Positions 1-64,000 of a DNA stretch of 64,000 nt are shown piece after piece (position 1 is the stretch's first letter; every line of letters begins with the position of its first letter). The stretch lies in contig NZ_OZ061318.1 in NCBI RefSeq assembly GCF_964063345.1, positions 3,534,001 to 3,598,000 on the forward strand, given 5' to 3'. Made by a program: the position numbers and the translations under genes. The notes beneath the pieces were generated by a model. That model saw only the letters and a program-made list of their open reading frames with translations, was not told where the DNA came from and made no database searches. This stretch comes from Pseudomonas lini. GTDB lineage: Bacteria > Pseudomonadota > Gammaproteobacteria > Pseudomonadales > Pseudomonadaceae.

Positions 1-23
1 ACCCGACGTCAGTCAATCGATGA

Positions 24-155
24 CTAAGTATGTGAGGCACCGCCCAGAGTTGTGGGCGTAGCGAGGAGCGGAGGTTCGTCAGGGAGCTTCATGCACCCGC
101 TTAGCAGCAGGGATGCAAAGACAAGGGCAATGGGTAAAAACAGAGTGTTGGGCAT
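24..155 (-). CDS. Small predicted lipoprotein (43 aa)
   Basis: Short reading frame with a classic lipoprotein signal: hydrophobic core LFLPIALVFASLL followed by the lipobox LLSGC, which puts the lipidated Cys at residue 21. The mature part is only about 23 residues (MKLPDEPPLLATPTTLGG...), too short for an enzyme. The ATG at 155 is preferred over the longer upstream frame because AAGGAAC lies just upstream and the signal peptide begins immediately after this Met. It is probably an inner- or outer-membrane-anchored small lipoprotein of unknown role. It is divergent from the helicase gene to the right. Confidence 0.6.
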   Translation of the reverse strand: MPNTLFLPIALVFASLLLSGCMKLPDEPPLLATPTTLGGASHT

Positions 156-420
156 GGTTGTTCCTTCATAAGAATCCGCGTGCAGGCGTCCTGCCTTGAT
201 GAAAACTTCGCGGATGATGGTTTTTCTCGGGGTGAACCTTACCGGCTGACAGGGGCTGATGTCAGGGGGCAAAGTGCCTCGTTTGTTTCAATCCGTGGCG
301 AAGGAATTGATGGGGTGACGCTGTATCATCCAGTATCGTTTTTACCCCCGACCTTTTCTCGACTCGCTGCGTTCGCCGGCTAGGCTTTGGGCTTCGCAGC
401 GGTCAACGGAGTGACAGCTT

Positions 421-2355
421 ATGCACAACACCCTGGAACAGGTTTTCGGTTATCCACAGTTTCGGCCCGGCCAGGAGGCGGCGGTCAGTGCTGTGTTGGC
501 CGGGCGCTCGGCAGCGGCAATTTTCCCGACCGGTTCGGGCAAGTCCCTTTGCTATCAATTGCCGGCCTTGTTGCTGCCGCACCTGACATTGGTGGTGTCG
601 CCCCTGTTGGCGTTGATGCAGGATCAATTGGCGTTCTTGCAACGCCACGGCATTGCGGCGGGCAGTATCGATTCGGCCCAGAGCCGCGATGACGCCAGCG
701 ATGTGATGGCTCGGGCAAAGTCCGGTGAATTGAAGATTCTGATGATTTCCGTGGAGCGTCTTAAGAACGAGCGCTTCCGCCATTTTTTGCAGCAGGTGCC
801 GATTTCCCTGCTGGTGGTGGACGAGGCCCACTGCATCTCTGAATGGGGTCATAACTTCCGCCCCGATTACCTCAAGCTGCCGGACTACCAGCGCCAGTTC
901 AACATCCCTCAGGCCTTGCTGCTGACCGCCACCGCGACACCCAAGGTGATTGCCGACATGGAGGCCAAATTCGCCATCGCTCCCGAGGATGTGGTGACCA
1001 CCGGTTTTTACCGACCCAACCTCAATCTGTTGGTGGAGCCGGTACGCGGCCAGGACAAGCGCCGACGCCTTGTCGAGTGGATGAGCCGGCGTCCCGGCCA
1101 GCCGAGTATCGTCTACGTTACCTTGCAGAAAACCGCCGAGCACATCGCCGAACATCTGGGGCGCAATGGCATCCAGGCCGAGGCCTATCACGCCGGTTTG
1201 CCCCATGAACAGCGGGAAGGAATACAGAAACGATTTATGGGCGGGCAGTCCAATTGCATCGTCGCCACCATCGCGTTCGGCATGGGCATCGACAAAAGCG
1301 ATATCCGCAACGTGGTGCATTTCGACCTGCCTAAATCCATCGAAAACTACAGTCAGGAAATCGGCCGCGCTGGCCGAGACGGGCAGCCATCCGATTGCCT
1401 GGTGCTGGCCAACCGCGACAGCCTCAACGTGCTGGAAAACTTCGTCTACGGCGACACGCCGGAACGGGACGGCATTCGTTGCGTGCTTGAGGAGTTGCAA
1501 GCCGCCGCGCCCGAGGGGCAGTGGGAGTTTCTGCTGGGGCCTTTGGCCGATCAGAGCAACATTCGCCAGTTGCCGCTCAAGACCTTGCTGGTGCAACTGG
1601 AGCTGCGTGGAATAATCGCTCCGCGTTATGCCTATTACGCTGAATACCGCTTCAAGTATTTGCAGGAACCCGAAGCATTGCTGGCTCGTTTTGAAGGTGA
1701 GCGAAAGGACTTCGTTTCGGCGATCATCCAGACTTCCAGCCGCGCGCGAACGTGGGCCACAGTGAATTTCGATGCGCTGTATGAACAGCATCAGGCCGAG
1801 CGCAGTCGGGTGGTCAAGGCGCTGGATTACTTCCAGGAGAAAGGCTGGGTGGAGCTTGAAAGCAAGCAGATGACCGAGGTCTACAGCCTGCAGCAAGCGG
1901 ACTTTGACTCCCAAACCCTGAGCGCTGAATTGCACGCCTACTTCACCCAGCACGAGCGCACCGAGATCGCGCGGATACACGCCATGCTGGATCTGTTCGC
2001 CACCGACCACTGCCTGGGTTACCGCCTGGCCGAGTACTTCGGCGACGAAAACGCGCCAAAGCAGTGCGGGCATTGTTCCGTGTGTCACGGTCAGGTGGCG
2101 CGATTGCCGGCACCGCCGGAATTACCAGCGCTTGTGGATAAAAATTTCGAGGCGCTGTGTGGTGATTTTATCCACAGGCACGAGCAGCACACGGGCAACA
2201 TCCCTTCGGCCGAGCGCGTAACAAGATTTCTATGTGGGATCAGTGTGCCGCTGTTTACCAAGCTCAAGGCTCGGGCGATTCCGGGATTTGCGGCGTTGGA
2301 GGATTATCCGTATGGCGACGTGCGGGAGTGGGCTCAAGCGCACCTGCCAAGCTGA
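421..2355 (+). CDS. RecQ-family ATP-dependent DNA helicase
   Basis: 644 aa superfamily 2 helicase that unwinds DNA 3'-5' during repair and recombination. Seen: the RecQ motif 0 region YPQFRPGQ (residues 11-18), Walker A PTGSGKS (36-42), DEAH (about 135) followed by CISEWGHNFRPDY, motif III TATAT, motif V IVATIAFGMGIDKSDIR, and motif VI QEIGRAGRDG. A zinc-binding Cys cluster, C-x18-C-x2-C-x2-C, lies at about 531-555. After the RQC-type region there are only about 90 residues and no clear HRDC domain, so this is a RecQ-like paralogue and not necessarily the main RecQ. Two perfect DnaA-box sequences fall inside the 3' part of the gene (see findings). Confidence 0.93.
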   Translation: MHNTLEQVFGYPQFRPGQEAAVSAVLAGRSAAAIFPTGSGKSLCYQLPALLLPHLTLVVSPLLALMQDQLAFLQRHGIAAGSIDSAQSRDDASDVMARAKSGELKILMISVERLKNERFRHFLQQVPISLLVVDEAHCISEWGHNFRPDYLKLPDYQRQFNIPQALLLTATATPKVIADMEAKFAIAPEDVVTTGFYRPNLNLLVEPVRGQDKRRRLVEWMSRRPGQPSIVYVTLQKTAEHIAEHLGRNGIQAEAYHAGLPHEQREGIQKRFMGGQSNCIVATIAFGMGIDKSDIRNVVHFDLPKSIENYSQEIGRAGRDGQPSDCLVLANRDSLNVLENFVYGDTPERDGIRCVLEELQAAAPEGQWEFLLGPLADQSNIRQLPLKTLLVQLELRGIIAPRYAYYAEYRFKYLQEPEALLARFEGERKDFVSAIIQTSSRARTWATVNFDALYEQHQAERSRVVKALDYFQEKGWVELESKQMTEVYSLQQADFDSQTLSAELHAYFTQHERTEIARIHAMLDLFATDHCLGYRLAEYFGDENAPKQCGHCSVCHGQVARLPAPPELPALVDKNFEALCGDFIHRHEQHTGNIPSAERVTRFLCGISVPLFTKLKARAIPGFAALEDYPYGDVREWAQAHLPS

Positions 2356-2367
2356 AACACCGTTAAT

Positions 2368-2459
2368 GTGGGTGCGGGCTTGCTCGCGAAGAGGCCATCA
2401 GATTCAACATTGATGTTGCCTGACACTCCGCTTTCGCGAGCAAGCCCGCTCCCACAGGG
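2368..2459. repeat. REP pair (inverted, GCGGGCTTGCTCGCG family)
   Basis: Two REP half-sites in inverted orientation (GCGGGCTTGCTCGCGAAG and CTTTCGCGAGCAAGCCCGC) flank about 40 bp of unique sequence, and the whole could fold into a long hairpin. It lies between the helicase and the 3-hydroxyacyl-CoA dehydrogenase gene. The same core recurs near 25.2 kb. This is a typical Pseudomonas REPIN. Confidence 0.9.
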
Positions 2460-2583
2460 ATATCGGTGTTTTTGAAAGTACATCCATCCCCTGAATGTCG
2501 CTCATCACAGGAATAAATTTCAAAAAAGCCCGGCGCCTGACTATGGTGAGGACTGTCTTTGGATCGCCAATAAGAGAACAACC

Positions 2584-3810
2584 ATGAGCCAGACACCGTT
2601 CGATATTCAGCGCGCCGCCGTGATCGGCGCAGGCACCATGGGCCGTGGCATTGTCATGTGCCTGGCCAACGCCGGGGTGCCCGTGCAATGGGTCGACAAT
2701 AATCCGCAGATGCTTGAGCAAGCGCTAACCAGCGTGGCTGAGACTTACGCTCACAACGTGCGTCAGGGGCGGATTGATCAGGCCGAGGCGGATGCGCGTA
2801 TTGCACGAGTGACAGCGGCTGCCGATTACGCAGCGATCCGCGATGTCGATCTGGTTATCGAAGCGGTTTACGAAAACCTCGAACTGAAGCAAAAAATCTT
2901 CCGCGAACTCGACGGCTTGCTCAAGCCTGAAGCGATTCTGGCCAGCAATACCTCGGCGCTGGACATCGACGCTATTGCTGCTGCCACTCGCCGCCCGCAG
3001 CAGGTCCTGGGCCTGCACTTTTTCAGCCCGGCGCACATCATGAAATTGCTGGAGATCGTGCGCGGAGCTCAGACGGCGCCGGAGGTGCTTGATGCGGCGC
3101 TGGCGCTGGGCAAGCGCATGGGCAAGGTCAGCGTGGTGTCGGGCAACTGTCACGGTTTCATCGGTAATCGCATGCTTCATCCGTACGTGCTCGAAGCGCG
3201 CAAGATGCTGCTCGAGGGCGCTTTGCCTTATCAGGTGGATGCGGCGCTGCAAGGTTTTGGTTTCGCCATGGGGCCGTTCCGCATGTACGACGTGGTCGGC
3301 ATCGATCTGGAATGGCGTGCTCGGGAACTGGCTGGCAAAGGTCAGGATGCGTCGGAAGTTCAAGTGGACAACCGCTTGTGCGAGCTGGGGCGTTTCGGTC
3401 AGAAGAGTGGTGATGGGTATTACCACTACGAACCGGGCAGTCGCCAGGCTGAGCACGATCTGGAAGTCGATGCGCTGGTACTGGAAGTCAGCGAAGGGTT
3501 GGGGTTCCAGCGTCGCGAGATCGGCCCTGAAGAGGTTTTGGAGCGCTGTTTGCTGGCCCTGGTCAACGAAGGGGCGAAGATTCTTCAGGAAGGTATTGCG
3601 ACGTCGGCGCATGACATCGATCTGGTCTATCTCAATGGTTATGGCTTCCCGGCAGAGAAGGGCGGGCCGATGGCCTGGGCGGATCAGCAAGGATTGGAAG
3701 ATATTCATCTGCGGTTGTTGCAGCTTGAGACCAAGCAGGGCGATCACTGGGCGCCGGCGCGGTTGATTGGTGAGCTGGCGGCAGAGGGTAGAGGCTTTGC
3801 TGACGTGTGA
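2584..3810 (+). CDS. 3-hydroxyacyl-CoA dehydrogenase
   Basis: 408 aa NAD-dependent dehydrogenase of the FadB/HbdA family, oxidising L-3-hydroxyacyl-CoA to 3-ketoacyl-CoA. The N-terminal Rossmann motif VIGAGTMGRGI (residues 14-24) is intact. The catalytic segment is visible as NTSALDIDAIA, then GLHFFSPAHIMKLLEIV carrying the catalytic His, with the partner Glu in KLLEIV. GNCHGFIGNRM precedes the C-terminal helical dimerisation domains. There is no crotonase domain, so it is a stand-alone dehydrogenase longer than the usual 280 aa form because it carries two C-terminal 3HCDH domains. It lies just upstream of a thioesterase gene, which suggests acyl-CoA turnover. Which acyl-CoA it uses cannot be told from sequence. 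Confidence 0.9.
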   Translation: MSQTPFDIQRAAVIGAGTMGRGIVMCLANAGVPVQWVDNNPQMLEQALTSVAETYAHNVRQGRIDQAEADARIARVTAAADYAAIRDVDLVIEAVYENLELKQKIFRELDGLLKPEAILASNTSALDIDAIAAATRRPQQVLGLHFFSPAHIMKLLEIVRGAQTAPEVLDAALALGKRMGKVSVVSGNCHGFIGNRMLHPYVLEARKMLLEGALPYQVDAALQGFGFAMGPFRMYDVVGIDLEWRARELAGKGQDASEVQVDNRLCELGRFGQKSGDGYYHYEPGSRQAEHDLEVDALVLEVSEGLGFQRREIGPEEVLERCLLALVNEGAKILQEGIATSAHDIDLVYLNGYGFPAEKGGPMAWADQQGLEDIHLRLLQLETKQGDHWAPARLIGELAAEGRGFADV

Positions 3811-3819
3811 TTTTATACT

Positions 3820-3930
3820 GATCGTTCCCACGCTCTGCGTGGGAACGCCTCCATGGACGCTCTGCGTCCGCTCCTGAATGTGACGCAGAGCGTCACGGGC
3901 TGCATTCCCACGCAGAGCGTGGGAATGATC
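3820..3930. repeat. Palindromic intergenic repeat (CCCACGCTCTGCGTGGG type)
   Basis: Nested palindrome: the outer arms GATCGTTCCCACGC...GCGTGGGAATGATC pair across the whole element, and the inner arms carry ACGCTCTGCGTC and GACGCAGAGCGTC. It occupies the gap between the dehydrogenase and the thioesterase gene and ends right before the thioesterase ribosome-binding site. It belongs to a different repeat family from the REP elements elsewhere in the window. Confidence 0.85.
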
Positions 3931-3948
3931 ATGAAAGGACCTGCTTCG

Positions 3949-4368
3949 ATGCCCCAACGCTCCGACTACCGCCACTTCCAGCCCATCACCACCCGCTGGC
4001 ATGACAATGACGCCTATGGTCACGTCAACAACGTCACCTATTACAGTTTTTTTGACACGGCAGTGAACACCTACCTAATCGAAGTCGGCGGCCTGGATAT
4101 CCATGACGGGGAAGTGGTGGGTTTTGTGGTGAGTTCGGCCTGCGACTACTTTGCCTCCATCGCTTTCCCGGACCGGATCGAGATCGGCCTGCGGGTCGGC
4201 AAGTTGGGCAACAGTTCCGTGCAATACGAGCTGGCGGTGTTCAAGTCAGGAGAAGACGAGGCCTGCGCGGCGGGGCGCTTCGTGCATGTGTTCGTGGATC
4301 GGATTACAAATCAACCGGTGACGATTCCTGCTGGATTGCGCGGGGCGTTGGAGCGGCTAGCGGTTTGA
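3949..4368 (+). CDS. Acyl-CoA thioesterase (4HBT hot-dog fold)
   Basis: 139 aa hot-dog thioesterase. The signature [20 protein letters not shown] matches the 4-hydroxybenzoyl-CoA thioesterase/YbgC group, with the catalytic Asp in [11 protein letters not shown]. It hydrolyses short or aryl acyl-CoAs in the cytosol. The ATG at 3949 is chosen because AAAGGA sits about 9 nt upstream. The in-frame upstream starts would lie inside or at the edge of the palindromic repeat. Probably co-transcribed with the upstream 3-hydroxyacyl-CoA dehydrogenase. Confidence 0.88.
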
Positions 4369-4372
4369 GGGG

Positions 4373-4408
4373 CAAAAAAAATCGCAGCCCGAAGGCTGCG
4401 ATTTTTTG
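4373..4408. terminator. Bidirectional rho-independent terminator
   Basis: Stem CGCAGCC/GGCTGCG with loop CGAA, flanked by an A-run on the left and a T-run on the right. It can therefore stop both the thioesterase transcript and the convergent glycine-zipper gene transcript. Confidence 0.85.
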
Positions 4409-4437
4409 ATCTACCGGTAAACGAGGCGATTCAAGCC

Positions 4438-4920
4438 TCAGTCGCGATAGCGATGTTTATGCTTGCGATGGCCATAGGCATGACCACGACCTGGATGGCC
4501 GTCACGGTAGTAGCGACGATCATCACGGCCACGATAGGAGCGACGATCATCGTCGTCATCGCTCTTGTTGCCCATATAGTTACCCAGCGCGCCACCGGCG
4601 CCGCCGCCTGCTGCGGAGCCGATCAGGCTGCCGGTGGTGCCGCCCATGCTGCGGCCGACCACGTTACCGCCTGCTGCGCCCAGCGCACCGCCAATGGCGG
4701 CTTCGCCACGGCTGCGTTTGTCTGCGCCGACTGCGCTACCACCCGCGCCGCCCAGGGCCGCGCCAATGGTTGAACCTGTACTGCCGCCTAACGATTGACC
4801 GACGACCGAGCCCAGAACCCCGCCCAATGCGCCGCCCACACCTGCTTCGGTGGTGCCGCCTGCAGAAGCGAAGCCACTGACCAGGCCAAGGGACAACAAG
4901 AGAATCGAGGAGAACTTCAT
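4438..4920 (-). CDS. Secreted glycine-zipper protein with basic/acidic tail
   Basis: 160 aa. The N-terminal signal peptide MKFSSILLLSLGLVSGFASA is followed by about 95 residues of glycine-zipper repeats (GGALGGVLGSVVGQSLGG, GGALGAAGGNVVGRSMGG and similar), the pattern of YmgG/SlyB-like membrane-associated Gly-zipper domains. The tail changes to DDDDDRRSYRGRDDRRYYRDGHPGRG and then His/Lys/Arg-rich sequence. It probably associates with the outer membrane or periplasm; its role is unknown. The start at 4920 has GAGG about 8 nt upstream. It is a single gene convergent with the thioesterase. Confidence 0.8.
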   Translation of the reverse strand: MKFSSILLLSLGLVSGFASAGGTTEAGVGGALGGVLGSVVGQSLGGSTGSTIGAALGGAGGSAVGADKRSRGEAAIGGALGAAGGNVVGRSMGGTTGSLIGSAAGGGAGGALGNYMGNKSDDDDDRRSYRGRDDRRYYRDGHPGRGHAYGHRKHKHRYRD

Positions 4921-5078
4921 AGAGGAACCTCAAGGGGATGACGGCGCGATCCTGAGGCTGTGTCATGGTTGTGACAACCGAAATCCGACGAGTAACACGA
5001 CTTGAGCACAATTCTATAAGTTACTGTTTTTTGGGCGGAACTTAAGTGTTTTTCACCGGTCTTTAGCTACTTCGATAA

Positions 5079-5108
5079 GGCCGTTTTTATACAAAAACGG
5101 CCTTTTTT
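5079..5108 (+). terminator. Rho-independent terminator-like hairpin
   Basis: GGCCGTTTTT-ATAC-AAAAACGGCC forms a 10-bp stem followed by TTTTTT. It lies between the glycine-zipper gene and the fdh region. Because the T-run also reads as an A-run on the other strand only within the stem, plus-strand polarity is favoured. Confidence 0.7.
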
Positions 5109-5159
5109 GTGGGCGATTGGAAAGTGAATTGCCGCTGGAAATCAGAAGTGAACATCGTC

Positions 5160-5292
5160 CTGTGGCGAGGGAGCTTGCTCCCGCTGGGCCGCGCAGTGGC
5201 CCCAAAAAGCAAACCCAATCTTTCAGCTAGATTGGGTTTGCCAGGTTTGCGGCTGCTGCGCAGCCGAACGGGAGCAAGCTCCCTCGCCACAG
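5160..5292. repeat. REP pair (GGCGAGGGAGCTTGCTCCCGC family) with internal hairpin
   Basis: Outer inverted half-sites TGTGGCGAGGGAGCTTGCTC and GAGCAAGCTCCCTCGCCACA enclose a further perfect 10-bp stem AAACCCAATC/GATTGGGTTT (5211-5239). It lies immediately downstream of the FdhF-type gene stop, where it may also act in transcript termination or mRNA stability. A second copy of this family lies at 12.5 kb and a half copy at 26.5 kb. Confidence 0.88.
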
Positions 5293-5305
5293 TGGTATGT
5301 GCGCG

Positions 5306-7654
5306 TCAAGCCGACTTGGCCATAATCAACCCAGTCTCACTCGCCGCTTCCAACCGGATCGCCACAAACTTAGACGTCGGCGTATGGCTACCATCCCCGG
5401 TGCTTTCCAGCGGCACCAGCGGGTTCACTTCCGGATAGTAAGCGGCCGCTTGCCCGGCAGGAATATCAAACGCCAGCAGCGTGAAGCCCTTCACCCGGCG
5501 CTCACGGCCATCATCCCAGATCGAAACGATGTCAGCCTTCTGCCCCGGTTTGAACCCCAGGCGAATGATGTCGGCCTCATTGACGAACAATACATCCCTC
5601 TGACCTTTCACCCCGCGATAACGGTCATCAAGACCATAAATCGTGGTGTTGTACTGATCGTGGGAGCGCATTGACTGCATGATCAGGTCCGGCAGCACGC
5701 CGGTAGCGCGGGTGCGTTCGTGCACCAGATCTTTGGGCAGCATGTTCGCACGGAAGTTGGCCCGACCCGATGGGGTATTCCAGCGACGTGCGCCGGCGCT
5801 GTTACCCAGGTGGAAACCACCCGGGTTCTGGACTCGCTCGTTGAAGTCCCGGAAGCCCGGGATGGTCTCGGCGATCAGGTCGCGGATGCGGCTGTAATCG
5901 GCCACCAGCCAGTTCCAGTCCACCGGTTTGTTCCCCAGGGTCGCCGCGGCGATTGCGGCGATGATTGCAGGCTCCGAGCGCATCTGGTTCGACAGCGGCT
6001 GCAACTGACCGTTGGAGGCGTGGACCATGCTGAACGAGTCTTCCACGGTCACCGCTTGAGCGCCTTCGGTCTGGATATCGATGTCGGTACGGCCGAGGCA
6101 CGGCAGGATCAGCGCGTCTTTACCGTGCGCCAGATGGCTGCGATTGAGCTTGGTGCTGATTTGCACGGTCAGGTCGCAGTTGCTCAAGGCCTTGAAGGTC
6201 CGCGGGCTGTCCGGGGTGGCTTGGGCGAAGTTGCCACCCAGCCCGATGAAGACTTTTGAGCGGCCGTCGGCCATGGCGTGAATCGCCTCGACCACGTTGT
6301 GACCGTTCTCACGCGGCACCTTGAACTGGAAGCGGCGCTCCAGAGCATCGAGGAACGCCACCGGCGGACGTTCGTTGATGCCCATCGTCCGGTCGCCCTG
6401 CACGTTACTGTGACCACGCACTGGGCACAGACCGGCACCCGGCCGACCGATGTTGCCGCGCAACAGCATCAGGTTGGCGATTTCCTGGATGGTCGGCACC
6501 GAATGACGATGCTGGGTAATGCCCATGGCCCAGCACATGATCACGTTCTTGCCTTTGACGTACATGCGCGCCGCTTGCTCGATCTCCACCAGAGTCAGGC
6601 CGGACTGCTCGACGATCTGCTCCCACGGGGTGTCGTCGATGACGCCCATGTATTCCAGCACGTTGACGGCATGTTCATTCAGGAAATCGTGATCGAACAC
6701 TGCCGGGGCGCCAGTCTTCTGCGCATCGCGTTCCCATTGCAGCAGGAATTTCGCCATGCCGCGCAGCACCGCCATGTCGCCGCCCAGTGCCGGACGGAAG
6801 TACGCGGTATTGGTCGGCTTGAAGCCGTTGGTGAGCATTTCCAGCGGATGCTGCGGGTGCTGGAAGCGTTCCAGACCGCGTTCTTTCAGCGGGTTGACGC
6901 ATACCACCTGAGCACCACGTTTTACCGCTTCGCGCAGGGGTTCGAGCATCCGCGGGTGGTTGGTGCCGGGGTTCTGGCCCCAGACGAAAATCGCATCGGC
7001 GTGTTCGAAATCATTGAAGGTCACGGTGCCTTTGCCAACGCCGATGCTTTGCGCCATGGCCACACCACTGGCCTCGTGGCACATGTTCGAGCAGTCGGGG
7101 AAATTGTTGGTGCCGTAGGCGCGTACGAACAGCTGATAGAGGTACGCCGCTTCGTTGCTGGCGCGGCCCGAGGTGTAGAACTCGGCCTGATCCGGGCTCG
7201 ACAGGCCGCGCAGATGCTTGGCGATCAGCGCGAAGGCGTCTTCCCAGCTGATGGGTTTGTAGCGATCGGTCTCGGCGTCATAGCTCATCGGCTCGGTCAA
7301 TCGGCCTTGATACTCAAGCCAGTAGTCGCTCTGCTCCAGCAGCGAGCTGACGCTGTGTTTGGCGAAGAACGCGCCGTCGACACGCCGTTTGGTCGCTTCC
7401 CAATTCACCGCTTTGGCGCCGTTCTCGCAGAACATCACCATGCCCTTTTCCGGAGAATCGCCCCAGGCGCAACCTGGGCAGTCGAAGCCGCCGTTCTGGT
7501 TGGTCTTGAGCATTATGCGGAGGTTTTTCAGCGCGTTATCGCTGGTCAACCAGGCTTGGGCGACGCTGATCAGCGCGCCCCAGCCACCGGCTGGGCCTTT
7601 GTAGGGCTTGTAGCGGGGGACGGGTTTCTGGTCGGCTTGACGATGTTGACTCAC
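5306..7654 (-). CDS. FdhF/YdeP-family molybdopterin oxidoreductase
   Basis: 782 aa Mo-bis-MGD enzyme of the YdeP group, often annotated as formate dehydrogenase alpha subunit. Seen: an N-terminal Fe-S segment GGFDCPGCAWGDSPEKG with a further Cys in MVMFCENGAKAV; the molybdopterin segment YTSGRASNEAAYLYQLFVRA; and NMCHEASGVAM, which supplies the likely Mo-ligand Cys. The start is the GTG at 7654. This GTG overlaps the fdhD stop as GTGA, and upstream in-frame codons would run inside fdhD. Tight coupling to fdhD fits, since FdhD sulfurates the Mo cofactor. No beta or gamma formate dehydrogenase subunit genes are nearby, so electron acceptor and substrate are open; formate oxidation is inferred only from family and partner. 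Confidence 0.88.
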   Translation of the reverse strand: MSQHRQADQKPVPRYKPYKGPAGGWGALISVAQAWLTSDNALKNLRIMLKTNQNGGFDCPGCAWGDSPEKGMVMFCENGAKAVNWEATKRRVDGAFFAKHSVSSLLEQSDYWLEYQGRLTEPMSYDAETDRYKPISWEDAFALIAKHLRGLSSPDQAEFYTSGRASNEAAYLYQLFVRAYGTNNFPDCSNMCHEASGVAMAQSIGVGKGTVTFNDFEHADAIFVWGQNPGTNHPRMLEPLREAVKRGAQVVCVNPLKERGLERFQHPQHPLEMLTNGFKPTNTAYFRPALGGDMAVLRGMAKFLLQWERDAQKTGAPAVFDHDFLNEHAVNVLEYMGVIDDTPWEQIVEQSGLTLVEIEQAARMYVKGKNVIMCWAMGITQHRHSVPTIQEIANLMLLRGNIGRPGAGLCPVRGHSNVQGDRTMGINERPPVAFLDALERRFQFKVPRENGHNVVEAIHAMADGRSKVFIGLGGNFAQATPDSPRTFKALSNCDLTVQISTKLNRSHLAHGKDALILPCLGRTDIDIQTEGAQAVTVEDSFSMVHASNGQLQPLSNQMRSEPAIIAAIAAATLGNKPVDWNWLVADYSRIRDLIAETIPGFRDFNERVQNPGGFHLGNSAGARRWNTPSGRANFRANMLPKDLVHERTRATGVLPDLIMQSMRSHDQYNTTIYGLDDRYRGVKGQRDVLFVNEADIIRLGFKPGQKADIVSIWDDGRERRVKGFTLLAFDIPAGQAAAYYPEVNPLVPLESTGDGSHTPTSKFVAIRLEAASETGLIMAKSA

Positions 7655-8490
7655 GCTTGATTCTCTATAGCAGGGCTGTAGACCCGCGGCGCATTTTTCT
7701 GCGGCAGGTGGATGAGGTTGAGGTTGTGACGACGGGCCCATTGCACGGCAAGGCTCGTGGGCGACGACAGGCTGACCAGAGTCTGGATGCCGGCGCGTAA
7801 AACTTTCTGGATCAATTCGAGGCTGCAACGGCTGGTGACAATCGCCAAGCCGCCAGTGGTCGGGATCTTCTGGCGGATCATCCCGCCGATCAGCTTGTCG
7901 AGGGCGTTGTGCCGACCGATGTCTTCACGGCCCAGCAACAAGTCGCCGTTGCCGTTCATGAACACCGCCGCATGCACCGCGCCGCAATGCTGGCCCAGCG
8001 GCTGAAATTCGCCGATGCGCTGGCGCAGGCCGTCCAGCCATTCGGCCGGGGGCAGTGGGGCGCCGGGCAATACTTTGAGGTCGGGCAGCGCTTGCTCCAC
8101 CGCTTCCACGCCACAGAGCCCGCAACCGCTGGTGCCAGCCAGTTGTCGACGCTGCTGCTTGAGGTTCCAGAAAGCACGATTGGCGATGGTCACTTGCGCG
8201 TATTGCGCCGAACCTGTGCCGCTGAGTTGCAGGTCGTAGATGTCTGAAGCGTCTTCGATGATGCCGCTGCCGAGGCTGAAGCCGACGATGAAATCTTCAA
8301 GATCCGTTGGCGTCACCAACATGACCGCCTGGTTGATGCCGTTATAGGCAATCGCCAACGCGACTTCCTCGGCCAGCGCGGTGCTGGCCGATTCGGTGTG
8401 TTCAAGGTTGCAGTAACTGTAGGTCTGGCTTGCGGCGGTCGCGGGCGTTTCAACAGCGGGCGCCGCGCGGGCAGGGCGCTTGGCGTTCAT
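7651..8490 (-). CDS. fdhD: FdhD, formate dehydrogenase sulfurtransferase
   Basis: 279 aa. FdhD passes sulfur from a cysteine desulfurase to the molybdenum cofactor before insertion into formate dehydrogenase-type enzymes. The motif TSGCGLCG with its two catalytic cysteines is present in the middle of the protein. Other family hallmarks are GREDIGRHNALDKLIGG and TSRCSLELIQKV. It is the first gene of a two-gene operon; its stop overlaps the GTG start of the molybdoenzyme by four bases. The N-terminal 25 residues are Ala/Pro-rich and probably disordered. Confidence 0.95.
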   Translation of the reverse strand: MNAKRPARAAPAVETPATAASQTYSYCNLEHTESASTALAEEVALAIAYNGINQAVMLVTPTDLEDFIVGFSLGSGIIEDASDIYDLQLSGTGSAQYAQVTIANRAFWNLKQQRRQLAGTSGCGLCGVEAVEQALPDLKVLPGAPLPPAEWLDGLRQRIGEFQPLGQHCGAVHAAVFMNGNGDLLLGREDIGRHNALDKLIGGMIRQKIPTTGGLAIVTSRCSLELIQKVLRAGIQTLVSLSSPTSLAVQWARRHNLNLIHLPQKNAPRVYSPAIENQA

Positions 8491-8582
8491 GGGCTCACCA
8501 ACGGTTTGGTCAGCTTTAAGACTAGGCGTGTCAACTTGTCGCGTCTAATCGCTATTACTGATCTACCGATAGATGACGTCGA

Positions 8583-9470
8583 TCAAGAGCCTGTTGATGA
8601 TTTCTGATAGATCGCAAAACAGGCTTCGGCGAGTGCCGAACGTGGAGCGCTGCGACGCATGATCAGCCCCAGCCGGGCGAGGGTCTGGGCGCTTTCGATG
8701 GGTTGGAGGCGCAAGTGATCAGTGAGGTTTTCCAGACCACCCTCCAATGGCATCACGGCGCAACACAGACCGCCGTGTACTGCTTGTAACAATTGGTGGA
8801 CTGAATCGGTTTGCAGCAACGGTTGGGGAGCCAAGCCACGACTATGGAAGTTATGGTCAATGGACTGGCGAAAATGCATGCCGCTGGTGAGCATGCCCAG
8901 CGGCAGTTCAATCAACGATTTCCAGCTTAAGGGCGCGTCGCCGAAACTGAAGAAACGCTGATCGTAAAGCAAGCCCATGCAAGTTTCGCTAAAAGCCAGG
9001 GAGTCGAAACGCTCGCCATCCAGGCGTTCCAGGTACGACACGCCGAGGTCGAGGCGATTGTTCGCCAGTTGTTCGAGGATCTGTTCGGAACTCAGCGCCG
9101 AGAGTTCGAAGCGCAGGTTCGGGTGTTCAGCGTGCAGGCGTTGCATCAGCGGTACCGGGTCGAAACTCGACAGCGGCACCACGCCCAGACGCAACGTACC
9201 CACGAGGTTGCCGCGACAGGCTGCTGCTTCGGCCTGCAAACCGTCGTAGGCCGCCAGCACCGTACGCGCCCACGCCAGGACGCGCTCGCCCGGCGCGGTA
9301 AAACCTTCGAAACGTTGGCCACGGTTAACCAATGGCAGGTCGAGCTCTTCTTCGAGGCTGCGCAGGCGCATGGACAGGGTCGGCTGAGTGATGTGACAAC
9401 GCGCGGCGGCCTGGCCGAAGTGCCGGGTTTCGTCGAGAGCGATGAGGAATTTGAGCTGCTTGATGTCCAT
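8583..9470 (-). CDS. LysR-family transcriptional regulator
   Basis: 295 aa with an N-terminal winged HTH (residues 1-60: [20 protein letters not shown] followed by [17 protein letters not shown]) and a C-terminal periplasmic-binding-like effector domain. It lies upstream of and in the same orientation as fdhD-fdhF, with a 92-bp gap, so it may regulate that pair; this is inference. The effector is unknown. Divergent from the LysM/BON gene. Confidence 0.9.
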
Positions 9471-9607
9471 CTTCGCTCCAGGGCGCGGGCAAGGTTTGCG
9501 ATTCTACCGCCTGCGCGGGGTTGGGTCATTGGTCGGCTGGAGACCGGGCTGCGCCAGGCTGGTCTAGTCTTTGGCGTCTGGACCCTAAACCCCAAGGAGA
9601 GTGCACC

Positions 9608-10048
9608 ATGAGTATTTTTAGCTTTGTGAAAGAAGCAGGCGAAAAACTTATCGATCTGCTGACACCTGGCAATGCGAATGCCAGCGAGCAACTGAAGGAA
9701 CACATCAGCAAGGTCGGCCTGGGTAATCCGAATGTTCAGGCGACAATCGAGGGCGACAAAGTCATCGTCACCGGGGAAGTGGCGAGCCAGGAGGAGAAGG
9801 AAAAGATTCTGCTGGCCGTGGGCAATATCGCCGGTGTCGGCAGTGTGGATGACCAGATCACCGTAACAGGTCCGGTTGCTCAGGCGGCGCGCTTCGTCAC
9901 CGTTAAAAAGGGTGACACCCTCAGCGCGATTTCCAAGGCCGAATACGGCGACGCGAACAAGTACAACAAAATCTTCGAGGCTAACAAACCAATGCTTTCG
10001 CATCCGGACAAGATCTATCCGGGGCAGGTGTTGAGGATTCCTGAGTAA
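9608..10048 (+). CDS. lysM: BON-LysM domain protein (YgaU/Kbp-like)
   Basis: 146 aa. The N-terminal BON domain (about residues 25-90: [20 protein letters not shown], then [20 protein letters not shown]) is followed by a C-terminal LysM domain (about 97-145: [20 protein letters not shown] ... [14 protein letters not shown]). This is the architecture of E. coli YgaU/Kbp, a cytosolic K+-binding protein; homologues in Pseudomonas are commonly named LysM. There is no signal peptide. The start at 9608 is supported by AAGGAGAG 8-9 nt upstream; the longer frame has no ribosome site. Stand-alone gene. Confidence 0.9.
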
Positions 10049-10069
10049 CCCTCAAGATCGTGTGATGGC

Positions 10070-10162
10070 CATCGCGGGCAAGCCACGCTCCCACAGGTTT
10101 TGTGTCGTTCGCGTAGTGTGCATACGACGCAAAACCTGTGGGAGCGAGGCTTGCCCGCGATG
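10070..10162. repeat. REP pair (CGCGGGCAAGC..GCTCCCACAGG family)
   Basis: Inverted half-sites ATCGCGGGCAAGCCACGCTC and GAGCGAGGCTTGCCCGCGAT, with the inner arms CCACAGGTTTTG/CAAAACCTGTGG also complementary. It lies between the convergent LysM and yrfG genes. Confidence 0.88.
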
Positions 10163-10175
10163 CAGGCGACTCGGT

Positions 10176-10838
10176 CTAAAGCCCTGTGATGAGCTCCCGA
10201 TAATCCCCCACCGCCGCAAACTCGGCCGTGTCCTTCGGCCCTTTGCGGCTGTCCGGCTCGCTCACGGCCAGCAGATGCGCCACGCCAAAATCACGCGCAC
10301 TGCGCAGAATCGGCAGCGTGTCATCGATAAACAGACTGCGTGTCGGGTCGAAGCCGATGTCGGCCTGCAAGGCATCCCAGAACTGCGGGTTTTCCTTGGG
10401 GAAACCGTAATCGTGAGAGCTGATCAACCGCTCGAAATACGGCGCCAGTTCAATTCGTTCCAGTTTCAATGACAGCGAATCGCGGTGGGCGTTGGTGATT
10501 AGTACTACGCGTTTGCCGGCCTGTTTGATCGCGGCCAGAAACGTGTCCGCATCCGGGCGCAGGGCAATCAGGTGCGCGGTTTCCAGTTTCAGTTCGCGCA
10601 CCGACAGCTTCAGCTCGGCGCTCCAGAAGTCCAGGCAGTACCATTGCAACTGACCGGCATTGCGTTCGAACAGCGGCTGTAATTCCAGCTCCGCCATGGC
10701 CCGGCTCACCCCATGCAGTTCGGCATAACGCTGAGGCAGGTGCTCCATCCAGAAATGGTTGTCGTAGTGCAGGTCCAGTAACGTGCCGTCCATATCCAGC
10801 AAAACGGTATCGATGTCGTGCCAGGGCAGCAGGGACAT
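10176..10838 (-). CDS. yrfG: GMP/IMP nucleotidase (HAD hydrolase)
   Basis: 220 aa HAD-superfamily phosphatase. Motif I DMDGTLLDL at about residues 15-23, motif II VLITNAHRD, and motif III/IV lysine and acidic pair in FPKENPQFW and FIDDTLPIL. The sequence closely follows E. coli YrfG, which dephosphorylates GMP and IMP. As in E. coli it is beside nudE. The start at 10838 has GGAGAAG upstream; the longer frame extends through the divergent promoter region. Confidence 0.88.
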   Translation of the reverse strand: MSLLPWHDIDTVLLDMDGTLLDLHYDNHFWMEHLPQRYAELHGVSRAMAELELQPLFERNAGQLQWYCLDFWSAELKLSVRELKLETAHLIALRPDADTFLAAIKQAGKRVVLITNAHRDSLSLKLERIELAPYFERLISSHDYGFPKENPQFWDALQADIGFDPTRSLFIDDTLPILRSARDFGVAHLLAVSEPDSRKGPKDTAEFAAVGDYRELITGL

Positions 10839-11085
10839 AAAAAACTTCTCCAGCGGTAAAAAAGATATCCAAGGTAAACAATCAGGATAGGCCGGGTACA
10901 GGCTGGTTTGAAAGCGTCGCGAACGAAGGGAGTGCAAGGAAAAAACAGGCGAGGACGGGCTGGGGTCGCGTTCGACTTTACGAGTTGTAAATGACCCGTC
11001 CGAGCCTGTTTTTGACGCAGCAATCTCGAGCGCAGCAGCTTTCAAACAGCCTGTATAGTAACGCGTTCACGCCAAGGAGCCTCCC

Positions 11086-11652
11086 ATGCGCCAGAAACCC
11101 ACCGTACTCGCCCGCGAGATCGTCGCCACCAGCCGTTTGTTCTGTGTCGAAGAGCTGAAGTTGCGCTTTTCCAATGGCGTGGAGCGTACTTACGAGCGTC
11201 TGGTCAGCAAAGGCACCGGTCATGGTGCGGTGATGATCGTGGCGATGCTCGACGCGGATCACGCCGTATTGGTGGAGGAATACTGCGGCGGCACCGATGC
11301 CTACGAATTGTCCCTGCCCAAAGGCTTGATCGAGCCGGGCGAAGATGTGTTGGCAGCGGCCGAGCGGGAGCTCATGGAAGAGGCCGGGTATGGCGCGCGG
11401 CAGCTGGAACATCTGACCGAGTTGTCTTTGTCACCCGGCTACATGAGCCAGAGAATCCAGGTGGTGCTGGCCACCGATTTGTACGAAGAACGCCTGGAAG
11501 GTGATGAACCCGAGCCGATGGGGGTGGAAAAGATCAACCTGCGCGAATTGTCAGCCTTGGCGCAGAACCCGCGATTCACCGAGGGCCGTGCCTTGGCGGC
11601 GCTGTATCTGGCCCGTGATGTGCTGACTCAGCGTGGGGTGTTCCTGCCATGA
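11086..11652 (+). CDS. nudE: NudE, ADP-compound Nudix hydrolase
   Basis: 188 aa Nudix hydrolase that cleaves ADP-ribose, Ap3A and NADH-type nucleotides. The Nudix box is complete: GLIEPGEDVLAAAERELMEE followed by AG, about residues 84-106, with the REXXEE core as RELMEE. Preceded by AAGGAG. It overlaps the cysQ start by four bases (ATGA), so the two are translationally coupled. Divergent from yrfG. Confidence 0.93.
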   Translation: MRQKPTVLAREIVATSRLFCVEELKLRFSNGVERTYERLVSKGTGHGAVMIVAMLDADHAVLVEEYCGGTDAYELSLPKGLIEPGEDVLAAAERELMEEAGYGARQLEHLTELSLSPGYMSQRIQVVLATDLYEERLEGDEPEPMGVEKINLRELSALAQNPRFTEGRALAALYLARDVLTQRGVFLP

Positions 11653-12482
11653 AGTTGAATTTCCCCCATCCGTTGATGGCGCCAGTCGTTGAATTGGCTT
11701 TGAAGGCTGGCGAGGCGATTCTGCCGTTCTGGCGCGTCAACGTTGCCGTGACTGCAAAGTCCGATGATTCCCCGGTCACCGCCGCCGACATGGCCGCTCA
11801 TCATCTGATTCTGGCCGGGCTGACGGCGCTGGATCCGAGCATTCCGGTGCTGTCCGAAGAAGACGCCAATATCCCCCAGAGCGTGCGCGCTGGCTGGCAG
11901 CGCTGGTGGTTGGTCGATCCATTGGACGGGACCAAGGAGTTTATTTCCGGCAGCGAAGAGTTCACCGTCAACATTGCGTTGATCGAGCAAGGGCGTGTGG
12001 TGTTCGGTGTGGTGTCGATGCCGACCAACGGGCGCTTTTATGTAGGGGGCGCGGGGTTGGGTGCCTGGCGTGGCGATAAAGGCGCCGAGCCGTTGCCGAT
12101 TCAAGTTCGCGAGGTTCCGGCGGCGGGTGAAGCGTTCACGGTGGTTGCCAGTCGTCGGCATTCGAGCCCTGAGCAGGAGCGCTTGCTGGCGGGGTTGAGC
12201 GCCAGCCTGGGTGAGTTGCAACTGGCCAATATCGGCAGCTCGCTGAAGTTTTGCCTGCTGGCGGAAGGGGCGGCGGATTGTTATCCGCGGTTGGCGCCGA
12301 CTTCTCAGTGGGATACGGCGGCTGCGCAAGGTGTGTTGGAAGGTGCGGGTGGTGAAGTGTTGGATTTGAGCGGTGAGCCGTTCTGTTACCCGGCGCGGGA
12401 ATCGTTGTTGAATGAGTTCTTTTTGGCGTTGCCGGCTAAGGCTGTGTGGCGCGAGAAGTTACTGGTACTGGCCCGATCCTGA
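11649..12482 (+). CDS. cysQ: CysQ, 3'(2'),5'-bisphosphate nucleotidase
   Basis: 277 aa Mg2+-dependent phosphatase of the inositol monophosphatase fold that converts PAP to AMP in sulfate assimilation. Metal-binding signatures: PVTAADMAAHHLI, the EED of LSEEDAN, VDPLDGTKEFI and, toward the C-terminus, SQWDTAAAQGVLEGAGG. Downstream gene of the nudE-cysQ operon, starting inside the nudE stop (ATGA). Length is normal for the family. Confidence 0.93.
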   Translation: MKLNFPHPLMAPVVELALKAGEAILPFWRVNVAVTAKSDDSPVTAADMAAHHLILAGLTALDPSIPVLSEEDANIPQSVRAGWQRWWLVDPLDGTKEFISGSEEFTVNIALIEQGRVVFGVVSMPTNGRFYVGGAGLGAWRGDKGAEPLPIQVREVPAAGEAFTVVASRRHSSPEQERLLAGLSASLGELQLANIGSSLKFCLLAEGAADCYPRLAPTSQWDTAAAQGVLEGAGGEVLDLSGEPFCYPARESLLNEFFLALPAKAVWREKLLVLARS

Positions 12483-12496
12483 GTTTTACCCAAACT

Positions 12497-12630
12497 TGTG
12501 GCGAGGGAGCTTGCTCCCGCTGGGCTGCAAAGCGGCCCCAAAACCCAGACACCGCGCAGCATCAGTTAATCCAGGCTGCCTGATTTGCGACTGCTGCGCA
12601 GCCGAGCGGGAGCAAGCTCCCTCGCCACAG
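12497..12630. repeat. REP pair (GGCGAGGGAGCTTGCTCCCGC family)
   Basis: Second copy of the element seen at 5.16-5.29 kb, with the same outer arms GGCGAGGGAGCTTGCTCCCGC and GCGGGAGCAAGCTCCCTCGCC and a similar inner GCTGCGCAGC motif. It separates the convergent cysQ and thioesterase genes. Confidence 0.88.
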
Positions 12631-12641
12631 GTTTTGTGTCC

Positions 12642-13097
12642 TTACCGGTGAAGAACGTACTGCCCGGTAAACTTCACCGCATCCTCTTCACTCCCGGTAT
12701 TCACGATCCGCGAATGCAGCGTCAACCGCGCCCGCCCATACCGCTCATACATCGCCAGAAACTTCTTCCACACGGCTGCACTCGGTGCCTGGCAAATCGC
12801 CGTCGCGTCCATGGTGACCGGTAGCGGATAGCTGATCTGCCCTTCCTGAATCACGATGTGCCCGTCTTCAATGCCTTCTTCGTGCAAACGCAAATGCAAC
12901 CAGCCCCAGCCGGCCAGCACCGCGCCGCAATACAGGCTGCCACCGAACATGGTGCTCTTGTGATTGACGTTGGCCTCCAGTGGCAAGTGCAGGCGCAGTT
13001 GCTGATCGTGCCAGTCGAGCACTTTGAGGCCCATGTCCCGTGTGAGGGGGATGTCGGAATGAAGGATCGATTCCAAGTGACGACTGTCGCGGTTCAT
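12642..13097 (-). CDS. YiiD-C-type thioesterase
   Basis: 151 aa hot-dog protein resembling the putative thioesterase domain at the C-terminus of E. coli YiiD: LHLPLEANVNHKSTMFGGSL followed by LAGWGWLHLRLHEEG. The substrate is unknown. It lies downstream of and in the same direction as dctD, but 40 bp separates them, so co-transcription is only possible. Confidence 0.82.
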   Translation of the reverse strand: MNRDSRHLESILHSDIPLTRDMGLKVLDWHDQQLRLHLPLEANVNHKSTMFGGSLYCGAVLAGWGWLHLRLHEEGIEDGHIVIQEGQISYPLPVTMDATAICQAPSAAVWKKFLAMYERYGRARLTLHSRIVNTGSEEDAVKFTGQYVLHR

Positions 13098-13137
13098 GCA
13101 CGGGCCTTTTGTTTGAAGGGGATGATTTTACGGTAGC

Positions 13138-14532
13138 TCAATCGAGGTCGTCGGTGGGGCTGCTGGTGCCGGCGTCAGCGAAGTTCAGGCCATGCTTGCG
13201 CAGTTTGTCGTGCAAGGTTTTGCGCGGAATGCCGAGCGCTTCGGCAAGGCTGCGTACGGAGCTGTGCGAGCGTGCCAGTTCGGCGGCAATCAGGCTCTTC
13301 TCGAAGTTCTCCACTTGCTCGCTCAAACCGCCGCTGACCACTTCAATCGTGCTGCCGACGCCGCCATCAGGCGCACTGTTGTCCAGCGCCAGTTCAAGGC
13401 CCAGGGCAAAGCGTTCGGCGGCGTTCTGCAGTTCTCGCACGTTGCCTGGCCAAGTATGGCGCAACAGCAGCGCCCGGTGTCCCGGTTGCAATTCGTGGGG
13501 CGGCAAGCCGTGGCGGGCGCTGGCTTCGTCGGCGAAATGCTGGAACAGCATCAGCGCATCTTCGCCCCGCTCGCGCAGCGGTGGAATGCGCAGCGGCGCG
13601 ACGTTCAGGCGGTAATACAAGTCGGCACGGAAGCGGCCCTGGTCGGCGGATTGACGCAGGTCTTCCTTGGTCGCGGCGATGATGCGGATGTCCAGCGGGA
13701 TCAGCTGGTTGCCACCCAAGCGCTCGACGACCCGCTCTTGCAGCAAGCGCAGCAATTTCACCTGCACATCCAGGCTCATGCTTTCGATTTCATCAAGGAA
13801 CAACGTGCCGCCGTTGGCGAATTCGAACTTGCCGATGCGGCGCTTCTGCGCGCCGGTAAACGCACCGGGCTCGTGACCGAACAGCTCGCTTTCCACCACC
13901 GACTCAGCCAGGGCCCCGGCGTTGATCGCCACGAACGGGCCGTTACGCCGGCTCGACAAGTCATGCAGCGCGCGAGCCACCACTTCCTTGCCCGCACCGG
14001 TTTCGCCGAGGATCAGCACGTCGGCCTTGGTCGCCGCCAAGGCACCGATCTGTTCGCGCAGGCGCAGCATCGGCGCTGATTGCCCGACCAGTCGAGCACT
14101 CAGTTCGTTGCGATCGCTCAGGGCCAGGCGCAGGCTGCGGTTGTCCAGCACCAGCCGGCGCAGGTCCAGGGCACGACGTACGCTGTCGAGCAGGGAGTCG
14201 CTGGCGAAAGGTTTTTCCAGAAAGTCATAGGCCCCGGCGCGCATGGCTTGTACGGCTAGCGGCACATCGCCGTGGCCGGTGATCAGCAGCACCGGCAACT
14301 CCGGGTCCTGGGCGTGGAGCTCGGTCAGCAGTTCGAGACCGTCCATGCCCGGCATGCGGATGTCGCTGACCACCACGCCCGGCCAGTCGCGCTCCAGTTG
14401 CCCGGCCAGACCTTTCGCTTCAGCGAGCGGCAGGATCTTCAGGCCGGCCAGGTCCAGGGTCTGGCTCAGGGCCTGGCGCAGGTGGGGATCGTCGTCGATC
14501 AACACGACCTGGATGCGGTTGTCGATGGTCAT
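13138..14532 (-). CDS. dctD: DctD, sigma-54-dependent response regulator
   Basis: 464 aa NtrC-class activator. An N-terminal receiver (residues 1-125, phospho-acceptor in VVSDIRMPGMDG) is followed by a sigma-54 AAA+ domain with Walker A GETGAGKE, the sigma-54 contact loop as GAFTGA, Walker B GGTLFLDEIE, and a Fis-type HTH at the C-terminus (RSLAEALGIPRKTLHDKLRK). It pairs with the sensor gene immediately upstream, overlapping its stop by ATGA. By homology and synteny it activates C4-dicarboxylate transport genes from sigma-54 promoters; those targets are not in the window. Confidence 0.92.
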   Translation of the reverse strand: MTIDNRIQVVLIDDDPHLRQALSQTLDLAGLKILPLAEAKGLAGQLERDWPGVVVSDIRMPGMDGLELLTELHAQDPELPVLLITGHGDVPLAVQAMRAGAYDFLEKPFASDSLLDSVRRALDLRRLVLDNRSLRLALSDRNELSARLVGQSAPMLRLREQIGALAATKADVLILGETGAGKEVVARALHDLSSRRNGPFVAINAGALAESVVESELFGHEPGAFTGAQKRRIGKFEFANGGTLFLDEIESMSLDVQVKLLRLLQERVVERLGGNQLIPLDIRIIAATKEDLRQSADQGRFRADLYYRLNVAPLRIPPLRERGEDALMLFQHFADEASARHGLPPHELQPGHRALLLRHTWPGNVRELQNAAERFALGLELALDNSAPDGGVGSTIEVVSGGLSEQVENFEKSLIAAELARSHSSVRSLAEALGIPRKTLHDKLRKHGLNFADAGTSSPTDDLD

Positions 14533-16343
14533 GCACTTCGGTCCTCGGACGGTTGCAGGCTCACGCCCGGTGCGCCTGCGCGCAGTTTCAGGGTAATCAA
14601 GGCGCCGCCTTCCTTGTGGTTGGAGAACGACAGTTCACCCCCGAAGGCGCGCATCAGGCTGTCGCAGATTGCCAGCCCCAGCCCAAGCCCCTGAGTGCGG
14701 GTCTTGGTGGTGTAAAAGGGCTCGCCGGCACGACCCAGCGCTTCCAGGCAGAACCCGGGGCCGTTGTCGCGAATGTACAGATTGACGCCGGCGGCGGTGG
14801 ACTCGGCACTCAACCAGAGTTTACGCGGCGGGCCTTTTTCCGTCAGGGCATCGAGGGCATTAGCCAGCAAATTGCCAAGTACCTGGCGCAGACGGGTTTC
14901 ACCGGCCTCGACCCACAGGGTGGCGGCCGGCAGGTCACGGATCAGTTCGACTTCCATGCTGCGCCGACGCTTGGCCAGTAATGCCAGGGCATCGTCCAGC
15001 GCCGGTTGCAGGGCCACGCTTTCCGGGGCGTGGCGATCACGCCGGGCGAAGGCTCGCAGGTGAGCGATGATCGAGGCCATGCGCCCGGTCAATTCGCTGA
15101 TCAGCTTGAGGTTGCCGCGAGCATCCTCGGTGCGCTGATGATCGAGCAGCACTTCGGCGTTTTCCGCGTAGCTGCGGATCGCCGCCAGCGGTTGATTGAG
15201 TTCATGGCTGATGCTTGCCGACATGGTTCCCAACGCCGAGAGCTTGCCGGCCTGCACCAGGTCATCCTGCGCGCGCACCAGTTCCTGCTGAGCGTGTTCG
15301 CGCTCCAGCACTTCCTGCTTCAGTCGACGGTTGAGGCCTTCGAGGTCGCTGGTCCGTTCGGCAACCCGGCCTTCCAGTTCCTGGCGGGCCTTGCCTTCGA
15401 AGGCAATCCGGTCCAGGTAATGGCGCCGGCGTTGCATCATCAGGCCGAGCAGCAGCATCAATACCAGCAGCGTTGCGCCACCAATCGCCACGACCGTACG
15501 CACTGGACGGTCGATCAAGGTACGCGGCGCAAGGATATTGACGCTCCAGCCGGTTTCTTCGATCTGCCGGGTTTGGGTCAGCCAGGCATTGGGGTCGAGG
15601 TTCAACGGCTTGGGATCGCGGGTCGGGTAGGGTTGAATCGCGGTGATGGCCTCGCGTTCTGCGTCGCTCAATGGACGGGTTGAACGGAAACGCCACTCGG
15701 GCCGCGATGTGAGGATAACCACGCCATTGTGGTCGGTGACCAACAGTTGTTCCGGGGTTTTACCCCAAAGGCTCTCGGTGTGGTCGAGATCGACCTTGAT
15801 TACCAGCACGCCGATGATTTTTTCGCGATCACGTATCGCTGCGGCGAAGAAGTAACCGCGTTTGGCCGAGGTAGTGCCCAGGCCGAAGAAGCGCCCCAGA
15901 CGCCCGGCCATGGCTTCACTGAAATAAGGACGGAAGGCGAAATTACGGCCGACGAAGCTGTCGTGTTTGTCCCAATTGGAAGCCGCCAGCGTCTTGCCGG
16001 TGGTGTCCATCAGGTACATGACTTCGGCGCCGGTCTGGGCGCTGATGTTTTTCAGCAGGCGATTGGCATTGCCTTGAACCACGCCCTCGTCGGGTGCGGA
16101 CAATGTCGCACGCAGTGCGGGCAACTCGCCGAGAATCTGCGGCAATACTTCATACCGGTGCAGGGTGCCCAAGAGGTTGGCGACGTAGAGGTCGAGGGTC
16201 TGACGGTTCTGCCCGGCCAGTTCGCTGCGGTAGTAACGCTCGGCCAAATGCTCCAGCGGCCACAGCAAGGGCGCCAGGCACAGCGCGAGCAGCGCCAGGC
16301 TGCGCCAGCGGGGTCTGCGGGGGAGGGTCGGTGTCATGAGCAT
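14529..16343 (-). CDS. dctB: DctB, C4-dicarboxylate sensor histidine kinase
   Basis: 604 aa membrane kinase. TM1 at about residues 14-30, a periplasmic double-PAS sensor of about 250 residues, and TM2 at about 285-305 (ATLLVLMLLLGLMM). A coiled-coil segment with Glu/Arg-rich heptads precedes the H-box SASISHELNQPLAAIRSYAE. The N-box NLLANALDAL and G-boxes DNGPGF and GLGLGLAI are intact. A second in-frame ATG at 16337 is an alternative start. The arrangement next to rmlC resembles the P. aeruginosa chromosome as I remember it. Confidence 0.92.
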   Translation of the reverse strand: MLMTPTLPRRPRWRSLALLALCLAPLLWPLEHLAERYYRSELAGQNRQTLDLYVANLLGTLHRYEVLPQILGELPALRATLSAPDEGVVQGNANRLLKNISAQTGAEVMYLMDTTGKTLAASNWDKHDSFVGRNFAFRPYFSEAMAGRLGRFFGLGTTSAKRGYFFAAAIRDREKIIGVLVIKVDLDHTESLWGKTPEQLLVTDHNGVVILTSRPEWRFRSTRPLSDAEREAITAIQPYPTRDPKPLNLDPNAWLTQTRQIEETGWSVNILAPRTLIDRPVRTVVAIGGATLLVLMLLLGLMMQRRRHYLDRIAFEGKARQELEGRVAERTSDLEGLNRRLKQEVLEREHAQQELVRAQDDLVQAGKLSALGTMSASISHELNQPLAAIRSYAENAEVLLDHQRTEDARGNLKLISELTGRMASIIAHLRAFARRDRHAPESVALQPALDDALALLAKRRRSMEVELIRDLPAATLWVEAGETRLRQVLGNLLANALDALTEKGPPRKLWLSAESTAAGVNLYIRDNGPGFCLEALGRAGEPFYTTKTRTQGLGLGLAICDSLMRAFGGELSFSNHKEGGALITLKLRAGAPGVSLQPSEDRSA

Positions 16344-16443
16344 CAGGCGCCTGTGGGTACAGACGCATTATGCCTAGGCTTGCGGGCGCAGTCTGCGCAC
16401 CTGGGATCAAGTGCGCGCTGGCGGTGAAGATTCACACAGCAAT

Positions 16444-16989
16444 TCAGGAAAAGACTTCGGCGTCCTTGAGGAACGCGGCGGACTGATCCTTGGCCGACAG
16501 TTTCGGTGCTTCGTCCAGCTGCCAGTCAATGCCCAGGTCGGGATCGTCCCAGCGAATGCTGCGCTCGGCCGACGGGGTGTAGTAGTCGGTGGTTTTATAG
16601 AGGAACTCGGCGAAATCACTCAGCACCACGAAACCATGGGCAAAACCTTCCGGTACCCAGAGTTGGCGATGGTTTTCGGCGGACAGGCGCACCGCCACCC
16701 ATTTGCCGAAATGTGGCGAGCTGCGGCGAATATCCACCGCCACGTCCAGCACTTCACCGACGGTGACGCGGACCAGTTTGCCCTGGGTGTTTTCCAGTTG
16801 GTAATGCAGGCCGCGCAGAACGCCTTTTTGCGAGCGGGAATGGTTGTCCTGAACGAACTGGGTGTTCAGGCCGGTTGCCTCTTCGAAAGCCTTGGCGTTG
16901 AAGCTCTCATAGAAGAAACCGCGCTCGTCACCAAATACCTTGGGTTCGATGATCAGAACACCGGGCAGGTCGGTGGTGACTACATTCAT
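16444..16989 (-). CDS. rmlC: RmlC, dTDP-4-dehydrorhamnose 3,5-epimerase
   Basis: 181 aa cupin epimerase acting in dTDP-L-rhamnose synthesis. The catalytic His lies in VLRGLHYQLENTQGKLVRV and the Tyr region in FLYKTTDYYTPSAERSIRWD. The start at 16989 has GGAGAAAC 5-6 nt upstream; an upstream in-frame ATG has no ribosome site. rmlB, rmlD and rmlA are not adjacent here: the upstream neighbours are a bacteriocin locus, so the rhamnose operon appears interrupted or scattered. Confidence 0.93.
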   Translation of the reverse strand: MNVVTTDLPGVLIIEPKVFGDERGFFYESFNAKAFEEATGLNTQFVQDNHSRSQKGVLRGLHYQLENTQGKLVRVTVGEVLDVAVDIRRSSPHFGKWVAVRLSAENHRQLWVPEGFAHGFVVLSDFAEFLYKTTDYYTPSAERSIRWDDPDLGIDWQLDEAPKLSAKDQSAAFLKDAEVFS

Positions 16990-17148
16990 GGTGTTTCTCC
17001 AGCAATAGGCGTGATGGCCGACATTCTTACGCAAAGTGGCGGCGGGTGCGAGTGGGGAGTACCTGGAAGGGCAAATTCATCGAGGGGACACCGGCTAGCT
17101 GAACAGTTGCGGATTCTCGCCGCAGAATATTCTGGAGGTTTTGTATTT

Positions 17149-17709
17149 TCAGCGCCCCTCCTCGGAACCATCGTCGGTTTTGTCCACTTCTCCGAAGTAC
17201 CAGTGTTCGGATTCAAACTTCTGACCGTCTTCATCCTCATGAACGAAGTGAAACCCTGCCTCATTCATCCCTTTCGGCAGTACAAGGCCCCACTCGGTGG
17301 CGAGGCTTCTGTCGGTGATTCGGATTTGGCGGAAATAACTGTAGTCGAACGGCAGGACGTGACCACGGTAGCGACTCATGTCGGTGTAAATGCAGATTTC
17401 ACTCGAGAACATGTCGGGGGTGGTGATGGTGGCTACTATCCTGCAGTTGATGGTGTTTTCAGGTCTGGCCTGAATCAGGTGGTGGGCGGTATTGATCAGT
17501 TGTTGGGCGCATTCCTTTTGAATGGCTAAGGTGGCTTGTTTGCCTTCTACCAACGTTTCCAATACCGGAATTTTGCAGTTTACATAGCCCTGATCAATGG
17601 GCAGGTCTTTAGGGAAGTAACCTTCATAACTTGCTGCCCACGCTTTTAAAGCTCGTAGGCGGCGTGGGATGTTTCGTATTTTTTTGTTTGAAAATGCAAT
17701 TCGGCGCAT
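17149..17709 (-). CDS. DUF3916-like protein next to toxin locus
   Basis: 186 aa without signal peptide or membrane segment. The basic N-terminus RRIAFSNKKIRNIPRRLRAL followed by KAWAASYEGYFP resembles the DUF3916 family as I recall it. A middle region contains VATITTPDMFSSEICIYTDM. Lower GC than the flanking core genes. It follows the cloacin-type immunity gene in the same direction, so it could be an accessory or second immunity-type protein, but nothing in the sequence proves this. Confidence 0.55.
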   Translation of the reverse strand: MRRIAFSNKKIRNIPRRLRALKAWAASYEGYFPKDLPIDQGYVNCKIPVLETLVEGKQATLAIQKECAQQLINTAHHLIQARPENTINCRIVATITTPDMFSSEICIYTDMSRYRGHVLPFDYSYFRQIRITDRSLATEWGLVLPKGMNEAGFHFVHEDEDGQKFESEHWYFGEVDKTDDGSEEGR

Positions 17710-17763
17710 GGTGTTTGATTTTATCCTGAATATTTTTTGTATCCGCTCTATCGTCGTCGTGTA

Positions 17764-18009
17764 TCAAGGTAGGCGGAAGGCAATCTGATAGTCGTACCCG
17801 GCAGTGTCGATAGGATGCGTAAAGTAGGATTGAAGCAATGAAATCCATTCTGGAAGGACGTTGTATCCGCCATCGAATATTTGGTACTCGTCTGTAAGTC
17901 CCAGTGTTGTAAATACGAAATCATCATCTTCGATAATGTTCGATAGCTCTTCTCCAAGCCCAAGGTCAGTGCTTTTGTCATACCACTCAAGTCTTATTCT
18001 TAAAGCCAT
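17764..18009 (-). CDS. Cloacin/colicin E3-type immunity protein
   Basis: 81 aa acidic protein. It aligns by eye with ImmE3 and cloacin immunity along most of its length: LRLEWYDKST versus the family L-x-L-x-W-F-D-K-S/T, then EELSNIIEDD, TTLGL, and PEWISLLQSYFTHPIDTAGY matching the family PLLQPYFNHxID segment. Such proteins bind and block the C-terminal 16S rRNase domain. It lies 10 bp downstream of the E3-like nuclease frame, the standard toxin-immunity order. Confidence 0.85.
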   Translation of the reverse strand: MALRIRLEWYDKSTDLGLGEELSNIIEDDDFVFTTLGLTDEYQIFDGGYNVLPEWISLLQSYFTHPIDTAGYDYQIAFRLP

Positions 18010-18019
18010 ACTGTGTTCC

Positions 18020-18223
18020 TTACATGAATTTTTTGATGTTGCGTTTTTTGTTCGGCGGTTTTCTTTGTTCCCCCGTCACATGATCGAAGGCGCCTAGGTG
18101 ACTGCCATCACTGGTTCTATAGACTTCCAATTCTTCTTCTGCAGAATCCCATTCGAAAAACCTTCTGTTTTTGGCATCTGTCCAGCGCTCGCGTAAACCT
18201 GCTCCCCCTTGTTTTGGGGTCAT
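18020..18223 (-). pseudogene. Colicin E3-type RNase domain, separated by frameshift
   Basis: 67-codon frame encoding the C-terminal cytotoxic domain of E3-type bacteriocins: PKQGGAGLRERWTDAKNRRF, then FEWDSAEEELEVYRTSDGSH, LGAFDHVTGEQ and KKRNIKKFM. The domain belongs to the S-pyocin-like protein encoded just upstream in the neighbouring frame, and the ATG at 18223 overlaps that stop (ATGA). A -1 shift at the A7 run would fuse them seamlessly, as in homologues that read ...TPKQ-GGG-. Against the ColE3 catalytic set D510/H513/E517/R545, residues D26, E33 and R61 match but the His position is Glu29. It might be translated separately by coupling, made by programmed frameshifting, or be dead. Confidence 0.8.
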
Positions 18224-19182
18224 TTTTTTGTACGCCTTAAACCGGAGAAACCTGTTATTTGCTCTGTAGTGGGTGCGGAGAGGTAATCGTGGTCAGGACT
18301 TGTAAGTCGCTTTCTCTCACTCACCACCACATAAAGTTGCCTAACTCCCGAATCCACCGGGAAAACCAGAATGAAATCCTGATACTCCGGAGGATAAATC
18401 GGGTTAACGAGAATATCGCGACTTGCCTCCGTAGGAGGGTAGACCCAGATCGTTGGTGCTTGAGGTGCCGCCTCCAGTGCGGGGATACCGAGAGTCTCGC
18501 CAGGGTCCACGGTCGGGGTCCATATCAACTCCATGCCTTCACCGAATACGGCTACCTGTCGGCTATTTCGGTCTTGGAACTGGATGACCGGAACCCTCTG
18601 CCAATCGGCGTTTTTACCAGTGTAAAAGGCGTAACCCTTAAGGGAGCCGTCGGCCAGCTGTTCGACGTTCAGCCGCACGCGTGAGTTGGCTTGTTTGAGG
18701 ATGCGCAGTTGTTCATCGGTGTACAGCGCGCTGTCCCCCAGCTCACCAGGCCAGAGCAGCGCGACTAACCCGGCCAGTAAACCCGAGGCGACAGCTCCGC
18801 CGGCCACTGCCGCACCGCTCATGGCCGGGCCAGCCAAGGCAAGACCACCCAGTCCGATCGGCAACGCATTGCCGCTGATTTTCTTCAGAGGAATGGCGCC
18901 AGAGCTATCGGCTTGACGCCCGCCTAGAAGCGCAAAGTTTCCATAATCCTGCAACGCGTCCAGCGGAACGAAGCCCGATGGGTTTGCGTAGTTGATGATT
19001 CCGTCCGGCAATTTGCAGGACTTGGCGAACACGCAGCCCATAGGTATTACTGGCTCAGGAGTCGTGGGCCTAGGCTCAGGAAAATCGGCAATGGGTTGGT
19101 ATTCGTTTACGGATGGCGGCGGACGCAAGATACGGCGACGCAACTGCTCCTTGTAAGTCAGCGGGTATGAGCGTTCTGGCAT
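18220..19182 (-). CDS. S-type pyocin domain toxin, translocation part
   Basis: 320 aa. Residues about 47-110 carry the motif MGCVFAKSCKLPDGIINYAN followed by PSGFVPLD and LLGGR, common to Pseudomonas S-pyocin-like polymorphic toxins. An Ala/Gly-rich hydrophobic hairpin (about 110-145, GLGGLALAGPAMSGAAVAGG then ASGLLAGLVALLWP) follows, then the pyocin S domain with WTPTVDPGETLGIPALE and APTIWVYPP. It ends at ...GFSGLRRTKK where the E3 RNase domain should continue, because the frame meets TGA just after a run of seven A. No large receptor-binding N-terminal domain is present. Immunity gene downstream. Confidence 0.8.
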   Translation of the reverse strand: MPERSYPLTYKEQLRRRILRPPPSVNEYQPIADFPEPRPTTPEPVIPMGCVFAKSCKLPDGIINYANPSGFVPLDALQDYGNFALLGGRQADSSGAIPLKKISGNALPIGLGGLALAGPAMSGAAVAGGAVASGLLAGLVALLWPGELGDSALYTDEQLRILKQANSRVRLNVEQLADGSLKGYAFYTGKNADWQRVPVIQFQDRNSRQVAVFGEGMELIWTPTVDPGETLGIPALEAAPQAPTIWVYPPTEASRDILVNPIYPPEYQDFILVFPVDSGVRQLYVVVSERKRLTSPDHDYLSAPTTEQITGFSGLRRTKK

Positions 19183-19396
19183 GAATGGCGGATTTCCCTA
19201 TTGAGGGAGTCAGCGTATGGGCTTGGTTGCTTCCCGGACATTCCTGCCGGTCGATGCGTTGCGTAGGAAAGTTCATCTGAGTAGTCGCTGACTGAAAACC
19301 ATCCCCAATGCCGACCCCCCGACCGGTATAAGAGGGTTGCGTATCGCCCCAAGCAGTGGCGATATAAGCGCCTAATAAAATTTCAGGAGTCGTTGT

Positions 19397-22309
19397 ATGC
19401 CGCTCGCCACGTTGATTCACCGCGCCAGTCTGCCCAGCCCGCAGGTGTCTGCGGCGCAAGCGCTTGAGCTGCTGGAAGAACATTACGGGCTGAGCGGGCG
19501 GTTGCAGGCGCTTGGGAGCCAACAGGATCTCAATTTCCGGGTCGACAGTGATCAGGGGCGTTTTGTCCTGAAAATCTGCCGTGGCGATTACTCGGCGCTG
19601 GAGCTGCAAGCTCAACACGCAGGACTCAAGCATCTGGGTGAACATTCCGGCGTGCCGGTGCCCCGAGTGATTCCTGCCAAAAACGGCGCAGATCTGCTCT
19701 CCCTTGAGGTTGGGGGCCAGGCAGTGCATGTACGACTGCTCGATTACATCGAAGGCCAGTCCCTGACGCACCTTGATCATCTAGATCATTCAGTGGTCGC
19801 CGGTTTCGGTCGGCTCTGCGGCGAAATGGACCTGGCGCTGGCCGGTTTCGATCATCCGGGGCTTGAGCGCACCCTTCAATGGGATGCCCGCCACGCCAAC
19901 GCGTTGATCGCGCATTTGCTGCCGGTGATCAAGGATGAGCGGCAACGAGAATTGATTGCTGAGGCGGCCGAACAAGCCGAGCGCCATTTGCAACCATTGG
20001 TGGATAAGCTGCAGGTGCAGGCGATTCACATGGACATCACCGACGATAACGTGGTCTGGCAGCGGGATTCCCGGCGCCAATGGCAGTTGCAGGGCGTGAT
20101 CGATTTCGGTGATTTGCTCCGAACCTGGCGGATCACCGATCTGTCGGTGACTTGCGCCGCGCTGCTGCACCATGTTGATGGCGATCCGTTCTGCATTTTG
20201 CCGGCGGTTCGGGCTTATCACGCGGTCAATCCGTTGCAGCATGAAGAGTTGCTGGCGCTATGGCCGCTGATCGTCGCGCGCTCGGCGGTGCTGGTGCTGA
20301 GTGGCGAACAGCAGGTCAGCATCGATCCGGGCAATGAGTACAGTCGCGACAATCTGACCCACGAGTGGGAAATTTTCCGTGTTGCCACATCGGTGCCGTT
20401 GGCGTTGATGGAGGCGGCGATTCTTACTGCAGCCGGCCAAAACCTGCCGGCCATCGACAGCGAAGGTTTCGCGCCATTGTTGCCGAGTCTGGTGGGGCGT
20501 GAATTTGCGTTGATCGATCTGGGCGTGCTCAGTCCGCATTTCGAGGCGGGTAACTGGGAACAGCAAGGGATTGATCTGCATTTGTTGACAGAAGCCGCCG
20601 CGGCTCACGGTCTGGCAGCCAGTCGATATGGCCAGTATCGTCTGTCCCAAACCCGACCGGACAGCGCCAGCGAACCGGACACTTTCCCGTTGCACGTTGC
20701 ATTGCGAGTGCCCGACGGCACGACGGTCGAAGCGCCGTTTGCTGGCGTTATCCATATCGAAGGGGAAAACCTGCTGCAACTGGACGGCCCAGAACTGAGC
20801 GTCCGGTTGTGGGGTGTGACCCCATCGGTATGCAGTAGCGCGGCGCTGGTCAAAGGCCAAGTGCTGGGTTCGGTCAGCGGGTCGTTGATCGTGCAGTTGT
20901 GTCGAAGCGCTCAGCTAGACGCGCCATTGTTTTGTACGCCTTCGCGCGCAGCAGCCTGGCAGGCACTGTGTCCGTCACCTGCCGCGTTGCTGGGTCTTGC
21001 CTGTGATGCGGAAGAAGAACTCGACCCGCAGGCATTGCTGGCCCGCCGTGACGCGAGTTTCGCTCGCTCCCAGAAGCACTATTACGTCGACCCGCCGCGC
21101 ATCGAGCGTGGCTGGCGCAATCACCTGATCGACATGCAGGGCCGTTCTTACCTCGACATGCTCAACAACGTCGCGGTCCTGGGTCATGGCCATCCGCGCA
21201 TGGCGGTTGTTGCCAGCCGGCAGTGGTCGTTGCTCAACACCAACTCGCGTTTTCACTACGCGGCAATTGCCGAGTTTTCCGAGCGCTTGCTGAAGTTGGC
21301 ACCGGACAACATGGATCGCGTATTTCTGGTCAACAGTGGTACCGAGGCCAATGACCTGGCGATTCGCCTGGCTTGGGCCTACAGCGGCGGCCGCGACATC
21401 CTCAGTGTGCTGGAGGCTTATCACGGCTGGTCGGTGGCAGCGGACGCTGTTTCGACTTCGATTGCCGACAACCCCAAGGCCTTGAGCAGCCGTCCGGACT
21501 GGGTGCATCCGGTGACCGCGCCGAACACCTATCGCGGTGAATTTCGTGGCGTCGACAGTGCACCCGACTACGTGCGCAGCGTCGAGCACAATCTGGCGAA
21601 AATTGCCGAGCAGAAACGTCAGTTAGCCGGTTTCATCTGCGAGCCGGTGTATGGCAATGCCGGCGGTATCTCGCTGCCGCCGGGTTACTTGAAGCAGGTT
21701 TATGCGCTGGTCCGCGCTCAGGGCGGGGTGTGCATCGCCGACGAGGTGCAGGTCGGTTACGGCCGCATGGGCAAATTTTTCTGGGGCTTCGAAGAACAGG
21801 GCGTGGTGCCAGACATCATCACCATGGCCAAAGGCATGGGTAACGGCCAGCCGTTGGGCGCAGTTATTACCCGCCGGGAAATCGCCGAAGCGCTGGAGGC
21901 CGAGGGTTACTTCTTCTCGTCGGCCGGTGGCAGCCCGGTCAGTTGCCAGATCGGCATGGCAGTGCTGGATGTGATGGAAGAAGAAAAACTCTGGGAAAAC
22001 GCCCAGGTCGTGGGCGGGTATTTCAAGGAGCGTCTTGAAGCGTTGATCGACCGGCATCCGTTGGTGGGCGCAGTGCATGGTTCTGGCTTTTATCTGGGCG
22101 TGGAGTTGATCCGCAATCGCGAGACCCTGGAGCCTGCGACTGAAGAAACCACGGCGTTGTGCGATCGTCTTCGTGAATTGGGGATCTTCATGCAGCCGAC
22201 TGGCGATTACCTGAACATTCTCAAGATCAAGCCGCCGATGGTTACGTCGCGTCAGAGCGTGGATTTCTTTGTCGAGATGCTCTCGAAGGTGTTGGACGAA
22301 GGGTTGTAA
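19397..22309 (+). CDS. APH-like kinase / class III aminotransferase fusion
   Basis: 970 aa three-part protein. Residues about 20-330 form an aminoglycoside phosphotransferase-like kinase: DLNFRV, VLKICR, the catalytic loop IHMDITDDNVVWQ (about 210) and GVIDFGD (about 232). A middle beta-barrel-like segment (about 430-525, VPDGTTVEAPFAGVIHIEGE) resembles an M23/lipoyl-type fold. Residues about 550-970 are a PLP class III aminotransferase with NSGTEANDLAIRLA and DEVQVGYGRMGKFFWGFEEQ. The PLP Lys lies in TMAKGMGNGQ (about 811). The start has AGGAG upstream. It precedes aguB-aguA in the same direction, suggesting a role in amine or amino-alcohol catabolism, possibly phosphorylation followed by elimination or transamination; the substrate is unknown. 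Confidence 0.87.
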   Translation: MPLATLIHRASLPSPQVSAAQALELLEEHYGLSGRLQALGSQQDLNFRVDSDQGRFVLKICRGDYSALELQAQHAGLKHLGEHSGVPVPRVIPAKNGADLLSLEVGGQAVHVRLLDYIEGQSLTHLDHLDHSVVAGFGRLCGEMDLALAGFDHPGLERTLQWDARHANALIAHLLPVIKDERQRELIAEAAEQAERHLQPLVDKLQVQAIHMDITDDNVVWQRDSRRQWQLQGVIDFGDLLRTWRITDLSVTCAALLHHVDGDPFCILPAVRAYHAVNPLQHEELLALWPLIVARSAVLVLSGEQQVSIDPGNEYSRDNLTHEWEIFRVATSVPLALMEAAILTAAGQNLPAIDSEGFAPLLPSLVGREFALIDLGVLSPHFEAGNWEQQGIDLHLLTEAAAAHGLAASRYGQYRLSQTRPDSASEPDTFPLHVALRVPDGTTVEAPFAGVIHIEGENLLQLDGPELSVRLWGVTPSVCSSAALVKGQVLGSVSGSLIVQLCRSAQLDAPLFCTPSRAAAWQALCPSPAALLGLACDAEEELDPQALLARRDASFARSQKHYYVDPPRIERGWRNHLIDMQGRSYLDMLNNVAVLGHGHPRMAVVASRQWSLLNTNSRFHYAAIAEFSERLLKLAPDNMDRVFLVNSGTEANDLAIRLAWAYSGGRDILSVLEAYHGWSVAADAVSTSIADNPKALSSRPDWVHPVTAPNTYRGEFRGVDSAPDYVRSVEHNLAKIAEQKRQLAGFICEPVYGNAGGISLPPGYLKQVYALVRAQGGVCIADEVQVGYGRMGKFFWGFEEQGVVPDIITMAKGMGNGQPLGAVITRREIAEALEAEGYFFSSAGGSPVSCQIGMAVLDVMEEEKLWENAQVVGGYFKERLEALIDRHPLVGAVHGSGFYLGVELIRNRETLEPATEETTALCDRLRELGIFMQPTGDYLNILKIKPPMVTSRQSVDFFVEMLSKVLDEGL

Positions 22310-22320
22310 GACTCGATATC

Positions 22321-22430
22321 GCTTTCGCGGGCAAGTCGGATCGCCGCACCGCTCGCTCCTACGGGTTTATGTCGTTCGCGGAATATGCGCACGACACGGA
22401 CTTATAGGAGCGAGGCTTGCCCGCGAAGGC
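22321..22430. repeat. REP pair (CGCGGGCAAG family)
   Basis: Inverted half-sites GCTTTCGCGGGCAAG and CTTGCCCGCGAAGGC with inner arms CTCGCTCCTA...TAGGAGCGAG. It is directly downstream of the fusion aminotransferase gene and separates it from the aguB promoter region. Confidence 0.85.
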
Positions 22431-22510
22431 GTCATAAAGACATACATAAATATCGATTGTTATCGGGTTTAAATGAGTGTTTTTAGACGGAAAGAATATT
22501 TATCACTTTA

Positions 22511-22532
22511 AAAGCCGATTTTTATCGGCTAT
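22511..22532. promoter_or_regulatory. Inverted repeat in the aguB upstream region
   Basis: AGCCGAT-TTTT-ATCGGCT, a perfect 7-bp inverted repeat about 110 bp before the aguB start, in an AT-rich stretch that should hold the promoter. It could be an operator or a weak terminator of the preceding transcript. No specific regulator is identifiable from the sequence. Confidence 0.4.
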
Positions 22533-22639
22533 AAAGTCGCCATTGCCCACGGTGTGGACGAACCACGCCCGGTGCTGCCTCTTTCTGTCATCGGTCGATG
22601 CCACCCTCGACCCTCAAGCACTTGCCCAGGAGATGATTC

Positions 22640-23518
22640 ATGAGCCGTATCGTTACCGTCGCCGCTACCCAGATGGCCTGTTCCTGGGATCTTGAGGCCA
22701 ACATCGAGACCGCTGAGAAGCTGGTCCGTGAGGCTGCGACGAAAGGCGCGCAAATCATTTTGATCCAGGAGCTGTTCGAGGCGCCGTACTTCTGCCAGAA
22801 ACCGAACCCTGATTACCTGCAACTGGCCACGACGGTCGAAGACAACGTCGCCATCAAGCATTTCCAGAAAGTCGCCAAAGAACTGCAGGTTGTTCTGCCG
22901 ATCAGCTTCTATGAACTGGCCGGCCGCGCACGTTTCAACAGCATCGCAATCATCGATGCCGACGGCAGCAATCTCGGGATTTATCGTAAAAGCCACATCC
23001 CGGACGGCCCTGGCTACCACGAAAAGTACTACTTCAACCCGGGCGATACCGGCTTCAAAGTCTGGAATACCCGTTACGCGAAAATCGGCGTGGGCATCTG
23101 CTGGGATCAGTGGTTCCCTGAGTGCGCCCGCAGCATGGCGCTGCAAGGCGCGGAAATCCTGTTCTACCCGACCGCCATCGGCAGCGAGCCGCACGACAAG
23201 ACCATTTCGTCCCGCGACCATTGGCAGCGCGTGCAACAAGGCCATGCCGGCGCCAACCTGATGCCGCTGATTGCCAGCAACCGCATCGGCAACGAAGAGC
23301 AGGACGGCTACGACATTACCTTCTATGGCTCGTCGTTCATTGCCAACCAGTTTGGCGAGAAAGTTCAAGAGCTGAATGAAACAGAAGAAGGCATTCTGGT
23401 TCACAGCTTCGACCTCGATGAGCTGGAGCACATCCGCAGCGCATGGGGCTCGTTCCGTGACCGTCGCCCGAATTTGTACGGCGCGATCAAAACCCTCGAC
23501 GGTTCCCTGGAGTCCTGA
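22640..23518 (+). CDS. aguB: AguB, N-carbamoylputrescine amidohydrolase
   Basis: 292 aa nitrilase-superfamily enzyme that converts N-carbamoylputrescine to putrescine, CO2 and ammonia. The Glu-Lys-Cys triad is visible: Glu in LIQELFEAPYFCQ, Lys in YRKSHIPDGPGYHEKYYFNP, Cys in GVGICWDQWFPECAR. The start has AGGAGAT 7 nt upstream. The gene ends three bases before aguA, forming the conserved agmatine-to-putrescine operon. Confidence 0.95.
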   Translation: MSRIVTVAATQMACSWDLEANIETAEKLVREAATKGAQIILIQELFEAPYFCQKPNPDYLQLATTVEDNVAIKHFQKVAKELQVVLPISFYELAGRARFNSIAIIDADGSNLGIYRKSHIPDGPGYHEKYYFNPGDTGFKVWNTRYAKIGVGICWDQWFPECARSMALQGAEILFYPTAIGSEPHDKTISSRDHWQRVQQGHAGANLMPLIASNRIGNEEQDGYDITFYGSSFIANQFGEKVQELNETEEGILVHSFDLDELEHIRSAWGSFRDRRPNLYGAIKTLDGSLES

Positions 23519-23521
23519 ACC

Positions 23522-24628
23522 ATGACCACTTTGAACAGCACCCCTCGCACCGACGGCTTTTACATGCCAGCCGAATGGGCACCACAGACCCAAGCCTGGA
23601 TGGTCTGGCCCGAGCGCCCGGACAACTGGCGCCTGGGCGGCAAACCGGCGCAAGCCGCACATGTGGCGGTGGCCAAGGCCATCGCGCGTTTCGAACCGGT
23701 AACCGTGGCGGTCTCCGCTGGCCAGTACGAAAATGCTCGTGCCCGTCTCGACGTGCCGAATATTCGTTTGGTGGAGATGTCCAGCGATGACGCCTGGGTT
23801 CGGGATACTGGCCCGACATTCGTCATCAACAACCGCGGCGAAGTCCGTGGTGTGGATTGGGACTTCAATGCCTGGGGCGGTTTCGACGGTGGTCTGTATT
23901 CGCCGTGGAACCGTGACTCGCAAGTGGCGGGCAAGATCCTCGAAATCGAACGCAGCCCGCGCTATCGCACTGAAGGTTTTGTGCTCGAAGGCGGTTCGAT
24001 CCATGTCGATGGCGAAGGCACCCTGATCACCACCGAAGAGTGCCTGCTCAACCGCAATCGCAACCCGCACATGGACCGCGCGCAAATCGAAGCGGTGCTC
24101 AGTGCAAATCTGGCTGTGGATAAGATCATTTGGCTGCCGGACGGTTTGTTCAACGACGAAACCGACGGCCATGTGGATAACTTCTGCTGCTACGTGCGCC
24201 CGGGCGAAGTACTGCTGGCCTGGACTGACGATCCGCAGGACCCGAACTACCCGCGCTGCCAGGCGGCAATGAACGTGCTGCAAAACAGCACCGATGCCAA
24301 AGGGCGCCCGTTCACGGTGCACAAAATGCCGATTCCGGGGCCGCTGTATGCGACCGAAGAAGAGTGCGCGGGCGTGGATCCGGTGGACGGCACGCAGGAG
24401 CGCAATCCGACTGTTCGTCTGGCCGGCTCTTATGTGAACTTCCTGATCGTCAACGGCGGCATCATCGCGCCGAGCTTCGACGACCCGTTGGATGGTCCGG
24501 CCAAGGAGATTTTGCAGGCTTTGTTCCCGCAGCATGAAGTGGTCATGGTGCCAGGTCGCGAACTGTTACTGGGGGGCGGTAACATCCACTGTCTTACCCA
24601 ACAACAGCCCGCGCCGCACAAGGAGTGA
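23522..24628 (+). CDS. aguA: AguA, agmatine deiminase
   Basis: 368 aa guanidino-group modifying enzyme that converts agmatine to N-carbamoylputrescine. The sequence starts [20 protein letters not shown]. The catalytic core includes [24 protein letters not shown] and TDGHVDNFC, and the nucleophile is Cys357 in [10 protein letters not shown]. Works with AguB immediately upstream. A rho-independent terminator follows at about 24.7 kb. Confidence 0.96.
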
Positions 24629-24701
24629 GTGGGGACGTAACAGCTTGAGTTGATTGAAGAATCGATTTAGCAACGATTTAGCCTCGTCGTTTCACAGAAA
24701 G

Positions 24702-24731
24702 CCCGCAGCCCGTCAGGACCGCGGGTTTTTT
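24702..24731 (+). terminator. Terminator after aguBA
   Basis: CCCGC...GCGGG stem followed by an uninterrupted T-run (TTTTTTT), about 75 bp after the aguA stop. Confidence 0.65.
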
Positions 24732-24873
24732 TGTATCAACTTCTCGACACTTGGAAAACATTGGCACAGCTCTTGTATCTTCGATGGTGCAACGTGGGGA
24801 GGGAGAGAACTTCGATGTTCTGTCATAAACCTTGGATAAGTTAGCCGCTCACAAACCAGGAGAGAGCGCTGAG

Positions 24874-25086
24874 ATGAACGCCGAAATGAACGTCGTGAGC
24901 GAGCGGGCACTGCATCCCCTGGCAGTTAACAGCGAATCGCTCCAGGTCTTGGCGCAGTGGTTGAAGTCCAATGGAACGCGTCAGATCAGGGAACCTGATC
25001 CGCGCCGGATGATGATCGAGCGCTACCCCGCTGGTTTATTCAGCGAGGCGGAACTGGAAGCACTGTGGGATGTAATGGAAGGATAA
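24874..25086 (+). CDS. Small conserved hypothetical protein (70 aa)
   Basis: 70 aa acidic protein with no signal peptide or TM segment. The sequence contains SLQVLAQWLKSNGTRQIREP followed by DPRRMMIERYPAGLFSEAEL. The start at 24874 is supported by AGGAGAG 8-10 nt upstream, and a strong terminator follows at 25108-25137, which together argue that it is a real gene. I do not recognise a function. Confidence 0.7.
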   Translation: MNAEMNVVSERALHPLAVNSESLQVLAQWLKSNGTRQIREPDPRRMMIERYPAGLFSEAELEALWDVMEG

Positions 25087-25107
25087 GAAGAAAAACAACG
25101 GATTGAT

Positions 25108-25137
25108 AAAAGCGCTGCCGGGAAGGCGGCGCTTTTT
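25108..25137 (+). terminator. Rho-independent terminator
   Basis: AAAGCGC-T-GCC / GGC-G-GCGCTTT stem with loop GGGAA and a following T-run, 21 bp after the stop of the 70-aa gene. Confidence 0.85.
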
Positions 25138-25176
25138 TATGGGCGAAGGTTTTTATGAACAATGGAGATCAAACAA

Positions 25177-25259
25177 GCGGGCTTGCTCGCGAAAGCGGTA
25201 TGCCAGTCAACGAAGATGATGAATATGATGGCCCCTTCGCGAGCAAGCCCGCTCCCACA
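25177..25259. repeat. REP pair (GCGGGCTTGCTCGCG family)
   Basis: Inverted half-sites GCGGGCTTGCTCGCGAAAGC and CTTCGCGAGCAAGCCCGC with a short AT-rich centre. It is the second copy of the type at 2.37-2.46 kb. Confidence 0.9.
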
Positions 25260-25438
25260 AGGTTTCGCATTGTTTAGAAGATATAGGTTCCGGTCATGTC
25301 GGCCATAACCTGGCGGAAACAGAAAGCATTCGACCGATTCATGAAACAGACTGAAAGCCATTCCAGCGTTTTTCCGAAACTGTCTGGGGATTAACCTGCC
25401 GGCATCGAGTTTTCTTACTTTGTTGTCGGAGTCTTCCC

Positions 25439-26110
25439 ATGATCCTTCACTACATTTACGACCCTTTGTGCGGCTGGTGTTACGGCGCCAAACCACTGGT
25501 CCAGGCTGCCAAAGCCGTGTTGCCTGTCGTCGCCCACGGTGGCGGCATGATGACCGGCGCCAACCGCCAGACCGTTTCGCCACAACTGCGCAATTACGTC
25601 ATGCCCCACGACCGACGCATTGCCGAGTACACCGGCCAGCCGTTTGGCGAAGCCTATTTTGAAGGTCTGCTGCGCGATGAGGCGGCGGTGTTCGATTCCG
25701 CGCCGCCGATTGCCGCCGTGCTGGCAGCCGAGGAGATCGCTGGACGCGGTCTGGAATTACTGGGGCGTTTGCAGACGTCTCATTACGTGGAAGGTCGACG
25801 CATCTCTGACGAAGCCGTTCTGCTGGAACTCGCCACACAGACCGGCCTTGAACCTGAGGTGTTCCAACAGGCATTTAATGAAGCCGACATCGAGCGCCAT
25901 ATCAAGGACAGCCGCGCACTTTTGGCCAAGGTCGGTGGACAGGGTTTCCCGACTTTTGCGCTGGAACAGGATGGCCAGTTCACCCTGGTCGACATAGGCC
26001 CGTGGCTCGGCAAGCCGCAAGCTTTCGCCCAATGGCTGGATCAGTCGTATGCGGCGAAAGAGTCTTCATCCGCCTTTCAAACCTGTGGCCTCGACGGCTG
26101 CGCCCATTGA
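25439..26110 (+). CDS. DsbA-family thioredoxin-fold oxidoreductase
   Basis: 223 aa cytosolic FrnE/DsbA-type protein without signal peptide. The N-terminal thioredoxin active site is DPLCGWCYG (CxxC at about residues 11-14), followed by an all-helical insertion and a cis-Pro loop in GGQGFPTFALEQDG. The C-terminus carries an extra Cys pair in TCGLDGCAH. It lies 17 bp upstream of an NTF2-like gene in the same direction. Likely a disulfide isomerase/reductase-like enzyme; the substrate is unknown. Confidence 0.85.
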   Translation: MILHYIYDPLCGWCYGAKPLVQAAKAVLPVVAHGGGMMTGANRQTVSPQLRNYVMPHDRRIAEYTGQPFGEAYFEGLLRDEAAVFDSAPPIAAVLAAEEIAGRGLELLGRLQTSHYVEGRRISDEAVLLELATQTGLEPEVFQQAFNEADIERHIKDSRALLAKVGGQGFPTFALEQDGQFTLVDIGPWLGKPQAFAQWLDQSYAAKESSSAFQTCGLDGCAH

Positions 26111-26127
26111 ATTCAACTGGAGTCATC

Positions 26128-26565
26128 ATGGATAACCTGAGCCTGATCAAAAGCACGTACGAAGGCGCCAACTCCCAGGAGAATGCGTGCAATACCGCCG
26201 CGGCGCTGGCCGATGACGCCCGCTGGACCGAAGCGGCGGGTTTCCCCTACGCCGGGACCTATGTCGGTTTCGACGCTATCGTCGAAAACGTCTTCAAGCG
26301 GCTGGCCAGCGAATGGGAAGATTTTCAGTTCAAGGTCGAGAACTACGTTGCACAGGGCGACAAGGTATTTGCCTACGGCAATTACAGTGGAGTCTACAAA
26401 GCCACCGGCCGCCCGATGAATGCTCGGGTCGCTCATTTGTGGACCCTGGCTGACGGCAAAGTTACGCATTTCGAACAATTCGTCGACAGCCACACCGTGC
26501 AATTGGCACTCAAGCGGGAGCAAGCTCCCTCGCCACAGGTTTTCCCTGGCTCAAGACTCTCGTAA
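26128..26565 (+). CDS. NTF2-like (SnoaL-type) protein with REP-encoded tail
   Basis: 145 aa. The NTF2/SnoaL-fold core is seen in YEGANSQENACNTAAALADD, PYAGTYVGFDAIVENVFKRL, YGNYSGVYKATGRPMNARVA and WTLADGKVTHFEQFVDSHTV. The domain is complete by about residue 128. The last 17 residues are encoded by a REP half-site (26513-26538), which has replaced the original 3' end. The start at 26128 has ACTGGAG upstream. Function unknown; such proteins bind or transform small molecules. Confidence 0.78.
   Translation: MDNLSLIKSTYEGANSQENACNTAAALADDARWTEAAGFPYAGTYVGFDAIVENVFKRLASEWEDFQFKVENYVAQGDKVFAYGNYSGVYKATGRPMNARVAHLWTLADGKVTHFEQFVDSHTVQLALKREQAPSPQVFPGSRLS
26513..26538. repeat. Single REP half-site inside the NTF2-like CDS
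   Basis: AGCGGGAGCAAGCTCCCTCG followed by CCACAG, identical in core to the right arms of the REP pairs at 5.28 and 12.61 kb. It is an unpaired copy read in frame by the end of the NTF2-like gene. Confidence 0.85.
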
Positions 26566-26774
26566 ATGAAGGGTATTGCGACTGGTTCGGGGTTTTCTTC
26601 GCCTCGTGACCGTAAGAAAACACGAAAAATGGCTGTTTTCGATCGTAAAAAGTCGAATTAAAGCAACTTCATACCGCGTTTCAAGCAACGCTTGATATGC
26701 CTGAAATTCTTTCTCATGGGCCGCAAATCCTGCACCTACTAGATTAAGCCGCTAAATGCAGCGGAGACCTAGTA

Positions 26775-27521
26775 ATGATCGTTTTAAACAGAGAAGTTGG
26801 CGAATCGCTACGGCGCGACAAATATGTCAACGTCCAGGGAGCTGACTTCAATCTGTTCGGTCATTTTTCCGACTTCGTCAGATTGACCAAAAGTTGGGAA
26901 AGCATGGAGCCGGACAGTTATTACGGCCAGGCCGATGCGGGCATGCGTTTCCGTCGTTACAGCGATTTCGAATACAACCCGCTCACCCGTGACTTGACGC
27001 AGCTGGAACACCGCGCCTACGTTCAATCGAAGGCTAACAACAGCTACGTCGGTGGACTGGAGCGGCACTTCCAGGACTTCTCCAATGAAGTCATTAATTC
27101 GCCGGTGATGCGCAGCCTCATCGATGCGGATTTCGAGGTGTACAAGAACGTATTGCCGCCTGAGTTGCACGACGAAATCTGGCAATGCCAGATCCATCAG
27201 ATCCGCATCGAGATCAAGCCGGGCAAACAACTGGAAATTACCCCTGAAGGTATTCATTGCGACGGCTATCCGTTCAGCGGTGTGCATTTCTGGGGCCGCA
27301 ACAATGTGGATGGGGCGGAGAGCCGTTTGTATTCGGCCCAAGAGGAACAATTGGCGGCGACGACCTATCTGGAAATCCTCGACACCACCTATTTCCTCGA
27401 TCGCGACATGCGTCATTACGTGACGCCGGCACGCAACACCCACGCTCACGAAATGGCCTATCGGCAGATTCTGGCCATTTCCTTCTCGCGGCCCGGGACC
27501 GCTTTCGACATTGTTCGCTGA
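26775..27521 (+). CDS. 2OG-Fe(II) amino-acid dioxygenase (IDO/PF10014-like)
   Basis: 248 aa. The 2-oxoglutarate/Fe(II) facial triad fits His161-x-Asp163 (PEGIHCDGYPFSGVHFWGRN) and His214 (DRDMRHYVTPARNTHAHEMA), nearly the same spacing as in L-isoleucine 4-hydroxylase (H159/D161/H212, recalled). Family PF10014 hydroxylates free aliphatic amino acids. It is the first gene of a compact run with GNAT, AzlC and AzlD genes, suggesting that the hydroxylated or modified amino acid is exported. The amino-acid substrate cannot be read from the sequence. Confidence 0.85.
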   Translation: MIVLNREVGESLRRDKYVNVQGADFNLFGHFSDFVRLTKSWESMEPDSYYGQADAGMRFRRYSDFEYNPLTRDLTQLEHRAYVQSKANNSYVGGLERHFQDFSNEVINSPVMRSLIDADFEVYKNVLPPELHDEIWQCQIHQIRIEIKPGKQLEITPEGIHCDGYPFSGVHFWGRNNVDGAESRLYSAQEEQLAATTYLEILDTTYFLDRDMRHYVTPARNTHAHEMAYRQILAISFSRPGTAFDIVR

Positions 27522-27534
27522 ACAGCTAGACCCC

Positions 27535-27978
27535 ATGCACATCGCCGAATGCCCTGCGCCGGTGATGCTGCAGCGCGCGACGGCCGAGGATGCCCAGCGC
27601 CTGGAACGCTTCTTTCGGCAATTCGAAGAAGTGTCGTTCTGTGAATGGCAGGATGCCAAATGCCTGCGCGGTGTGTTGGTGCAAAAAACCACCGCTGCGT
27701 TCCTCGCTCTCGATATCCGTGGCGAAGTGGTCGGCGCGGTGTTGGGCGGCATGCTCGGCAGCCGTGGCACCATCAATCACTTGGCGGTGAGCCCGGAGTA
27801 TCGCAGCCAGGGCGTTGGTCAGCGCCTGGTTGAAGCCGCTTCGGCAGACATGAAACGGGTCGGTGTGCTGCGGATGTTCCTGTTCGTCGACGATGCTAAC
27901 CTTGCCGGCAAACGTTTTTGGAGTGCCCAGGGCTTTTGTGAGCCGCGCGGCGAAACGACCTTCGAGAGGGACTTATGA
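27535..27978 (+). CDS. GNAT-family N-acetyltransferase
   Basis: 147 aa GNAT. Acetyl-CoA-binding motif A is INHLAVSPEYRSQGVGQRLV, with the C-terminal GFxEPRGE turn. The ATG at 27535 is taken; a TTG at 27511 overlapping the dioxygenase end is possible, and neither has a strong ribosome site. The stop overlaps the AzlC start as ATGA. Its position between an amino-acid hydroxylase and an amino-acid exporter suggests that it acts on an amino acid; this is inference. Confidence 0.82.
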   Translation: MHIAECPAPVMLQRATAEDAQRLERFFRQFEEVSFCEWQDAKCLRGVLVQKTTAAFLALDIRGEVVGAVLGGMLGSRGTINHLAVSPEYRSQGVGQRLVEAASADMKRVGVLRMFLFVDDANLAGKRFWSAQGFCEPRGETTFERDL

Positions 27979-28691
27979 ATGAGACGTCCAGCAGTCAGCC
28001 GCTGATGGTCGAGCCGCAGCCCTCGCGCACGTTTGCTGAAGCCAGCCCGGTGATTGCGGGCTACTTCACGGTGTCGTTTGTGTTCGGTTTGATGGCCGTC
28101 AATGCCGGATTGCCCGTGTGGCTGCCGGTCGCGATGTGCCTGTTCGTCTACGCCGGTGCCTCGCAGTTCGCCGCACTGGCGCTGATCTCAAGCGGCGCGT
28201 CACTGACCACCATCATCCTCACCACGTTTCTGATCAATGCGCGGCACATGCTGATGTCGGTCTACATGGCCAAGGCCTTGCAGGCGATGGGGCTCAGTCG
28301 TCTCGAGCGCTGGTGTTATGCCGGTGGGCTGACCGATGAATCGTTCGCCTTCCACAGCGTCAAGCTGGGCAAGGGCACGCCGGTCAATGTGCGTTACCTG
28401 ATCGGCTTCAATCTGTATTGCCACACATCGTGGGTACTGGGCGGTTTGCTGGGAGCGATCTGCGCACAGTACGCGGCGCACCTGATCAAATATCAGCTCG
28501 ACTATGCGCTGACCGCGATGATGCTCTACGTGCTGGTATCGCTGTGCAACACCCGTAACAAACTGATCGCCGCACTGGCCGCGGTTGCCTGCATGGGCGC
28601 CCTGAGCCTGATCGGCAGCTCACCCTTCAACGTATTCATCGCCACATTCGTGGGCTGTGGGGTGGGTGTATGCCTGACCAAACGTTCCTGA
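27975..28691 (+). CDS. AzlC-family amino acid exporter large subunit
   Basis: 238 aa inner-membrane protein with about six hydrophobic segments (FTVSFVFGLMAVNAGLPVWL, AGASQFAALALISSG, TTIILTTFLINARHMLMSVY). The AzlC hallmark AGxSQFAALAL...NARH is intact. It acts with the small AzlD subunit encoded downstream to export branched-chain amino acids or analogues. Start coupled to the upstream GNAT gene (ATGA); its end overlaps the AzlD start by 22 bp. Confidence 0.9.
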   Translation: MNETSSSQPLMVEPQPSRTFAEASPVIAGYFTVSFVFGLMAVNAGLPVWLPVAMCLFVYAGASQFAALALISSGASLTTIILTTFLINARHMLMSVYMAKALQAMGLSRLERWCYAGGLTDESFAFHSVKLGKGTPVNVRYLIGFNLYCHTSWVLGGLLGAICAQYAAHLIKYQLDYALTAMMLYVLVSLCNTRNKLIAALAAVACMGALSLIGSSPFNVFIATFVGCGVGVCLTKRS

Positions 28692-28987
28692 TCCTGGTCG
28701 TCGCGCTGATGATGGCCGTCACGTTCCTGCCGCGCGCATTGCCGCTGCAGGTGAGCACTGACCATTGGCCACCCCTGGTCGCCCGCGCGCTGGAATACTT
28801 GCCGGTGGCGATCGTTGCTGCAATCAGCCTTACCCCACTGTTGATCAAGGATCAGCAGGTGCAGCTCGATCGCCCGGAATTTTATGCAGCCATTCCGACG
28901 TTGTTATGTGCGTATTTCAGCAAAAACCTCTTTCTCAGCGTAGCGGTGGGAACGGCTGCGTACATCGCGCTCGGATCGTTCATGTAG
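28670..28987 (+). CDS. AzlD-family amino acid exporter small subunit
   Basis: 105 aa protein with three to four TM segments (LILVVALMMAVTFLPRALPL, YLPVAIVAAISLTPLLI, LCAYFSKNLFLSVAVGTAAY). Partner of AzlC. It starts inside the azlC 3' end in another frame with GGTGGGTG upstream. The last 84 bp are antisense to the 3' end of the convergent LysR gene. Confidence 0.88.
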   Translation: MPDQTFLILVVALMMAVTFLPRALPLQVSTDHWPPLVARALEYLPVAIVAAISLTPLLIKDQQVQLDRPEFYAAIPTLLCAYFSKNLFLSVAVGTAAYIALGSFM

Positions 28988-29830
28988 CGGCAGAGTGACC
29001 ACGTCGTTCAGGGCCTGGCCCGACAACTCGGGGTTATTGACCGCGAGCCGTACTTCAAGGGAATCCTCGAAACCCGGGAAAATGGTCAAGCCGTTACGCA
29101 GGGCCGCCTCACGGGAAACCATGCCGAGGCCGTCCATTTGCGTGATCAACGAGAGGGTCAGGGTCTCGCTGCAGGAATAGATCATCCGCTTGCCTGACTC
29201 GTAATTACCAAGGCCGGCGTCGAGAAAACGCAAGAAGCTGTGGGAATACGGACAATCGTCGGCAGGACGAACCTGAAACTTATTGCTGAGCAGCATCAGC
29301 GGATCGTTTTCCTGACCGCAATGAGCACCGACCACCTGCACTTGTACATCGGGCAGGGCAATGCTGGGCAACCCCGGGTGTTGCGGCCCGATCAGCACGG
29401 CCAGGTCAAAGTCCTCATTCTTCAACTTGCTGAGGTTTTCCATCGACTCGGCGTAGCTGAATTCCAACTGATAATCAGGAAACACTTCAATGAGACGCCC
29501 GATCATGCGCCGGTTGAAGTCGGCCGAAAACGTGGTGTTAAGTGCAACTTTGAGCGTGCGCTGCCCCGGCACTTTGAGCGCAGCGGCTTTTTCTTCCAGT
29601 TGGCGCGTAGCAACCAACACTTTGTCCATGTAGGGCGTGAGCTCCGTGCCCTGTGTTGTCAGTGTCAGCCCCTTGTTGGAGCGACGAAACAACCGAAAAC
29701 CGAACTGCTCTTCGACCTTGTTCAACTGCGCGGCCAATGCCTGCACGCTCAAACAGGAATGCTCTGCCGCCGCCGACAATGAGCCGGTCTGCACAATGCG
29801 CATGAGGTTACGTAAGGTTCTGCTATCCAT
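28904..29830 (-). CDS. LysR-family regulator beside dioxygenase/AzlCD cluster
   Basis: 308 aa. N-terminal HTH (MDSRTLRNLMRIVQTGSLSA then CLSVQALAAQLNKVEEQF) and LysR effector domain. The start at 29830 has GAGGG about 11 nt upstream. Convergent with azlD, with an 84-bp overlap of coding ends. LysR-type proteins often control neighbouring exporters (for example ArgP/LysG with LysE-type), so regulation of this cluster is plausible, but the binding site is not identifiable. Confidence 0.85.
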   Translation of the reverse strand: MDSRTLRNLMRIVQTGSLSAAAEHSCLSVQALAAQLNKVEEQFGFRLFRRSNKGLTLTTQGTELTPYMDKVLVATRQLEEKAAALKVPGQRTLKVALNTTFSADFNRRMIGRLIEVFPDYQLEFSYAESMENLSKLKNEDFDLAVLIGPQHPGLPSIALPDVQVQVVGAHCGQENDPLMLLSNKFQVRPADDCPYSHSFLRFLDAGLGNYESGKRMIYSCSETLTLSLITQMDGLGMVSREAALRNGLTIFPGFEDSLEVRLAVNNPELSGQALNDVVTLPLHERSERDVRSRSHRYAEKEVFAEIRT

Positions 29831-30456
29831 TTGGGTAATGCCCTCTAAAGTGGGCTGGCTATTGTTATGTACCTGACCGCCCCGTTGGGCGACGGTCGCG
29901 TGCTGGCTATGATCCTGCACCTGAGCATGCTTGTCCCGAGTTTAGTAGCGAAATGACTCTGCGTCCGATGGTTGGAGGCTTACAGAGGATTGGAGTTTTG
30001 GTGGAGGGTAGGCGATCGGGGTCAAAAATTGGCCCGGATGGGGGAGGTGGGGGCGTTTTTCTGGATATCAGCGAAACCTTTTTTCAAGGCAAAAAAAAAC
30101 AGCCTGATCAGGCTGCTTTTATGAATAGGTGCTTGATATTGTGCTCCCTCAAGCAGGGGAGGAGAGGTTTACCCGAGCGCTGATTTTCAGGTCATCAACG
30201 GGGCTCCTACATCGACTATCGCCACCTGAAGGCAGTCGGTTTCGCGCTCTCGATTAAATTCTCTGCCCCTGTGGTGCGGGTGTCAACGGGTGTATTTGAC
30301 CGTATGTCGGCGTCTTTTTGGGCTGCGAAAAAGCTGCGCGAAACCTCTTTGCGAAGGGGGGACCAGATTGATACGTTTGCGAATTAAAATTTCATTGTTG
30401 TTCGTATCTGTACTAGTCTGAAATAAAGCTATCGCACATTCAAGGAGGCCATCCCC
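29831..30456. other. Gene-free stretch between LysR and the Xre/RES pair
   Basis: About 625 bp. I see the LysR promoter side, a hairpin CAGCCTGATCAGGCTG flanked by an A-run and TTTT (30095-30120) that can terminate in either direction, and just before the antitoxin gene a relatively AT-rich stretch (GCGAATTAAAATTTC around 30379) suitable for the toxin-antitoxin promoter. Apparent short frames here have no ribosome sites. Confidence 0.6.
30095..30120. terminator. Rho-independent terminator-like hairpin
   Basis: ACAGCCTGATCAGGCTG palindrome preceded by nine A and followed by CTTTT; possible terminator on either strand. Confidence 0.6.
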
Positions 30457-30867
30457 ATGCCTGCCTCAACCATCGTCCTCAGCCCTCAGCAACAACTCGA
30501 GACTCCCGAAGCCGGTCGAGTCGCGCTCAAGTTTTTCTTCAATCTAATGGAACGCTGGGGCTGCAACGCCGAGCAACAACGCACCCTTTTGGGCAAAGTC
30601 GGAAATACCACTTTCTACAAGTACAAACACTTGCCGCCCAACGTACGCCTGCCCCACGACACGCTGGAACGTATCTCGTATTTGATGGGTATCCACAAAG
30701 CGTTGAGCATCATCTTCAGCAACAGCCGCGAGCGTGCCTACACATGGGTCAGCAGCCCCAACACCGCCGCGCCGTTCAATGGCCAGTCGGCGCTGTCCTA
30801 CATGCTGGCCGGCCGCGTGGTCGACATCGCTGACGTGCGCCGCTACCTCGACGGAGTGCGCGGTTGA
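30457..30867 (+). CDS. Xre/MbcA/ParS-type antitoxin
   Basis: 136 aa. Its domain content fits the Xre-MbcA-ParS antitoxin family: an N-terminal HTH region (GRVALKFFFNLMERWGCNAE ... LLGKVGNTTFYKYKHLP) and a C-terminal toxin-binding domain (NTAAPFNGQSALSYMLAGRV then VDIADVRRYLDGVRG). Preceded by AAGGAGG. Its stop overlaps the RES toxin start (TGATG), the usual antitoxin-first order. Such antitoxins repress their own promoter. Confidence 0.9.
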   Translation: MPASTIVLSPQQQLETPEAGRVALKFFFNLMERWGCNAEQQRTLLGKVGNTTFYKYKHLPPNVRLPHDTLERISYLMGIHKALSIIFSNSRERAYTWVSSPNTAAPFNGQSALSYMLAGRVVDIADVRRYLDGVRG

Positions 30868-31544
30868 TGGCGCCGGAGCTGGCCGACCCGCAGTGGCCGC
30901 GGGCTTATCGGATCGTTAACAGCTGCTTCCCGCCGATTTCATTGTTCGAAGACGTGCTCGACCCCGAAGACTTGCCCACCGCCTACGCGCTGGAAGCGCT
31001 GACCAATGATCGACTGATGGAAGAAGCCGGGGTGCTCTCCCGCGTGCGCCCCGAAGACCGCATCTCCGGCCCCGGCTCCACACCCGTCATGGCCGCGTTC
31101 ACCCACATCGGCAAAACCAGCCGCTTCACCGACGGCACCTTCGGCGTCTACTACGCAGCCAGCAGCCAGGCCGCCGCCATCGCCGAGACGAGCTATCACC
31201 AGGAACGCTTCCTCGCCGCGACCAACGAGCCGGACCTCGAGTTGACCATGCGCACCTACGTCAACCGGGTCGTCAAACCGCTGCACGACATCCGCCAAAA
31301 CTATTCTCACCTTCATGACCCGGACCCAACCGCGTACGGCCCATCGCAGGCCTTCGCCCGCCAATTGCGCGAAACATTGTCTTGGGGATTGCTCTACAAC
31401 AGCGTTCGTTTGCCGGGCCAAGAATGTGTTGCTGCGTTTCGGCCGCCGGCTGTGTCCATTCCGAGGCAAGGGAAGCACATTCGGTATGTGTGGAGTGCGA
31501 GCAGTCGGAAGATCTCGTTTGTGTTTGAAGTCAGTGAGATGTGA
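30867..31544 (+). CDS. RES-domain toxin
   Basis: 225 aa RES protein. The name-giving Arg, Glu and Ser are visible in RAYRIVN, AIAETSYHQERFL and YNSVRLPGQECVAAFRP. Members of this family act as NAD+-degrading toxins. The start at ATG 30867 overlaps the antitoxin stop by one base with GGAG upstream. A terminator follows at 31561. Complete and apparently functional. Confidence 0.9.
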   Translation: MAPELADPQWPRAYRIVNSCFPPISLFEDVLDPEDLPTAYALEALTNDRLMEEAGVLSRVRPEDRISGPGSTPVMAAFTHIGKTSRFTDGTFGVYYAASSQAAAIAETSYHQERFLAATNEPDLELTMRTYVNRVVKPLHDIRQNYSHLHDPDPTAYGPSQAFARQLRETLSWGLLYNSVRLPGQECVAAFRPPAVSIPRQGKHIRYVWSASSRKISFVFEVSEM

Positions 31545-31560
31545 AGCCTAACGAAGCGCA

Positions 31561-31583
31561 AAAACCCCGATGGATTCGGGGTT
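31561..31583 (+). terminator. Terminator after RES toxin
   Basis: AAACCCCGA-TGGA-TTCGGGGTTT stem-loop 17 bp after the toxin stop. Confidence 0.7.
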
Positions 31584-31726
31584 TCCGCGTCGCTGGACGA
31601 ACACGCGTCGCATAAATGGAAAAAACGCGCACGTATGTAAATGGACTACATCAAAAGGGGCTAAGTCCTACTGCGGAAATAGCCTGCGATGACTACTAAA
31701 CAGCACCCTTTAAATCGTCTACTGAG

Positions 31727-32115
31727 ATGTTCGGAGGGCATCCACTGTTCCAGGTAGGAATCCATCATTTGAAGAGATTTGCATTTGTAAGTGAGGCGGC
31801 AACACGTGAGTACAAGGATTTGCCGGAGTGGGTACAGGATGAGTTCGGGAAAGACCTGATGCGTGTGCGTACAGCGGCGATCCAGAGCTGGCAATAAAGC
31901 AACTGAGCTCAGTAGGTGCGGGGGCTATCGAGTTGATTATCAATGGCAGCCCGGCATACCGATGCATCTACATTGCGAAGTATGCGGACACCATTTTCGT
32001 CCTTCATTCGTTCGTGAAGACGACGAATGGAACCGATCGTCACGCAATGGCTGTTGCGCAAGACCGGTTGAAGGAACTGAAAAGGGAGCTTCGAAAGATG
32101 GGTTACAAAGTCTAG
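31727..32115 (+). pseudogene. Frameshifted RelE/Gp49-like toxin
   Basis: Two frames make one toxin. The first, from about 31769, reads KRFAFVSEAATREYKDLPEW and VQDEFGKDLMRV, then hits TAA in the old frame. The second continues in the -1 frame as YSGDPELAIKQLSSVGAGAI followed by ELIINGSPAYRCIYIAKYAD, TIFVLHSF and a Lys-rich C-terminus ending at 32115. The junction lies at about 31865-31872, where one base seems to be missing. The family is the phage-derived Gp49-like/HigB group. The adjacent antitoxin-like gene is convergent, not in the usual tandem order. Confidence 0.75.
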
Positions 32116-32435
32116 CAGGCGTGAGCTTGTGAAATGACGATCTGAGGTAAGGCCCCGACATCGTTGGAGGGCAACGTAAAAGTAGTGCGAAATCCGAGTC
32201 TATCCAGCATGTCCATCATTGCATCGATCGTAAATTTCTCGATCTTGCCAGTGGTTAGCTCGGAAACGCGTGATTGGGTCACATTTAACCTGGCTGCAGC
32301 CTCACTCTGTTTGAGGCCCAGTTTTTTGATGCAATCAGTGATGAATATCGATAGCTCCATTTTCAACGCCATTTTGCTGGCGACTTCCTCGTCATGCGTG
32401 ACATGGAACGGGCTATCAAAGAATTGAAGTGCCAT
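32112..32435 (-). CDS. XRE-family antitoxin-like HTH protein
   Basis: 107 aa. HTH region LKQSEAAARLNVTQSRVSEL followed by TTGKIEKFTIDAMMDMLDRL, the HTH_37/HigA-type antitoxin signature. Two Met codons (32441 and 32435) are possible starts; 32435 has a better spacing to GGGA. Its stop overlaps the end of the broken RelE-like toxin on the other strand. It may persist as an orphan antitoxin. Confidence 0.8.
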   Translation of the reverse strand: MALQFFDSPFHVTHDEEVASKMALKMELSIFITDCIKKLGLKQSEAAARLNVTQSRVSELTTGKIEKFTIDAMMDMLDRLGFRTTFTLPSNDVGALPQIVISQAHAC

Positions 32436-32807
32436 GAGCATTTATCCCATTTTAGGCGGTATCTAAAATTTACGATAAATGGAGATTAGCCGATTGATCA
32501 TTTTTGATGCAAACGTTTTTTGTGCTTGTCGATCACCGGCAAAATTACGGCCGCTTACCGCGATGCATTTTTCTTCGAAAAGACGATGAGGTTTGTCAGC
32601 ATGGATTGAAGCCCGTTTTGACCGCTGGCGGGCCTTACGGGTTAGGTCATAATTTCCGTTAGCGTCTTCAATCGATATCGACGAACTCATTACACCAAGT
32701 AACTAATGATGTTCCCGCCCCCACCTTTATCCCCCTGACCCAACCTCATACATTCCTCTCCAACGCCTCCTCATCATTCCGATGAGAAGACCACTGGAGA
32801 TTTCCCC
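32436..32807. other. Gene-free stretch
   Basis: About 370 bp between the antitoxin and the tautomerase gene. It includes the antitoxin promoter (the palindromic-looking AAATTTACGATAAAT near 32466 may be an operator). A 75-codon frame on the minus strand is present but lacks a convincing start signal and family resemblance. Confidence 0.4.
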
Positions 32808-33029
32808 ATGCCTTTCGTAAACGTACGCATCACCCGCGATGGCGTTACCTCAGAGCAGAAAGCTCAGGTGATCGCCGAAATCACTGAAACCCTGGAACGC
32901 GTCCTCAACAAACGCCCGGACCTGACCCACATCGTGATCGAAGAAGTCGACACCGATAACTGGGGCTATGCCGGGATCACCACCACCCAGTACCGAAAAC
33001 AACTGGCTGAGGAGCAGGGGCAGTCATGA
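32808..33029 (+). CDS. 4-oxalocrotonate tautomerase family protein
   Basis: 73 aa. Met is followed directly by the catalytic Pro (MPFVNVRITRDGVTSEQKAQ), and the family segment DLTHIVIEEVDTDNWGYAGI is intact. As in the family, the N-terminal Pro would act as general base in keto-enol tautomerisation. The stop overlaps the next start as ATGA. Confidence 0.9.
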   Translation: MPFVNVRITRDGVTSEQKAQVIAEITETLERVLNKRPDLTHIVIEEVDTDNWGYAGITTTQYRKQLAEEQGQS

Positions 33030-33176
33030 CTGCGTCCGTCACCATCGATTTTGTCTCCGATGTGGTGTGCCCATGGTGCGCCTTGGGCGCGACGGCGCTG
33101 GAGCAAGCGATCGAACGTGGCCGGTGATGTCTCCGTCGAGCTGACCTTCAAACCCTTTGAGTTGAACCCGGACTGA
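33026..33176 (+). pseudogene. Truncated DsbA-family (FrnE-like) gene
   Basis: Starts well as MTASVTIDFVSDVVCPWCAL with the CxxC site CPWC, then breaks. At about 33117 a one-base change shifts the frame, after which VAGDVSVELTFKPFELNPD continues in the other frame and stops at 33176. The family is about 210 residues long; only about 50 remain. Coupled to the tautomerase gene by ATGA, so it was part of that operon. Confidence 0.8.
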
Positions 33177-33232
33177 GGCGGGAAGCCTGATTGATCACTT
33201 TTCAAACCATCATTTATTGGTAGAGGTTCATC

Positions 33233-33943
33233 ATGAGCAATTCGAAAAAAGTCATCGTTATTACTGGTGCCTCCCAAGGTCTCGGCGCAGGCATGGTCAA
33301 GGCCTTCCGTGATCTGGATTACAATGTTGTCGCCACTTCGCGTTCGATCAAACCGTCCACCGACCCGGACATCCGCACCGTGGCGGGCGACATCGGCAAC
33401 CCGGAAGTCGCTCAGCAAGTCATCCGTGAAGCCATCGCACATTTTGGCCGTATCGACACCTTGGTCAACAACGCCGGGATCTTCGTCGCCAAGCCGTTCA
33501 CCGCTTATACCCAGGAAGACTATGCCGCGGTGCTGTCGGTGAACTTGAATGGTTTCTTCTACATCACCCAACTCGCGATCACCGAGATGGAAAAACAGGG
33601 CCGCGGCCACGTCGTCAACATCACCACTAGCCTGGTGGACCATGCCATCGACGGTGTGCCGTCGGTATTGGCTTCGTTAACCAAAGGTGGCTTGAACGCG
33701 GCGACCAAATCTTTAGCCATTGAGTACGCCAAGCGTGGGATTCGGGTGAACGCGGTTTCCCCCGGCATCATCAAAACGCCTATGCATGGTGAGGAAACTC
33801 ACGAAGCACTGGGGAATTTGCACCCGGTTGGGCATATGGGTGAGATCAGCGACATTGCGCAGGCTGTTGTTTATCTGGACAGTGCCAACTTTGTCACCGG
33901 CGAGATCTTGCATGTCGATGGTGGGCAGAGTGCGGGGCACTAA
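33233..33943 (+). CDS. SDR-family oxidoreductase, atypical active site
   Basis: 236 aa. NAD(P)-binding TGASQGLGAGM (residues 12-22), the NNAG motif and NITTS supply the usual SDR fold. At the catalytic site the usual Y-x-x-x-K reads A-S-L-T-K (VPSVLASLTKGGLNAATKSL), so the Tyr is absent although Lys and Ser remain. I recall homologues with the same ASLTK, so this is probably a conserved variant rather than a fresh mutation. The C-terminus ends GEILHVDGGQSAGH. Preceded by AGAGG. Function unknown. Confidence 0.85.
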   Translation: MSNSKKVIVITGASQGLGAGMVKAFRDLDYNVVATSRSIKPSTDPDIRTVAGDIGNPEVAQQVIREAIAHFGRIDTLVNNAGIFVAKPFTAYTQEDYAAVLSVNLNGFFYITQLAITEMEKQGRGHVVNITTSLVDHAIDGVPSVLASLTKGGLNAATKSLAIEYAKRGIRVNAVSPGIIKTPMHGEETHEALGNLHPVGHMGEISDIAQAVVYLDSANFVTGEILHVDGGQSAGH

Positions 33944-34009
33944 GAGTGATTCAGGAGTAGGGCGCTGTTCACAGCAGAAACGACGACCAGCGCTCTCATC
34001 CTTGAATCA

Positions 34010-34654
34010 TTAACCTGCGAACGGCGCTACCTTGATCGGTTCACCTTTCTTCGCACATGACGGCGGATTGGTCATACCCAGCGTCAGCAGGTTGCCGCTG
34101 TTAATGATTCAGTTGAACTGCTGGTTATCGTTGGTTTTCAGCGCGACTTGTTCGGGACGCGTCGTTGCGCGCGCCGAGTCGGCAAGGTGAACGGTTGTCG
34201 GGAAGAACAGGAGCACCAGGATTGTGCCCCCCATCAGAATTGGCAGTAGACCCATGATGGTGAAGTAATGACTTCTTCTGGCGTTGGCAAAGTCACGACG
34301 TACCAAGGGCCAAAAAGCCAGAAACAGGACGCTGAGAACGGCCAGCCAGGCTAAGCGCGAAATGAAGGCCCAACCGTCGTACCCGGACTCCCAGATCGCC
34401 CAGGCATAAGTGGCCAGAGAGGCTGTGCCATAGAGGTAGATGCCGAGGGACTGTTTCAGGCCGATGAGAATGGCCGATACCAACAGGGCGGTGCCCATCA
34501 TGGCGTAATAGGGGGATCCGCCAGCGGTTACTAGAGCGCCCCCTCTATCGGCCAGTGCCAATCCAAGCAGGGCAACAAATATGGTGTACACGCCGAACAG
34601 AAGGTTCGAGACCCCCGCTCCTCTACCCAAAGTCCTTTCGTTCATTGCGATCAT
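34010..34654 (-). pseudogene. Glucose-dehydrogenase-type membrane anchor, truncated
   Basis: The open frame 34109-34654 (181 aa) contains about five TM segments that match the N-terminal anchor of membrane-bound PQQ glucose/quinate dehydrogenases: LLGLALADRGGALVTAGGSP, YYAMMGTALLVSAILIG, YLYGTASLATYAWAIWESGY and SRLAWLAVLSVLFLAFWPLV. The catalytic PQQ propeller domain, normally over 600 residues, is missing. After an in-frame TGA at 34109 the same frame continues for 32 more codons with coding character (SGNLLTLGMTNPPSCAKKGE then PIKVAPFAG) to a stop at 34010. It is either a degraded gene or a free-standing anchor-like protein ending at 34109. Confidence 0.55.
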
Positions 34655-34770
34655 CCCTGTGTGATTCGATACAGCTCCGTGTCCGAGCGGTGCGCATAAT
34701 TGCCTATTATTACAACGAAATACAATATGTGGCGATAAAATTAACTATTTCGTGAGGATGAAGCGATTTT

Positions 34771-34796
34771 TTGTATCTTGTACTGAGCAGATACAA
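34771..34796. promoter_or_regulatory. Inverted repeat TTGTATC-N12-GATACAA
   Basis: Perfect 7-bp inverted repeat in the AT-rich gap between the truncated anchor gene and the GntR gene. Its form fits a dimeric repressor operator; the neighbouring GntR protein is a candidate but the link is a guess. Confidence 0.4.
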
Positions 34797-34875
34797 TCAT
34801 GCTAAGCTGATTAGCGAGTTCTTGGACAGCGCTCTGACGAAGCTTCGATCAGTAATAGGGTGTTAGTGGTGCGCT

Positions 34876-35778
34876 CTATATCCCATCATCTTTTGGCATG
34901 ACGTCCTGCTGAGTCTTGAGTCGGCCCACTTCGTCCAGATGCCTCCAGAGAAATTGCGCGGCTTCTTCACGCCGACCAGACTCGATGAGGTCGAGCAAAT
35001 GGATGTGTTCCTGGCATTGCGCCATAAGACGAGTGCGATCGACGTTGGCTTTGTAGCCCATGAAACGTCTGAGTTGATTTTGCTGGCGTATGGCATCGAT
35101 GAAAAAGACATTTCCGGAGCACTGCACGATCAGCTCGTGAAACTGGGCACCCACTTGGAACAGTTGGGCGCGGGACAAGGTGTGGATATCCCCCTCGAGC
35201 ATCGCCTGCTGTTGCTGCCTGGCTTTGGCAAACGCGGCGTGATTGATCTGATAACCGGGCTCAAGCAGGGCGGCCGGCTCGATGGCCATCCGGAAACGAT
35301 AGCTTTGGATATGTGTCTGGGCGTTATGCACGAAGTCTTTGAGACTCCATCCTTGCCCTGGCTTGCGCTCCACCATGGCTTCGCTGGCCAGCCTGTTCAA
35401 TACCTTGAGCAATTGTCCACGAGGCACTTCGTAACGGCGCAACAGCTGCGCTTCGAAAAAGTGGGCAGGTATTTCGCCGCCAAGAATGTCGTCGACTACG
35501 CGAAGGTAAAAGTCTTCGAAAGGGTCACTGGCGAGAGGGAATGTTGCTTCCTGAATCTGCCCTGCGCCCTGTTTCAGAAAGTAGCCACGATTGGGCTCCT
35601 GAATGGCCAGGTCCCACTCGGCGAGCAAGGCAAACACTCGCCGAATAGGCGAGCGCGAAACACCCAGCGCTTGGGCGAACGTCTGCTCGCGCAACGGCTC
35701 ACCGGCTTTCATCGACCGGGCGCGAACCATGTCGATGACGCGTGGGGCCAACTGCAAGGCGAGGTCTTTCTTGATCAC
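34876..35778 (-). CDS. GntR-family transcriptional regulator (FCD type)
   Basis: 300 aa. The N-terminal winged HTH (residues about 8-65, GEPLREQTFAQALGVSRSPI then RRVFALLAEWDLA) is followed by a second wHTH-like stretch (RYEVPRGQLLKVLNRLASEA then MVERKPGQGWSL) and a helical FCD ligand domain. It is divergent from the racemase/isomerase genes to the right, the usual position for their regulator. The ligand is probably a sugar acid or related compound, inferred from neighbours. Confidence 0.87.
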   Translation of the reverse strand: MIKKDLALQLAPRVIDMVRARSMKAGEPLREQTFAQALGVSRSPIRRVFALLAEWDLAIQEPNRGYFLKQGAGQIQEATFPLASDPFEDFYLRVVDDILGGEIPAHFFEAQLLRRYEVPRGQLLKVLNRLASEAMVERKPGQGWSLKDFVHNAQTHIQSYRFRMAIEPAALLEPGYQINHAAFAKARQQQQAMLEGDIHTLSRAQLFQVGAQFHELIVQCSGNVFFIDAIRQQNQLRRFMGYKANVDRTRLMAQCQEHIHLLDLIESGRREEAAQFLWRHLDEVGRLKTQQDVMPKDDGI

Positions 35779-35926
35779 AGGCTCTATCTCGAATGGTTAG
35801 CTTCAGTCCGTTCCCGTTGGGGCAGATGCCCCCATCGGACTGGGATTGGAAAATACCATACGAAGAGGATGCGGGTATCTGCACCAAGAGCGCTGGCGGA
35901 CTTGTCGAACAACCTTGTCGAGGCAC

Positions 35927-36337
35927 ATGAGCATGCAGGCTCCGCGTATTTTTCTGATCCACGCGACCGCACTGGCGATCGATCCCATCACGACCGCCTT
36001 TGCCCGGCAGTGGCCGGAGGCACAGATCGTCAATCTGCTCGAAGACTCGTTGTCCCGAGACCGAGTGGAGGAGGGTGGATTAACCACGAGTATGAAGGCG
36101 CGCTTTCTGACGCTTTCCCATTACGCAGTACAAAGCGCAGCGGACGCCATTCTTTTTACCTGCTCGGCTTTCGGCGATGAAGCACAGGCCCGCTCTGGTC
36201 TGCCTGTATTGACCACTCCCGACAGTGCAGTGCTGGAGCTGCGAAGGATGCTCCAGGCTGATGATTTCGTTTCTTCCCAGGATGGATGTTTACCCAATGC
36301 TCAAGTTCAATGCTCATCTCGGTTTCCAATTCAATGA
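35927..36337 (+). pseudogene. Asp/Glu racemase-family gene with internal deletion
   Basis: The N-terminal half of the Asp/Glu/hydantoin racemase fold is intact (APRIFLIHATALAIDPITTA, KARFLTLSHYAVQSAADAIL and FTCSAFG with the first catalytic Cys). The sequence then passes directly into a typical C-terminus, RSGLPVLTTPDSAVLELRRM. About 90-100 central residues, including the second catalytic Cys, are missing without loss of frame, and the frame then runs on into the next gene. Such racemases often neighbour hydroxypyruvate isomerase-like genes, as here. Confidence 0.65.
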
Positions 36338-37046
36338 GCTGCCTTTTCTGCAGCGCATCGAAGCTGCCGCAGCAGCTGGTTTTCGGGCGGTAGAATTCCC
36401 GTCTCCGTATGAATTCGACGCGAGTCTTCTGGCCGACCACTTGGCTCAATACAGTCTGCCGCTGATTCAATTCGCTGCACCGGCTGGCGTTACCAAAGGC
36501 ATCGCTGCCTTGCAGGGCAAGGAAGAGGAATTTCGCAGCGGGTTGCTCCAGGCCGCCAGCTATGCAAAGGCGCTGGCGTGTTCGGATGTCCACATCATGT
36601 CTGGTGTTACGACGCAGGATGATGCTGGGCGTATCTTCGAGGGCAACCTGGAATATGCAGTCAAGTACTTCGAAGACCAGGGTTTTCGGCCGCTTATCGA
36701 AGTGATCAGTTCGCAGGCGATGCCGGACTACTACATGTCTGACTTCAGCAAGGCGCAACAGGTGCTGGAGACCTTCCCGAGTGTTGGGCTGATTCTCGAT
36801 CTTTACCATGCCCAGACTCTGACCGCAGATGCAGCAGATGTTCTGGCCCGGTTTTATGACAGAACAGTCCATGTGCAAATTGCCGACTGCCCGGGTCGTC
36901 ACGAACCGGGAACGGGGAGTATCGACTTTGCTGCCTTGTTCGCGGCGCTGGAGCAACGTGGCTATCCAGGATGGATCGGCTGTGAATACCGTCCTTCCGG
37001 CTCGACCGTTGCGAGCCTTGACTGGATAAAGCAGCTAAGTGCTTAG
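36297..37046 (+). CDS. Hydroxypyruvate isomerase-like (OtnI-type) TIM barrel
   Basis: 249 aa xylose-isomerase-like TIM barrel: LKFNAHLGFQFNELPFLQRI, GFRAVEFPSPYE, IEVISSQAMPDYYMS, GLILDLYHAQTL and WIGCEYRPSG. The acidic metal ligands expected in the family (Glu in LIEVI, Asp in LILDLYH, Glu in GCEYRP) are in place. Members isomerise hydroxypyruvate to tartronate semialdehyde or act on 2-oxo-tetronates. The start at 36297 uses AGGATGG upstream; it overlaps the broken racemase frame. Terminator at 37098. Confidence 0.83.
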   Translation: MLKFNAHLGFQFNELPFLQRIEAAAAAGFRAVEFPSPYEFDASLLADHLAQYSLPLIQFAAPAGVTKGIAALQGKEEEFRSGLLQAASYAKALACSDVHIMSGVTTQDDAGRIFEGNLEYAVKYFEDQGFRPLIEVISSQAMPDYYMSDFSKAQQVLETFPSVGLILDLYHAQTLTADAADVLARFYDRTVHVQIADCPGRHEPGTGSIDFAALFAALEQRGYPGWIGCEYRPSGSTVASLDWIKQLSA

Positions 37047-37097
37047 TGCTTGCGACGCGTGAACGGGATTCGGATTTCACGTACGCCAGAAACAACA

Positions 37098-37123
37098 AAG
37101 CCCTCGCATTTCTGCGAGGGCTT
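37098..37123 (+). terminator. Rho-independent terminator
   Basis: AAGCCCTCGCA-TTTC-TGCGAGGGCTT stem-loop followed by CGTTTTG, 50 bp after the isomerase stop. Confidence 0.85.
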
Positions 37124-37614
37124 CGTTTTGTATGGTGCGGCACCAGACGAACGGTATGTCTCGGCGAGACTAGGTTTCTCGGGCGTCTGGAGTTCGCTGG
37201 AAAATTCGGCATACCCCAAATAGTAACTATAAATAAATCAGCTAGTTATGGCGCTCGGTGGAATCGAATTCGGGATTTTTTAGATGTGAGCACATTGTCG
37301 GTCTGTAAGTAATTCAGAGCCGCATACGAATGGTAAACCCCCCTGAATTTGAACGTTGTCAATCATCTCTTTCGTAGAGAATAGGCAGAAATCCGCCAAA
37401 AGCTGTCGTGGCGACAGGCAGCAGACGGCCAAAAGCGGTCTATTCAAAGTCACCATCACGCAACGAGTTTTTTTGCTAATCAAAGCTGCGCCATCAGGAA
37501 TTTGGTTTGCCACGAACGTTGATGCTTACGGGACTTCTAAGGAGCTTTGAAGCGTCGACTATTTAGGTCACTATGCTTTCAACAATGGAGCGCTAAGGGC
37601 AGCACAAGCTGAGC
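37124..37614. other. Gene-free stretch, probable left edge of the island
   Basis: About 490 bp with a clear drop in coding character. At 37133-37152 TGGTGC-GGCACCAG-A-CGAAC partly matches the 3' end of the tRNA-Thr gene at 46.5 kb. At 37252-37285 there is GGTGGAATCGAATTCGGGA, resembling a tRNA T-arm in reverse. At 37429-37442 GGCCAAAAGCGGTC resembles sequence flanking the MITE-like element at 42.66 kb. These are consistent with a decayed integration junction but do not prove it. Confidence 0.4.
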
Positions 37615-38523
37615 ATGATGGACGAGAACCCACCCGAAGACACCCCAGGCGTTGAGGCACCAACGACAAGCGCGGTCGCCGATATCGTGCAGAGGAAGCC
37701 TCGAGAGGCACTACTACCCGGTAACCGGGAAGTTATAGCTGATCTATATGTCAGCAGAAATGTCGAGAATGAGCCTAAAGACTATGCATTCAAGGTGTAT
37801 GTAAGGCTAAACGCTAAGAAGCAGACGCTACGGAAGGTATCATTCCAGCACAGCGTTTTCGACGCTTGCTATTTTAATAAATGTAACTTCGATTCATGCG
37901 ACTTCACGGGCTGCCGGTTTGTTGGCTGTAATTTTCATCAGTCCTCATTTTCCGGATGCAACTTTGAGTACGCGATCTTCGAGCGTTGTCAAATCGACGA
38001 CGACATCCTCGAATGCGAGGCGCCGCGTAAGGAAAACCTGAAAATGCGCTTTGCCAGGTCGCTTCGAATGAATTTCCAACAAATCGGCGATGCCAAAGCT
38101 GTAAATAGGGCAATTTCGCTGGAGCTGGAGGCTACAGCGAGCTATCTCAAAAAATCTTGGGCATCCAGGGAAACATATTATCGAGATAAGTATCCAGGCT
38201 GGAAGAAGGTGCCACAGCTCATCAAATGGCTTGAGTTTCGGTTGCTAGATGCAATTTGGGGTAATGGCGAAAATACACTTAAGCTGTTGCGGTCAATCGT
38301 AATGATTCATCTTCTAATAGCGTTCTATGATACTTATCAGTTCGGCAACCCCTGGGATCTGACAGCCTATCTAAAAAGCCTCGTGGCGTCTCCGGGAGTG
38401 TTCTTCGGGATAGCCACCCCGCACCCTTACCCGATCTGGTTCTCCTCAATTGTTGCTGCAACGCGCTTGGTTGGATTCGCCTTTCTCACAGCTATCCTCG
38501 TAAAACGGTTTGGACGGCGATGA
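37615..38523 (+). CDS. Pentapeptide-repeat membrane protein
   Basis: 302 aa. Residues about 72-126 form pentapeptide repeats (VSFQHSVFDACYFNKCNFDS, CDFTGCRFVGCNFHQSSFSG, CNFEYAIF) with the A/C-F-x-x-C pattern of a right-handed beta-helix. A charged helical region follows, then two C-terminal hydrophobic segments (IVMIHLLIAFYDTYQ and SIVAATRLVGFAFLTAILV) that should anchor it in the inner membrane. It overlaps the next gene by ATGA. First gene of the island cargo. Similar membrane pentapeptide proteins occur as possible effectors in defence or stress modules; no function is established here. Confidence 0.75.
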   Translation: MMDENPPEDTPGVEAPTTSAVADIVQRKPREALLPGNREVIADLYVSRNVENEPKDYAFKVYVRLNAKKQTLRKVSFQHSVFDACYFNKCNFDSCDFTGCRFVGCNFHQSSFSGCNFEYAIFERCQIDDDILECEAPRKENLKMRFARSLRMNFQQIGDAKAVNRAISLELEATASYLKKSWASRETYYRDKYPGWKKVPQLIKWLEFRLLDAIWGNGENTLKLLRSIVMIHLLIAFYDTYQFGNPWDLTAYLKSLVASPGVFFGIATPHPYPIWFSSIVAATRLVGFAFLTAILVKRFGRR

Positions 38524-39143
38524 ATATGCACATTTACGCTTTCGGCTCCATCTGCCGAGGCGAGATTGACCTGGGGTCGGATATCGACCTGCTGGCCTGC
38601 GTCGACGGATCAGCAAAGCAGATTGATCACGAAAAATATTCGGTGTATCGATATGAGCGAATTCAGGCTTTGTGGACAGAAGGTAATCCATTTGCCTGGC
38701 ACCTTCATTTAGAGTCGAGACTGCTTTTCTCTCCGGATGGTACAGATTTTCTGAGCGATCTCGGGAAGCCTGCCCGCTATATCGGTGGTGACGGAGACTG
38801 CGCCAAATTCCGAAAACTTTTCGACCGCTCTTACCAAGAACTGAGCCAGTCTTCGAACAGTGCGACCTTTCACCTCTCTTGCATTTTCTTAGCCATTCGA
38901 AATTTCGCTACCTGTCATTCGCTTTCGCTTGGGCACCCCATCTTTTCTAGAAAGTCTCCTCTGATGGTTCAGCCAAGCCTCGATATTGATCCTCAATCAT
39001 TCTCCATCTTGACACGTGCACGATTACTATCAACACGAGGATATGGAACAAACCTCTCGTATGAAGAAATTTTTACCGCGACCAAAGCAGTCGCTATTGT
39101 TCCACTCTGGATGGAAGCGCTACGGAGCACGCATTCGCCATGA
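38520..39143 (+). CDS. Minimal nucleotidyltransferase-domain protein
   Basis: 207 aa. The N-terminus carries the pol-beta-type NTase signature G-S-x9-S-D-x-D: YAFGSICRGEIDLGSDIDLL (residues 6-25). The C-terminal half is mostly helical. The signature resembles MNT proteins of MNT/HEPN modules, which transfer AMP to a partner. It is flanked by overlapping genes on both sides (ATGA at each end). The substrate is unknown; no partner with an RxxxxH HEPN motif is evident. Confidence 0.75.
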   Translation: MNMHIYAFGSICRGEIDLGSDIDLLACVDGSAKQIDHEKYSVYRYERIQALWTEGNPFAWHLHLESRLLFSPDGTDFLSDLGKPARYIGGDGDCAKFRKLFDRSYQELSQSSNSATFHLSCIFLAIRNFATCHSLSLGHPIFSRKSPLMVQPSLDIDPQSFSILTRARLLSTRGYGTNLSYEEIFTATKAVAIVPLWMEALRSTHSP

Positions 39144-39433
39144 CTGAATTCAACAACCGAATTGATGCCCAGCGTGTAATCCTTAACCATGTTAATAGCG
39201 TTTTTTGGAATGAGGAGCTTTATGGTCTTTCTCGTGGTGCAATCGACCGCTGGATTAGTGTCAACGGAATTGATCCCAAAGCCTATCTGCCACGTGCGAT
39301 CTGTGAGTCGGCCGATAAGCTTTTCTTCTTAGCCAACAAAAGCCAGGAGCAGGTTACAGATGAATATCGCCTTCTATCTGTAGAGGTTCTCGAGCTAACT
39401 CAGCGAATCGCTAAAATCGTTGAAGTCGCATGA
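39140..39433 (+). CDS. Small helical hypothetical protein (97 aa)
   Basis: 97 aa, predicted mainly alpha-helical, containing QRVILNHVNSVFWNEELYGL, YLPRAICESADKLFFLANKS and VLELTQRIAKIVEVA. No recognised domain. It starts inside the stop of the nucleotidyltransferase gene (ATGA), so it is likely its partner or an accessory protein. A 110-bp gap and a switch to more AT-rich sequence follow before the next gene. Confidence 0.6.
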   Translation: MTEFNNRIDAQRVILNHVNSVFWNEELYGLSRGAIDRWISVNGIDPKAYLPRAICESADKLFFLANKSQEQVTDEYRLLSVEVLELTQRIAKIVEVA

Positions 39434-39543
39434 TTCAAATTAGCGATTTTAGTCTTTAATTTCGAAGAGAAGCAGATCAGAGTCAGACATTAAAATATCA
39501 ATTCACCACCTATAAAAATTAGTTCTCAAAAAGGATTCGGAGG

Positions 39544-40731
39544 ATGAAAATCATATGCAGCCAGCGCATTTTGCGACTTCCCAACAAAACCGAAATTCAT
39601 ATACCTTTTGGCTTGTCAAAATCTTACAAGTCCGCATTATCCTATTCCGATGCCGTTTTTACTTTGGATGCAGACAAGGTGGTATGCATTAAAGTTAATG
39701 AAGCACTAGTTCAGGTATATCCATACTACTGCAAAGCAATCAGCATTCCAGAACTCCCACCCCTCACATTTTCAATTGTAGTATCTGAAAAGGACAAGAA
39801 GGCGTGTTCTGCCCTAATATCACAAGTTCACTATCTATCCTCACCTAATAGGGGGATTTTTTTTGCTCTTAAGGAACGTGACGAAATTATCGCATGCTGT
39901 ATTCTCGATACTCTGAAATTTGGCAACCCCAAGGGCAGATACTATATTAATACGTCACTATGCGATGATTTAGATATAAGCTTTGAAAACTGGGGGAGCA
40001 CGCCTTACGAAACGCATAATACACTACAGAATCAGTTAAAATTGATTTGGGTTAGTCGAATAGCAAAAGCGCAAAAGTATAGCGGGTATCAAATTGGAAC
40101 CCATTTGATGCTGGAGACACTGAAAGCTATTCCAGCAGTGATACCCTTTCCAGTGCAGCATGTAGAAGTCATTCGAACATGTGGAATTCAAGAGTCACTG
40201 TCACGTGACTTTCTAGAGTACGCTGGCTTCACAAAGATCAAGCTTAGGAATCAGAGCACAGCACCTTATATTTCTAATGGCGATCTCTTCCCCAAACGTA
40301 AGCCCTGTGTAAAACTTTACTACTGGAATAAAATCACAAACACATCATGCGTCGAAAACGCACGCCTGTTCGTACCTCTATCACAAGACCCTTTTTTATG
40401 GTTTGCCGATAATAAAAAAACTTGGGAGTTGCGCCGTGCAAGGGGGCAATTCACAGAGCGCCATATATACTCAGGCAGGCCAGTAGAGCTGAGACTGGGC
40501 TATAACACAAACAAAAAACTTTGGGGTGTCATTAACAAAGTAATTACAGGAACCTCGATTGAATCCGTGCTTACAAAAATCGGCAACTTCCAAAGCGTTA
40601 TACCTACAGCTTCTTCTTTGGTGGACGCCACAGAGAAAGCGCACAGCATATTGAAAACTCCTAGTAATTCGTACATTGCATTTGAAGTCACAGCTTTATT
40701 TAACCCGGACGATCTGACATGTCACGTATAA
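39544..40731 (+). CDS. GNAT-ASCH fusion protein
   Basis: 395 aa, unusually AT-rich for the window. Residues about 75-230 look like a GNAT acetyltransferase: ALKERDEIIACCILDTLKFG and KAQKYSGYQIGTHLMLETLK as motif A, then DFLEYAGFTKIKL. Residues about 280-392 look like an ASCH domain: LFVPLSQDPFLWFADNKKTW then ELRRARGQF, RPVELRLGYNTNKKLWGVIN. Some ASCH proteins (E. coli YqfB) hydrolyse N4-acetylcytidine, so an acetyltransferase fused to ASCH may act on a nucleoside or RNA; this is inference. The start has AAGGA 8 nt upstream. It overlaps the next gene by 13 bp. Confidence 0.6.
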   Translation: MKIICSQRILRLPNKTEIHIPFGLSKSYKSALSYSDAVFTLDADKVVCIKVNEALVQVYPYYCKAISIPELPPLTFSIVVSEKDKKACSALISQVHYLSSPNRGIFFALKERDEIIACCILDTLKFGNPKGRYYINTSLCDDLDISFENWGSTPYETHNTLQNQLKLIWVSRIAKAQKYSGYQIGTHLMLETLKAIPAVIPFPVQHVEVIRTCGIQESLSRDFLEYAGFTKIKLRNQSTAPYISNGDLFPKRKPCVKLYYWNKITNTSCVENARLFVPLSQDPFLWFADNKKTWELRRARGQFTERHIYSGRPVELRLGYNTNKKLWGVINKVITGTSIESVLTKIGNFQSVIPTASSLVDATEKAHSILKTPSNSYIAFEVTALFNPDDLTCHV

Positions 40732-42137
40732 CAATCAATGGATTAATTGAACTCTCCGATGAATCAAGTAATACAATTGAGAGCATATTTCTGTCAATTC
40801 GACAAAACATCCTCGCTGGTAGTTTTGACAGCTACTCAAAAAAAATTATCGATCGTTTAAGCATTGACATTCAAAATACTTTAGATCCGCGACTTCTAGA
40901 AAATAAATTCACTCACATCAGAGGCAAAGAATATTTTTTTGAACTAAGCATTCCTTCACGCTACTTCCCCATTGACTCTGGCGGAGACACACACCTCGTT
41001 GACTCCATCGTGGGAGATATGTTCAGCCTATCAAATTCATCAATTAAGCGAATTTATATTAATGACGTTCAATGGCAAGAGCTTGAACATAGCTTAGTGC
41101 TAAAACGTACCCAGCCACGCTCCATTCGAAACAGGTTCGAATTAGATCACTTCACACCACTCCTAGGATTTTCAGTAAAACCCAGGCTTGGGTTATCTAA
41201 TGAAGACTTCAAAAATCAGTGCATAGACGCAGCTAGACTTGGTTTCAACATAATTGAACCTGATACAAGAAAAATGCTTCTAAATGAGCACGACCTCGAT
41301 TGGCATATCGACCTCGCTAGTCAGGTCGCAGAGTTCCACAAGCCGAGAGGCAATATTTCTTCATACTCTGTAAACCTGAGTAACTACTCAGGCAATCTGG
41401 AGCGGGCAATAGAGAAGTTGTCAAAGTCTGTATCCAATCATCCTATAACTGTAAAAATAGATGCCGGGCTTGACGCAATATCCAAAATAAAAAAAGTAAA
41501 AGAGGTTAACGCACAAATAATAATTACATCCTACCCACTAATCAAAAAAGCACTCTCCCAACGCATACCGGATGTTTTTTTTGATAAGTTCCTGTCCCAC
41601 TGTGGCATCGACATAATGTACCCTGGCGGCTTTGTTGCCCTACCGGGGAATAAGAGACATTACAATGCAACAGAGGACATAACACTGCTAGCAGAATCTA
41701 TAAATCGCTATACCAGTCACATTCATAAGTCACACTTCATACCCACCATATCCGGTGGTATATCCACGGGGCTTCTGCACTTATACTACGAGCTTTATGG
41801 GCCGAAAGTCAGCCTCTTTCTTGGCGGTGCAGTTGCGACGAACAAAAATGGAGTGGAAGCAGGTGCTGAACTTTGTATGAAAGTGCTAGACTACGCTATC
41901 GGGTGTAGAAAAAAACTAGCCGCACATAACCACAAATTGTCCAACAAAAAAAACAAAGCCATGTACAAAACCCTCATGGATCTCCCTCTTTTGGATGCCA
42001 GAACAGTCAAGCAAATAAAAGATGAAACTGACTCAGAATACATAATCCCTAGAGAGTTTATGACTACTAACAAGCTCAGTAATTTCACAGAAGCGAACTG
42101 GAACTACTGGACCGCAGATGATTTCGAGTTTATTTAG
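40719..42137 (+). CDS. Divergent RuBisCO-like protein
   Basis: 472 aa, AT-rich gene. The C-terminal TIM-barrel half aligns with RuBisCO large chains by landmark spacing. KPRLGLS (154-160) corresponds to the K175 motif. GFNIIEPDT (175-183) falls where G-x-D-F-x-K-D-D-E is expected, with Glu180 replacing carbamylated K201, Asp182 matching D203 and Thr183 replacing E204. PTISGGIST (S345-G-G) matches the S379 loop and LFLGGAVATNKNG (G369-G370) the G403/G404 loop. Distances 154-180 and 345-369 equal 175-201 and 379-403. It is therefore probably a non-carboxylating form IV-like protein acting on a phosphorylated sugar or related compound. Function unknown; it shares an operon with the GNAT-ASCH protein. 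Confidence 0.72.
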   Translation: MSRITINGLIELSDESSNTIESIFLSIRQNILAGSFDSYSKKIIDRLSIDIQNTLDPRLLENKFTHIRGKEYFFELSIPSRYFPIDSGGDTHLVDSIVGDMFSLSNSSIKRIYINDVQWQELEHSLVLKRTQPRSIRNRFELDHFTPLLGFSVKPRLGLSNEDFKNQCIDAARLGFNIIEPDTRKMLLNEHDLDWHIDLASQVAEFHKPRGNISSYSVNLSNYSGNLERAIEKLSKSVSNHPITVKIDAGLDAISKIKKVKEVNAQIIITSYPLIKKALSQRIPDVFFDKFLSHCGIDIMYPGGFVALPGNKRHYNATEDITLLAESINRYTSHIHKSHFIPTISGGISTGLLHLYYELYGPKVSLFLGGAVATNKNGVEAGAELCMKVLDYAIGCRKKLAAHNHKLSNKKNKAMYKTLMDLPLLDARTVKQIKDETDSEYIIPREFMTTNKLSNFTEANWNYWTADDFEFI

Positions 42138-42148
42138 AGGTCGCGTAT

Positions 42149-42607
42149 ATGCTTGAAGTAATCACCTCATACCTTAGCTTTATGTCTAATCAGCTTTCGG
42201 GCCTAGCAACGCCCCACCGAATCTGGTGCTTTTACGAACAGTTTGGTCTGCGCACTATTATAATGCTTGTGAACACCGGAATTATTGCTTTCGCCTTACC
42301 CAATATACTTGATCAGTCTGAATGTAAGCTCGATAGAGATTCTTACATCAAAACACTTTTTGAGAAAAAGCGTCGTTGGATGAAACGTAACAGCTGCGCG
42401 ATGCTGTTTTTTGCGACTGTCACAATCTTGACGTATTTAGCAATCTGGAACGCGGTTTCTAATCAAAATATTTGCAGCTCTGTCACGATAAGGTCTGATA
42501 GTCCTGAGAGGTTTTCGGGCTTTCTAGCTACCATGAATATCCTCACCATATTTATTGCTATATTTGCATTAAATCAAAAAATATTCTGCATGAAACACAA
42601 GCAATAG
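42149..42607 (+). CDS. Small membrane protein of the island cluster
   Basis: 152 aa with three hydrophobic segments (TIIMLVNTGIIAFALPNIL, AMLFFATVTILTYLAIW, LATMNILTIFIAIFAL) and a basic central loop (KKRRWMKR). It begins 11 bp after the RuBisCO-like gene with AGAGG upstream, so it is the last gene of that operon. No family recognised. It might anchor or export the product of the upstream enzymes, but this is speculation. Confidence 0.65.
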   Translation: MLEVITSYLSFMSNQLSGLATPHRIWCFYEQFGLRTIIMLVNTGIIAFALPNILDQSECKLDRDSYIKTLFEKKRRWMKRNSCAMLFFATVTILTYLAIWNAVSNQNICSSVTIRSDSPERFSGFLATMNILTIFIAIFALNQKIFCMKHKQ

Positions 42608-42657
42608 AGTTACTTTGAATGGTGTCGTTTTCTAGATTCGCTCCAATGACTGCTTTT

Positions 42658-42843
42658 GGCCGATTTTGTTGAAAAAGTCGACTTCTGTTTCTACGGCAGA
42701 AAAGTACGCGTTCGAGATTGAAATTCGTGCGTTGCGCAGAGGGTTCAAGGCTCAGATTTGACGTAGCGGTGTGCAAAAATGGCATTTTCACCGTTCGATA
42801 AATGGGTAGCTCGGCCGGGTCGACTTTTTCAACACAATCGGCC
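42658..42843. mobile_element. MITE-like element with 24-bp terminal inverted repeats
   Basis: The left end GGCCGATTTTGTTGAAAAAG followed by TCGAC is matched in inverse at the right end by GTCGACTTTTTCAACACAAT followed by CGGCC (24 bp, one mismatch). The 186-bp interval is too short for a transposase, so it is a non-autonomous element or collapsed IS. It sits between the island cargo and the recombinase genes. No clear target duplication seen. Confidence 0.65.
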
Positions 42844-42857
42844 GTTTTGACCTTCGT

Positions 42858-43133
42858 CTAGCGGTTGAACTGCCAGGGTTTTCCTAAGCGATGAGTGAGT
42901 AATTGCATGGTCAGCAAATAGTAATAGCGCGTCGATTCAGTGTGCTGGTTTAGGTGGTGATTCAAAAACCACGCAAGGTGTTTTCTCTGCCAAGTCCATG
43001 GATTTTCGCGTTGCCAGCGCTCAGCGATTGCTGTTTGGATAGCCTTCGCCTGACGCAAGTGGCGTTGACGCGTGGTATACGACCCGGTCAGGACGCTCAC
43101 CAGGAACAGATCCATATCGAATGCCGTGCTCAC
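42858..43133 (-). CDS. Small integrase-associated protein (91 aa)
   Basis: 91 aa basic, Trp/His-rich protein (TTRQRHLRQAKAIQTAIAER, WQRENPWTWQRKHLAWFLNH, STRYYYLLTMQLLTHRLGKP). Its start overlaps the stop of the upstream recombinase gene as ATGA, so it is co-translated with it. It may be an accessory DNA-binding or directionality factor; no motif proves this. Confidence 0.6.
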   Translation of the reverse strand: MSTAFDMDLFLVSVLTGSYTTRQRHLRQAKAIQTAIAERWQRENPWTWQRKHLAWFLNHHLNQHTESTRYYYLLTMQLLTHRLGKPWQFNR

Positions 43134-44110
43134 GCTCGACCACCAATGTAGGCGGCGGCCACGACGATACGGTTGTGCCCCAGCTCATAGCTGATTTGCA
43201 CTCGGGCCTCCTGATCGAGGCGTCGGTCGAGTTGGTGGCAATGGCCACCGTTGATAGGCGCGGGATGCTGGGTGATTTGCTCATAGCGTTCGCATGCAAA
43301 GGCAGCCCGTAGTTCATGAAAGCCTTTGAGGTTGTGTTTATGGAGGAGGTCTCGAATGGGACGGACGGTGCCCTGTATGAAATCCAGGTAGCTTTCGTGC
43401 GGGGCTAATAGGTTGCGGCTACCGTCGGGCGAGACCTGTTCGGCAAACCTCAGTGCGTCACGAATATGATCATTTACCGTAATCCAACGAGGTGCTGATG
43501 CGCCTGAACGGCCACCTTTGATGCCGTCCTGGATGTTGATCTTTCCGAATTGCTTGGCTTCACGTTTTAGACGGGGAAGGTCGGCCAAAATCGCCTCGCG
43601 CAAGCGCATACCGGTGGCTCGCGCTAACTGAGCGATGGCCGCGGCGCGCGGCTGCTGGTTTTCGCAAAGCACCTCTACGATCCGCTTCACCTGTTCGCGG
43701 TCCTGGCCTTGCGGCACTGAACGACGAACACCGGTGCGCCGCATTCCCAGTGCCTTACTCGGGCTCGGCACTTTCACATACTGATCACCGCGAAGCGCCG
43801 CCATGGTTCGGTTCAAGCTAGACAAACGGTTTTGCGCAGTCGCGATGGCAAGCCTGCCATGTTCAACTTGTTGGCGCAGATGTCCGGCATAGTCCAACAA
43901 GGTCTGCCGATCTATCTGTCGCGCATCGTTAAACCCCGGCCCATCCTCTGAACGACACCAGCGCACAAACGCCTGCCACCGATCACTGTGTGCTTTGACG
44001 GTCCCGTAATGCCCACCGCTAAACAGATCTTTCAATGCTTGCGGCCCGGCATAACTCAGTTGCCGACCATAGCCAAAATTTCGCCCATCGCGCCTACCTA
44101 CTAGCGCCAT
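43130..44110 (-). CDS. Tyrosine recombinase (integrase-domain protein)
   Basis: 326 aa phage-integrase fold. The N-terminal SAM-like core-binding domain spans about residues 25-110 (HSDRWQAFVRWCRSEDGPGF, LLDYAGHLRQQVEHGRLAIA). In the catalytic domain the first Arg is in ARATGMRLREAILADLPRLK, the H-x-x-R is replaced or approximated by FHELRAAFACERYEQ, and SYELGHNRIVVAAAYIGGRA holds the late His and Tyr. The ATG at 44110 has GAGAGGGG upstream. It belongs to the integrase-domain family often found on Pseudomonas islands. Confidence 0.8.
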   Translation of the reverse strand: MALVGRRDGRNFGYGRQLSYAGPQALKDLFSGGHYGTVKAHSDRWQAFVRWCRSEDGPGFNDARQIDRQTLLDYAGHLRQQVEHGRLAIATAQNRLSSLNRTMAALRGDQYVKVPSPSKALGMRRTGVRRSVPQGQDREQVKRIVEVLCENQQPRAAAIAQLARATGMRLREAILADLPRLKREAKQFGKINIQDGIKGGRSGASAPRWITVNDHIRDALRFAEQVSPDGSRNLLAPHESYLDFIQGTVRPIRDLLHKHNLKGFHELRAAFACERYEQITQHPAPINGGHCHQLDRRLDQEARVQISYELGHNRIVVAAAYIGGRA

Positions 44111-45014
44111 GATCAAACCCCTCTCGAAACCAAAACTTTTAAAACTTTCCCCACGTCATCCCGCCACGAATGTTGAGTGTTATCAGGGATCAAGGCCCCT
44201 GCGACCTGTGAGGGTTGTCCACTAACGCGGGACTGGCGGCTCTTTACGACCGGGAGCTTGGGCATCTCATGATCTGGCCTCCTGAGCACTTACGAGGAAG
44301 TGGGCGGGTGGAGGCTGCACTGGCTGACGAGACCAGCGCCGCGAGATCCTGAGTCGGGTGAAGGCAGCTATGCGATGACCGGGGCATGCCTGACTGTCAG
44401 TCAGGTGCAGTCCATTCCGTGGGCTGCGGCACCATCATCTGCATCGCTGTTGCTGGTGACTTCGGTATTTGTCACGCCGATTGTCACGAGGGGAAATGCC
44501 GCAAAGCCTTGTACGAGTTGGGCTGCAGCAGCGGTAGGAGCGCCCGTCTCTTTCCGGGAGAAAGAGACGGGCGCAGGTTGGCGCAAGGAAATGGCCAAGC
44601 GGATAGGTTGCTGCAAGGCAGCTATGAAAGGGGGAAGTTGCCGCAGTGGGCACACTGGTAAAAGTAGGCATCCATCACATCGCTGTGAGCGTGCGAGCCG
44701 CCGGACGCTAATCGCACTTTGGGAGAACCACCACGGTGTGGCGTAGCCTTAAAGGTTCTGGCTACCTGGGTTGCTGTCAAAGACAGCACTTGCCCGATCT
44801 TTTCTACGCCTGTGGATAATTTGGGTCAAGGCTCGAGTTTTCGGGAACTCTGCGGCTGTGGATGAAATTATCCACCGGTGGAAATCTATGGTTTTCCACA
44901 GACAATTTCCGTGGGCTTTAGATTTTTTAAATGAGGTCCATCCAAGCAGGGCGGCTTTGCAGCCCCGCTTGGATGGACCCGCGTGGAAGGGCGGACAACG
45001 GTGATCTCACAGGC
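44111..45014. other. Gene-free island stretch with long hairpin and DnaA boxes
   Basis: About 900 bp between the two recombinase genes. A perfect 15-bp inverted repeat (arms GCGCCCGTCTCTTTC and its complement, 5-nt loop) lies at 44540-44574. Four DnaA-box-like 9-mers (one perfect TGTGGATAA, three with one mismatch) lie within 44811-44900. An inverted pair ATCCAAGCAGGGC/GCTTGGAT at about 44940-44977 could be a terminator for the integrase transcript. Frames of up to 149 codons exist but lack plausible protein character. Confidence 0.5.
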
Positions 45015-46343
45015 TTACCCACGTTTGGATGCGCCACGGCTATTTTGTAGGGCCGTGATGTTGTCGCCGACTGGGTGAGCGAATTCGTGGGGTGTCACAT
45101 GCCCGTGGCGGTTGGCGTCGATGTAGTTGCTCCACCACGCCATGATCAGCCTGCGCTGCTCCAGAAATTCAGCTTTGTGGATATACGCGGCGCGCACGCG
45201 GTTGCGTTCCTTGTGGCTCATTTGTCTTTCGATGGCTGCGTCGGTCCATAACCCGGACTCCAGTAGGGCGCTACAGGCCATGGTCCTGAAGCCGTGGCCG
45301 CACACGTCCTTGCTGGTGTCATAGCCGACGTTGCGGAGCATGGTGTTCACCGTGTTCTCGGACATGGGCTTCCAGTACTTGTGGTCGCCCGGTAGCACCA
45401 ACTCTGAAAAGCGACTGAGGCTGCGCAGGCGCTCCAGTATTTCGATGACCTGCGGCGATAGCGGAACCATTTGAATGTCGCCGTTCATCTTGGTCCCACG
45501 TGTGGAGTTGCGTACCCCTTCAATCGGTGCGCGCGTGTCGGGGATTTCCCACATGGCACGTTGGAAATCGAACTCACTCCATCGTGCGAAGCGCAGTTCG
45601 CTGGAGCGGACGAATACGTGCAGCGTCAACAGGACGGCAAGGCGCGTCAGCTCGCGGCCGTTGTAGTTGTCGATACGGTGTAGCAGTTCGGGTAGGCGGT
45701 TGAGGGAAAGGGCCGGGCGATGGACTGTGCGCGGCGCGTGGATCGAGCCTGCCAGATCCAGCGCGGGATTCATGGTGATCTGCCGAGCCCTTTTGGCCCC
45801 GCGCATGATGGTGGATAAGTAGTTCTGTACCCTTAACGCCACATCCATAGTGCCGCGTTCCTTGATGCGCTGGGTGATCTCTAGCAGGTCGTGGGTATCG
45901 AGTTCGGCGATGGGCCGTTGGCCGATCAGCGGGAAGACGTGGGTACGCAGTCGGCTCATCACGGTTTTTGCGTGTCCTTCGGTCCAGCGACGGAACATGT
46001 CGGCGTGCCACTCCAGAGCAACGGTTTCGAAAAGCAGTGCCGCCCGCTGGGCTACGATCTTGGCCTTCTTCTTTTCTTCCATTGGGTCGAGGTTGTCGAG
46101 CAGCAACGCCTTGGCTTCGTCTCGCTTACGTCGTGCGACGGAAAGGGTAACGATGGGGTAATTGCCGATGATGAGCGTACCTTCCTTGCCGCTGGGCTTG
46201 GTGTACTTCAAGCGCCAGGTCTTCACGCCATTGGGTTTGACGAAAAGGTACATGCCGCCGCCGTCGAACAGTTTGTAGGCGCGTTCGCGGGTTTTGGCCG
46301 TGCGGCATTGCAGGTCGCTGAGAGGGATCGCTAGACGTGGCAT
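45015..46343 (-). CDS. P4-type site-specific integrase
   Basis: 442 aa tyrosine recombinase of the P4/DUF4102 group: N-terminal arm-binding domain (CRTAKTRERAYKLFDGGGMY, LFVKPNGVKTWRLKY), SAM-like middle domain and catalytic domain. Catalytic residues: first Arg in LHVFVRSSELRFARWSEFDF, H-x-x-R in CGHGFRTMACSALLESGLW, then MSHKERNRVRAAYIHKAEFL with the nucleophile Tyr. The start at 46343 (GGAGCG upstream) is preferred to the longer frame, which would run through the tRNA terminator. It begins 165 bp from the 3' end of tRNA-Thr, the usual place for an integrase whose attachment site is the tRNA. Confidence 0.92.
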   Translation of the reverse strand: MPRLAIPLSDLQCRTAKTRERAYKLFDGGGMYLFVKPNGVKTWRLKYTKPSGKEGTLIIGNYPIVTLSVARRKRDEAKALLLDNLDPMEEKKKAKIVAQRAALLFETVALEWHADMFRRWTEGHAKTVMSRLRTHVFPLIGQRPIAELDTHDLLEITQRIKERGTMDVALRVQNYLSTIMRGAKRARQITMNPALDLAGSIHAPRTVHRPALSLNRLPELLHRIDNYNGRELTRLAVLLTLHVFVRSSELRFARWSEFDFQRAMWEIPDTRAPIEGVRNSTRGTKMNGDIQMVPLSPQVIEILERLRSLSRFSELVLPGDHKYWKPMSENTVNTMLRNVGYDTSKDVCGHGFRTMACSALLESGLWTDAAIERQMSHKERNRVRAAYIHKAEFLEQRRLIMAWWSNYIDANRHGHVTPHEFAHPVGDNITALQNSRGASKRG

Positions 46344-46436
46344 AGGGGTACGCGCTCCTGACCGGAAAATCGCAGTACCCCTAACATACCCTCGGGGAAG
46401 GGGGATTTTGTTGGATCCCGACAGAGGGTCCTGGAA

Positions 46437-46466
46437 CGAAAAAACCCGCCAAAGGGCGGGTTTTCG
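46437..46466. terminator. Terminator downstream of tRNA-Thr
   Basis: AAAACCCGCC-AAA-GGGCGGGTTTT, strong symmetric hairpin between the tRNA-Thr 3' end and the integrase start; can terminate the tRNA transcript on the minus strand. Confidence 0.85.
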
Positions 46467-46507
46467 GGGCTTCCAGAGCATTCGGTGGAATGCAATGGAG
46501 CCTAATG

Positions 46508-46583
<76 letters not shown>

Positions 46584-46661
46584 GTGTTAGGGCGACGATT
46601 ATAGCGATTGGATTGGTTCTGTAAACCCCTGAATTCAGACTATTTTTACACAGGCTTTCGG

Positions 46662-47486
46662 TCAGGCACGAACCAGCACTTTCTTGAGTTTCTGAATGGC
46701 TTTCCAAGCTCGGCTATTTTGCATCGCCCGCAGCTGCGCTTCTGCCTGTTCGGCGCGTTGCAGGGCGGCGGCGAGGTGGTTTTCGGCGTCGCTCACGGGG
46801 TGGCTGAAATTGTGGCCGCGGCAGAACCGGAAGTCGTCCAGGTTGCATGGCGGGATGTCGAAGGCGGGTTTGAGGGCCAAGTGTTCTTCAGCGAGGTAGT
46901 AGGTGTTGATGCCGTCGAACAGGATGGACTGGTAGCCGGCGCCGGTGACGAGGGTTTCCCAGGTCTGGTCGCGTTCCCATGGGGTTTCGATCAGGATGAT
47001 CCACGGCCGCCACTGGGTGAAGTCCATGCCGCGCAGGACGGTTTCTTCGTGGCCTTCGACGTCGATTTTCAAAAAGTGGATGGGGCGGTTCCGGGCGTGT
47101 TGTTCGCAGATGGAGGCCAGGGTGCGGGATTTGACGGTTTGGCTGCGCACGTCCATGCCGGCGTCTTTGTGTTGCTGGGCCAGGGCCGGGTCGAGGGTCG
47201 ACAGGCCAGTGCCGGCGATGCCGTAGAAGGTCAGGTCATCGGCGCTTTCGCCGGCCACGCATTGCAGGTTGATGTCGTTAGTGCGTTGTTGGCACAGGGC
47301 GTCGTAGTAATTTGGCATGGGTTCGACGTTGATGCCGGTCCAGCCGCGGTCGTAGAAGGCTTTGGTGACGGAGTCCTGGGTGGGGTCGTTGGCACCGATG
47401 TCGATATAGAAGCCGTTTTCAACGTATTTGAGGGCGCGCCACAGGCGGATGTCTTCGAAATTCTGTGCGTAAGAAATGAACGTCAC
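46662..47486 (-). CDS. FkbM-family methyltransferase
   Basis: 274 aa SAM-dependent methyltransferase. FYIDIGANDPTQDSVTKAFY and WTGINVEPMPNYYDAL form the SAM-binding core. FLKIDVEGHEETVLRGMDFT is the FkbM signature. The C-terminal 35 residues form a helical Ala/Glu-rich coil (HLAAALQRAEQAEAQLRAMQ) like those of glycan-modifying enzymes. Family members O-methylate sugars or polyketides; the acceptor is unknown here. It lies just outside the island, right of tRNA-Thr. Confidence 0.88.
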   Translation of the reverse strand: MTFISYAQNFEDIRLWRALKYVENGFYIDIGANDPTQDSVTKAFYDRGWTGINVEPMPNYYDALCQQRTNDINLQCVAGESADDLTFYGIAGTGLSTLDPALAQQHKDAGMDVRSQTVKSRTLASICEQHARNRPIHFLKIDVEGHEETVLRGMDFTQWRPWIILIETPWERDQTWETLVTGAGYQSILFDGINTYYLAEEHLALKPAFDIPPCNLDDFRFCRGHNFSHPVSDAENHLAAALQRAEQAEAQLRAMQNSRAWKAIQKLKKVLVRA

Positions 47487-47829
47487 GGTTGCATCCTGTC
47501 GGTCAGATTGTTCTGTTCATGGCCGCACTGTCGGCGCCCCTGCATGCTGGTATAGCAAGGGGTATTGCAAGGCGCAATTTTCCGCTATGGATGTCCGGTA
47601 TTCGGCGGTTATGTCGTTTTGATTAAATGCTTATGCACAATGGACCAGGGGCGACTACCTGTTCATTACGATTTTGTAGACTCGTTCTCATTTGTCCGCA
47701 AATGCCTGTTTTGCGGGTTTTTTATTTGTGTGAACAAAAAATGATCAGCAGTGTTTCAGGCGTAAAACAGCGTGGATATTGGATCCACGATAATTCCATC
47801 AACAGAGTTATCCACAGGGTGTGGCTGTT
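47487..47829. other. Gene-free stretch with a perfect DnaA box
   Basis: About 340 bp between two minus-strand methyltransferase genes. AT-rich centre; contains TTATCCACA at about 47806-47814 and GGATCCACGATAATTCC nearby. No gene signal; it must contain the FkbM promoter. Confidence 0.4.
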
Positions 47830-49059
47830 TTAAGGACGTTCTGCCAGGAGTAGGAAATTGCGCGGCGTGAGTGGCGTTTCACAGAAGGTGCCGAGACGAA
47901 CGGTGTAACCCTGCTCGATGAGGAAAAGTGCCCGATCAAGTACCAGCCACAGCTCCAGCGGCCGTCGGAAAAGGCCTCGCAGCAGCTCCAGATTGCGGAC
48001 TTCAGCCAATCGCTGCCAACCGGCGGTTTCGAGTGTAGTCCAATCTGGCACGCCGACTGTGGATAAGTCTTTGAGCGCGGCCAGATCGCGGCAGTAATCG
48101 GCGAGAGGTTTGTCCAGCCAGGCGCTGGGCAGAGAAGGTGTTGGCAGGTATTCGTCGATGCCGCGCAGTTGCCGTTGCAGCAGGTCGAACGCCAGGCGCC
48201 GGGCCATTGAGGTGTCGCGCTGGCGTCGGACGCGAGCACCGGCGGTGACGGTTTCGCTCATCGGCAGCGCAAGATCATCGAGGGAAAGGCGTAGGTCGGA
48301 GTGCTCAGCCGTGCAGGAAAGCGGCTGATAGGTGTTCAGACTGATCCGGTTGTAGCAGCAGGGTGCGACGGCCAGTTGTTTGCAACCGGCGGCGCTGGCG
48401 AGCTGGATCAGTCGCACATGCAGATCCCCGCAAGCGTGCAGCGCGACTGGCGTGTGATCGGCGCTCAATAAAGAGGCTGCGTCAGGCGCGAGTACATCCT
48501 GCTCGACATGCAGCGCATGCAATTGATGACGCTGGCTGAGTGCCTGGCCGCTGGCAACCAATGCGGGGTCGTATTCCAGGCAAGTCAGTTGTTGCCCGGT
48601 TTGCAACAAGCGCCGCCCCAAATGGCCCTTGCCCGAACACCAATCCAGCCAATGCATCGGTGCATGAGCAAACTGCAGGCGACTGGCGAACGCTTCAATC
48701 TGCTGCCATTTGCGTCCAGGCACATCCACATTCAAGCGATGGCCCGCCGCTTCAAGAGCATGAGCCGGTAATTCATCCACCGCGCTCAGTTCAGCAGACA
48801 TCGCCGCCAATGAAGCAAACGGCTCCGGCGCATTGAGCAAGCAAGGTTGGTTATGACTGCTTTCCGCATCCTCCAGCGACCGTCCGCGTAGCCAAAACGC
48901 CAACTCCGGGTAGGACGCTTCCCAAGGCAATTGCAGATGAGTAAATGGTCGAGGCTTCCACAGCGCCTGATGCTCGATCAGAAAAGCATCCAGCGCAGTG
49001 AAACGGGCGAGCAGGGCCTCGCCCGTCAGCACGCAGGAATCAACGACCTTGGCAGGCAT
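47830..49059 (-). CDS. SAM-dependent methyltransferase (Methyltransf_32-like)
   Basis: 409 aa from the Met at 49059; upstream or GTG starts are also possible because no clear ribosome site is seen. The SAM motif is HWLDWCSGKGHLGRRLLQTG, followed by TCLEYDPALVASGQALSQRH and VALHACGDLHVRLIQLASAA with CKQLAVAPCCYNR, features of the Methyltransf_32 group (GSTCD-like). The last 110 residues are unassigned. It begins inside the 3' end of the ABC permease gene (about 20 bp overlap), so it is likely the last gene of that operon. Confidence 0.8.
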   Translation of the reverse strand: MPAKVVDSCVLTGEALLARFTALDAFLIEHQALWKPRPFTHLQLPWEASYPELAFWLRGRSLEDAESSHNQPCLLNAPEPFASLAAMSAELSAVDELPAHALEAAGHRLNVDVPGRKWQQIEAFASRLQFAHAPMHWLDWCSGKGHLGRRLLQTGQQLTCLEYDPALVASGQALSQRHQLHALHVEQDVLAPDAASLLSADHTPVALHACGDLHVRLIQLASAAGCKQLAVAPCCYNRISLNTYQPLSCTAEHSDLRLSLDDLALPMSETVTAGARVRRQRDTSMARRLAFDLLQRQLRGIDEYLPTPSLPSAWLDKPLADYCRDLAALKDLSTVGVPDWTTLETAGWQRLAEVRNLELLRGLFRRPLELWLVLDRALFLIEQGYTVRLGTFCETPLTPRNFLLLAERP

Positions 49060-49729
49060 CGACGCGCAACCAGCGCTCCAGCAGCTTGAAGCCACGAACC
49101 AGCACGTAAGCCATCAGCAGATAGAACATGCCTGCTGCGAAGAAGATCTCCACCGGCAGGTAGGTGCGGGCAATGATGGTGCGGGCCATGCCGGTCAGTT
49201 CCAGCAAGGTCACGGTACTGGCCAGGGCGCTGGCCTTGAGCATCAGGATCACTTCGTTGCTGTAGGCCGGGAGGCCGATGCGCGCCGCACGCGGCAGCAT
49301 GATGTAGAACAGCGCTTTGGCCCGGGACATGCCCAGCGCCCGCGCCGCTTCGATCTCGCCCGGCGGAATCGCCTGGATTGCACCGCGCAGAATTTCGGCG
49401 ATGTAGGCTGCAGTGTGCAAGGTCATGGTCGCGGTGGCGCACCAGAACGGACTGCGCAGGTACGGCCACATCGAGCTGTTACGCACCGCGTCGAACTGCG
49501 CCAGGCCGTAATAGACCAGAAACAGCTGAACCAGCAACGGCGTACCACGGAAAAAGAAGATGTAGCCGTAGGGGAATGCCCGCACATACCAGAGTCGCGA
49601 CGAACGAGCGATGCCCAGCGGAATCGCCAACAGCAACCCGGCGATCACGGCGATGGCCACCAGTTCGAGGGTCAGCGTCGCGCCCTGAGCCAGTTTCGGC
49701 AGCCACTTGATGATGACTTCCCAGTTCAT
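49040..49729 (-). CDS. Polar amino acid ABC transporter permease (HisM-like)
   Basis: 229 aa integral membrane subunit with about five TM segments (LTLELVAIAVIAGLLLAIPL, YIFFFRGTPLLVQLFLVYYG). The EAA loop is GEIEAARALGMSRAKALFYI. Start at 49729 with AGGAGCG upstream, overlapping the preceding permease stop by ATGA. It forms the heterodimeric channel with the other permease, energised by the HisP-like ATPase. Confidence 0.92.
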   Translation of the reverse strand: MNWEVIIKWLPKLAQGATLTLELVAIAVIAGLLLAIPLGIARSSRLWYVRAFPYGYIFFFRGTPLLVQLFLVYYGLAQFDAVRNSSMWPYLRSPFWCATATMTLHTAAYIAEILRGAIQAIPPGEIEAARALGMSRAKALFYIMLPRAARIGLPAYSNEVILMLKASALASTVTLLELTGMARTIIARTYLPVEIFFAAGMFYLLMAYVLVRGFKLLERWLRVDACQGR

Positions 49730-50421
49730 TGGGCGCTCCTCGCGAAGCCGCGAGCGGCGCGTCGTTCCATAAAGTGCATACCGGTCATAGCCAGAATGGT
49801 CAGGCCCAGATACATGAAGGCGGCCACCATATAGAAGGTGAACGGTTGCTTGGATATGGTCACGCCGATTTGTGTGTGGCGCATGATTTCTTCCAGGCCG
49901 ATGACGGAGACCAGCGCGGTGTCTTTCATCAGGATCATGAACAGGTTGCCCAGGCCGGGCAGGGCGATGCGCCACATCTGCGGCATGATCAGCCGGGTAA
50001 AGATGCGAAATTTCGACAGGCCCAGGGCCACGCCAGCTTCACGGTGACCCTTTGGGATCGCCAGAATTGCACCGCGAAACACTTCCGTGGCGTAGGCGCC
50101 GAAGCACAGCCCCAGCGCAATCACGCCGGCGGCGAAGGCATTGAGTTCGAGGTCGGGGTTGCCGAAGAACTCGCCCAAGGCACGCATCAAGTTGACCGTG
50201 CCAAAGTAGATCAATAGCACCCAGAGCAATTCCGGGATACCGCGAACCAGTGTGGAATAAGTGCCGCCAAGCCATTGCAGTGGCTTGTACGGGGAAGTCT
50301 TGGCCAAGGCGCCGAGCAGACCGAGCACCAGCCCCAGGCACAAGGCCGAGAGTGCCAGTTTCACAGTCATCAGCGCACCAGCGGCGAGCGCCGGGCCGAA
50401 TCCGTAGAGGTCGATAATCAT
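49726..50421 (-). CDS. Polar amino acid ABC transporter permease (HisQ-like)
   Basis: 231 aa membrane subunit. TM1 LSALCLGLVLGLLGAL, GIPELLWVLLIYFGTVNLMR and the EAA loop GHREAGVALGLSKFRIFTRL are typical of the His/Glu/Gln/Arg/opine family. It follows the binding-protein gene by about 80 bp and overlaps the second permease by ATGA. Confidence 0.92.
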   Translation of the reverse strand: MIIDLYGFGPALAAGALMTVKLALSALCLGLVLGLLGALAKTSPYKPLQWLGGTYSTLVRGIPELLWVLLIYFGTVNLMRALGEFFGNPDLELNAFAAGVIALGLCFGAYATEVFRGAILAIPKGHREAGVALGLSKFRIFTRLIMPQMWRIALPGLGNLFMILMKDTALVSVIGLEEIMRHTQIGVTISKQPFTFYMVAAFMYLGLTILAMTGMHFMERRAARGFARSAQ

Positions 50422-50499
50422 GGAATTCTTTTCAAATCGCGGCAGGCAATGCCAAGGACTGGCGCCGTCAGCGAACGGCGCCGGTCAGGCAGGTCAGAA

Positions 50500-51246
50500 T
50501 CAATAGATGCTGAACGGGAAGTACTTGTCGTTGATCTTCTTGTAAGTGCCGTCTTCGACGATTTCTTTCAGGGCAAGGTTCAGCCTCGCGCGCAGGGTGT
50601 CGTCTTTACGCACGGCGATACCAATTTTGTCACTTTCTTCCACTGGGTCACCCTTGAATTCATACGAGCGACCGGCGTCGCTTTTCAGCCACTCGTAGTT
50701 GACGTACTTGTCCGCCAGGATGCCGTCCAGGCGTCCGGAAGTCAGGTCCAGATAAGCGTTTTCCTGGGTGTCATAGAGTTTGACTTCAACGCCAGGCATG
50801 TTGTCTTCCATCCAGGTGCCGGCGAGGGTCGCGCGTTGTGCGCCGATCACTTTCCCCTGCAGGGAATCCTTGTCGGTTTTGAACTCTTTGTCTTTCTGCG
50901 CGATGAACTGCAGCTTGTTGGAGTAGTACGGTTCGGTGAAGTCCACCGCTTGCTTGCGCTCGTCGGTGATCGACATCGAGGAGATCAGGAAGTCGAACTT
51001 CTTGGCGTTCAGGGCCGGGATGATGCCGTCCCAGTCGGACGTGACCACGGTGCACTCGACTTTCATCTTGGCGCACAGGGCATCACCGATTTCTCTGTCG
51101 AAGCCGACGACATTGCCACTGGCATCTTTGTTGTTGAACGGCGGGTAGGCCGCTTCGATGCCCATCTTCAAGGTCTCGGCGGCGGCACCGGCGCTGAAGG
51201 CCAGGGTGACAGCAGCGGCCAGGAAGATTTTTTTGTAGTTCTGCAT
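50500..51246 (-). CDS. Periplasmic amino acid-binding protein (ArgT/HisJ-like)
   Basis: 248 aa. The Sec signal peptide MQNYKKIFLAAAVTLAFSAG is cleaved near AAA-ETLKMGIEA. SBP_bac_3 signatures: AAYPPFNNKDASGNVVGFDR, SSMSITDERKQAVDFTEPYY and GRLDGILADKYVNYEWL. The close match to the LAO/His-binding group suggests Arg, Lys, ornithine or His as ligand. Second gene of the transporter operon (ATPase, binding protein, two permeases). Confidence 0.93.
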   Translation of the reverse strand: MQNYKKIFLAAAVTLAFSAGAAAETLKMGIEAAYPPFNNKDASGNVVGFDREIGDALCAKMKVECTVVTSDWDGIIPALNAKKFDFLISSMSITDERKQAVDFTEPYYSNKLQFIAQKDKEFKTDKDSLQGKVIGAQRATLAGTWMEDNMPGVEVKLYDTQENAYLDLTSGRLDGILADKYVNYEWLKSDAGRSYEFKGDPVEESDKIGIAVRKDDTLRARLNLALKEIVEDGTYKKINDKYFPFSIY

Positions 51247-51259
51247 GCGGGTAGCTCCG

Positions 51260-52033
51260 TTAGCGGTTGCTGGACATGAATTGTTTGCAGCGCGCCGAAA
51301 GCGGGTTTTCGAACACCTGCTGCGGCGATCCTTGTTCTTCTACCAAGCCTTGGTGGAGGAACACCACTTCGCTGGAAACCTGACGGGCAAAGCCCATTTC
51401 ATGAGTCACGAGCAGCATGGTGCGGCCTTCTTCGGCCAATGCGCGGATGACATTAAGTACTTCCTGGACCATTTCCGGGTCAAGGGCGGAGGTGGGCTCG
51501 TCGAACAGGATCACCTTGGGCTGCATCGCCAGAGTACGGGCGATGGCCGCGCGTTGCTGCTGGCCGCCGGAGAGTTGCGCCGGGTAGGCGTGGCGTTTGT
51601 CAGCGATACCAACCTTGGCCAGCAAGGCTTCGGCGACTTCGATGGCGTCGCGTTTGCTTTGGCCGAGCACGCGGCGCGGGGCTTCGATGATGTTGTCGAG
51701 CACGCTCATGTGCGGCCAGAGATTAAAGTTTTGAAATACAAAACCGATCTCGCTGCGCAGGCGATTGATCTGCTTGCCATCGGCAGCGACCAGTTCGCCG
51801 TTCTTGGCGGCTTTGAGCTTGAGTTCTTCACCGGCCACCAGGATCTGGCCCTGGTGCGGGTTTTCCAACAGGTTGATGCAACGCAGGAACGTGGACTTGC
51901 CGGAACCGGAGGAGCCCAGGATCGAGATCACATCGCCGTCGCGGGCGGTCAGCGAGATGCCTTTGAGCACCTCAAGCTGTCCGTAGCGTTTGTGCAAGTT
52001 GCGGATTTCAAGCGCGGGCGCGGCCTCAGCCAT
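51260..52033 (-). CDS. Amino acid ABC transporter ATPase (HisP-like)
   Basis: 257 aa. Walker A LGSSGSGKSTFLRC, signature LSGGQQQRAAIAR, Walker B VILFDEPTSALDPE, H-loop LVTHEMGFARQV. First gene of the four-gene transporter operon; it is divergent from gabP across a 560-bp regulatory region. Confidence 0.95.
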   Translation of the reverse strand: MAEAAPALEIRNLHKRYGQLEVLKGISLTARDGDVISILGSSGSGKSTFLRCINLLENPHQGQILVAGEELKLKAAKNGELVAADGKQINRLRSEIGFVFQNFNLWPHMSVLDNIIEAPRRVLGQSKRDAIEVAEALLAKVGIADKRHAYPAQLSGGQQQRAAIARTLAMQPKVILFDEPTSALDPEMVQEVLNVIRALAEEGRTMLLVTHEMGFARQVSSEVVFLHQGLVEEQGSPQQVFENPLSARCKQFMSSNR

Positions 52034-52594
52034 GTGCGTTCCTCATAGTGTTTTCGCTCCTGCTGTTGGTGGCCTTCCTGGCGAGGCGGCCAAGCTAGCA
52101 TAGCGTTCGAATGGCAGCCAACAGCGCTACGGACGGTAAACGGGTGGCATGTGGCAGGTTGTCGCATCGGCACAGCAGACTGTCGCCCCGTCAACAACCA
52201 AACAGCCGTTTGAACACTGCTTTTGAATGAAAAGCGCGGCGGCTGTCGAAAAAAAGGCGCGATGTTGCCAGCTTTGGCGGGGTGTTGGAAGCGTTAACCG
52301 GACAAACGTTCCTGATCTGCACTTTTATTGTGCGAGCACCAATTTTTTGGTGTGTTTCCGGTGCGCCGATTCGCTCCTGGAGTGGGTGGCAGGGTAACGC
52401 TCTGGCGAAATGCCATTAATCTCAATGACTTGCGATGACTGCTCGATTCGCGCGCAGGCCCCGTATCGCGGGCGCATGAAACATTTTGGCGTAATTATTG
52501 CGTGCAGAATAAGAAACGCCCTGTTGGATTCTTTTTACGAGACGGAATGTCAGACCGGGCCGACGTCATCGCTTTACTTGCAAAGGTAGTCTTA
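52034..52594. other. Divergent regulatory region between ABC operon and gabP
   Basis: 560 bp without a gene. It contains a sigma-54-type promoter for gabP (separate entry) and must contain the minus-strand promoter of the transporter operon. The stretch TTTTTTGGTGTGTTTCCGGTGC near 52342 could hold an activator site, but nothing specific is recognised. Confidence 0.5.
52487..52501 (+). promoter_or_regulatory. Sigma-54-type promoter upstream of gabP
   Basis: TGGCGTAATTATTGC matches the -24/-12 consensus TGGC-N7-TTGC with exact spacing (GG and GC separated by 10 bp). It lies about 95 bp before the gabP start. Nitrogen- or carbon/nitrogen-balance control by NtrC- or CbrB-type activators would be expected. 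Confidence 0.7.
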
Positions 52595-53989
52595 ATGAGT
52601 AGTAGCCAAAGCTCCTCCAACGGCCTCGAGCAGGGGCTAAAACCGCGTCATGTGACCATGCTGTCGATCGCCGGGGTTATCGGCGCCGGGCTGTTTGTCG
52701 GCTCCGGCCATGCCATCGCCGCTGCAGGGCCGGCCGTGCTGTTGGCCTACGCGGCCGCCGGTGCTCTGGTGGTTCTGGTAATGCGAATGCTCGGCGAGAT
52801 GGCCGTTGCCTCGCCAGATACAGGTTCCTTCTCGACATATGCCGATCGCGCCATCGGTCACTGGGCCGGTTTCACCATCGGCTGGCTCTACTGGTGGTTC
52901 TGGGTTTTGGTCATCCCGCTGGAGGCTAACGCTGCCGCAACCATCTTGCATGCCTGGTTCCCGAATGTGGCGATCTGGGCCTTCACGCTGGTTATCACGT
53001 TGCTGCTAACGGTGACCAACCTGTTTAGTGTGAAGAACTACGGAGAGTTCGAGTTCTGGTTCGCCCTGGTCAAAGTCGTAGCGATCATCGGCTTTATCGG
53101 TCTTGGCATTCTGGCGATCTTCGGCTTTTTGCCAACCAGCCAGGTTAGCGGCGTCTCGCACCTGTTCGACACTCAAGGCTTCCTGCCAAACGGCATGGGC
53201 GCGGTGCTGGGTGCCATCCTGACCACCATGTTTTCCTTCATGGGCACCGAGATCGTGACCATCGCGGCCGCGGAATCGAAGAACCCTGGCCAGCAGATTT
53301 CCAAGGCTACCAACTCGGTTATCTGGCGGATTGGTTTGTTCTACCTCGTATCCATCTTCATCGTTGTGGCCTTGGTGCCATGGAACGACCCGATTCTGGC
53401 CAGTGTCGGTTCCTACCAGACTGTGCTGGAGCGCATGGGTATCCCGAATGCCAAGCTGATCGTCGATATCGTGGTTCTGGTTGCGGTAACCAGTTGCCTG
53501 AACTCGGCGCTCTACACTGCTTCGCGCATGATGTTCTCGTTGGGTAAACGCGGCGATGCGCCGGCCGTTTCCCAGCGCACCAACAGCAGCGGCACACCTT
53601 ACTGGGCCGTGATGCTGTCGACCGCAGCTGCGTTCCTTGCAGTGTTCGCCAACTACGTGGCCCCGGCCGCTGTATTCGAATTCCTGCTGGCCAGCTCTGG
53701 CGCCATCGCGTTGCTGGTGTACCTGGTGATCGCGATTTCGCAACTGCGTATGCGCAAACAGCGTATGGCTCACGGTGAAAAAATCGCCTTCAGCATGTGG
53801 CTGTTTCCGGGCCTGACCTACGCGGTGATCGTATTCATTGTCGCGGCCCTGACCATCATGCTGTTCCAGGAAGCCCACCGCGTGGAGATCCTCGCGACTG
53901 GTTTGCTGAGCTTGTTGGTGGTGGCTGCCGGGTTGTTTGTGGCTCGCCGTCGCAAGCTGCAGAAAGTGGGCGCGGTGGTGCTGAACTGA
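52595..53989 (+). CDS. gabP: GabP, GABA permease
   Basis: 464 aa, 12-TM APC/AAT-family transporter with about half of all residues matching E. coli GabP as recalled: LKPRHVTMLSIAGVIGAGLF, PDTGSFSTYADRAIGHWAGF, WWFWVLVIPLEANAAATILH and SVKNYGEFEFWFALVKV. It imports GABA with protons. The ATG at 52595 is chosen because it aligns with the family N-terminus and has AAAGG upstream; the longer frame would begin at the promoter. A terminator follows at 54007. Confidence 0.92.
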   Translation: MSSSQSSSNGLEQGLKPRHVTMLSIAGVIGAGLFVGSGHAIAAAGPAVLLAYAAAGALVVLVMRMLGEMAVASPDTGSFSTYADRAIGHWAGFTIGWLYWWFWVLVIPLEANAAATILHAWFPNVAIWAFTLVITLLLTVTNLFSVKNYGEFEFWFALVKVVAIIGFIGLGILAIFGFLPTSQVSGVSHLFDTQGFLPNGMGAVLGAILTTMFSFMGTEIVTIAAAESKNPGQQISKATNSVIWRIGLFYLVSIFIVVALVPWNDPILASVGSYQTVLERMGIPNAKLIVDIVVLVAVTSCLNSALYTASRMMFSLGKRGDAPAVSQRTNSSGTPYWAVMLSTAAAFLAVFANYVAPAAVFEFLLASSGAIALLVYLVIAISQLRMRKQRMAHGEKIAFSMWLFPGLTYAVIVFIVAALTIMLFQEAHRVEILATGLLSLLVVAAGLFVARRRKLQKVGAVVLN

Positions 53990-54006
53990 TTCGTACCGCG
54001 TAATGC

Positions 54007-54046
54007 AAAACGGCCGCTGTCAGTGATGACAAGCGGCCGTTTTTAT
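54007..54046. terminator. Bidirectional terminator after gabP
   Basis: AAAACGGCCGCT...AGCGGCCGTTTTT, 12-bp stem with a loop of about 14 nt, A-run on the left and T-run on the right; serves gabP and the convergent small-protein genes. Confidence 0.88.
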
Positions 54047-54059
54047 TTCCGGGGTAGCC

Positions 54060-54512
54060 TTACTCGGCCTTTTCCACCGGCAGGTCCAGCGACTGGCGAT
54101 AGCTGTCCAGCGCATCGCCAAAGTCGGTGATGAATTGCGGGTCGGTCAGCCAGGCCTGGGCGGCGTCGCGGTCCATGCCATCGGCCCACATGCGGTAGTC
54201 GATCAGCATGTCGGCGGCCAGATGCGTGGCGGCCATGGCTTCGTTGTCGGCGTTTTCCATGTCCAGCAGTTCTGGATGATCGCTGATGATTTCGGCGAGG
54301 TTCGACAGCAGGGTCAGCAGCATGTCGTTGCGGCTGGTGGCCTCGGCGTCACGCATTTTGCTGAACATCGCCAGGGTGTATTCCGGGATCGGCTCGCCGA
54401 GTTCGCCCAGGTCATCGTCCAGCTCTGCGGGTTTTCTGCCGTGGATATTGATTTGCCTGGCTTTGATCTTGGCGCGTTTGGCGCGTTTCTGTTGCTTGTT
54501 CAGGGATGCCAT
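54060..54512 (-). CDS. Hypothetical protein, tandem paralogue A (150 aa)
   Basis: Soluble protein with a basic N-terminus MASLNKQQKRAKRAKIKARQ and an acidic helical remainder (MFSKMRDAEATSRNDMLLTL, ADMLIDYRMWADGMDRDAAQ). It shares the same N-terminal KQxKRA-x-RAK pattern, length and C-terminal layout (LIDYRMWADGMDRDAAQAWL versus LIEYRQWSTEADEASALAWI) with the next gene, so the two arose by tandem duplication. No known function. Confidence 0.72.
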   Translation of the reverse strand: MASLNKQQKRAKRAKIKARQINIHGRKPAELDDDLGELGEPIPEYTLAMFSKMRDAEATSRNDMLLTLLSNLAEIISDHPELLDMENADNEAMAATHLAADMLIDYRMWADGMDRDAAQAWLTDPQFITDFGDALDSYRQSLDLPVEKAE

Positions 54513-54518
54513 GGGGAC

Positions 54519-54935
54519 TCAGTTTGGTTTCTGTTGGTTTTGGGCTGCGATGACTTCGGAAGCTGCCACGTAGTCAGCCTGGAAGGCCGGGGATTCGATC
54601 CACGCCAAGGCGCTGGCTTCGTCAGCTTCGGTGGACCATTGGCGATACTCGATCAGCGCAGCGATGATGAAGTCTGTCGCGGTTTCTTCGCCTTCCTGTT
54701 CCAGCACCAGCGCGAGCAGGGGGTGTTCAAGAAAGGCCGCGCACATCGCCTGTTGACTGATCTTTGCCGCATCGATCATTTCTTTGAACAGTTCGGTCAG
54801 GTCCACCGATTCGAAGTCGATGCGATCGTCGTTCGGGTCCAGCTCGACCGGCGTGGCAGCCCGCTGGGTGCGGTTCTGCTTGGCCTTGGCTTTGGCGCGG
54901 GAGGCGCGTTTGTTCTGCTTGTTGGCGGAGGCCAT
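54519..54935 (-). CDS. Hypothetical protein, tandem paralogue B (138 aa)
   Basis: 138 aa starting MASANKQNKRASRAKAKAKQ, paralogue of the gene 6 bp downstream. The basic N-terminus could contact nucleic acid; the rest is acidic and helical. The longer frame reaching to 55298 overlaps the hydrolase gene and is rejected. No known domain. Confidence 0.7.
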   Translation of the reverse strand: MASANKQNKRASRAKAKAKQNRTQRAATPVELDPNDDRIDFESVDLTELFKEMIDAAKISQQAMCAAFLEHPLLALVLEQEGEETATDFIIAALIEYRQWSTEADEASALAWIESPAFQADYVAASEVIAAQNQQKPN

Positions 54936-54972
54936 GGGCTTCGTTCCGTAATTCGTTGAGAGGGCGCATCCA

Positions 54973-55947
54973 TCAGCTGCGTGGCACTCGCCGCCCGGGT
55001 GTATCGGGGGCCAGCTCGCCGGTCTGCAGCCAGGACAATGCAATGGGCCATAGTGTGGCTTGGTATGCGCCGCGAAAAAAGGCGAAATGTCCGACTTCTT
55101 CTTCGCCGATGTCTTCAGGGGTGATTCGCAGGTGAGTATTTGTGCTGTTGGTGAAGTAGCCGAGCAGGCGTTCAACGGCCGGAATCGTGCCATAGGGATC
55201 ATCACTGAGGCTGATGGCCAGCGTTTGGGCGGTGACGTTCCCGAACGGCAGCGGGCCGCTTTCGGCGTGGATGACGCGAGCGCTGGGGCGTTTCTCATAT
55301 TGGGCGGCGGGCATGCTCCAGTCGCGGACTACACCGGCCGGGGTGTCTTCGAGCCAGCCGAGGCGTTTGCCGGGAAAGTAGCCATAAAGCATGGTCATCA
55401 ATGGCATCACCACATGCCACTTGCCAAACATTCGCCAGCGATGAGCAGGGGCGTAGTCGCGCCAGTAAGCGAACTGCGCACCCACCGTCACCAGGCGTCG
55501 GATCAAATGCCCGGAGGCTCCCAGCCCGGCCGCGCAACCGCCGAAGCTGTGGCCAACGACATTGATGGGTTGTTGCGCAAACTCGCGTTGCGCTCTTTGC
55601 AGCATCGCCTCGAAATCCAGTGCGCCCCAGTCGGACCATGAAGCTTCAAGCCCTTTCAACGACGCGGGGCGCGACTCGCCGATGCCGCGGTAGTCATAGG
55701 TGATTACGTCGAAGCCGTTGGCGAACAGGTAATCGGCGAAGCGCGAGTAGTGTCGGCAGCGGACTGAAGTAGCAGCGTTGATAATCACCACCGGACGGGT
55801 TGGGTCTTTATTCGCATGCCGCCAGGTGAAGCCGCCAAGGATGAAACCGTCGGCGGCGGGCTCCTTGAAAGATTCACCAGGTGTGCCGGTGGGTAACGGC
55901 AATTCACGTTGCGTCGGGGCCAGTGAGGGTATGTCCTGCAAATTCAT
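54973..55947 (-). CDS. Alpha/beta hydrolase family protein
   Basis: 324 aa cytosolic hydrolase. The nucleophile elbow is VVGHSFGGCAAG; the Gly-rich and Asp regions are YDYRGIGESRPAS and ISLSDDPYGT, and the late His is in EEEVGHFAFFRGAY. It resembles YdjL/serine aminopeptidase-like hydrolases with 330 residues. The ATG at 55947 has AAAGG upstream. Substrate unknown. Confidence 0.85.
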   Translation of the reverse strand: MNLQDIPSLAPTQRELPLPTGTPGESFKEPAADGFILGGFTWRHANKDPTRPVVIINAATSVRCRHYSRFADYLFANGFDVITYDYRGIGESRPASLKGLEASWSDWGALDFEAMLQRAQREFAQQPINVVGHSFGGCAAGLGASGHLIRRLVTVGAQFAYWRDYAPAHRWRMFGKWHVVMPLMTMLYGYFPGKRLGWLEDTPAGVVRDWSMPAAQYEKRPSARVIHAESGPLPFGNVTAQTLAISLSDDPYGTIPAVERLLGYFTNSTNTHLRITPEDIGEEEVGHFAFFRGAYQATLWPIALSWLQTGELAPDTPGRRVPRS

Positions 55948-56016
55948 CGGCGTTGAACCTTTGCGGTTAGCCAACCACCATAGTCTTCACGCCGTTCATG
56001 AACAATCCACCCGTGC

Positions 56017-57075
56017 TTATCGGAGCCTCTGCTTGAGTAACCGCTCTTCAAGCACCGCCCATTCCCGATCCAGTTCTGTGCGAAGTTCCTCCTCGCTCGG
56101 CAGCACCAGTCTGTAGGTGCTGGCGAACAGTTGTTCGTTGCCTTGCAGCACTGAGTAGCGCACCACCGATTCATCTTTTTGCGCGCAGAGAATGAGGCCG
56201 ACAGTGGGGCCATCCTCCGGTCCGCGCTTGAGGTCGTCGTACATGCGCACGTACATGTCCATCTGGCCTACATCCTGGTGGGTCAGAACGCCGCGCTTGA
56301 GATCGAAGATGACGAAGCACTTGAGCAGGTAGTTGTAGAACACCAGATCGATGTAGAAGTCTTTGCTCTCGGTACTGATGCGTTGCTGGCGAGCGATGAA
56401 GGCGAAGCCTTTGCCCAGTTCGAGCAGGAAGCCCTGGAGTTGATTGATCAATGCTTGTTCAAGTTCGCTTTCCTGGATCAAGCCCGCATTGGGCAGGCCG
56501 AGAAATTCCAGTAGCACTGGGTCCCGGATGAAATCCCGAGGGCTGGCGTTCATTTTCTGGATGTTGGTGGCGGCTTCCTGTTTAACGGCAGCCCGGTCGC
56601 GGCTCGCCAGCAAGCGTTCGTAATAGAGGGTATTGATCTGGCGCTCGAGGGCGCGACTTGACCAGTTCTGCAGAGCCGATTCGTTCATGTACCAGTGGCG
56701 AGCGTTGTCGTTGTCGACTCGTAGCAGTCTGCGGTAATGGGTCCAGCTCAATTCGGAACGCACTGCGTTCCAAATTGGAAAGGTCTGATAAAAGTCCCGC
56801 ATGTATCGCAGGTTGCGTTCGTCAAAACCTTTCCCAAACTCCGACGTCAGTACTTTCGCCAGCGTCGATAGCAACTGCTTGCCATAAACCGCCCGCCGAG
56901 CGCCTTCCTGCTCGAACTCCACAATATGCCGTCCGATTTGCCAACAGGTTTGCACCTGAACGGTATCGACCGCTCGCAGCACCTTCTGGCGCGCTTCACG
57001 GATCAATTCGCCAAGATTGCCGAGCAGTGAGGTGATCTGTGAATCTTGAGTGTTACCGGATTTGAGGGAACTCAT
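56017..57075 (-). CDS. DUF1016/YhcG-type PDDEXK nuclease
   Basis: 352 aa. N-terminal DUF1016 domain (LLGNLGELIREARQKVLRAV, ARRAVYGKQLLSTLAKVLTS, RYMRDFYQTFP) and C-terminal PDDEXK nuclease fold with FYIDLVFYNYLLKCFVIFDL followed by KRG and GPEDGPTVGLILCAQKDESV. Catalytic D-ExK-type residues are visible in D-LVF...FVIFDLK. These proteins are widespread in Pseudomonas, sometimes linked to restriction-modification loci; here it stands alone. Start at 57075 with GGAA upstream. Confidence 0.88.
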   Translation of the reverse strand: MSSLKSGNTQDSQITSLLGNLGELIREARQKVLRAVDTVQVQTCWQIGRHIVEFEQEGARRAVYGKQLLSTLAKVLTSEFGKGFDERNLRYMRDFYQTFPIWNAVRSELSWTHYRRLLRVDNDNARHWYMNESALQNWSSRALERQINTLYYERLLASRDRAAVKQEAATNIQKMNASPRDFIRDPVLLEFLGLPNAGLIQESELEQALINQLQGFLLELGKGFAFIARQQRISTESKDFYIDLVFYNYLLKCFVIFDLKRGVLTHQDVGQMDMYVRMYDDLKRGPEDGPTVGLILCAQKDESVVRYSVLQGNEQLFASTYRLVLPSEEELRTELDREWAVLEERLLKQRLR

Positions 57076-57337
57076 GACATTTTCCGCGGCTGAAGGAAAC
57101 AGGCACAAGAGGATGGCAAGAGAGTGATGGTGCGCGATGCCGGGCGTTGCTGGTAAATCGGAAGGAAAGGCGAATTTGCTTTGCAGGACCGGGCCGACGG
57201 CAGCCCATGCATGAGGAGCACATCACGTAGTCCGATTCGCAGTGAGCCCAAGTGCGAATCGATCTAAAACTTGAACATTCGGTAACAAATCTAAAAAGAG
57301 TAACGATTGGGTTCTGCGTAACCCGGGAGTCGCCATC

Positions 57338-57787
57338 ATGAAGAACGTCCATTCATTCATGCTGCCCATCGCCGCCGTCGGCGTAATGATGTTTCCAGTC
57401 CTGCTTAACGCCGCCAGTCTTGAACCGATCGACAGCACAGGCGTGCAAGTCCAGCAGCAACAGCAAAACGGGATTACGTACCTGTCCGGGGGGATCGGAG
57501 AGGATGAGGCGCGAGCCATTCAACAAACCCGGGGCTATAACTTGCACATGACTTTCTCCACCGGACCTAAGGATGAATACGTTCCCGATGTGGATGTGGT
57601 CATCGAAAAAGCAGCAGGACAACCCGTACTGACGCTGAGTGAGGCTGGGCCGCTGGTTTACGTTCAGCTACCTGCCGGCAAGTACACCGTTGTCGCGACG
57701 CATAAGGGTGAGGTGCGGCGGGATACAGCGGATGTAGGCAGTGGTGCCGCTCGCAATCTGGTTTTCCACTGGGGCGGTGAAAACTAG
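57338..57787 (+). CDS. Secreted beta-sandwich-type small protein
   Basis: 149 aa. Signal peptide (VHSFMLPIAAVGVMMFPVLL, cleavage near NAA-SLEP). The mature domain contains GGIGEDEARAIQQTRGYNLH and GPLVYVQLPAGKYTVVATHK, the pattern of a carboxypeptidase-regulatory-like/prealbumin beta-sandwich. Probably periplasmic; function unknown. A terminator at 57832 follows. Confidence 0.72.
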   Translation: MKNVHSFMLPIAAVGVMMFPVLLNAASLEPIDSTGVQVQQQQQNGITYLSGGIGEDEARAIQQTRGYNLHMTFSTGPKDEYVPDVDVVIEKAAGQPVLTLSEAGPLVYVQLPAGKYTVVATHKGEVRRDTADVGSGAARNLVFHWGGEN

Positions 57788-57831
57788 TCAGGAGAGACGC
57801 TTGCACGATACCTGATCAAATCGCGGGCATA

Positions 57832-57866
57832 AAAAAAACCCTGAATCTTGCGATTCAGGGTTTTCG
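57832..57866. terminator. Terminator between secreted protein gene and tRNA-Phe
   Basis: AAAACCCTGAATC-TTGC-GATTCAGGGTTTT, 13-bp stem with A- and T-runs; serves both the plus-strand gene and the minus-strand tRNA. Confidence 0.9.
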
Positions 57867-57871
57867 GTATT

Positions 57872-57947
57872 TGGTGCCCAGAGACGGAATCGAACCGCCG
57901 ACACGGGGATTTTCAATCCCCTGCTCTACCGACTGAGCTATCTGGGC
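57872..57947 (-). tRNA. tRNA-Phe (anticodon GAA)
   Basis: 76 nt with encoded CCA. Acceptor GCCCAGA/TCTGGGC, anticodon loop TTGAAAA, T-arm GCGGTTCGATTCCG. Sits upstream of the secreted-protein terminator and downstream of yggX on the minus strand. Confidence 0.97.
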
Positions 57948-58050
57948 AACGGGGCGCATTAAACTGGTTTTTCAGGGGGTCGTCAAGAAAGTTTTCAAAA
58001 AAATTTTAATTATTACCGTCGCTTACGATCCGACCCCCGAAAAAACGGGA

Positions 58051-58323
58051 TTATTCAGCCGGCGGAACGTAGCCTTCGGCCTTGGCGTATTCCTCGCCGG
58101 AAAAGAACTTGTCCATCTCGCCTTGAAGATATTTGCGGTCTTCGGCGTTCATCATGTTCAGGCGTTTTTCGTTGATCAGCAGGGTCTGGTGCTTCTGCCA
58201 GTCGGCCCAGGCCTTTTGCGATACGTGGTCAAAAATGTCCTGACCTTTTGCACCCGGAAATGGAGCGCGCTCCAGGGCGGGCAATTCTTCTTTGTACTTG
58301 CGGCACATGATGGTGCGGGTCAT
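58051..58323 (-). CDS. yggX: YggX, probable Fe(II)-trafficking protein
   Basis: 90 aa: [20 protein letters not shown] with the conserved Cys7, then [20 protein letters not shown] and [15 protein letters not shown]. Small cytosolic protein protecting Fe-S clusters, usually co-transcribed with the Fe-S enzyme MutY as here (ATGA overlap). Confidence 0.95.
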
Positions 58324-59387
58324 GACGACTCTCCTGCGTTCAATACGGCGGCCGCGCGTTCGAGCAAGGTTTTGACCGGGGCGGCAAGGCCCAGGCGCGG
58401 CGGGGTGGCGAGGTTATACCAGAGCCAGTCGGCCTCGGCCACGGGATGGCCAGCCTCCTGGACCTGAACCAGCCAGGGTTCGATGGATAACTGAAAGTGG
58501 CTGAAAGTATGCACCAGGCTCGGCAGTGCCTGTTGGCTGCGCAATTCCAGCGAATGCTGCGAAGCCAGATGTTGCAGGTCGTCGAGGTTGTCGAGTTCCG
58601 GCAGGCTCCAGAGACCGCCCCACAGGCCCGTGGAAGGGCGACGGTAAAGCAGAATCGCCCCTTCGCCATTGGCGAGCATCGGCATCAACGTGCGCTTCTG
58701 TGGCACGGCTTTGCGCGGCTTGGGGATCGGGTAGCGGGTTTCGAGGCCAAGCATGTGCGCCTCGCAACCCTTTTCCAGCGGGCAAAGCAGGCAGCTCGGT
58801 TTGCTGCGGGTGCAGAGCGTGGCGCCCAGATCCATCATCGCCTGGGTGTAGGCGTTGACTCGATCGTGTGGCGTGAAGCGCTCAGCGTTGGCCCACAGCT
58901 GTTTGGCAACCTTGGGCTCGCCCGGATAACCCTCTTGCGCGGTAAAGCGCGCCAGCACCCGTTTGACGTTGCCATCGAGGATCGGCGCCCGCAGGCCCAT
59001 GCTCAGGCTGGCAATCGCGCCAGCCGTGGACAGGCCGATACCTGGCAGGTCGGTGAGCTTTTCCACATCACGGGGAAACTCGCCGCCATATTCGGCAACG
59101 ACAATCTTCGCGGTCTTCTGCAAGTTGCGCGCGCGGGTGTAATAACCGAGACCAGTCCACAGGTGCAGCACTTCGTCTTCCGGCGCGGCGGCCAGAGCTT
59201 CGACCGTTGGCAACGAGGCCATGAAACGGTCGAAGTAATTCAGCACGGTGCTGACCTGGGTCTGCTGCAACATGATTTCCGAGACCCACACCCGGTAAGG
59301 GGTGATGCCCTGTTGCCAAGGCAAATCGTGGCGGCCGTGGCGGTCGTACCAATCCAGCACCGCCGTTGAAAACTGCTCGGCTCTCAT
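58320..59387 (-). CDS. mutY: MutY, A/G-specific adenine glycosylase
   Basis: 355 aa base-excision repair enzyme removing A opposite 8-oxoG. HhH motif [18 protein letters not shown] with the catalytic Asp in [18 protein letters not shown]. Iron-sulfur cluster C-x6-C-x2-C-x5-C in [17 protein letters not shown]. The C-terminal Nudix-like domain ([20 protein letters not shown]) reads 8-oxoG. Overlaps both yggX and the AsmA-family gene by four bases, forming an operon. Confidence 0.96.
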
Positions 59388-61618
59388 CGCTTGAACAGCC
59401 CCTTGAGCGCGTTTTTCAGTTCCGGGCTGACTTTATCGCCAAGCTTCTCGTCGATTTTTTCGCTGATCCGCTCGCCAGCCAGTTTGCTCGCGACTTGTCC
59501 CATGCGTTCGTTGTCGACGCGGCAAGCCTTGGCACCCAGTTCCAGCGGGCCACGGCAGCGCAGCGGCCACTCGATGCCGACGAAGCGCTCGCTGACCTGG
59601 CAGGCTGGGTCCGGCATGTCGCTCTTGTCACCTTCGACGATCACGCCGACGCGGTAATCCATGCCCAGCACTCGCAGGTCAATGTCGCCGTTACCGTTGA
59701 CGGTCATGCCCGGGATGCGCACTTTCAGGTCGGGGTTGCTGGCCACGCCGTTGTGGAAGGTCAGGTTGCCCTTGAGCTCTTCGAACGGTGTGTCCTTGCC
59801 CCGTGGCTCGCCCGTGAGGGTTTTGCGATTCAGGGTGGCGATGCCTTTGCACAGTTGCTGCTCAAGGTTGGCATTTAGCAGCACGCCATTGTTGATGACG
59901 AAACTGGCATTGCCGTTGAGGTTGTCGATCAGCACGCTCTGGCTATTGCCGCTGCTGGTCAGCGCGCTATCGAGCGTAACCAGGCCTTGGACCGGTGGAT
60001 TTTTCCCTTGGCTTTCGAGGATTTTTTCTACAGGCACTTTGCTGATGCGCGTCTGCATGTTCAGCGCCGGCACTTGCTGGCGCACGTCCAGGGTACCTTT
60101 GGCTTCGAAGTTGCCGTCGTACAGGTCGCCGCGCAGGTTCTCCAACGTCAGCAGGCCGCCTTGGCCGGTGGCCTTGAGGGCAGCATTCTGAATTGGCAGT
60201 TTGTCGAGGGTCAGCTGGCCGAAGGTCAGGTCGGCGTCCACGTCGAGTTTGCTCAGGCGTTCCACCGGCAACAGACGCTCGGTGCTCCACGGGCCTTTGG
60301 TCGGTGAGGGTGGCAGCGGGGAACTGCCCGCGCCAGCCATCGCCTCGCTCTCGGTGCTGGCCACTTCGGCCTCACGCACCTGCTTCGCGCTGTTGGCTTC
60401 GGCGGATTTTGGCGGCAAGTAACGGTCGACGTTGAAGGTGTCAGCCTTGAGGGTTGCGCGCAGCGATTGCTTGGCGAAGTCCTCGACAGCGATGCGGCCG
60501 CTGAAAGTGCTGTCGTCGAGTTTCAGGTTGAGGTTGTCGAGGGACAAACTGGTCGGCGTGCCGGCAACCTGGCTGGCCAGCTCGACTTTGCTCAGGCTGC
60601 CTTCGGCCATCGCCGGGAGTTTCTGGCCGATGCTGTCGACGAATTTCGCCAGATCGAATTGAGCAATCGACAGGCCACCGCTGATTTGCGGGGTCTTGTC
60701 GAGGTCGTTGGCCTTCAGTTCACCCAAGGCGCGCAGCTGGTTGGCGGAGATTTTAATGCCGGTCCATTCGGCGACGTTGGCTGCCTTGTCCAGCAGCAGC
60801 TGACCTTGAGCGGCGAAGGTCATGGTCTTGCCTTGCAGCGGATCGCCAGCGACTTCACCGGAGAGCTTCATGTCTTCGAATTTGTAGCGCTGCAGCGCAC
60901 GCTCGAAACGCAACTCGCCGGCCAGCTCGGTCCGCACCCGCAGAACCGGTTGGTTGGTACCGAGGAACGCGGTGAGTTTGACCGGGATGTTGGTCGAGTC
61001 GTGCACAGGACCAGTGCTCAGCTGGATGCTTTCGGCGCTGAACAGCTTGCCGGTTTTCTCGTCGCTGTACTCAACGCGGGCGTTGTTGACGGTCAGGCTG
61101 TCGATGTCCAGGCGGATCGGCTGGGCCGGTTTTTCTGCCTGGGCAGTAGTCGTTGGTGCGGGCTCGCCGGTGGTGGCGGGCGGCGTGGCCGAGGTCGTCG
61201 GGGTGGCAGGAGCCGGGACCTTGCCGATGTCTTCCCAGTTGCCGTGGCCGTCCTTGTCGCGGTTCAGGCGCAGGTTCAGGCCTTCGACGCGCACATCGCT
61301 CATCTGCACTTCGCGGCGCAGCAGCGGAATCACGCGCACCGACAGGCCGAGCATCTGCAAGTCTGCGAACGGTTCGGCAGGCTTGGCCAGGGTCGCAACA
61401 CTGGCGTCGTGCAATTCCAGGCCCAGCCAGGGAAACAGGCTCCAGCCGATATCGCCATTGAGCGTCAGCTCGATGTGGGCCTTGTCGCGGGCAATCTGGC
61501 GAATCTCGTCTTTATAGTCGTTGGGATCGAAGAGGTGGGTCAGGGCAAAGCCCAGCGCCACAATGATCAGCAACAGCCCGAGAAGTACCAGACCCAGGAT
61601 TTTGCCGAACGCTTTCAT
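59384..61618 (-). CDS. AsmA-family protein
   Basis: 744 aa. A single N-terminal TM helix ([20 protein letters not shown]) is followed by the AsmA start [20 protein letters not shown] with [20 protein letters not shown], and a long periplasmic beta-rich region. A Pro/Thr-rich low-complexity insert (about 125-155) interrupts it. The C-terminal AsmA_2-type region contains [20 protein letters not shown]. Involved in outer-membrane lipid homeostasis as a bridge-like protein. First gene of the AsmA-mutY-yggX operon. Confidence 0.92.
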
Positions 61619-61695
61619 GGGCGAGTCCTTGTATTAGTCGAATTCGAAATTTAGCCGGGGAGTATAGCGCTCCGAAGTGGCTGACCGGTCAGTGA

Positions 61696-62100
61696 TCACT
61701 GCGGGAGCTCATCCAGCGGCACTTTCAGCTTAGCCGCTAGCGCTTGAGCTTCGAGGTGCCCGGCAGGCGCCAATAGACGCAATGTCGCGCCTGATTGCGA
61801 CGCCATTTTCTGCGCTTCGTTCACCAGACGCTCGGCAACCCCACGGCGACGGGTGATTTTTCGTACGCATAAATGGGACAAATGCCAGACGTCGTGGTGC
61901 CGTTGCAAACGTGCCGCACCCAACAGGCGATCGTTGAAGCGTCCGGCGATCAGCGAACCGTCCTGCAGGCAGTCTTCGATCAGCTGCATTTCCCCAGTGA
62001 ATGGCGCAAACAGCCAGTCCGGGGCGTCACGGTAGATCTTCTGCAGGTCTTGCTGATCCTGATAAGTGGCTTGGTTCAGCAGCTCGACAATGATCGGCAT
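61696..62100 (-). CDS. PanZ/PanM-like GNAT protein
   Basis: 134 aa GNAT. LQKIYRDAPDWLFAPFTGEM, AGRFNDRLLGAARLQRHHDV and the CoA-binding motif VRKITRRRGVAERLVNEAQK follow the PanZ family. E. coli PanZ activates PanD cleavage and senses acetyl-CoA, so a similar role is likely. Single gene, 78 bp upstream of the AsmA gene in the same direction. Confidence 0.82.
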   Translation of the reverse strand: MPIIVELLNQATYQDQQDLQKIYRDAPDWLFAPFTGEMQLIEDCLQDGSLIAGRFNDRLLGAARLQRHHDVWHLSHLCVRKITRRRGVAERLVNEAQKMASQSGATLRLLAPAGHLEAQALAAKLKVPLDELPQ

Positions 62101-62355
62101 GGTGTCTCCCTTGAAAGTAATCGCGTGAAAACAAATTGTTGCGGTTGTACGAGAACAGACGACTTACAAAAAGGTGATATCACTTTGGTTTTTCTGTCAC
62201 GTGCAAATGGTAACCTCTGCCCGTTCGTCCGTCCTTATCGCGACGTGATGTCGCACCAAAATGGAGCTTCACCTAAAAAACAGTCATGCCTGCGTGCATA
62301 AAGGCTGGGGGTGAAGAGCGGCTGGCGAACCATACTAATAATTGGGGGATTTACC

Positions 62356-64000
62356 ATGACTACCAGCATCACGGCGGACGGCATCAAAGCCGACCAGCCC
62401 GCGTTCCTGTCCAAGGAGCGCATCATCGCCAAGCCCGGTTTCAACCGTTGGCTGGTACCACCGGCCGCTCTGGCCATCCACCTGTGCATCGGCATGGCCT
62501 ATGGCTTTTCGGTGTTCTGGTTGCCGTTGTCCAAAGCCCTGGGCGTCACCAAGGCCGTGACTTGCGCGCCGGACATGAGCTTCATCGCTCAGGTCTTTTC
62601 GTCTCAATGCGACTGGCCGATCTCGATGCTCGGCTGGATCTACACCCTGTTCTTCATCTTCCTTGGCTGCTCGGCAGCCATCTGGGGCGGCTGGCTGGAA
62701 CACGCAGGTCCGCGCAAGGCCGGTGTGGTGTCGGCACTGTGCTGGTGTGGCGGTCTGCTGATTTCGGCGCTGGGGGTCTATACCCACCAGATCTGGCTGA
62801 TGTGGATCGGCTCCGGGGTCATTGGCGGTATTGGCCTGGGGCTGGGTTACATCTCGCCGGTCTCGACCCTGATCAAGTGGTTCCCGGACAAGCGCGGCAT
62901 GGCCACAGGCATGGCGATCATGGGCTTCGGCGGTGGCGCGATGGTGGGTGCCCCACTGGCCGCAGCGCTGATGGGCCACTTCGCTTCGCCAACCAGCGTG
63001 GGCGTATGGCAGAGCTTCCTGGTAATGGCCGCGATCTACTTCGTGTTCATGATCGGTGGCGCGCTGTCCTACCGCGTTCCGCCAACCGGCTGGAAGCCTG
63101 AAGGCTGGACTGCTCCGGCAAAAAAAGCCTCGAACTCGATGATCACTCACCGTCACGTCCATGTGAATGTGGCGTGGAAAACCCCGCAATTCCGTCTGGT
63201 GTGGCTGGTGCTGTGCCTGAACGTTTCGGCGGGTATCGGCATCCTTGGCATGGCTTCGCCGCTGTTGCAGGAAGTCTTCGCCGGTAAATTGCTGGGTACC
63301 GACCAGACGTTTGGTCAGCTGGATGCCGGGCAACTGGCCTCGATCGCAGCGATTGCGGCCGGCTTCACCGGTTTGCTGAGCTTGTTCAACATTGGTGGCC
63401 GGTTCTTCTGGGCTTCGTTCTCGGACTACCTGGGCCGCAAAAACACTTATTTCGTGTTCTTCGCCCTCGGATTCGCGCTGTACGCGCTGATCCCGAACCT
63501 CGGTCACCTGGGCAACGTTGCGCTGTTCGTGGCGGCGTTCTGCATCATCCTGTCGATGTATGGCGGCGGTTTTGCGACGGTACCGGCTTATCTGGCTGAC
63601 TTGTTCGGTACGCAAATGGTCGGCGCGATTCACGGTCGTCTGCTGACGGCGTGGGCGGCGGCGGGTGTGTTGGGGCCGGTGTTGGTGAACTACCTGCGTG
63701 AATATCAGCTGAGCATCGGCGTTGAACGTGCCGCGGCTTACGACATCACCCTGTACATTCTCGCGGGCCTGCTGGTGCTGGGTTTCCTGTGCAACCTGAT
63801 GGTTCGCCCGGTGGCCGACAAGTACTTCATGACCGACGCTGAACTGGCGGCCGAACAGGCGCTGGGCCATGACAAGGGTGCTGATGCCAGCACCGTGCTG
63901 GAGTGGAAAGCGGATGCGGGCACCAAGCCGTTGGCGGTGGCTGCGTGGCTGGTGGTGGGCATTCCGTTGGCGTGGGGTGTTTGGGTGACGCTGCAGAAGA
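62356..64000 (+). CDS. OFA-family MFS transporter, partial at window end
   Basis: At least 548 aa; the gene runs off the right edge. Twelve-TM major facilitator of the oxalate/formate antiporter group: LVPPAALAIHLCIGMAYGFS, WIYTLFFIFLGCSAAIWGGW, GSGVIGGIGLGLGYISPVST, LIKWFPDKRGMATGMAIMGF and GRFFWASFSDYLGRKNTYF. Long cytosolic segment after TM12 (MTDAELAAEQALGHDKG). The start at 62356 is preceded by GGGGGAT. It probably carries a carboxylate such as formate, oxalate or pyruvate. Confidence 0.9.
   Translation, partial: MTTSITADGIKADQPAFLSKERIIAKPGFNRWLVPPAALAIHLCIGMAYGFSVFWLPLSKALGVTKAVTCAPDMSFIAQVFSSQCDWPISMLGWIYTLFFIFLGCSAAIWGGWLEHAGPRKAGVVSALCWCGGLLISALGVYTHQIWLMWIGSGVIGGIGLGLGYISPVSTLIKWFPDKRGMATGMAIMGFGGGAMVGAPLAAALMGHFASPTSVGVWQSFLVMAAIYFVFMIGGALSYRVPPTGWKPEGWTAPAKKASNSMITHRHVHVNVAWKTPQFRLVWLVLCLNVSAGIGILGMASPLLQEVFAGKLLGTDQTFGQLDAGQLASIAAIAAGFTGLLSLFNIGGRFFWASFSDYLGRKNTYFVFFALGFALYALIPNLGHLGNVALFVAAFCIILSMYGGGFATVPAYLADLFGTQMVGAIHGRLLTAWAAAGVLGPVLVNYLREYQLSIGVERAAAYDITLYILAGLLVLGFLCNLMVRPVADKYFMTDAELAAEQALGHDKGADASTVLEWKADAGTKPLAVAAWLVVGIPLAWGVWVTLQK

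Follow-up and report, generated by a model that had tools for sequence, protein, structure and literature searches.

A RuBisCO-like protein with altered active-site positions in a mobile four-part module, a candidate anti-phage system

The stretch of Pseudomonas lini DNA analyzed here (64,000 nucleotides of contig NZ_OZ061318.1, called the window below) encodes a RuBisCO-like protein (RLP) that, as judged by homology and predicted fold, is a new clade within the RuBisCO superfamily. Its gene belongs to a module of four parts, a GNAT acyltransferase, an ASCH-like domain, the RLP and a protein with three predicted transmembrane (TM) segments, which the window carries as three genes, the first two parts being fused ( Table 1 ). 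Because this module is conserved, resides on mobile elements and often lies near defence genes, our best reading, held with about as much belief as doubt, is that it is a candidate mobile anti-phage system or a similar system of conflict between elements. The more specific proposal, that the module is a mobile immune system for which a RuBisCO-fold enzyme with a wholly rebuilt active site was recruited together with a GNAT and an ASCH-like reader, and in which a phosphorylated metabolite serves to gate a small membrane effector, is more tentative. If it were true, this would be the first RuBisCO relative with an immune role, as far as the literature searched shows: among the papers listed, largely from outside subscription journals, none linked RuBisCO-like proteins to phage defence, and the main text of DefensePredictor (PMC13092281) mentions none of rubisco, ribulose, ASCH, GNAT or acetyltransferase. 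If the module, compact at about 3 kb, does act in defence, it would represent a new kind of immune system, one in which a fold of central metabolism enters immunity, and a new class of signal molecule would be indicated.

Table 1. Positions of the features discussed, in the window and in the other records that carry the module.
Record	Feature	Position	Strand	Remark
Window	RuBisCO-like protein (RLP), 472 aa	40719..42137	+	NCBIfam/profile match, predicted structure, alignment
Window	GNAT acyltransferase (model residues about 57-270) fused to ASCH-like domain (about 270-390)	39544..40731	+	
Window	Small membrane protein of 152 aa with three predicted TM segments	42149..42607	+	
Window	Pentapeptide-repeat protein, distantly HalA-like	37615..38523	+	24.4 bits vs cut-off 250; neighbour, outside core module
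Window	Nucleotidyltransferase, distantly HalB-like	38520..39143	+	39.8 bits vs cut-off 190; neighbour
Window	97-aa protein between Hailong-like pair and module	39140..39433	+	No family match
Window	Tyrosine recombinase (Integrase_1)	43130..44116	-	
Window	Tyrosine integrase beside tRNA-Thr	45015..46481	-	
Window	tRNA-Thr (TGT)	46508..46583	-	Putative island integration site
P. paraversuta, L002	Module	8784-10013, 10001-11419, 11431-11889		
Salinibacter ruber plasmid pSR67, L004	GNAT	13093-14124		
Salinibacter ruber plasmid pSR67, L004	ASCH-like + ASCH	14066-14788		
Salinibacter ruber plasmid pSR67, L004	RLP	14794-16203		
Salinibacter ruber plasmid pSR67, L004	TM protein	16207-16632		
Phage contig G786	GNAT	L021:15376-16173		
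Phage contig G786	ASCH-like	L021:16115-16543		
Phage contig G786	RLP	L021:16553-16909 + L007:1-948		
Phage contig G786	TM protein	L007:1094-1516		

The preliminary description had proposed a divergent RuBisCO-like protein from the spacing of its motifs, and on both of the points on which that claim was staked beforehand the outcome is favorable: the homology is significant (NCBIfam matches at 1.2e-10 and 1.8e-10; RLP profile against 2cwx, 1e-12) and structure prediction gives the two domains of the RuBisCO fold, an N-terminal domain plus an alpha/beta barrel. This combined support from HMMs and fold rules out a chance spacing of motifs. Structural alignments with the RuBisCO large chain give 13-18% identity, and the score with the Pfam RuBisCO_large model (27.3 bits, or 26.8 in the genome search) is below the curated gathering score of 30.1; many of the RLP relatives carry a precomputed PF00016 label. 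The form IV proteins MtnW (the DK-MTP-1P enolase), OiaX (its role taken from the NCBIfam name) and the R. palustris RLP are among the nearest known proteins, and the window protein falls far below the model cut-offs. It scores 29.8 bits against the 409 required by the MtnW equivalog NF007095, while the OiaX model (NCBIfam equivalog cut-off 700 bits) does not match it at E 1 and gives three of four relatives 17.7-23.2 bits. Neither the window RLP nor the four relatives reach any cut-off of the NCBIfam models for MtnW, OiaX or RuBisCO, which rules out membership of MtnW or OiaX.

The single-sequence search with the window RLP yielded 12 relatives, the four with a source name all being from Pseudomonas, and a profile that included the Salinibacter RLP yielded 172 among the 7994 candidates scored. 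Haladaptatus, Actinomadura, Bradyrhizobium, Rhizobium, Agrobacterium, Gemmatimonadota and Acidiferrales are represented among the matches listed (120 of the 172). The family alignment comprises 123 sequences: the window RLP, P0001-P0012, P0027 and 109 of the 119 from P0030-P0148, the ten left out each being shorter than 430 residues. With it we aligned a reference set of 17 RuBisCO/RLP sequences from alphaproteobacterial genomes. RuBisCO positions are cited in the spinach numbering; their correspondences to the RLP were computed by alignment.

At the active-site positions the family differs from RuBisCO forms I-III. The position of the carbamylated Lys201 is Lys in 15 of the references and Cys in the other two, and Glu in every family sequence (E180); the OiaX-like references and the best enolase-model references are among those that keep the Lys. 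The whole triad Lys201/Asp203/Glu204 reads Glu, Asp, Thr in the window RLP, the last position (183) being variable in the family (88 Thr, 31 Ala, 4 Ser). The remaining replacements are Asn123 (Asn in 14 of 17 references) by Asp, K177 (Lys in 7) by Arg, H327 (His in 8) by Tyr (Tyr301 in the window RLP), H294 (His in 15, a gap in two) by Tyr in 121 of the 123 (Tyr272 in the window RLP) and R295 (Arg in nine references, Pro in six) by Pro. At the K334 position, a Lys in 9 of the 17, Lys is not a common residue of the family and is missing from the window RLP. A new Lys, K246, lies on the fourth barrel strand of the predicted structure at a position where all 17 references have Met, Leu or Val. 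These residues rule out an ordinary RuBisCO.

Ten positions are invariant in all 123 family sequences (D100, R156, E180, D182, N219, K246, Y301, G347, G369 and G370), and K154, R184, D248 and T270 are each kept in 122; position 345 is Ala in 110. The statement in the preliminary description that the protein cannot be a carboxylase and retains its phosphate loops agrees with this alignment, the loops being represented by K154 and the three glycines. On established knowledge, the kept phosphate loops and the Lys175 equivalent would fit a phosphorylated substrate, and a protein that has neither the carbamate nor Glu204 nor the catalytic His pair is predicted not to carboxylate RuBP. Since the family forms one coherent clade, and the new residues at its active-site positions are strictly conserved, the RLP is probably a working enzyme. 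Most of the RuBisCO catalytic residues have been replaced, as would be expected of a decayed, non-catalytic relic that serves as a binding protein only, but relics do not show invariant new residues, and several of the replacing residues are invariant in all 123 sequences, including the Lys that the model places on the fourth barrel strand; we consequently reject the relic as scarcely credible. A clade that exchanged the carbamate-metal center for an invariant Glu, Asp and Lys would represent new chemistry on the RuBisCO fold.

In the maximum-likelihood phylogeny (16 rows of the RLP family and 21 of RuBisCO/RLP references from alphaproteobacteria, the latter including one protein twice and one fragment of 269 residues) the family forms one side of a branch with 100/100 support against all 21 reference rows. 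This branch is the longest inner one of the tree: with the root at the midpoint, its part leading to the family measures 2.55 changes per site. No named member of the DeepYkr or Photo clades is among the rows. When ten of the reference rows were scanned with NCBIfam, two passed the RuBisCO large-chain model, one PRK13475 and one OiaX, and six passed none.

The three genes of the module in the window are tightly packed, the GNAT-ASCH gene overlapping the RLP start by 13 bases and the TM gene starting 11 bases past the RLP stop, and their GC content is 0.40-0.41 compared with 0.57 for the window. A promoter scan was uninformative (5 sites versus 9.8 expected). The preliminary description had placed the RLP on an integrase-linked island beside a GNAT-ASCH fusion. 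The GNAT half of the fusion stands: the upstream protein has a GNAT fold and belongs to this family, and its phage relative passes two Pfam GNAT cut-offs. The ASCH half is plausible. Pfam ASCH does not match the window protein, and the resemblance in its C-terminal part is weak (one of eight aligned domains, at 0.0066); profile to profile, the ASCH-like domain and true ASCH have a probability of 1.2%, though it is the same stretch that aligns, and model confidence is low around residues 275-290. The relatives from Salinibacter and P0026 have an additional second domain that is clearly ASCH (PF04266, 8.2e-11 and 4.6e-10). Against PDB sequences, the GNAT-ASCH and ASCH-like profiles gave nothing significant. 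In the TM protein, a Kyte-Doolittle scan shows three hydrophobic segments. No PADLOC or PHROG model matches the RLP, the GNAT-ASCH or the TM protein of the window, and no NCBIfam defence model matches these three or the GNAT, ASCH and TM proteins of the relatives.

The preliminary description had missed that this operon, with its membrane-protein gene, recurs across phyla, and that relatives are located close to defence genes as well as on a plasmid and on a phage contig. The full module order is found in the window, in P. paraversuta, on the Salinibacter ruber plasmid pSR67 and on the phage contig G786; the RLPs of P. paraversuta and Salinibacter are 86% and about 34% identical, respectively, to that of the window. 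The order rests on these four full loci, two of them close kin, in a family of 172 relatives, and the neighborhoods in Bradyrhizobium, Rhizobium, Actinomadura and Haladaptatus lie outside the loci read. Six of the 12 RLP relatives from the single-sequence search have a longest contig equal in length to that of a GNAT-ASCH relative, and presumably lie on the same contig as the latter. A Piscirickettsia plasmid (L005) has only an RLP remnant and the TM gene, and no GNAT-ASCH match was found in its record; at 11857-12908 the C-terminal remnant of the RLP lies behind transposase genes and is followed by the open TM gene and an integrase gene. In the pSR67 gene table, the ASCH gene (14066-14788) is annotated with a late start that omits the first ASCH-like domain, and the TM gene (16207-16632) is absent.

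Relatives of the TM protein are encoded 3' of the RLP in P. paraversuta, pSR67, the Piscirickettsia plasmid and the phage (L007). The window protein scores 61.7 bits with that of Piscirickettsia and 18.0 with that of the phage, and the phage protein 29.0 bits with that of Salinibacter, none of 1000 shuffles scoring as high in any of the three comparisons. Compared directly, the window and Salinibacter proteins do not rise above the shuffle level (9.8 bits; 1/500 and 2/500 shuffles as high), so the link between these two is drawn through the intermediate phage protein.

The carriers of the module are mobile elements. The phage contig G786 has PHROG matches to terminase, head-tail adaptor, major head, tail and internal virion proteins, a RecT-like protein and an integrase, and we read it accordingly as a temperate phage, with the module behind the virion genes and ahead of the integrase. 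IMG/VR classes the contig as without end repeats; the RLP gene runs across its ends, which suggests a circular or permuted genome. A 2887-aa repetitive protein is encoded before the module (L021 4361-13024); by position and look it is tail-side, and it matched no family. A Mrr-type nuclease (PF04471, 3.3e-30; PDC-S02 and mREase_IV in PADLOC) is located 3' of the module in this phage. The module of P. paraversuta has Septu (PtuA, 6.6e-133; PtuB, 4.9e-73) and the PADLOC candidate pair PDC-M02A/B as its 3' neighbors. This region (12126-15920), with a DUF927 gene further on, is a dense defence island. On pSR67 the gene 3' of the TM gene resembles the N-terminus of a type I methyltransferase and PDC-S14, and upstream of the module there is a gene for a DUF2779 protein that weakly matches Cas4. 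Mobile elements also carry cargo unrelated to defence.

The presence of the module on a plasmid, on a phage contig and on an island with an integrase, and a last gene that encodes a small three-TM product, would also suit an addiction module of the toxin-antitoxin type. Such a module would mainly stabilize plasmids, islands and prophages; its toxin would be the TM protein, silenced by the enzymes. Nevertheless, simple addiction would hardly call for three enzymatic or binding parts, and Mrr and Septu are neighbors better suited to defence, so that we consider addiction very unlikely. It overlaps with the reading as a conflict system, the main difference being the trigger.

As a conflict system, the module could operate as follows. 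The RLP would bind a phosphorylated substrate derived from a sugar or nucleotide in the kept phosphate loops and convert it with E180, D182 and K246, which would take over from the carbamylated-lysine metal center; E180 and D182, perhaps with K246, would constitute either a metal site of a new kind or a center that works without metal, by acid-base or Schiff-base chemistry. The GNAT may add or exchange an acyl group on the same metabolite, or on nucleic acid, and the ASCH-like domain may recognize a nucleotide, a base or nucleic acid. The level of the product would control the TM protein, the putative effector, and an infection that disturbed this level would cause the TM protein to harm the cell, as in inhibitory-signal systems such as Panoptes. 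In Hailong an enzyme-made signal restrains a membrane effector. We infer that a signal restraining a membrane effector is the closest working analogy for the module; in Panoptes, according to PMC12657230, a constitutive signal does so. The likeness is by analogy only, a small membrane protein being the operon partner of an enzyme; in contrast to both systems, the module has no nucleotide cyclase or polymerase, and its TM protein has no PADLOC or NCBIfam family match.

A rival scheme is one of nucleic-acid modification, in which the GNAT would transfer a group to a base in the manner of phage Mu Mom, the RLP would use a sugar phosphate to make the donor or its precursor, and the modified base would be read by the ASCH-like domain; the outcome would be protection of the element or a mark on self DNA. 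Known ASCH proteins that act on modified bases include YqfB, an N4-acetylcytidine hydrolase of nucleoside catabolism (PMC6972931), and BapA, a 5hmC glycosylase of defence (PMC13160076); a clear ASCH is shared with these by the Salinibacter and P0026 relatives, whereas in the window protein the ASCH-like domain can only just be detected. Mom itself cannot be separated from other GNATs as a special relative: its Z score is within 1 of those of many ordinary protein acetyltransferases and hence shows the GNAT fold only, and the GNAT-ASCH profile has no sequence match to Mom at E 10. The window GNAT further differs from Mom and other GNATs in its fusion to an ASCH-like domain and in its operon with an RLP. 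As a conserved membrane protein would also be unexpected in such a pathway, we judge modification rather unlikely.

To our knowledge, RLPs whose role has been established act in sulphur or sugar-phosphate metabolism, where they carry out enolase, isomerase or decarboxylase steps on sugar phosphates. Such functions, and the breadth of the RLP family, would favor a small-molecule pathway, either an unusual sugar-phosphate salvage or a metabolite exported or sensed via the TM protein, as accessory metabolism on mobile elements. The roles given in PMC5893883 are DK-MTP-1P enolase and 1,3-isomerase. However, the part that the loci read have in common includes no kinase, dehydrogenase, phosphatase or transporter; what accompanies the RLP each time is the GNAT, the ASCH-like domain and a TM protein of 140-152 aa, and there are defence-gene neighbors in P. 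paraversuta, the phage contig and the window. A metabolic role is in our opinion decidedly unlikely.

The RLP family is rare in the sampled genomes. In surveys whose samples overlap in part, the RLP was found in two of 398 genomes of the genus (the P. lini genome itself and one with the coordinates of the P. paraversuta match), in one of 398 of the phylum and in one of 298 of its own family, the genome in the last two cases being its own. An alphaproteobacterial order (0/397) and a family in it (0/297) gave none, but neither sample included a genome known to bear the RLP, so these two zeros carry little weight. The genome-contig search found a single locus, that of P. paraversuta. Phage GenBank records contained no relative of either the window or the Salinibacter RLP, and scans of viral contigs with the RLPs returned only IMGVR_UViG_3300036647_000095, beyond which scans with the GNAT added nothing. 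The plasmid searches gave only the Salinibacter and Piscirickettsia records, apart from ordinary RuBisCOs.

With respect to the island in the window, no repeat of at least 13 bases from the tRNA-Thr region (46441-46640) occurs elsewhere in the window that could mark an att site, and the DNA of the left flank matches relatives in short patches only. The pentapeptide-repeat, nucleotidyltransferase and 97-aa genes (37615-39433) constitute a compact unit, distantly Hailong-like, whose first two genes fall far short of the Hailong cut-offs (HalA 250, HalB 190). It adjoins the module, a further point of likeness to Hailong, and proteins that are by eye near-identical precede the module in P. paraversuta. 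A radC RNA motif (Rfam RF01754, 76.2 bits) lies between the two integrase genes at 44668-44801 on the minus strand. Finally, a 60-base stretch at about 37086-37146 has copies of 90-95% identity in several genomes of the genus, one of which contains two, and is possibly a repeat or the end of the island.
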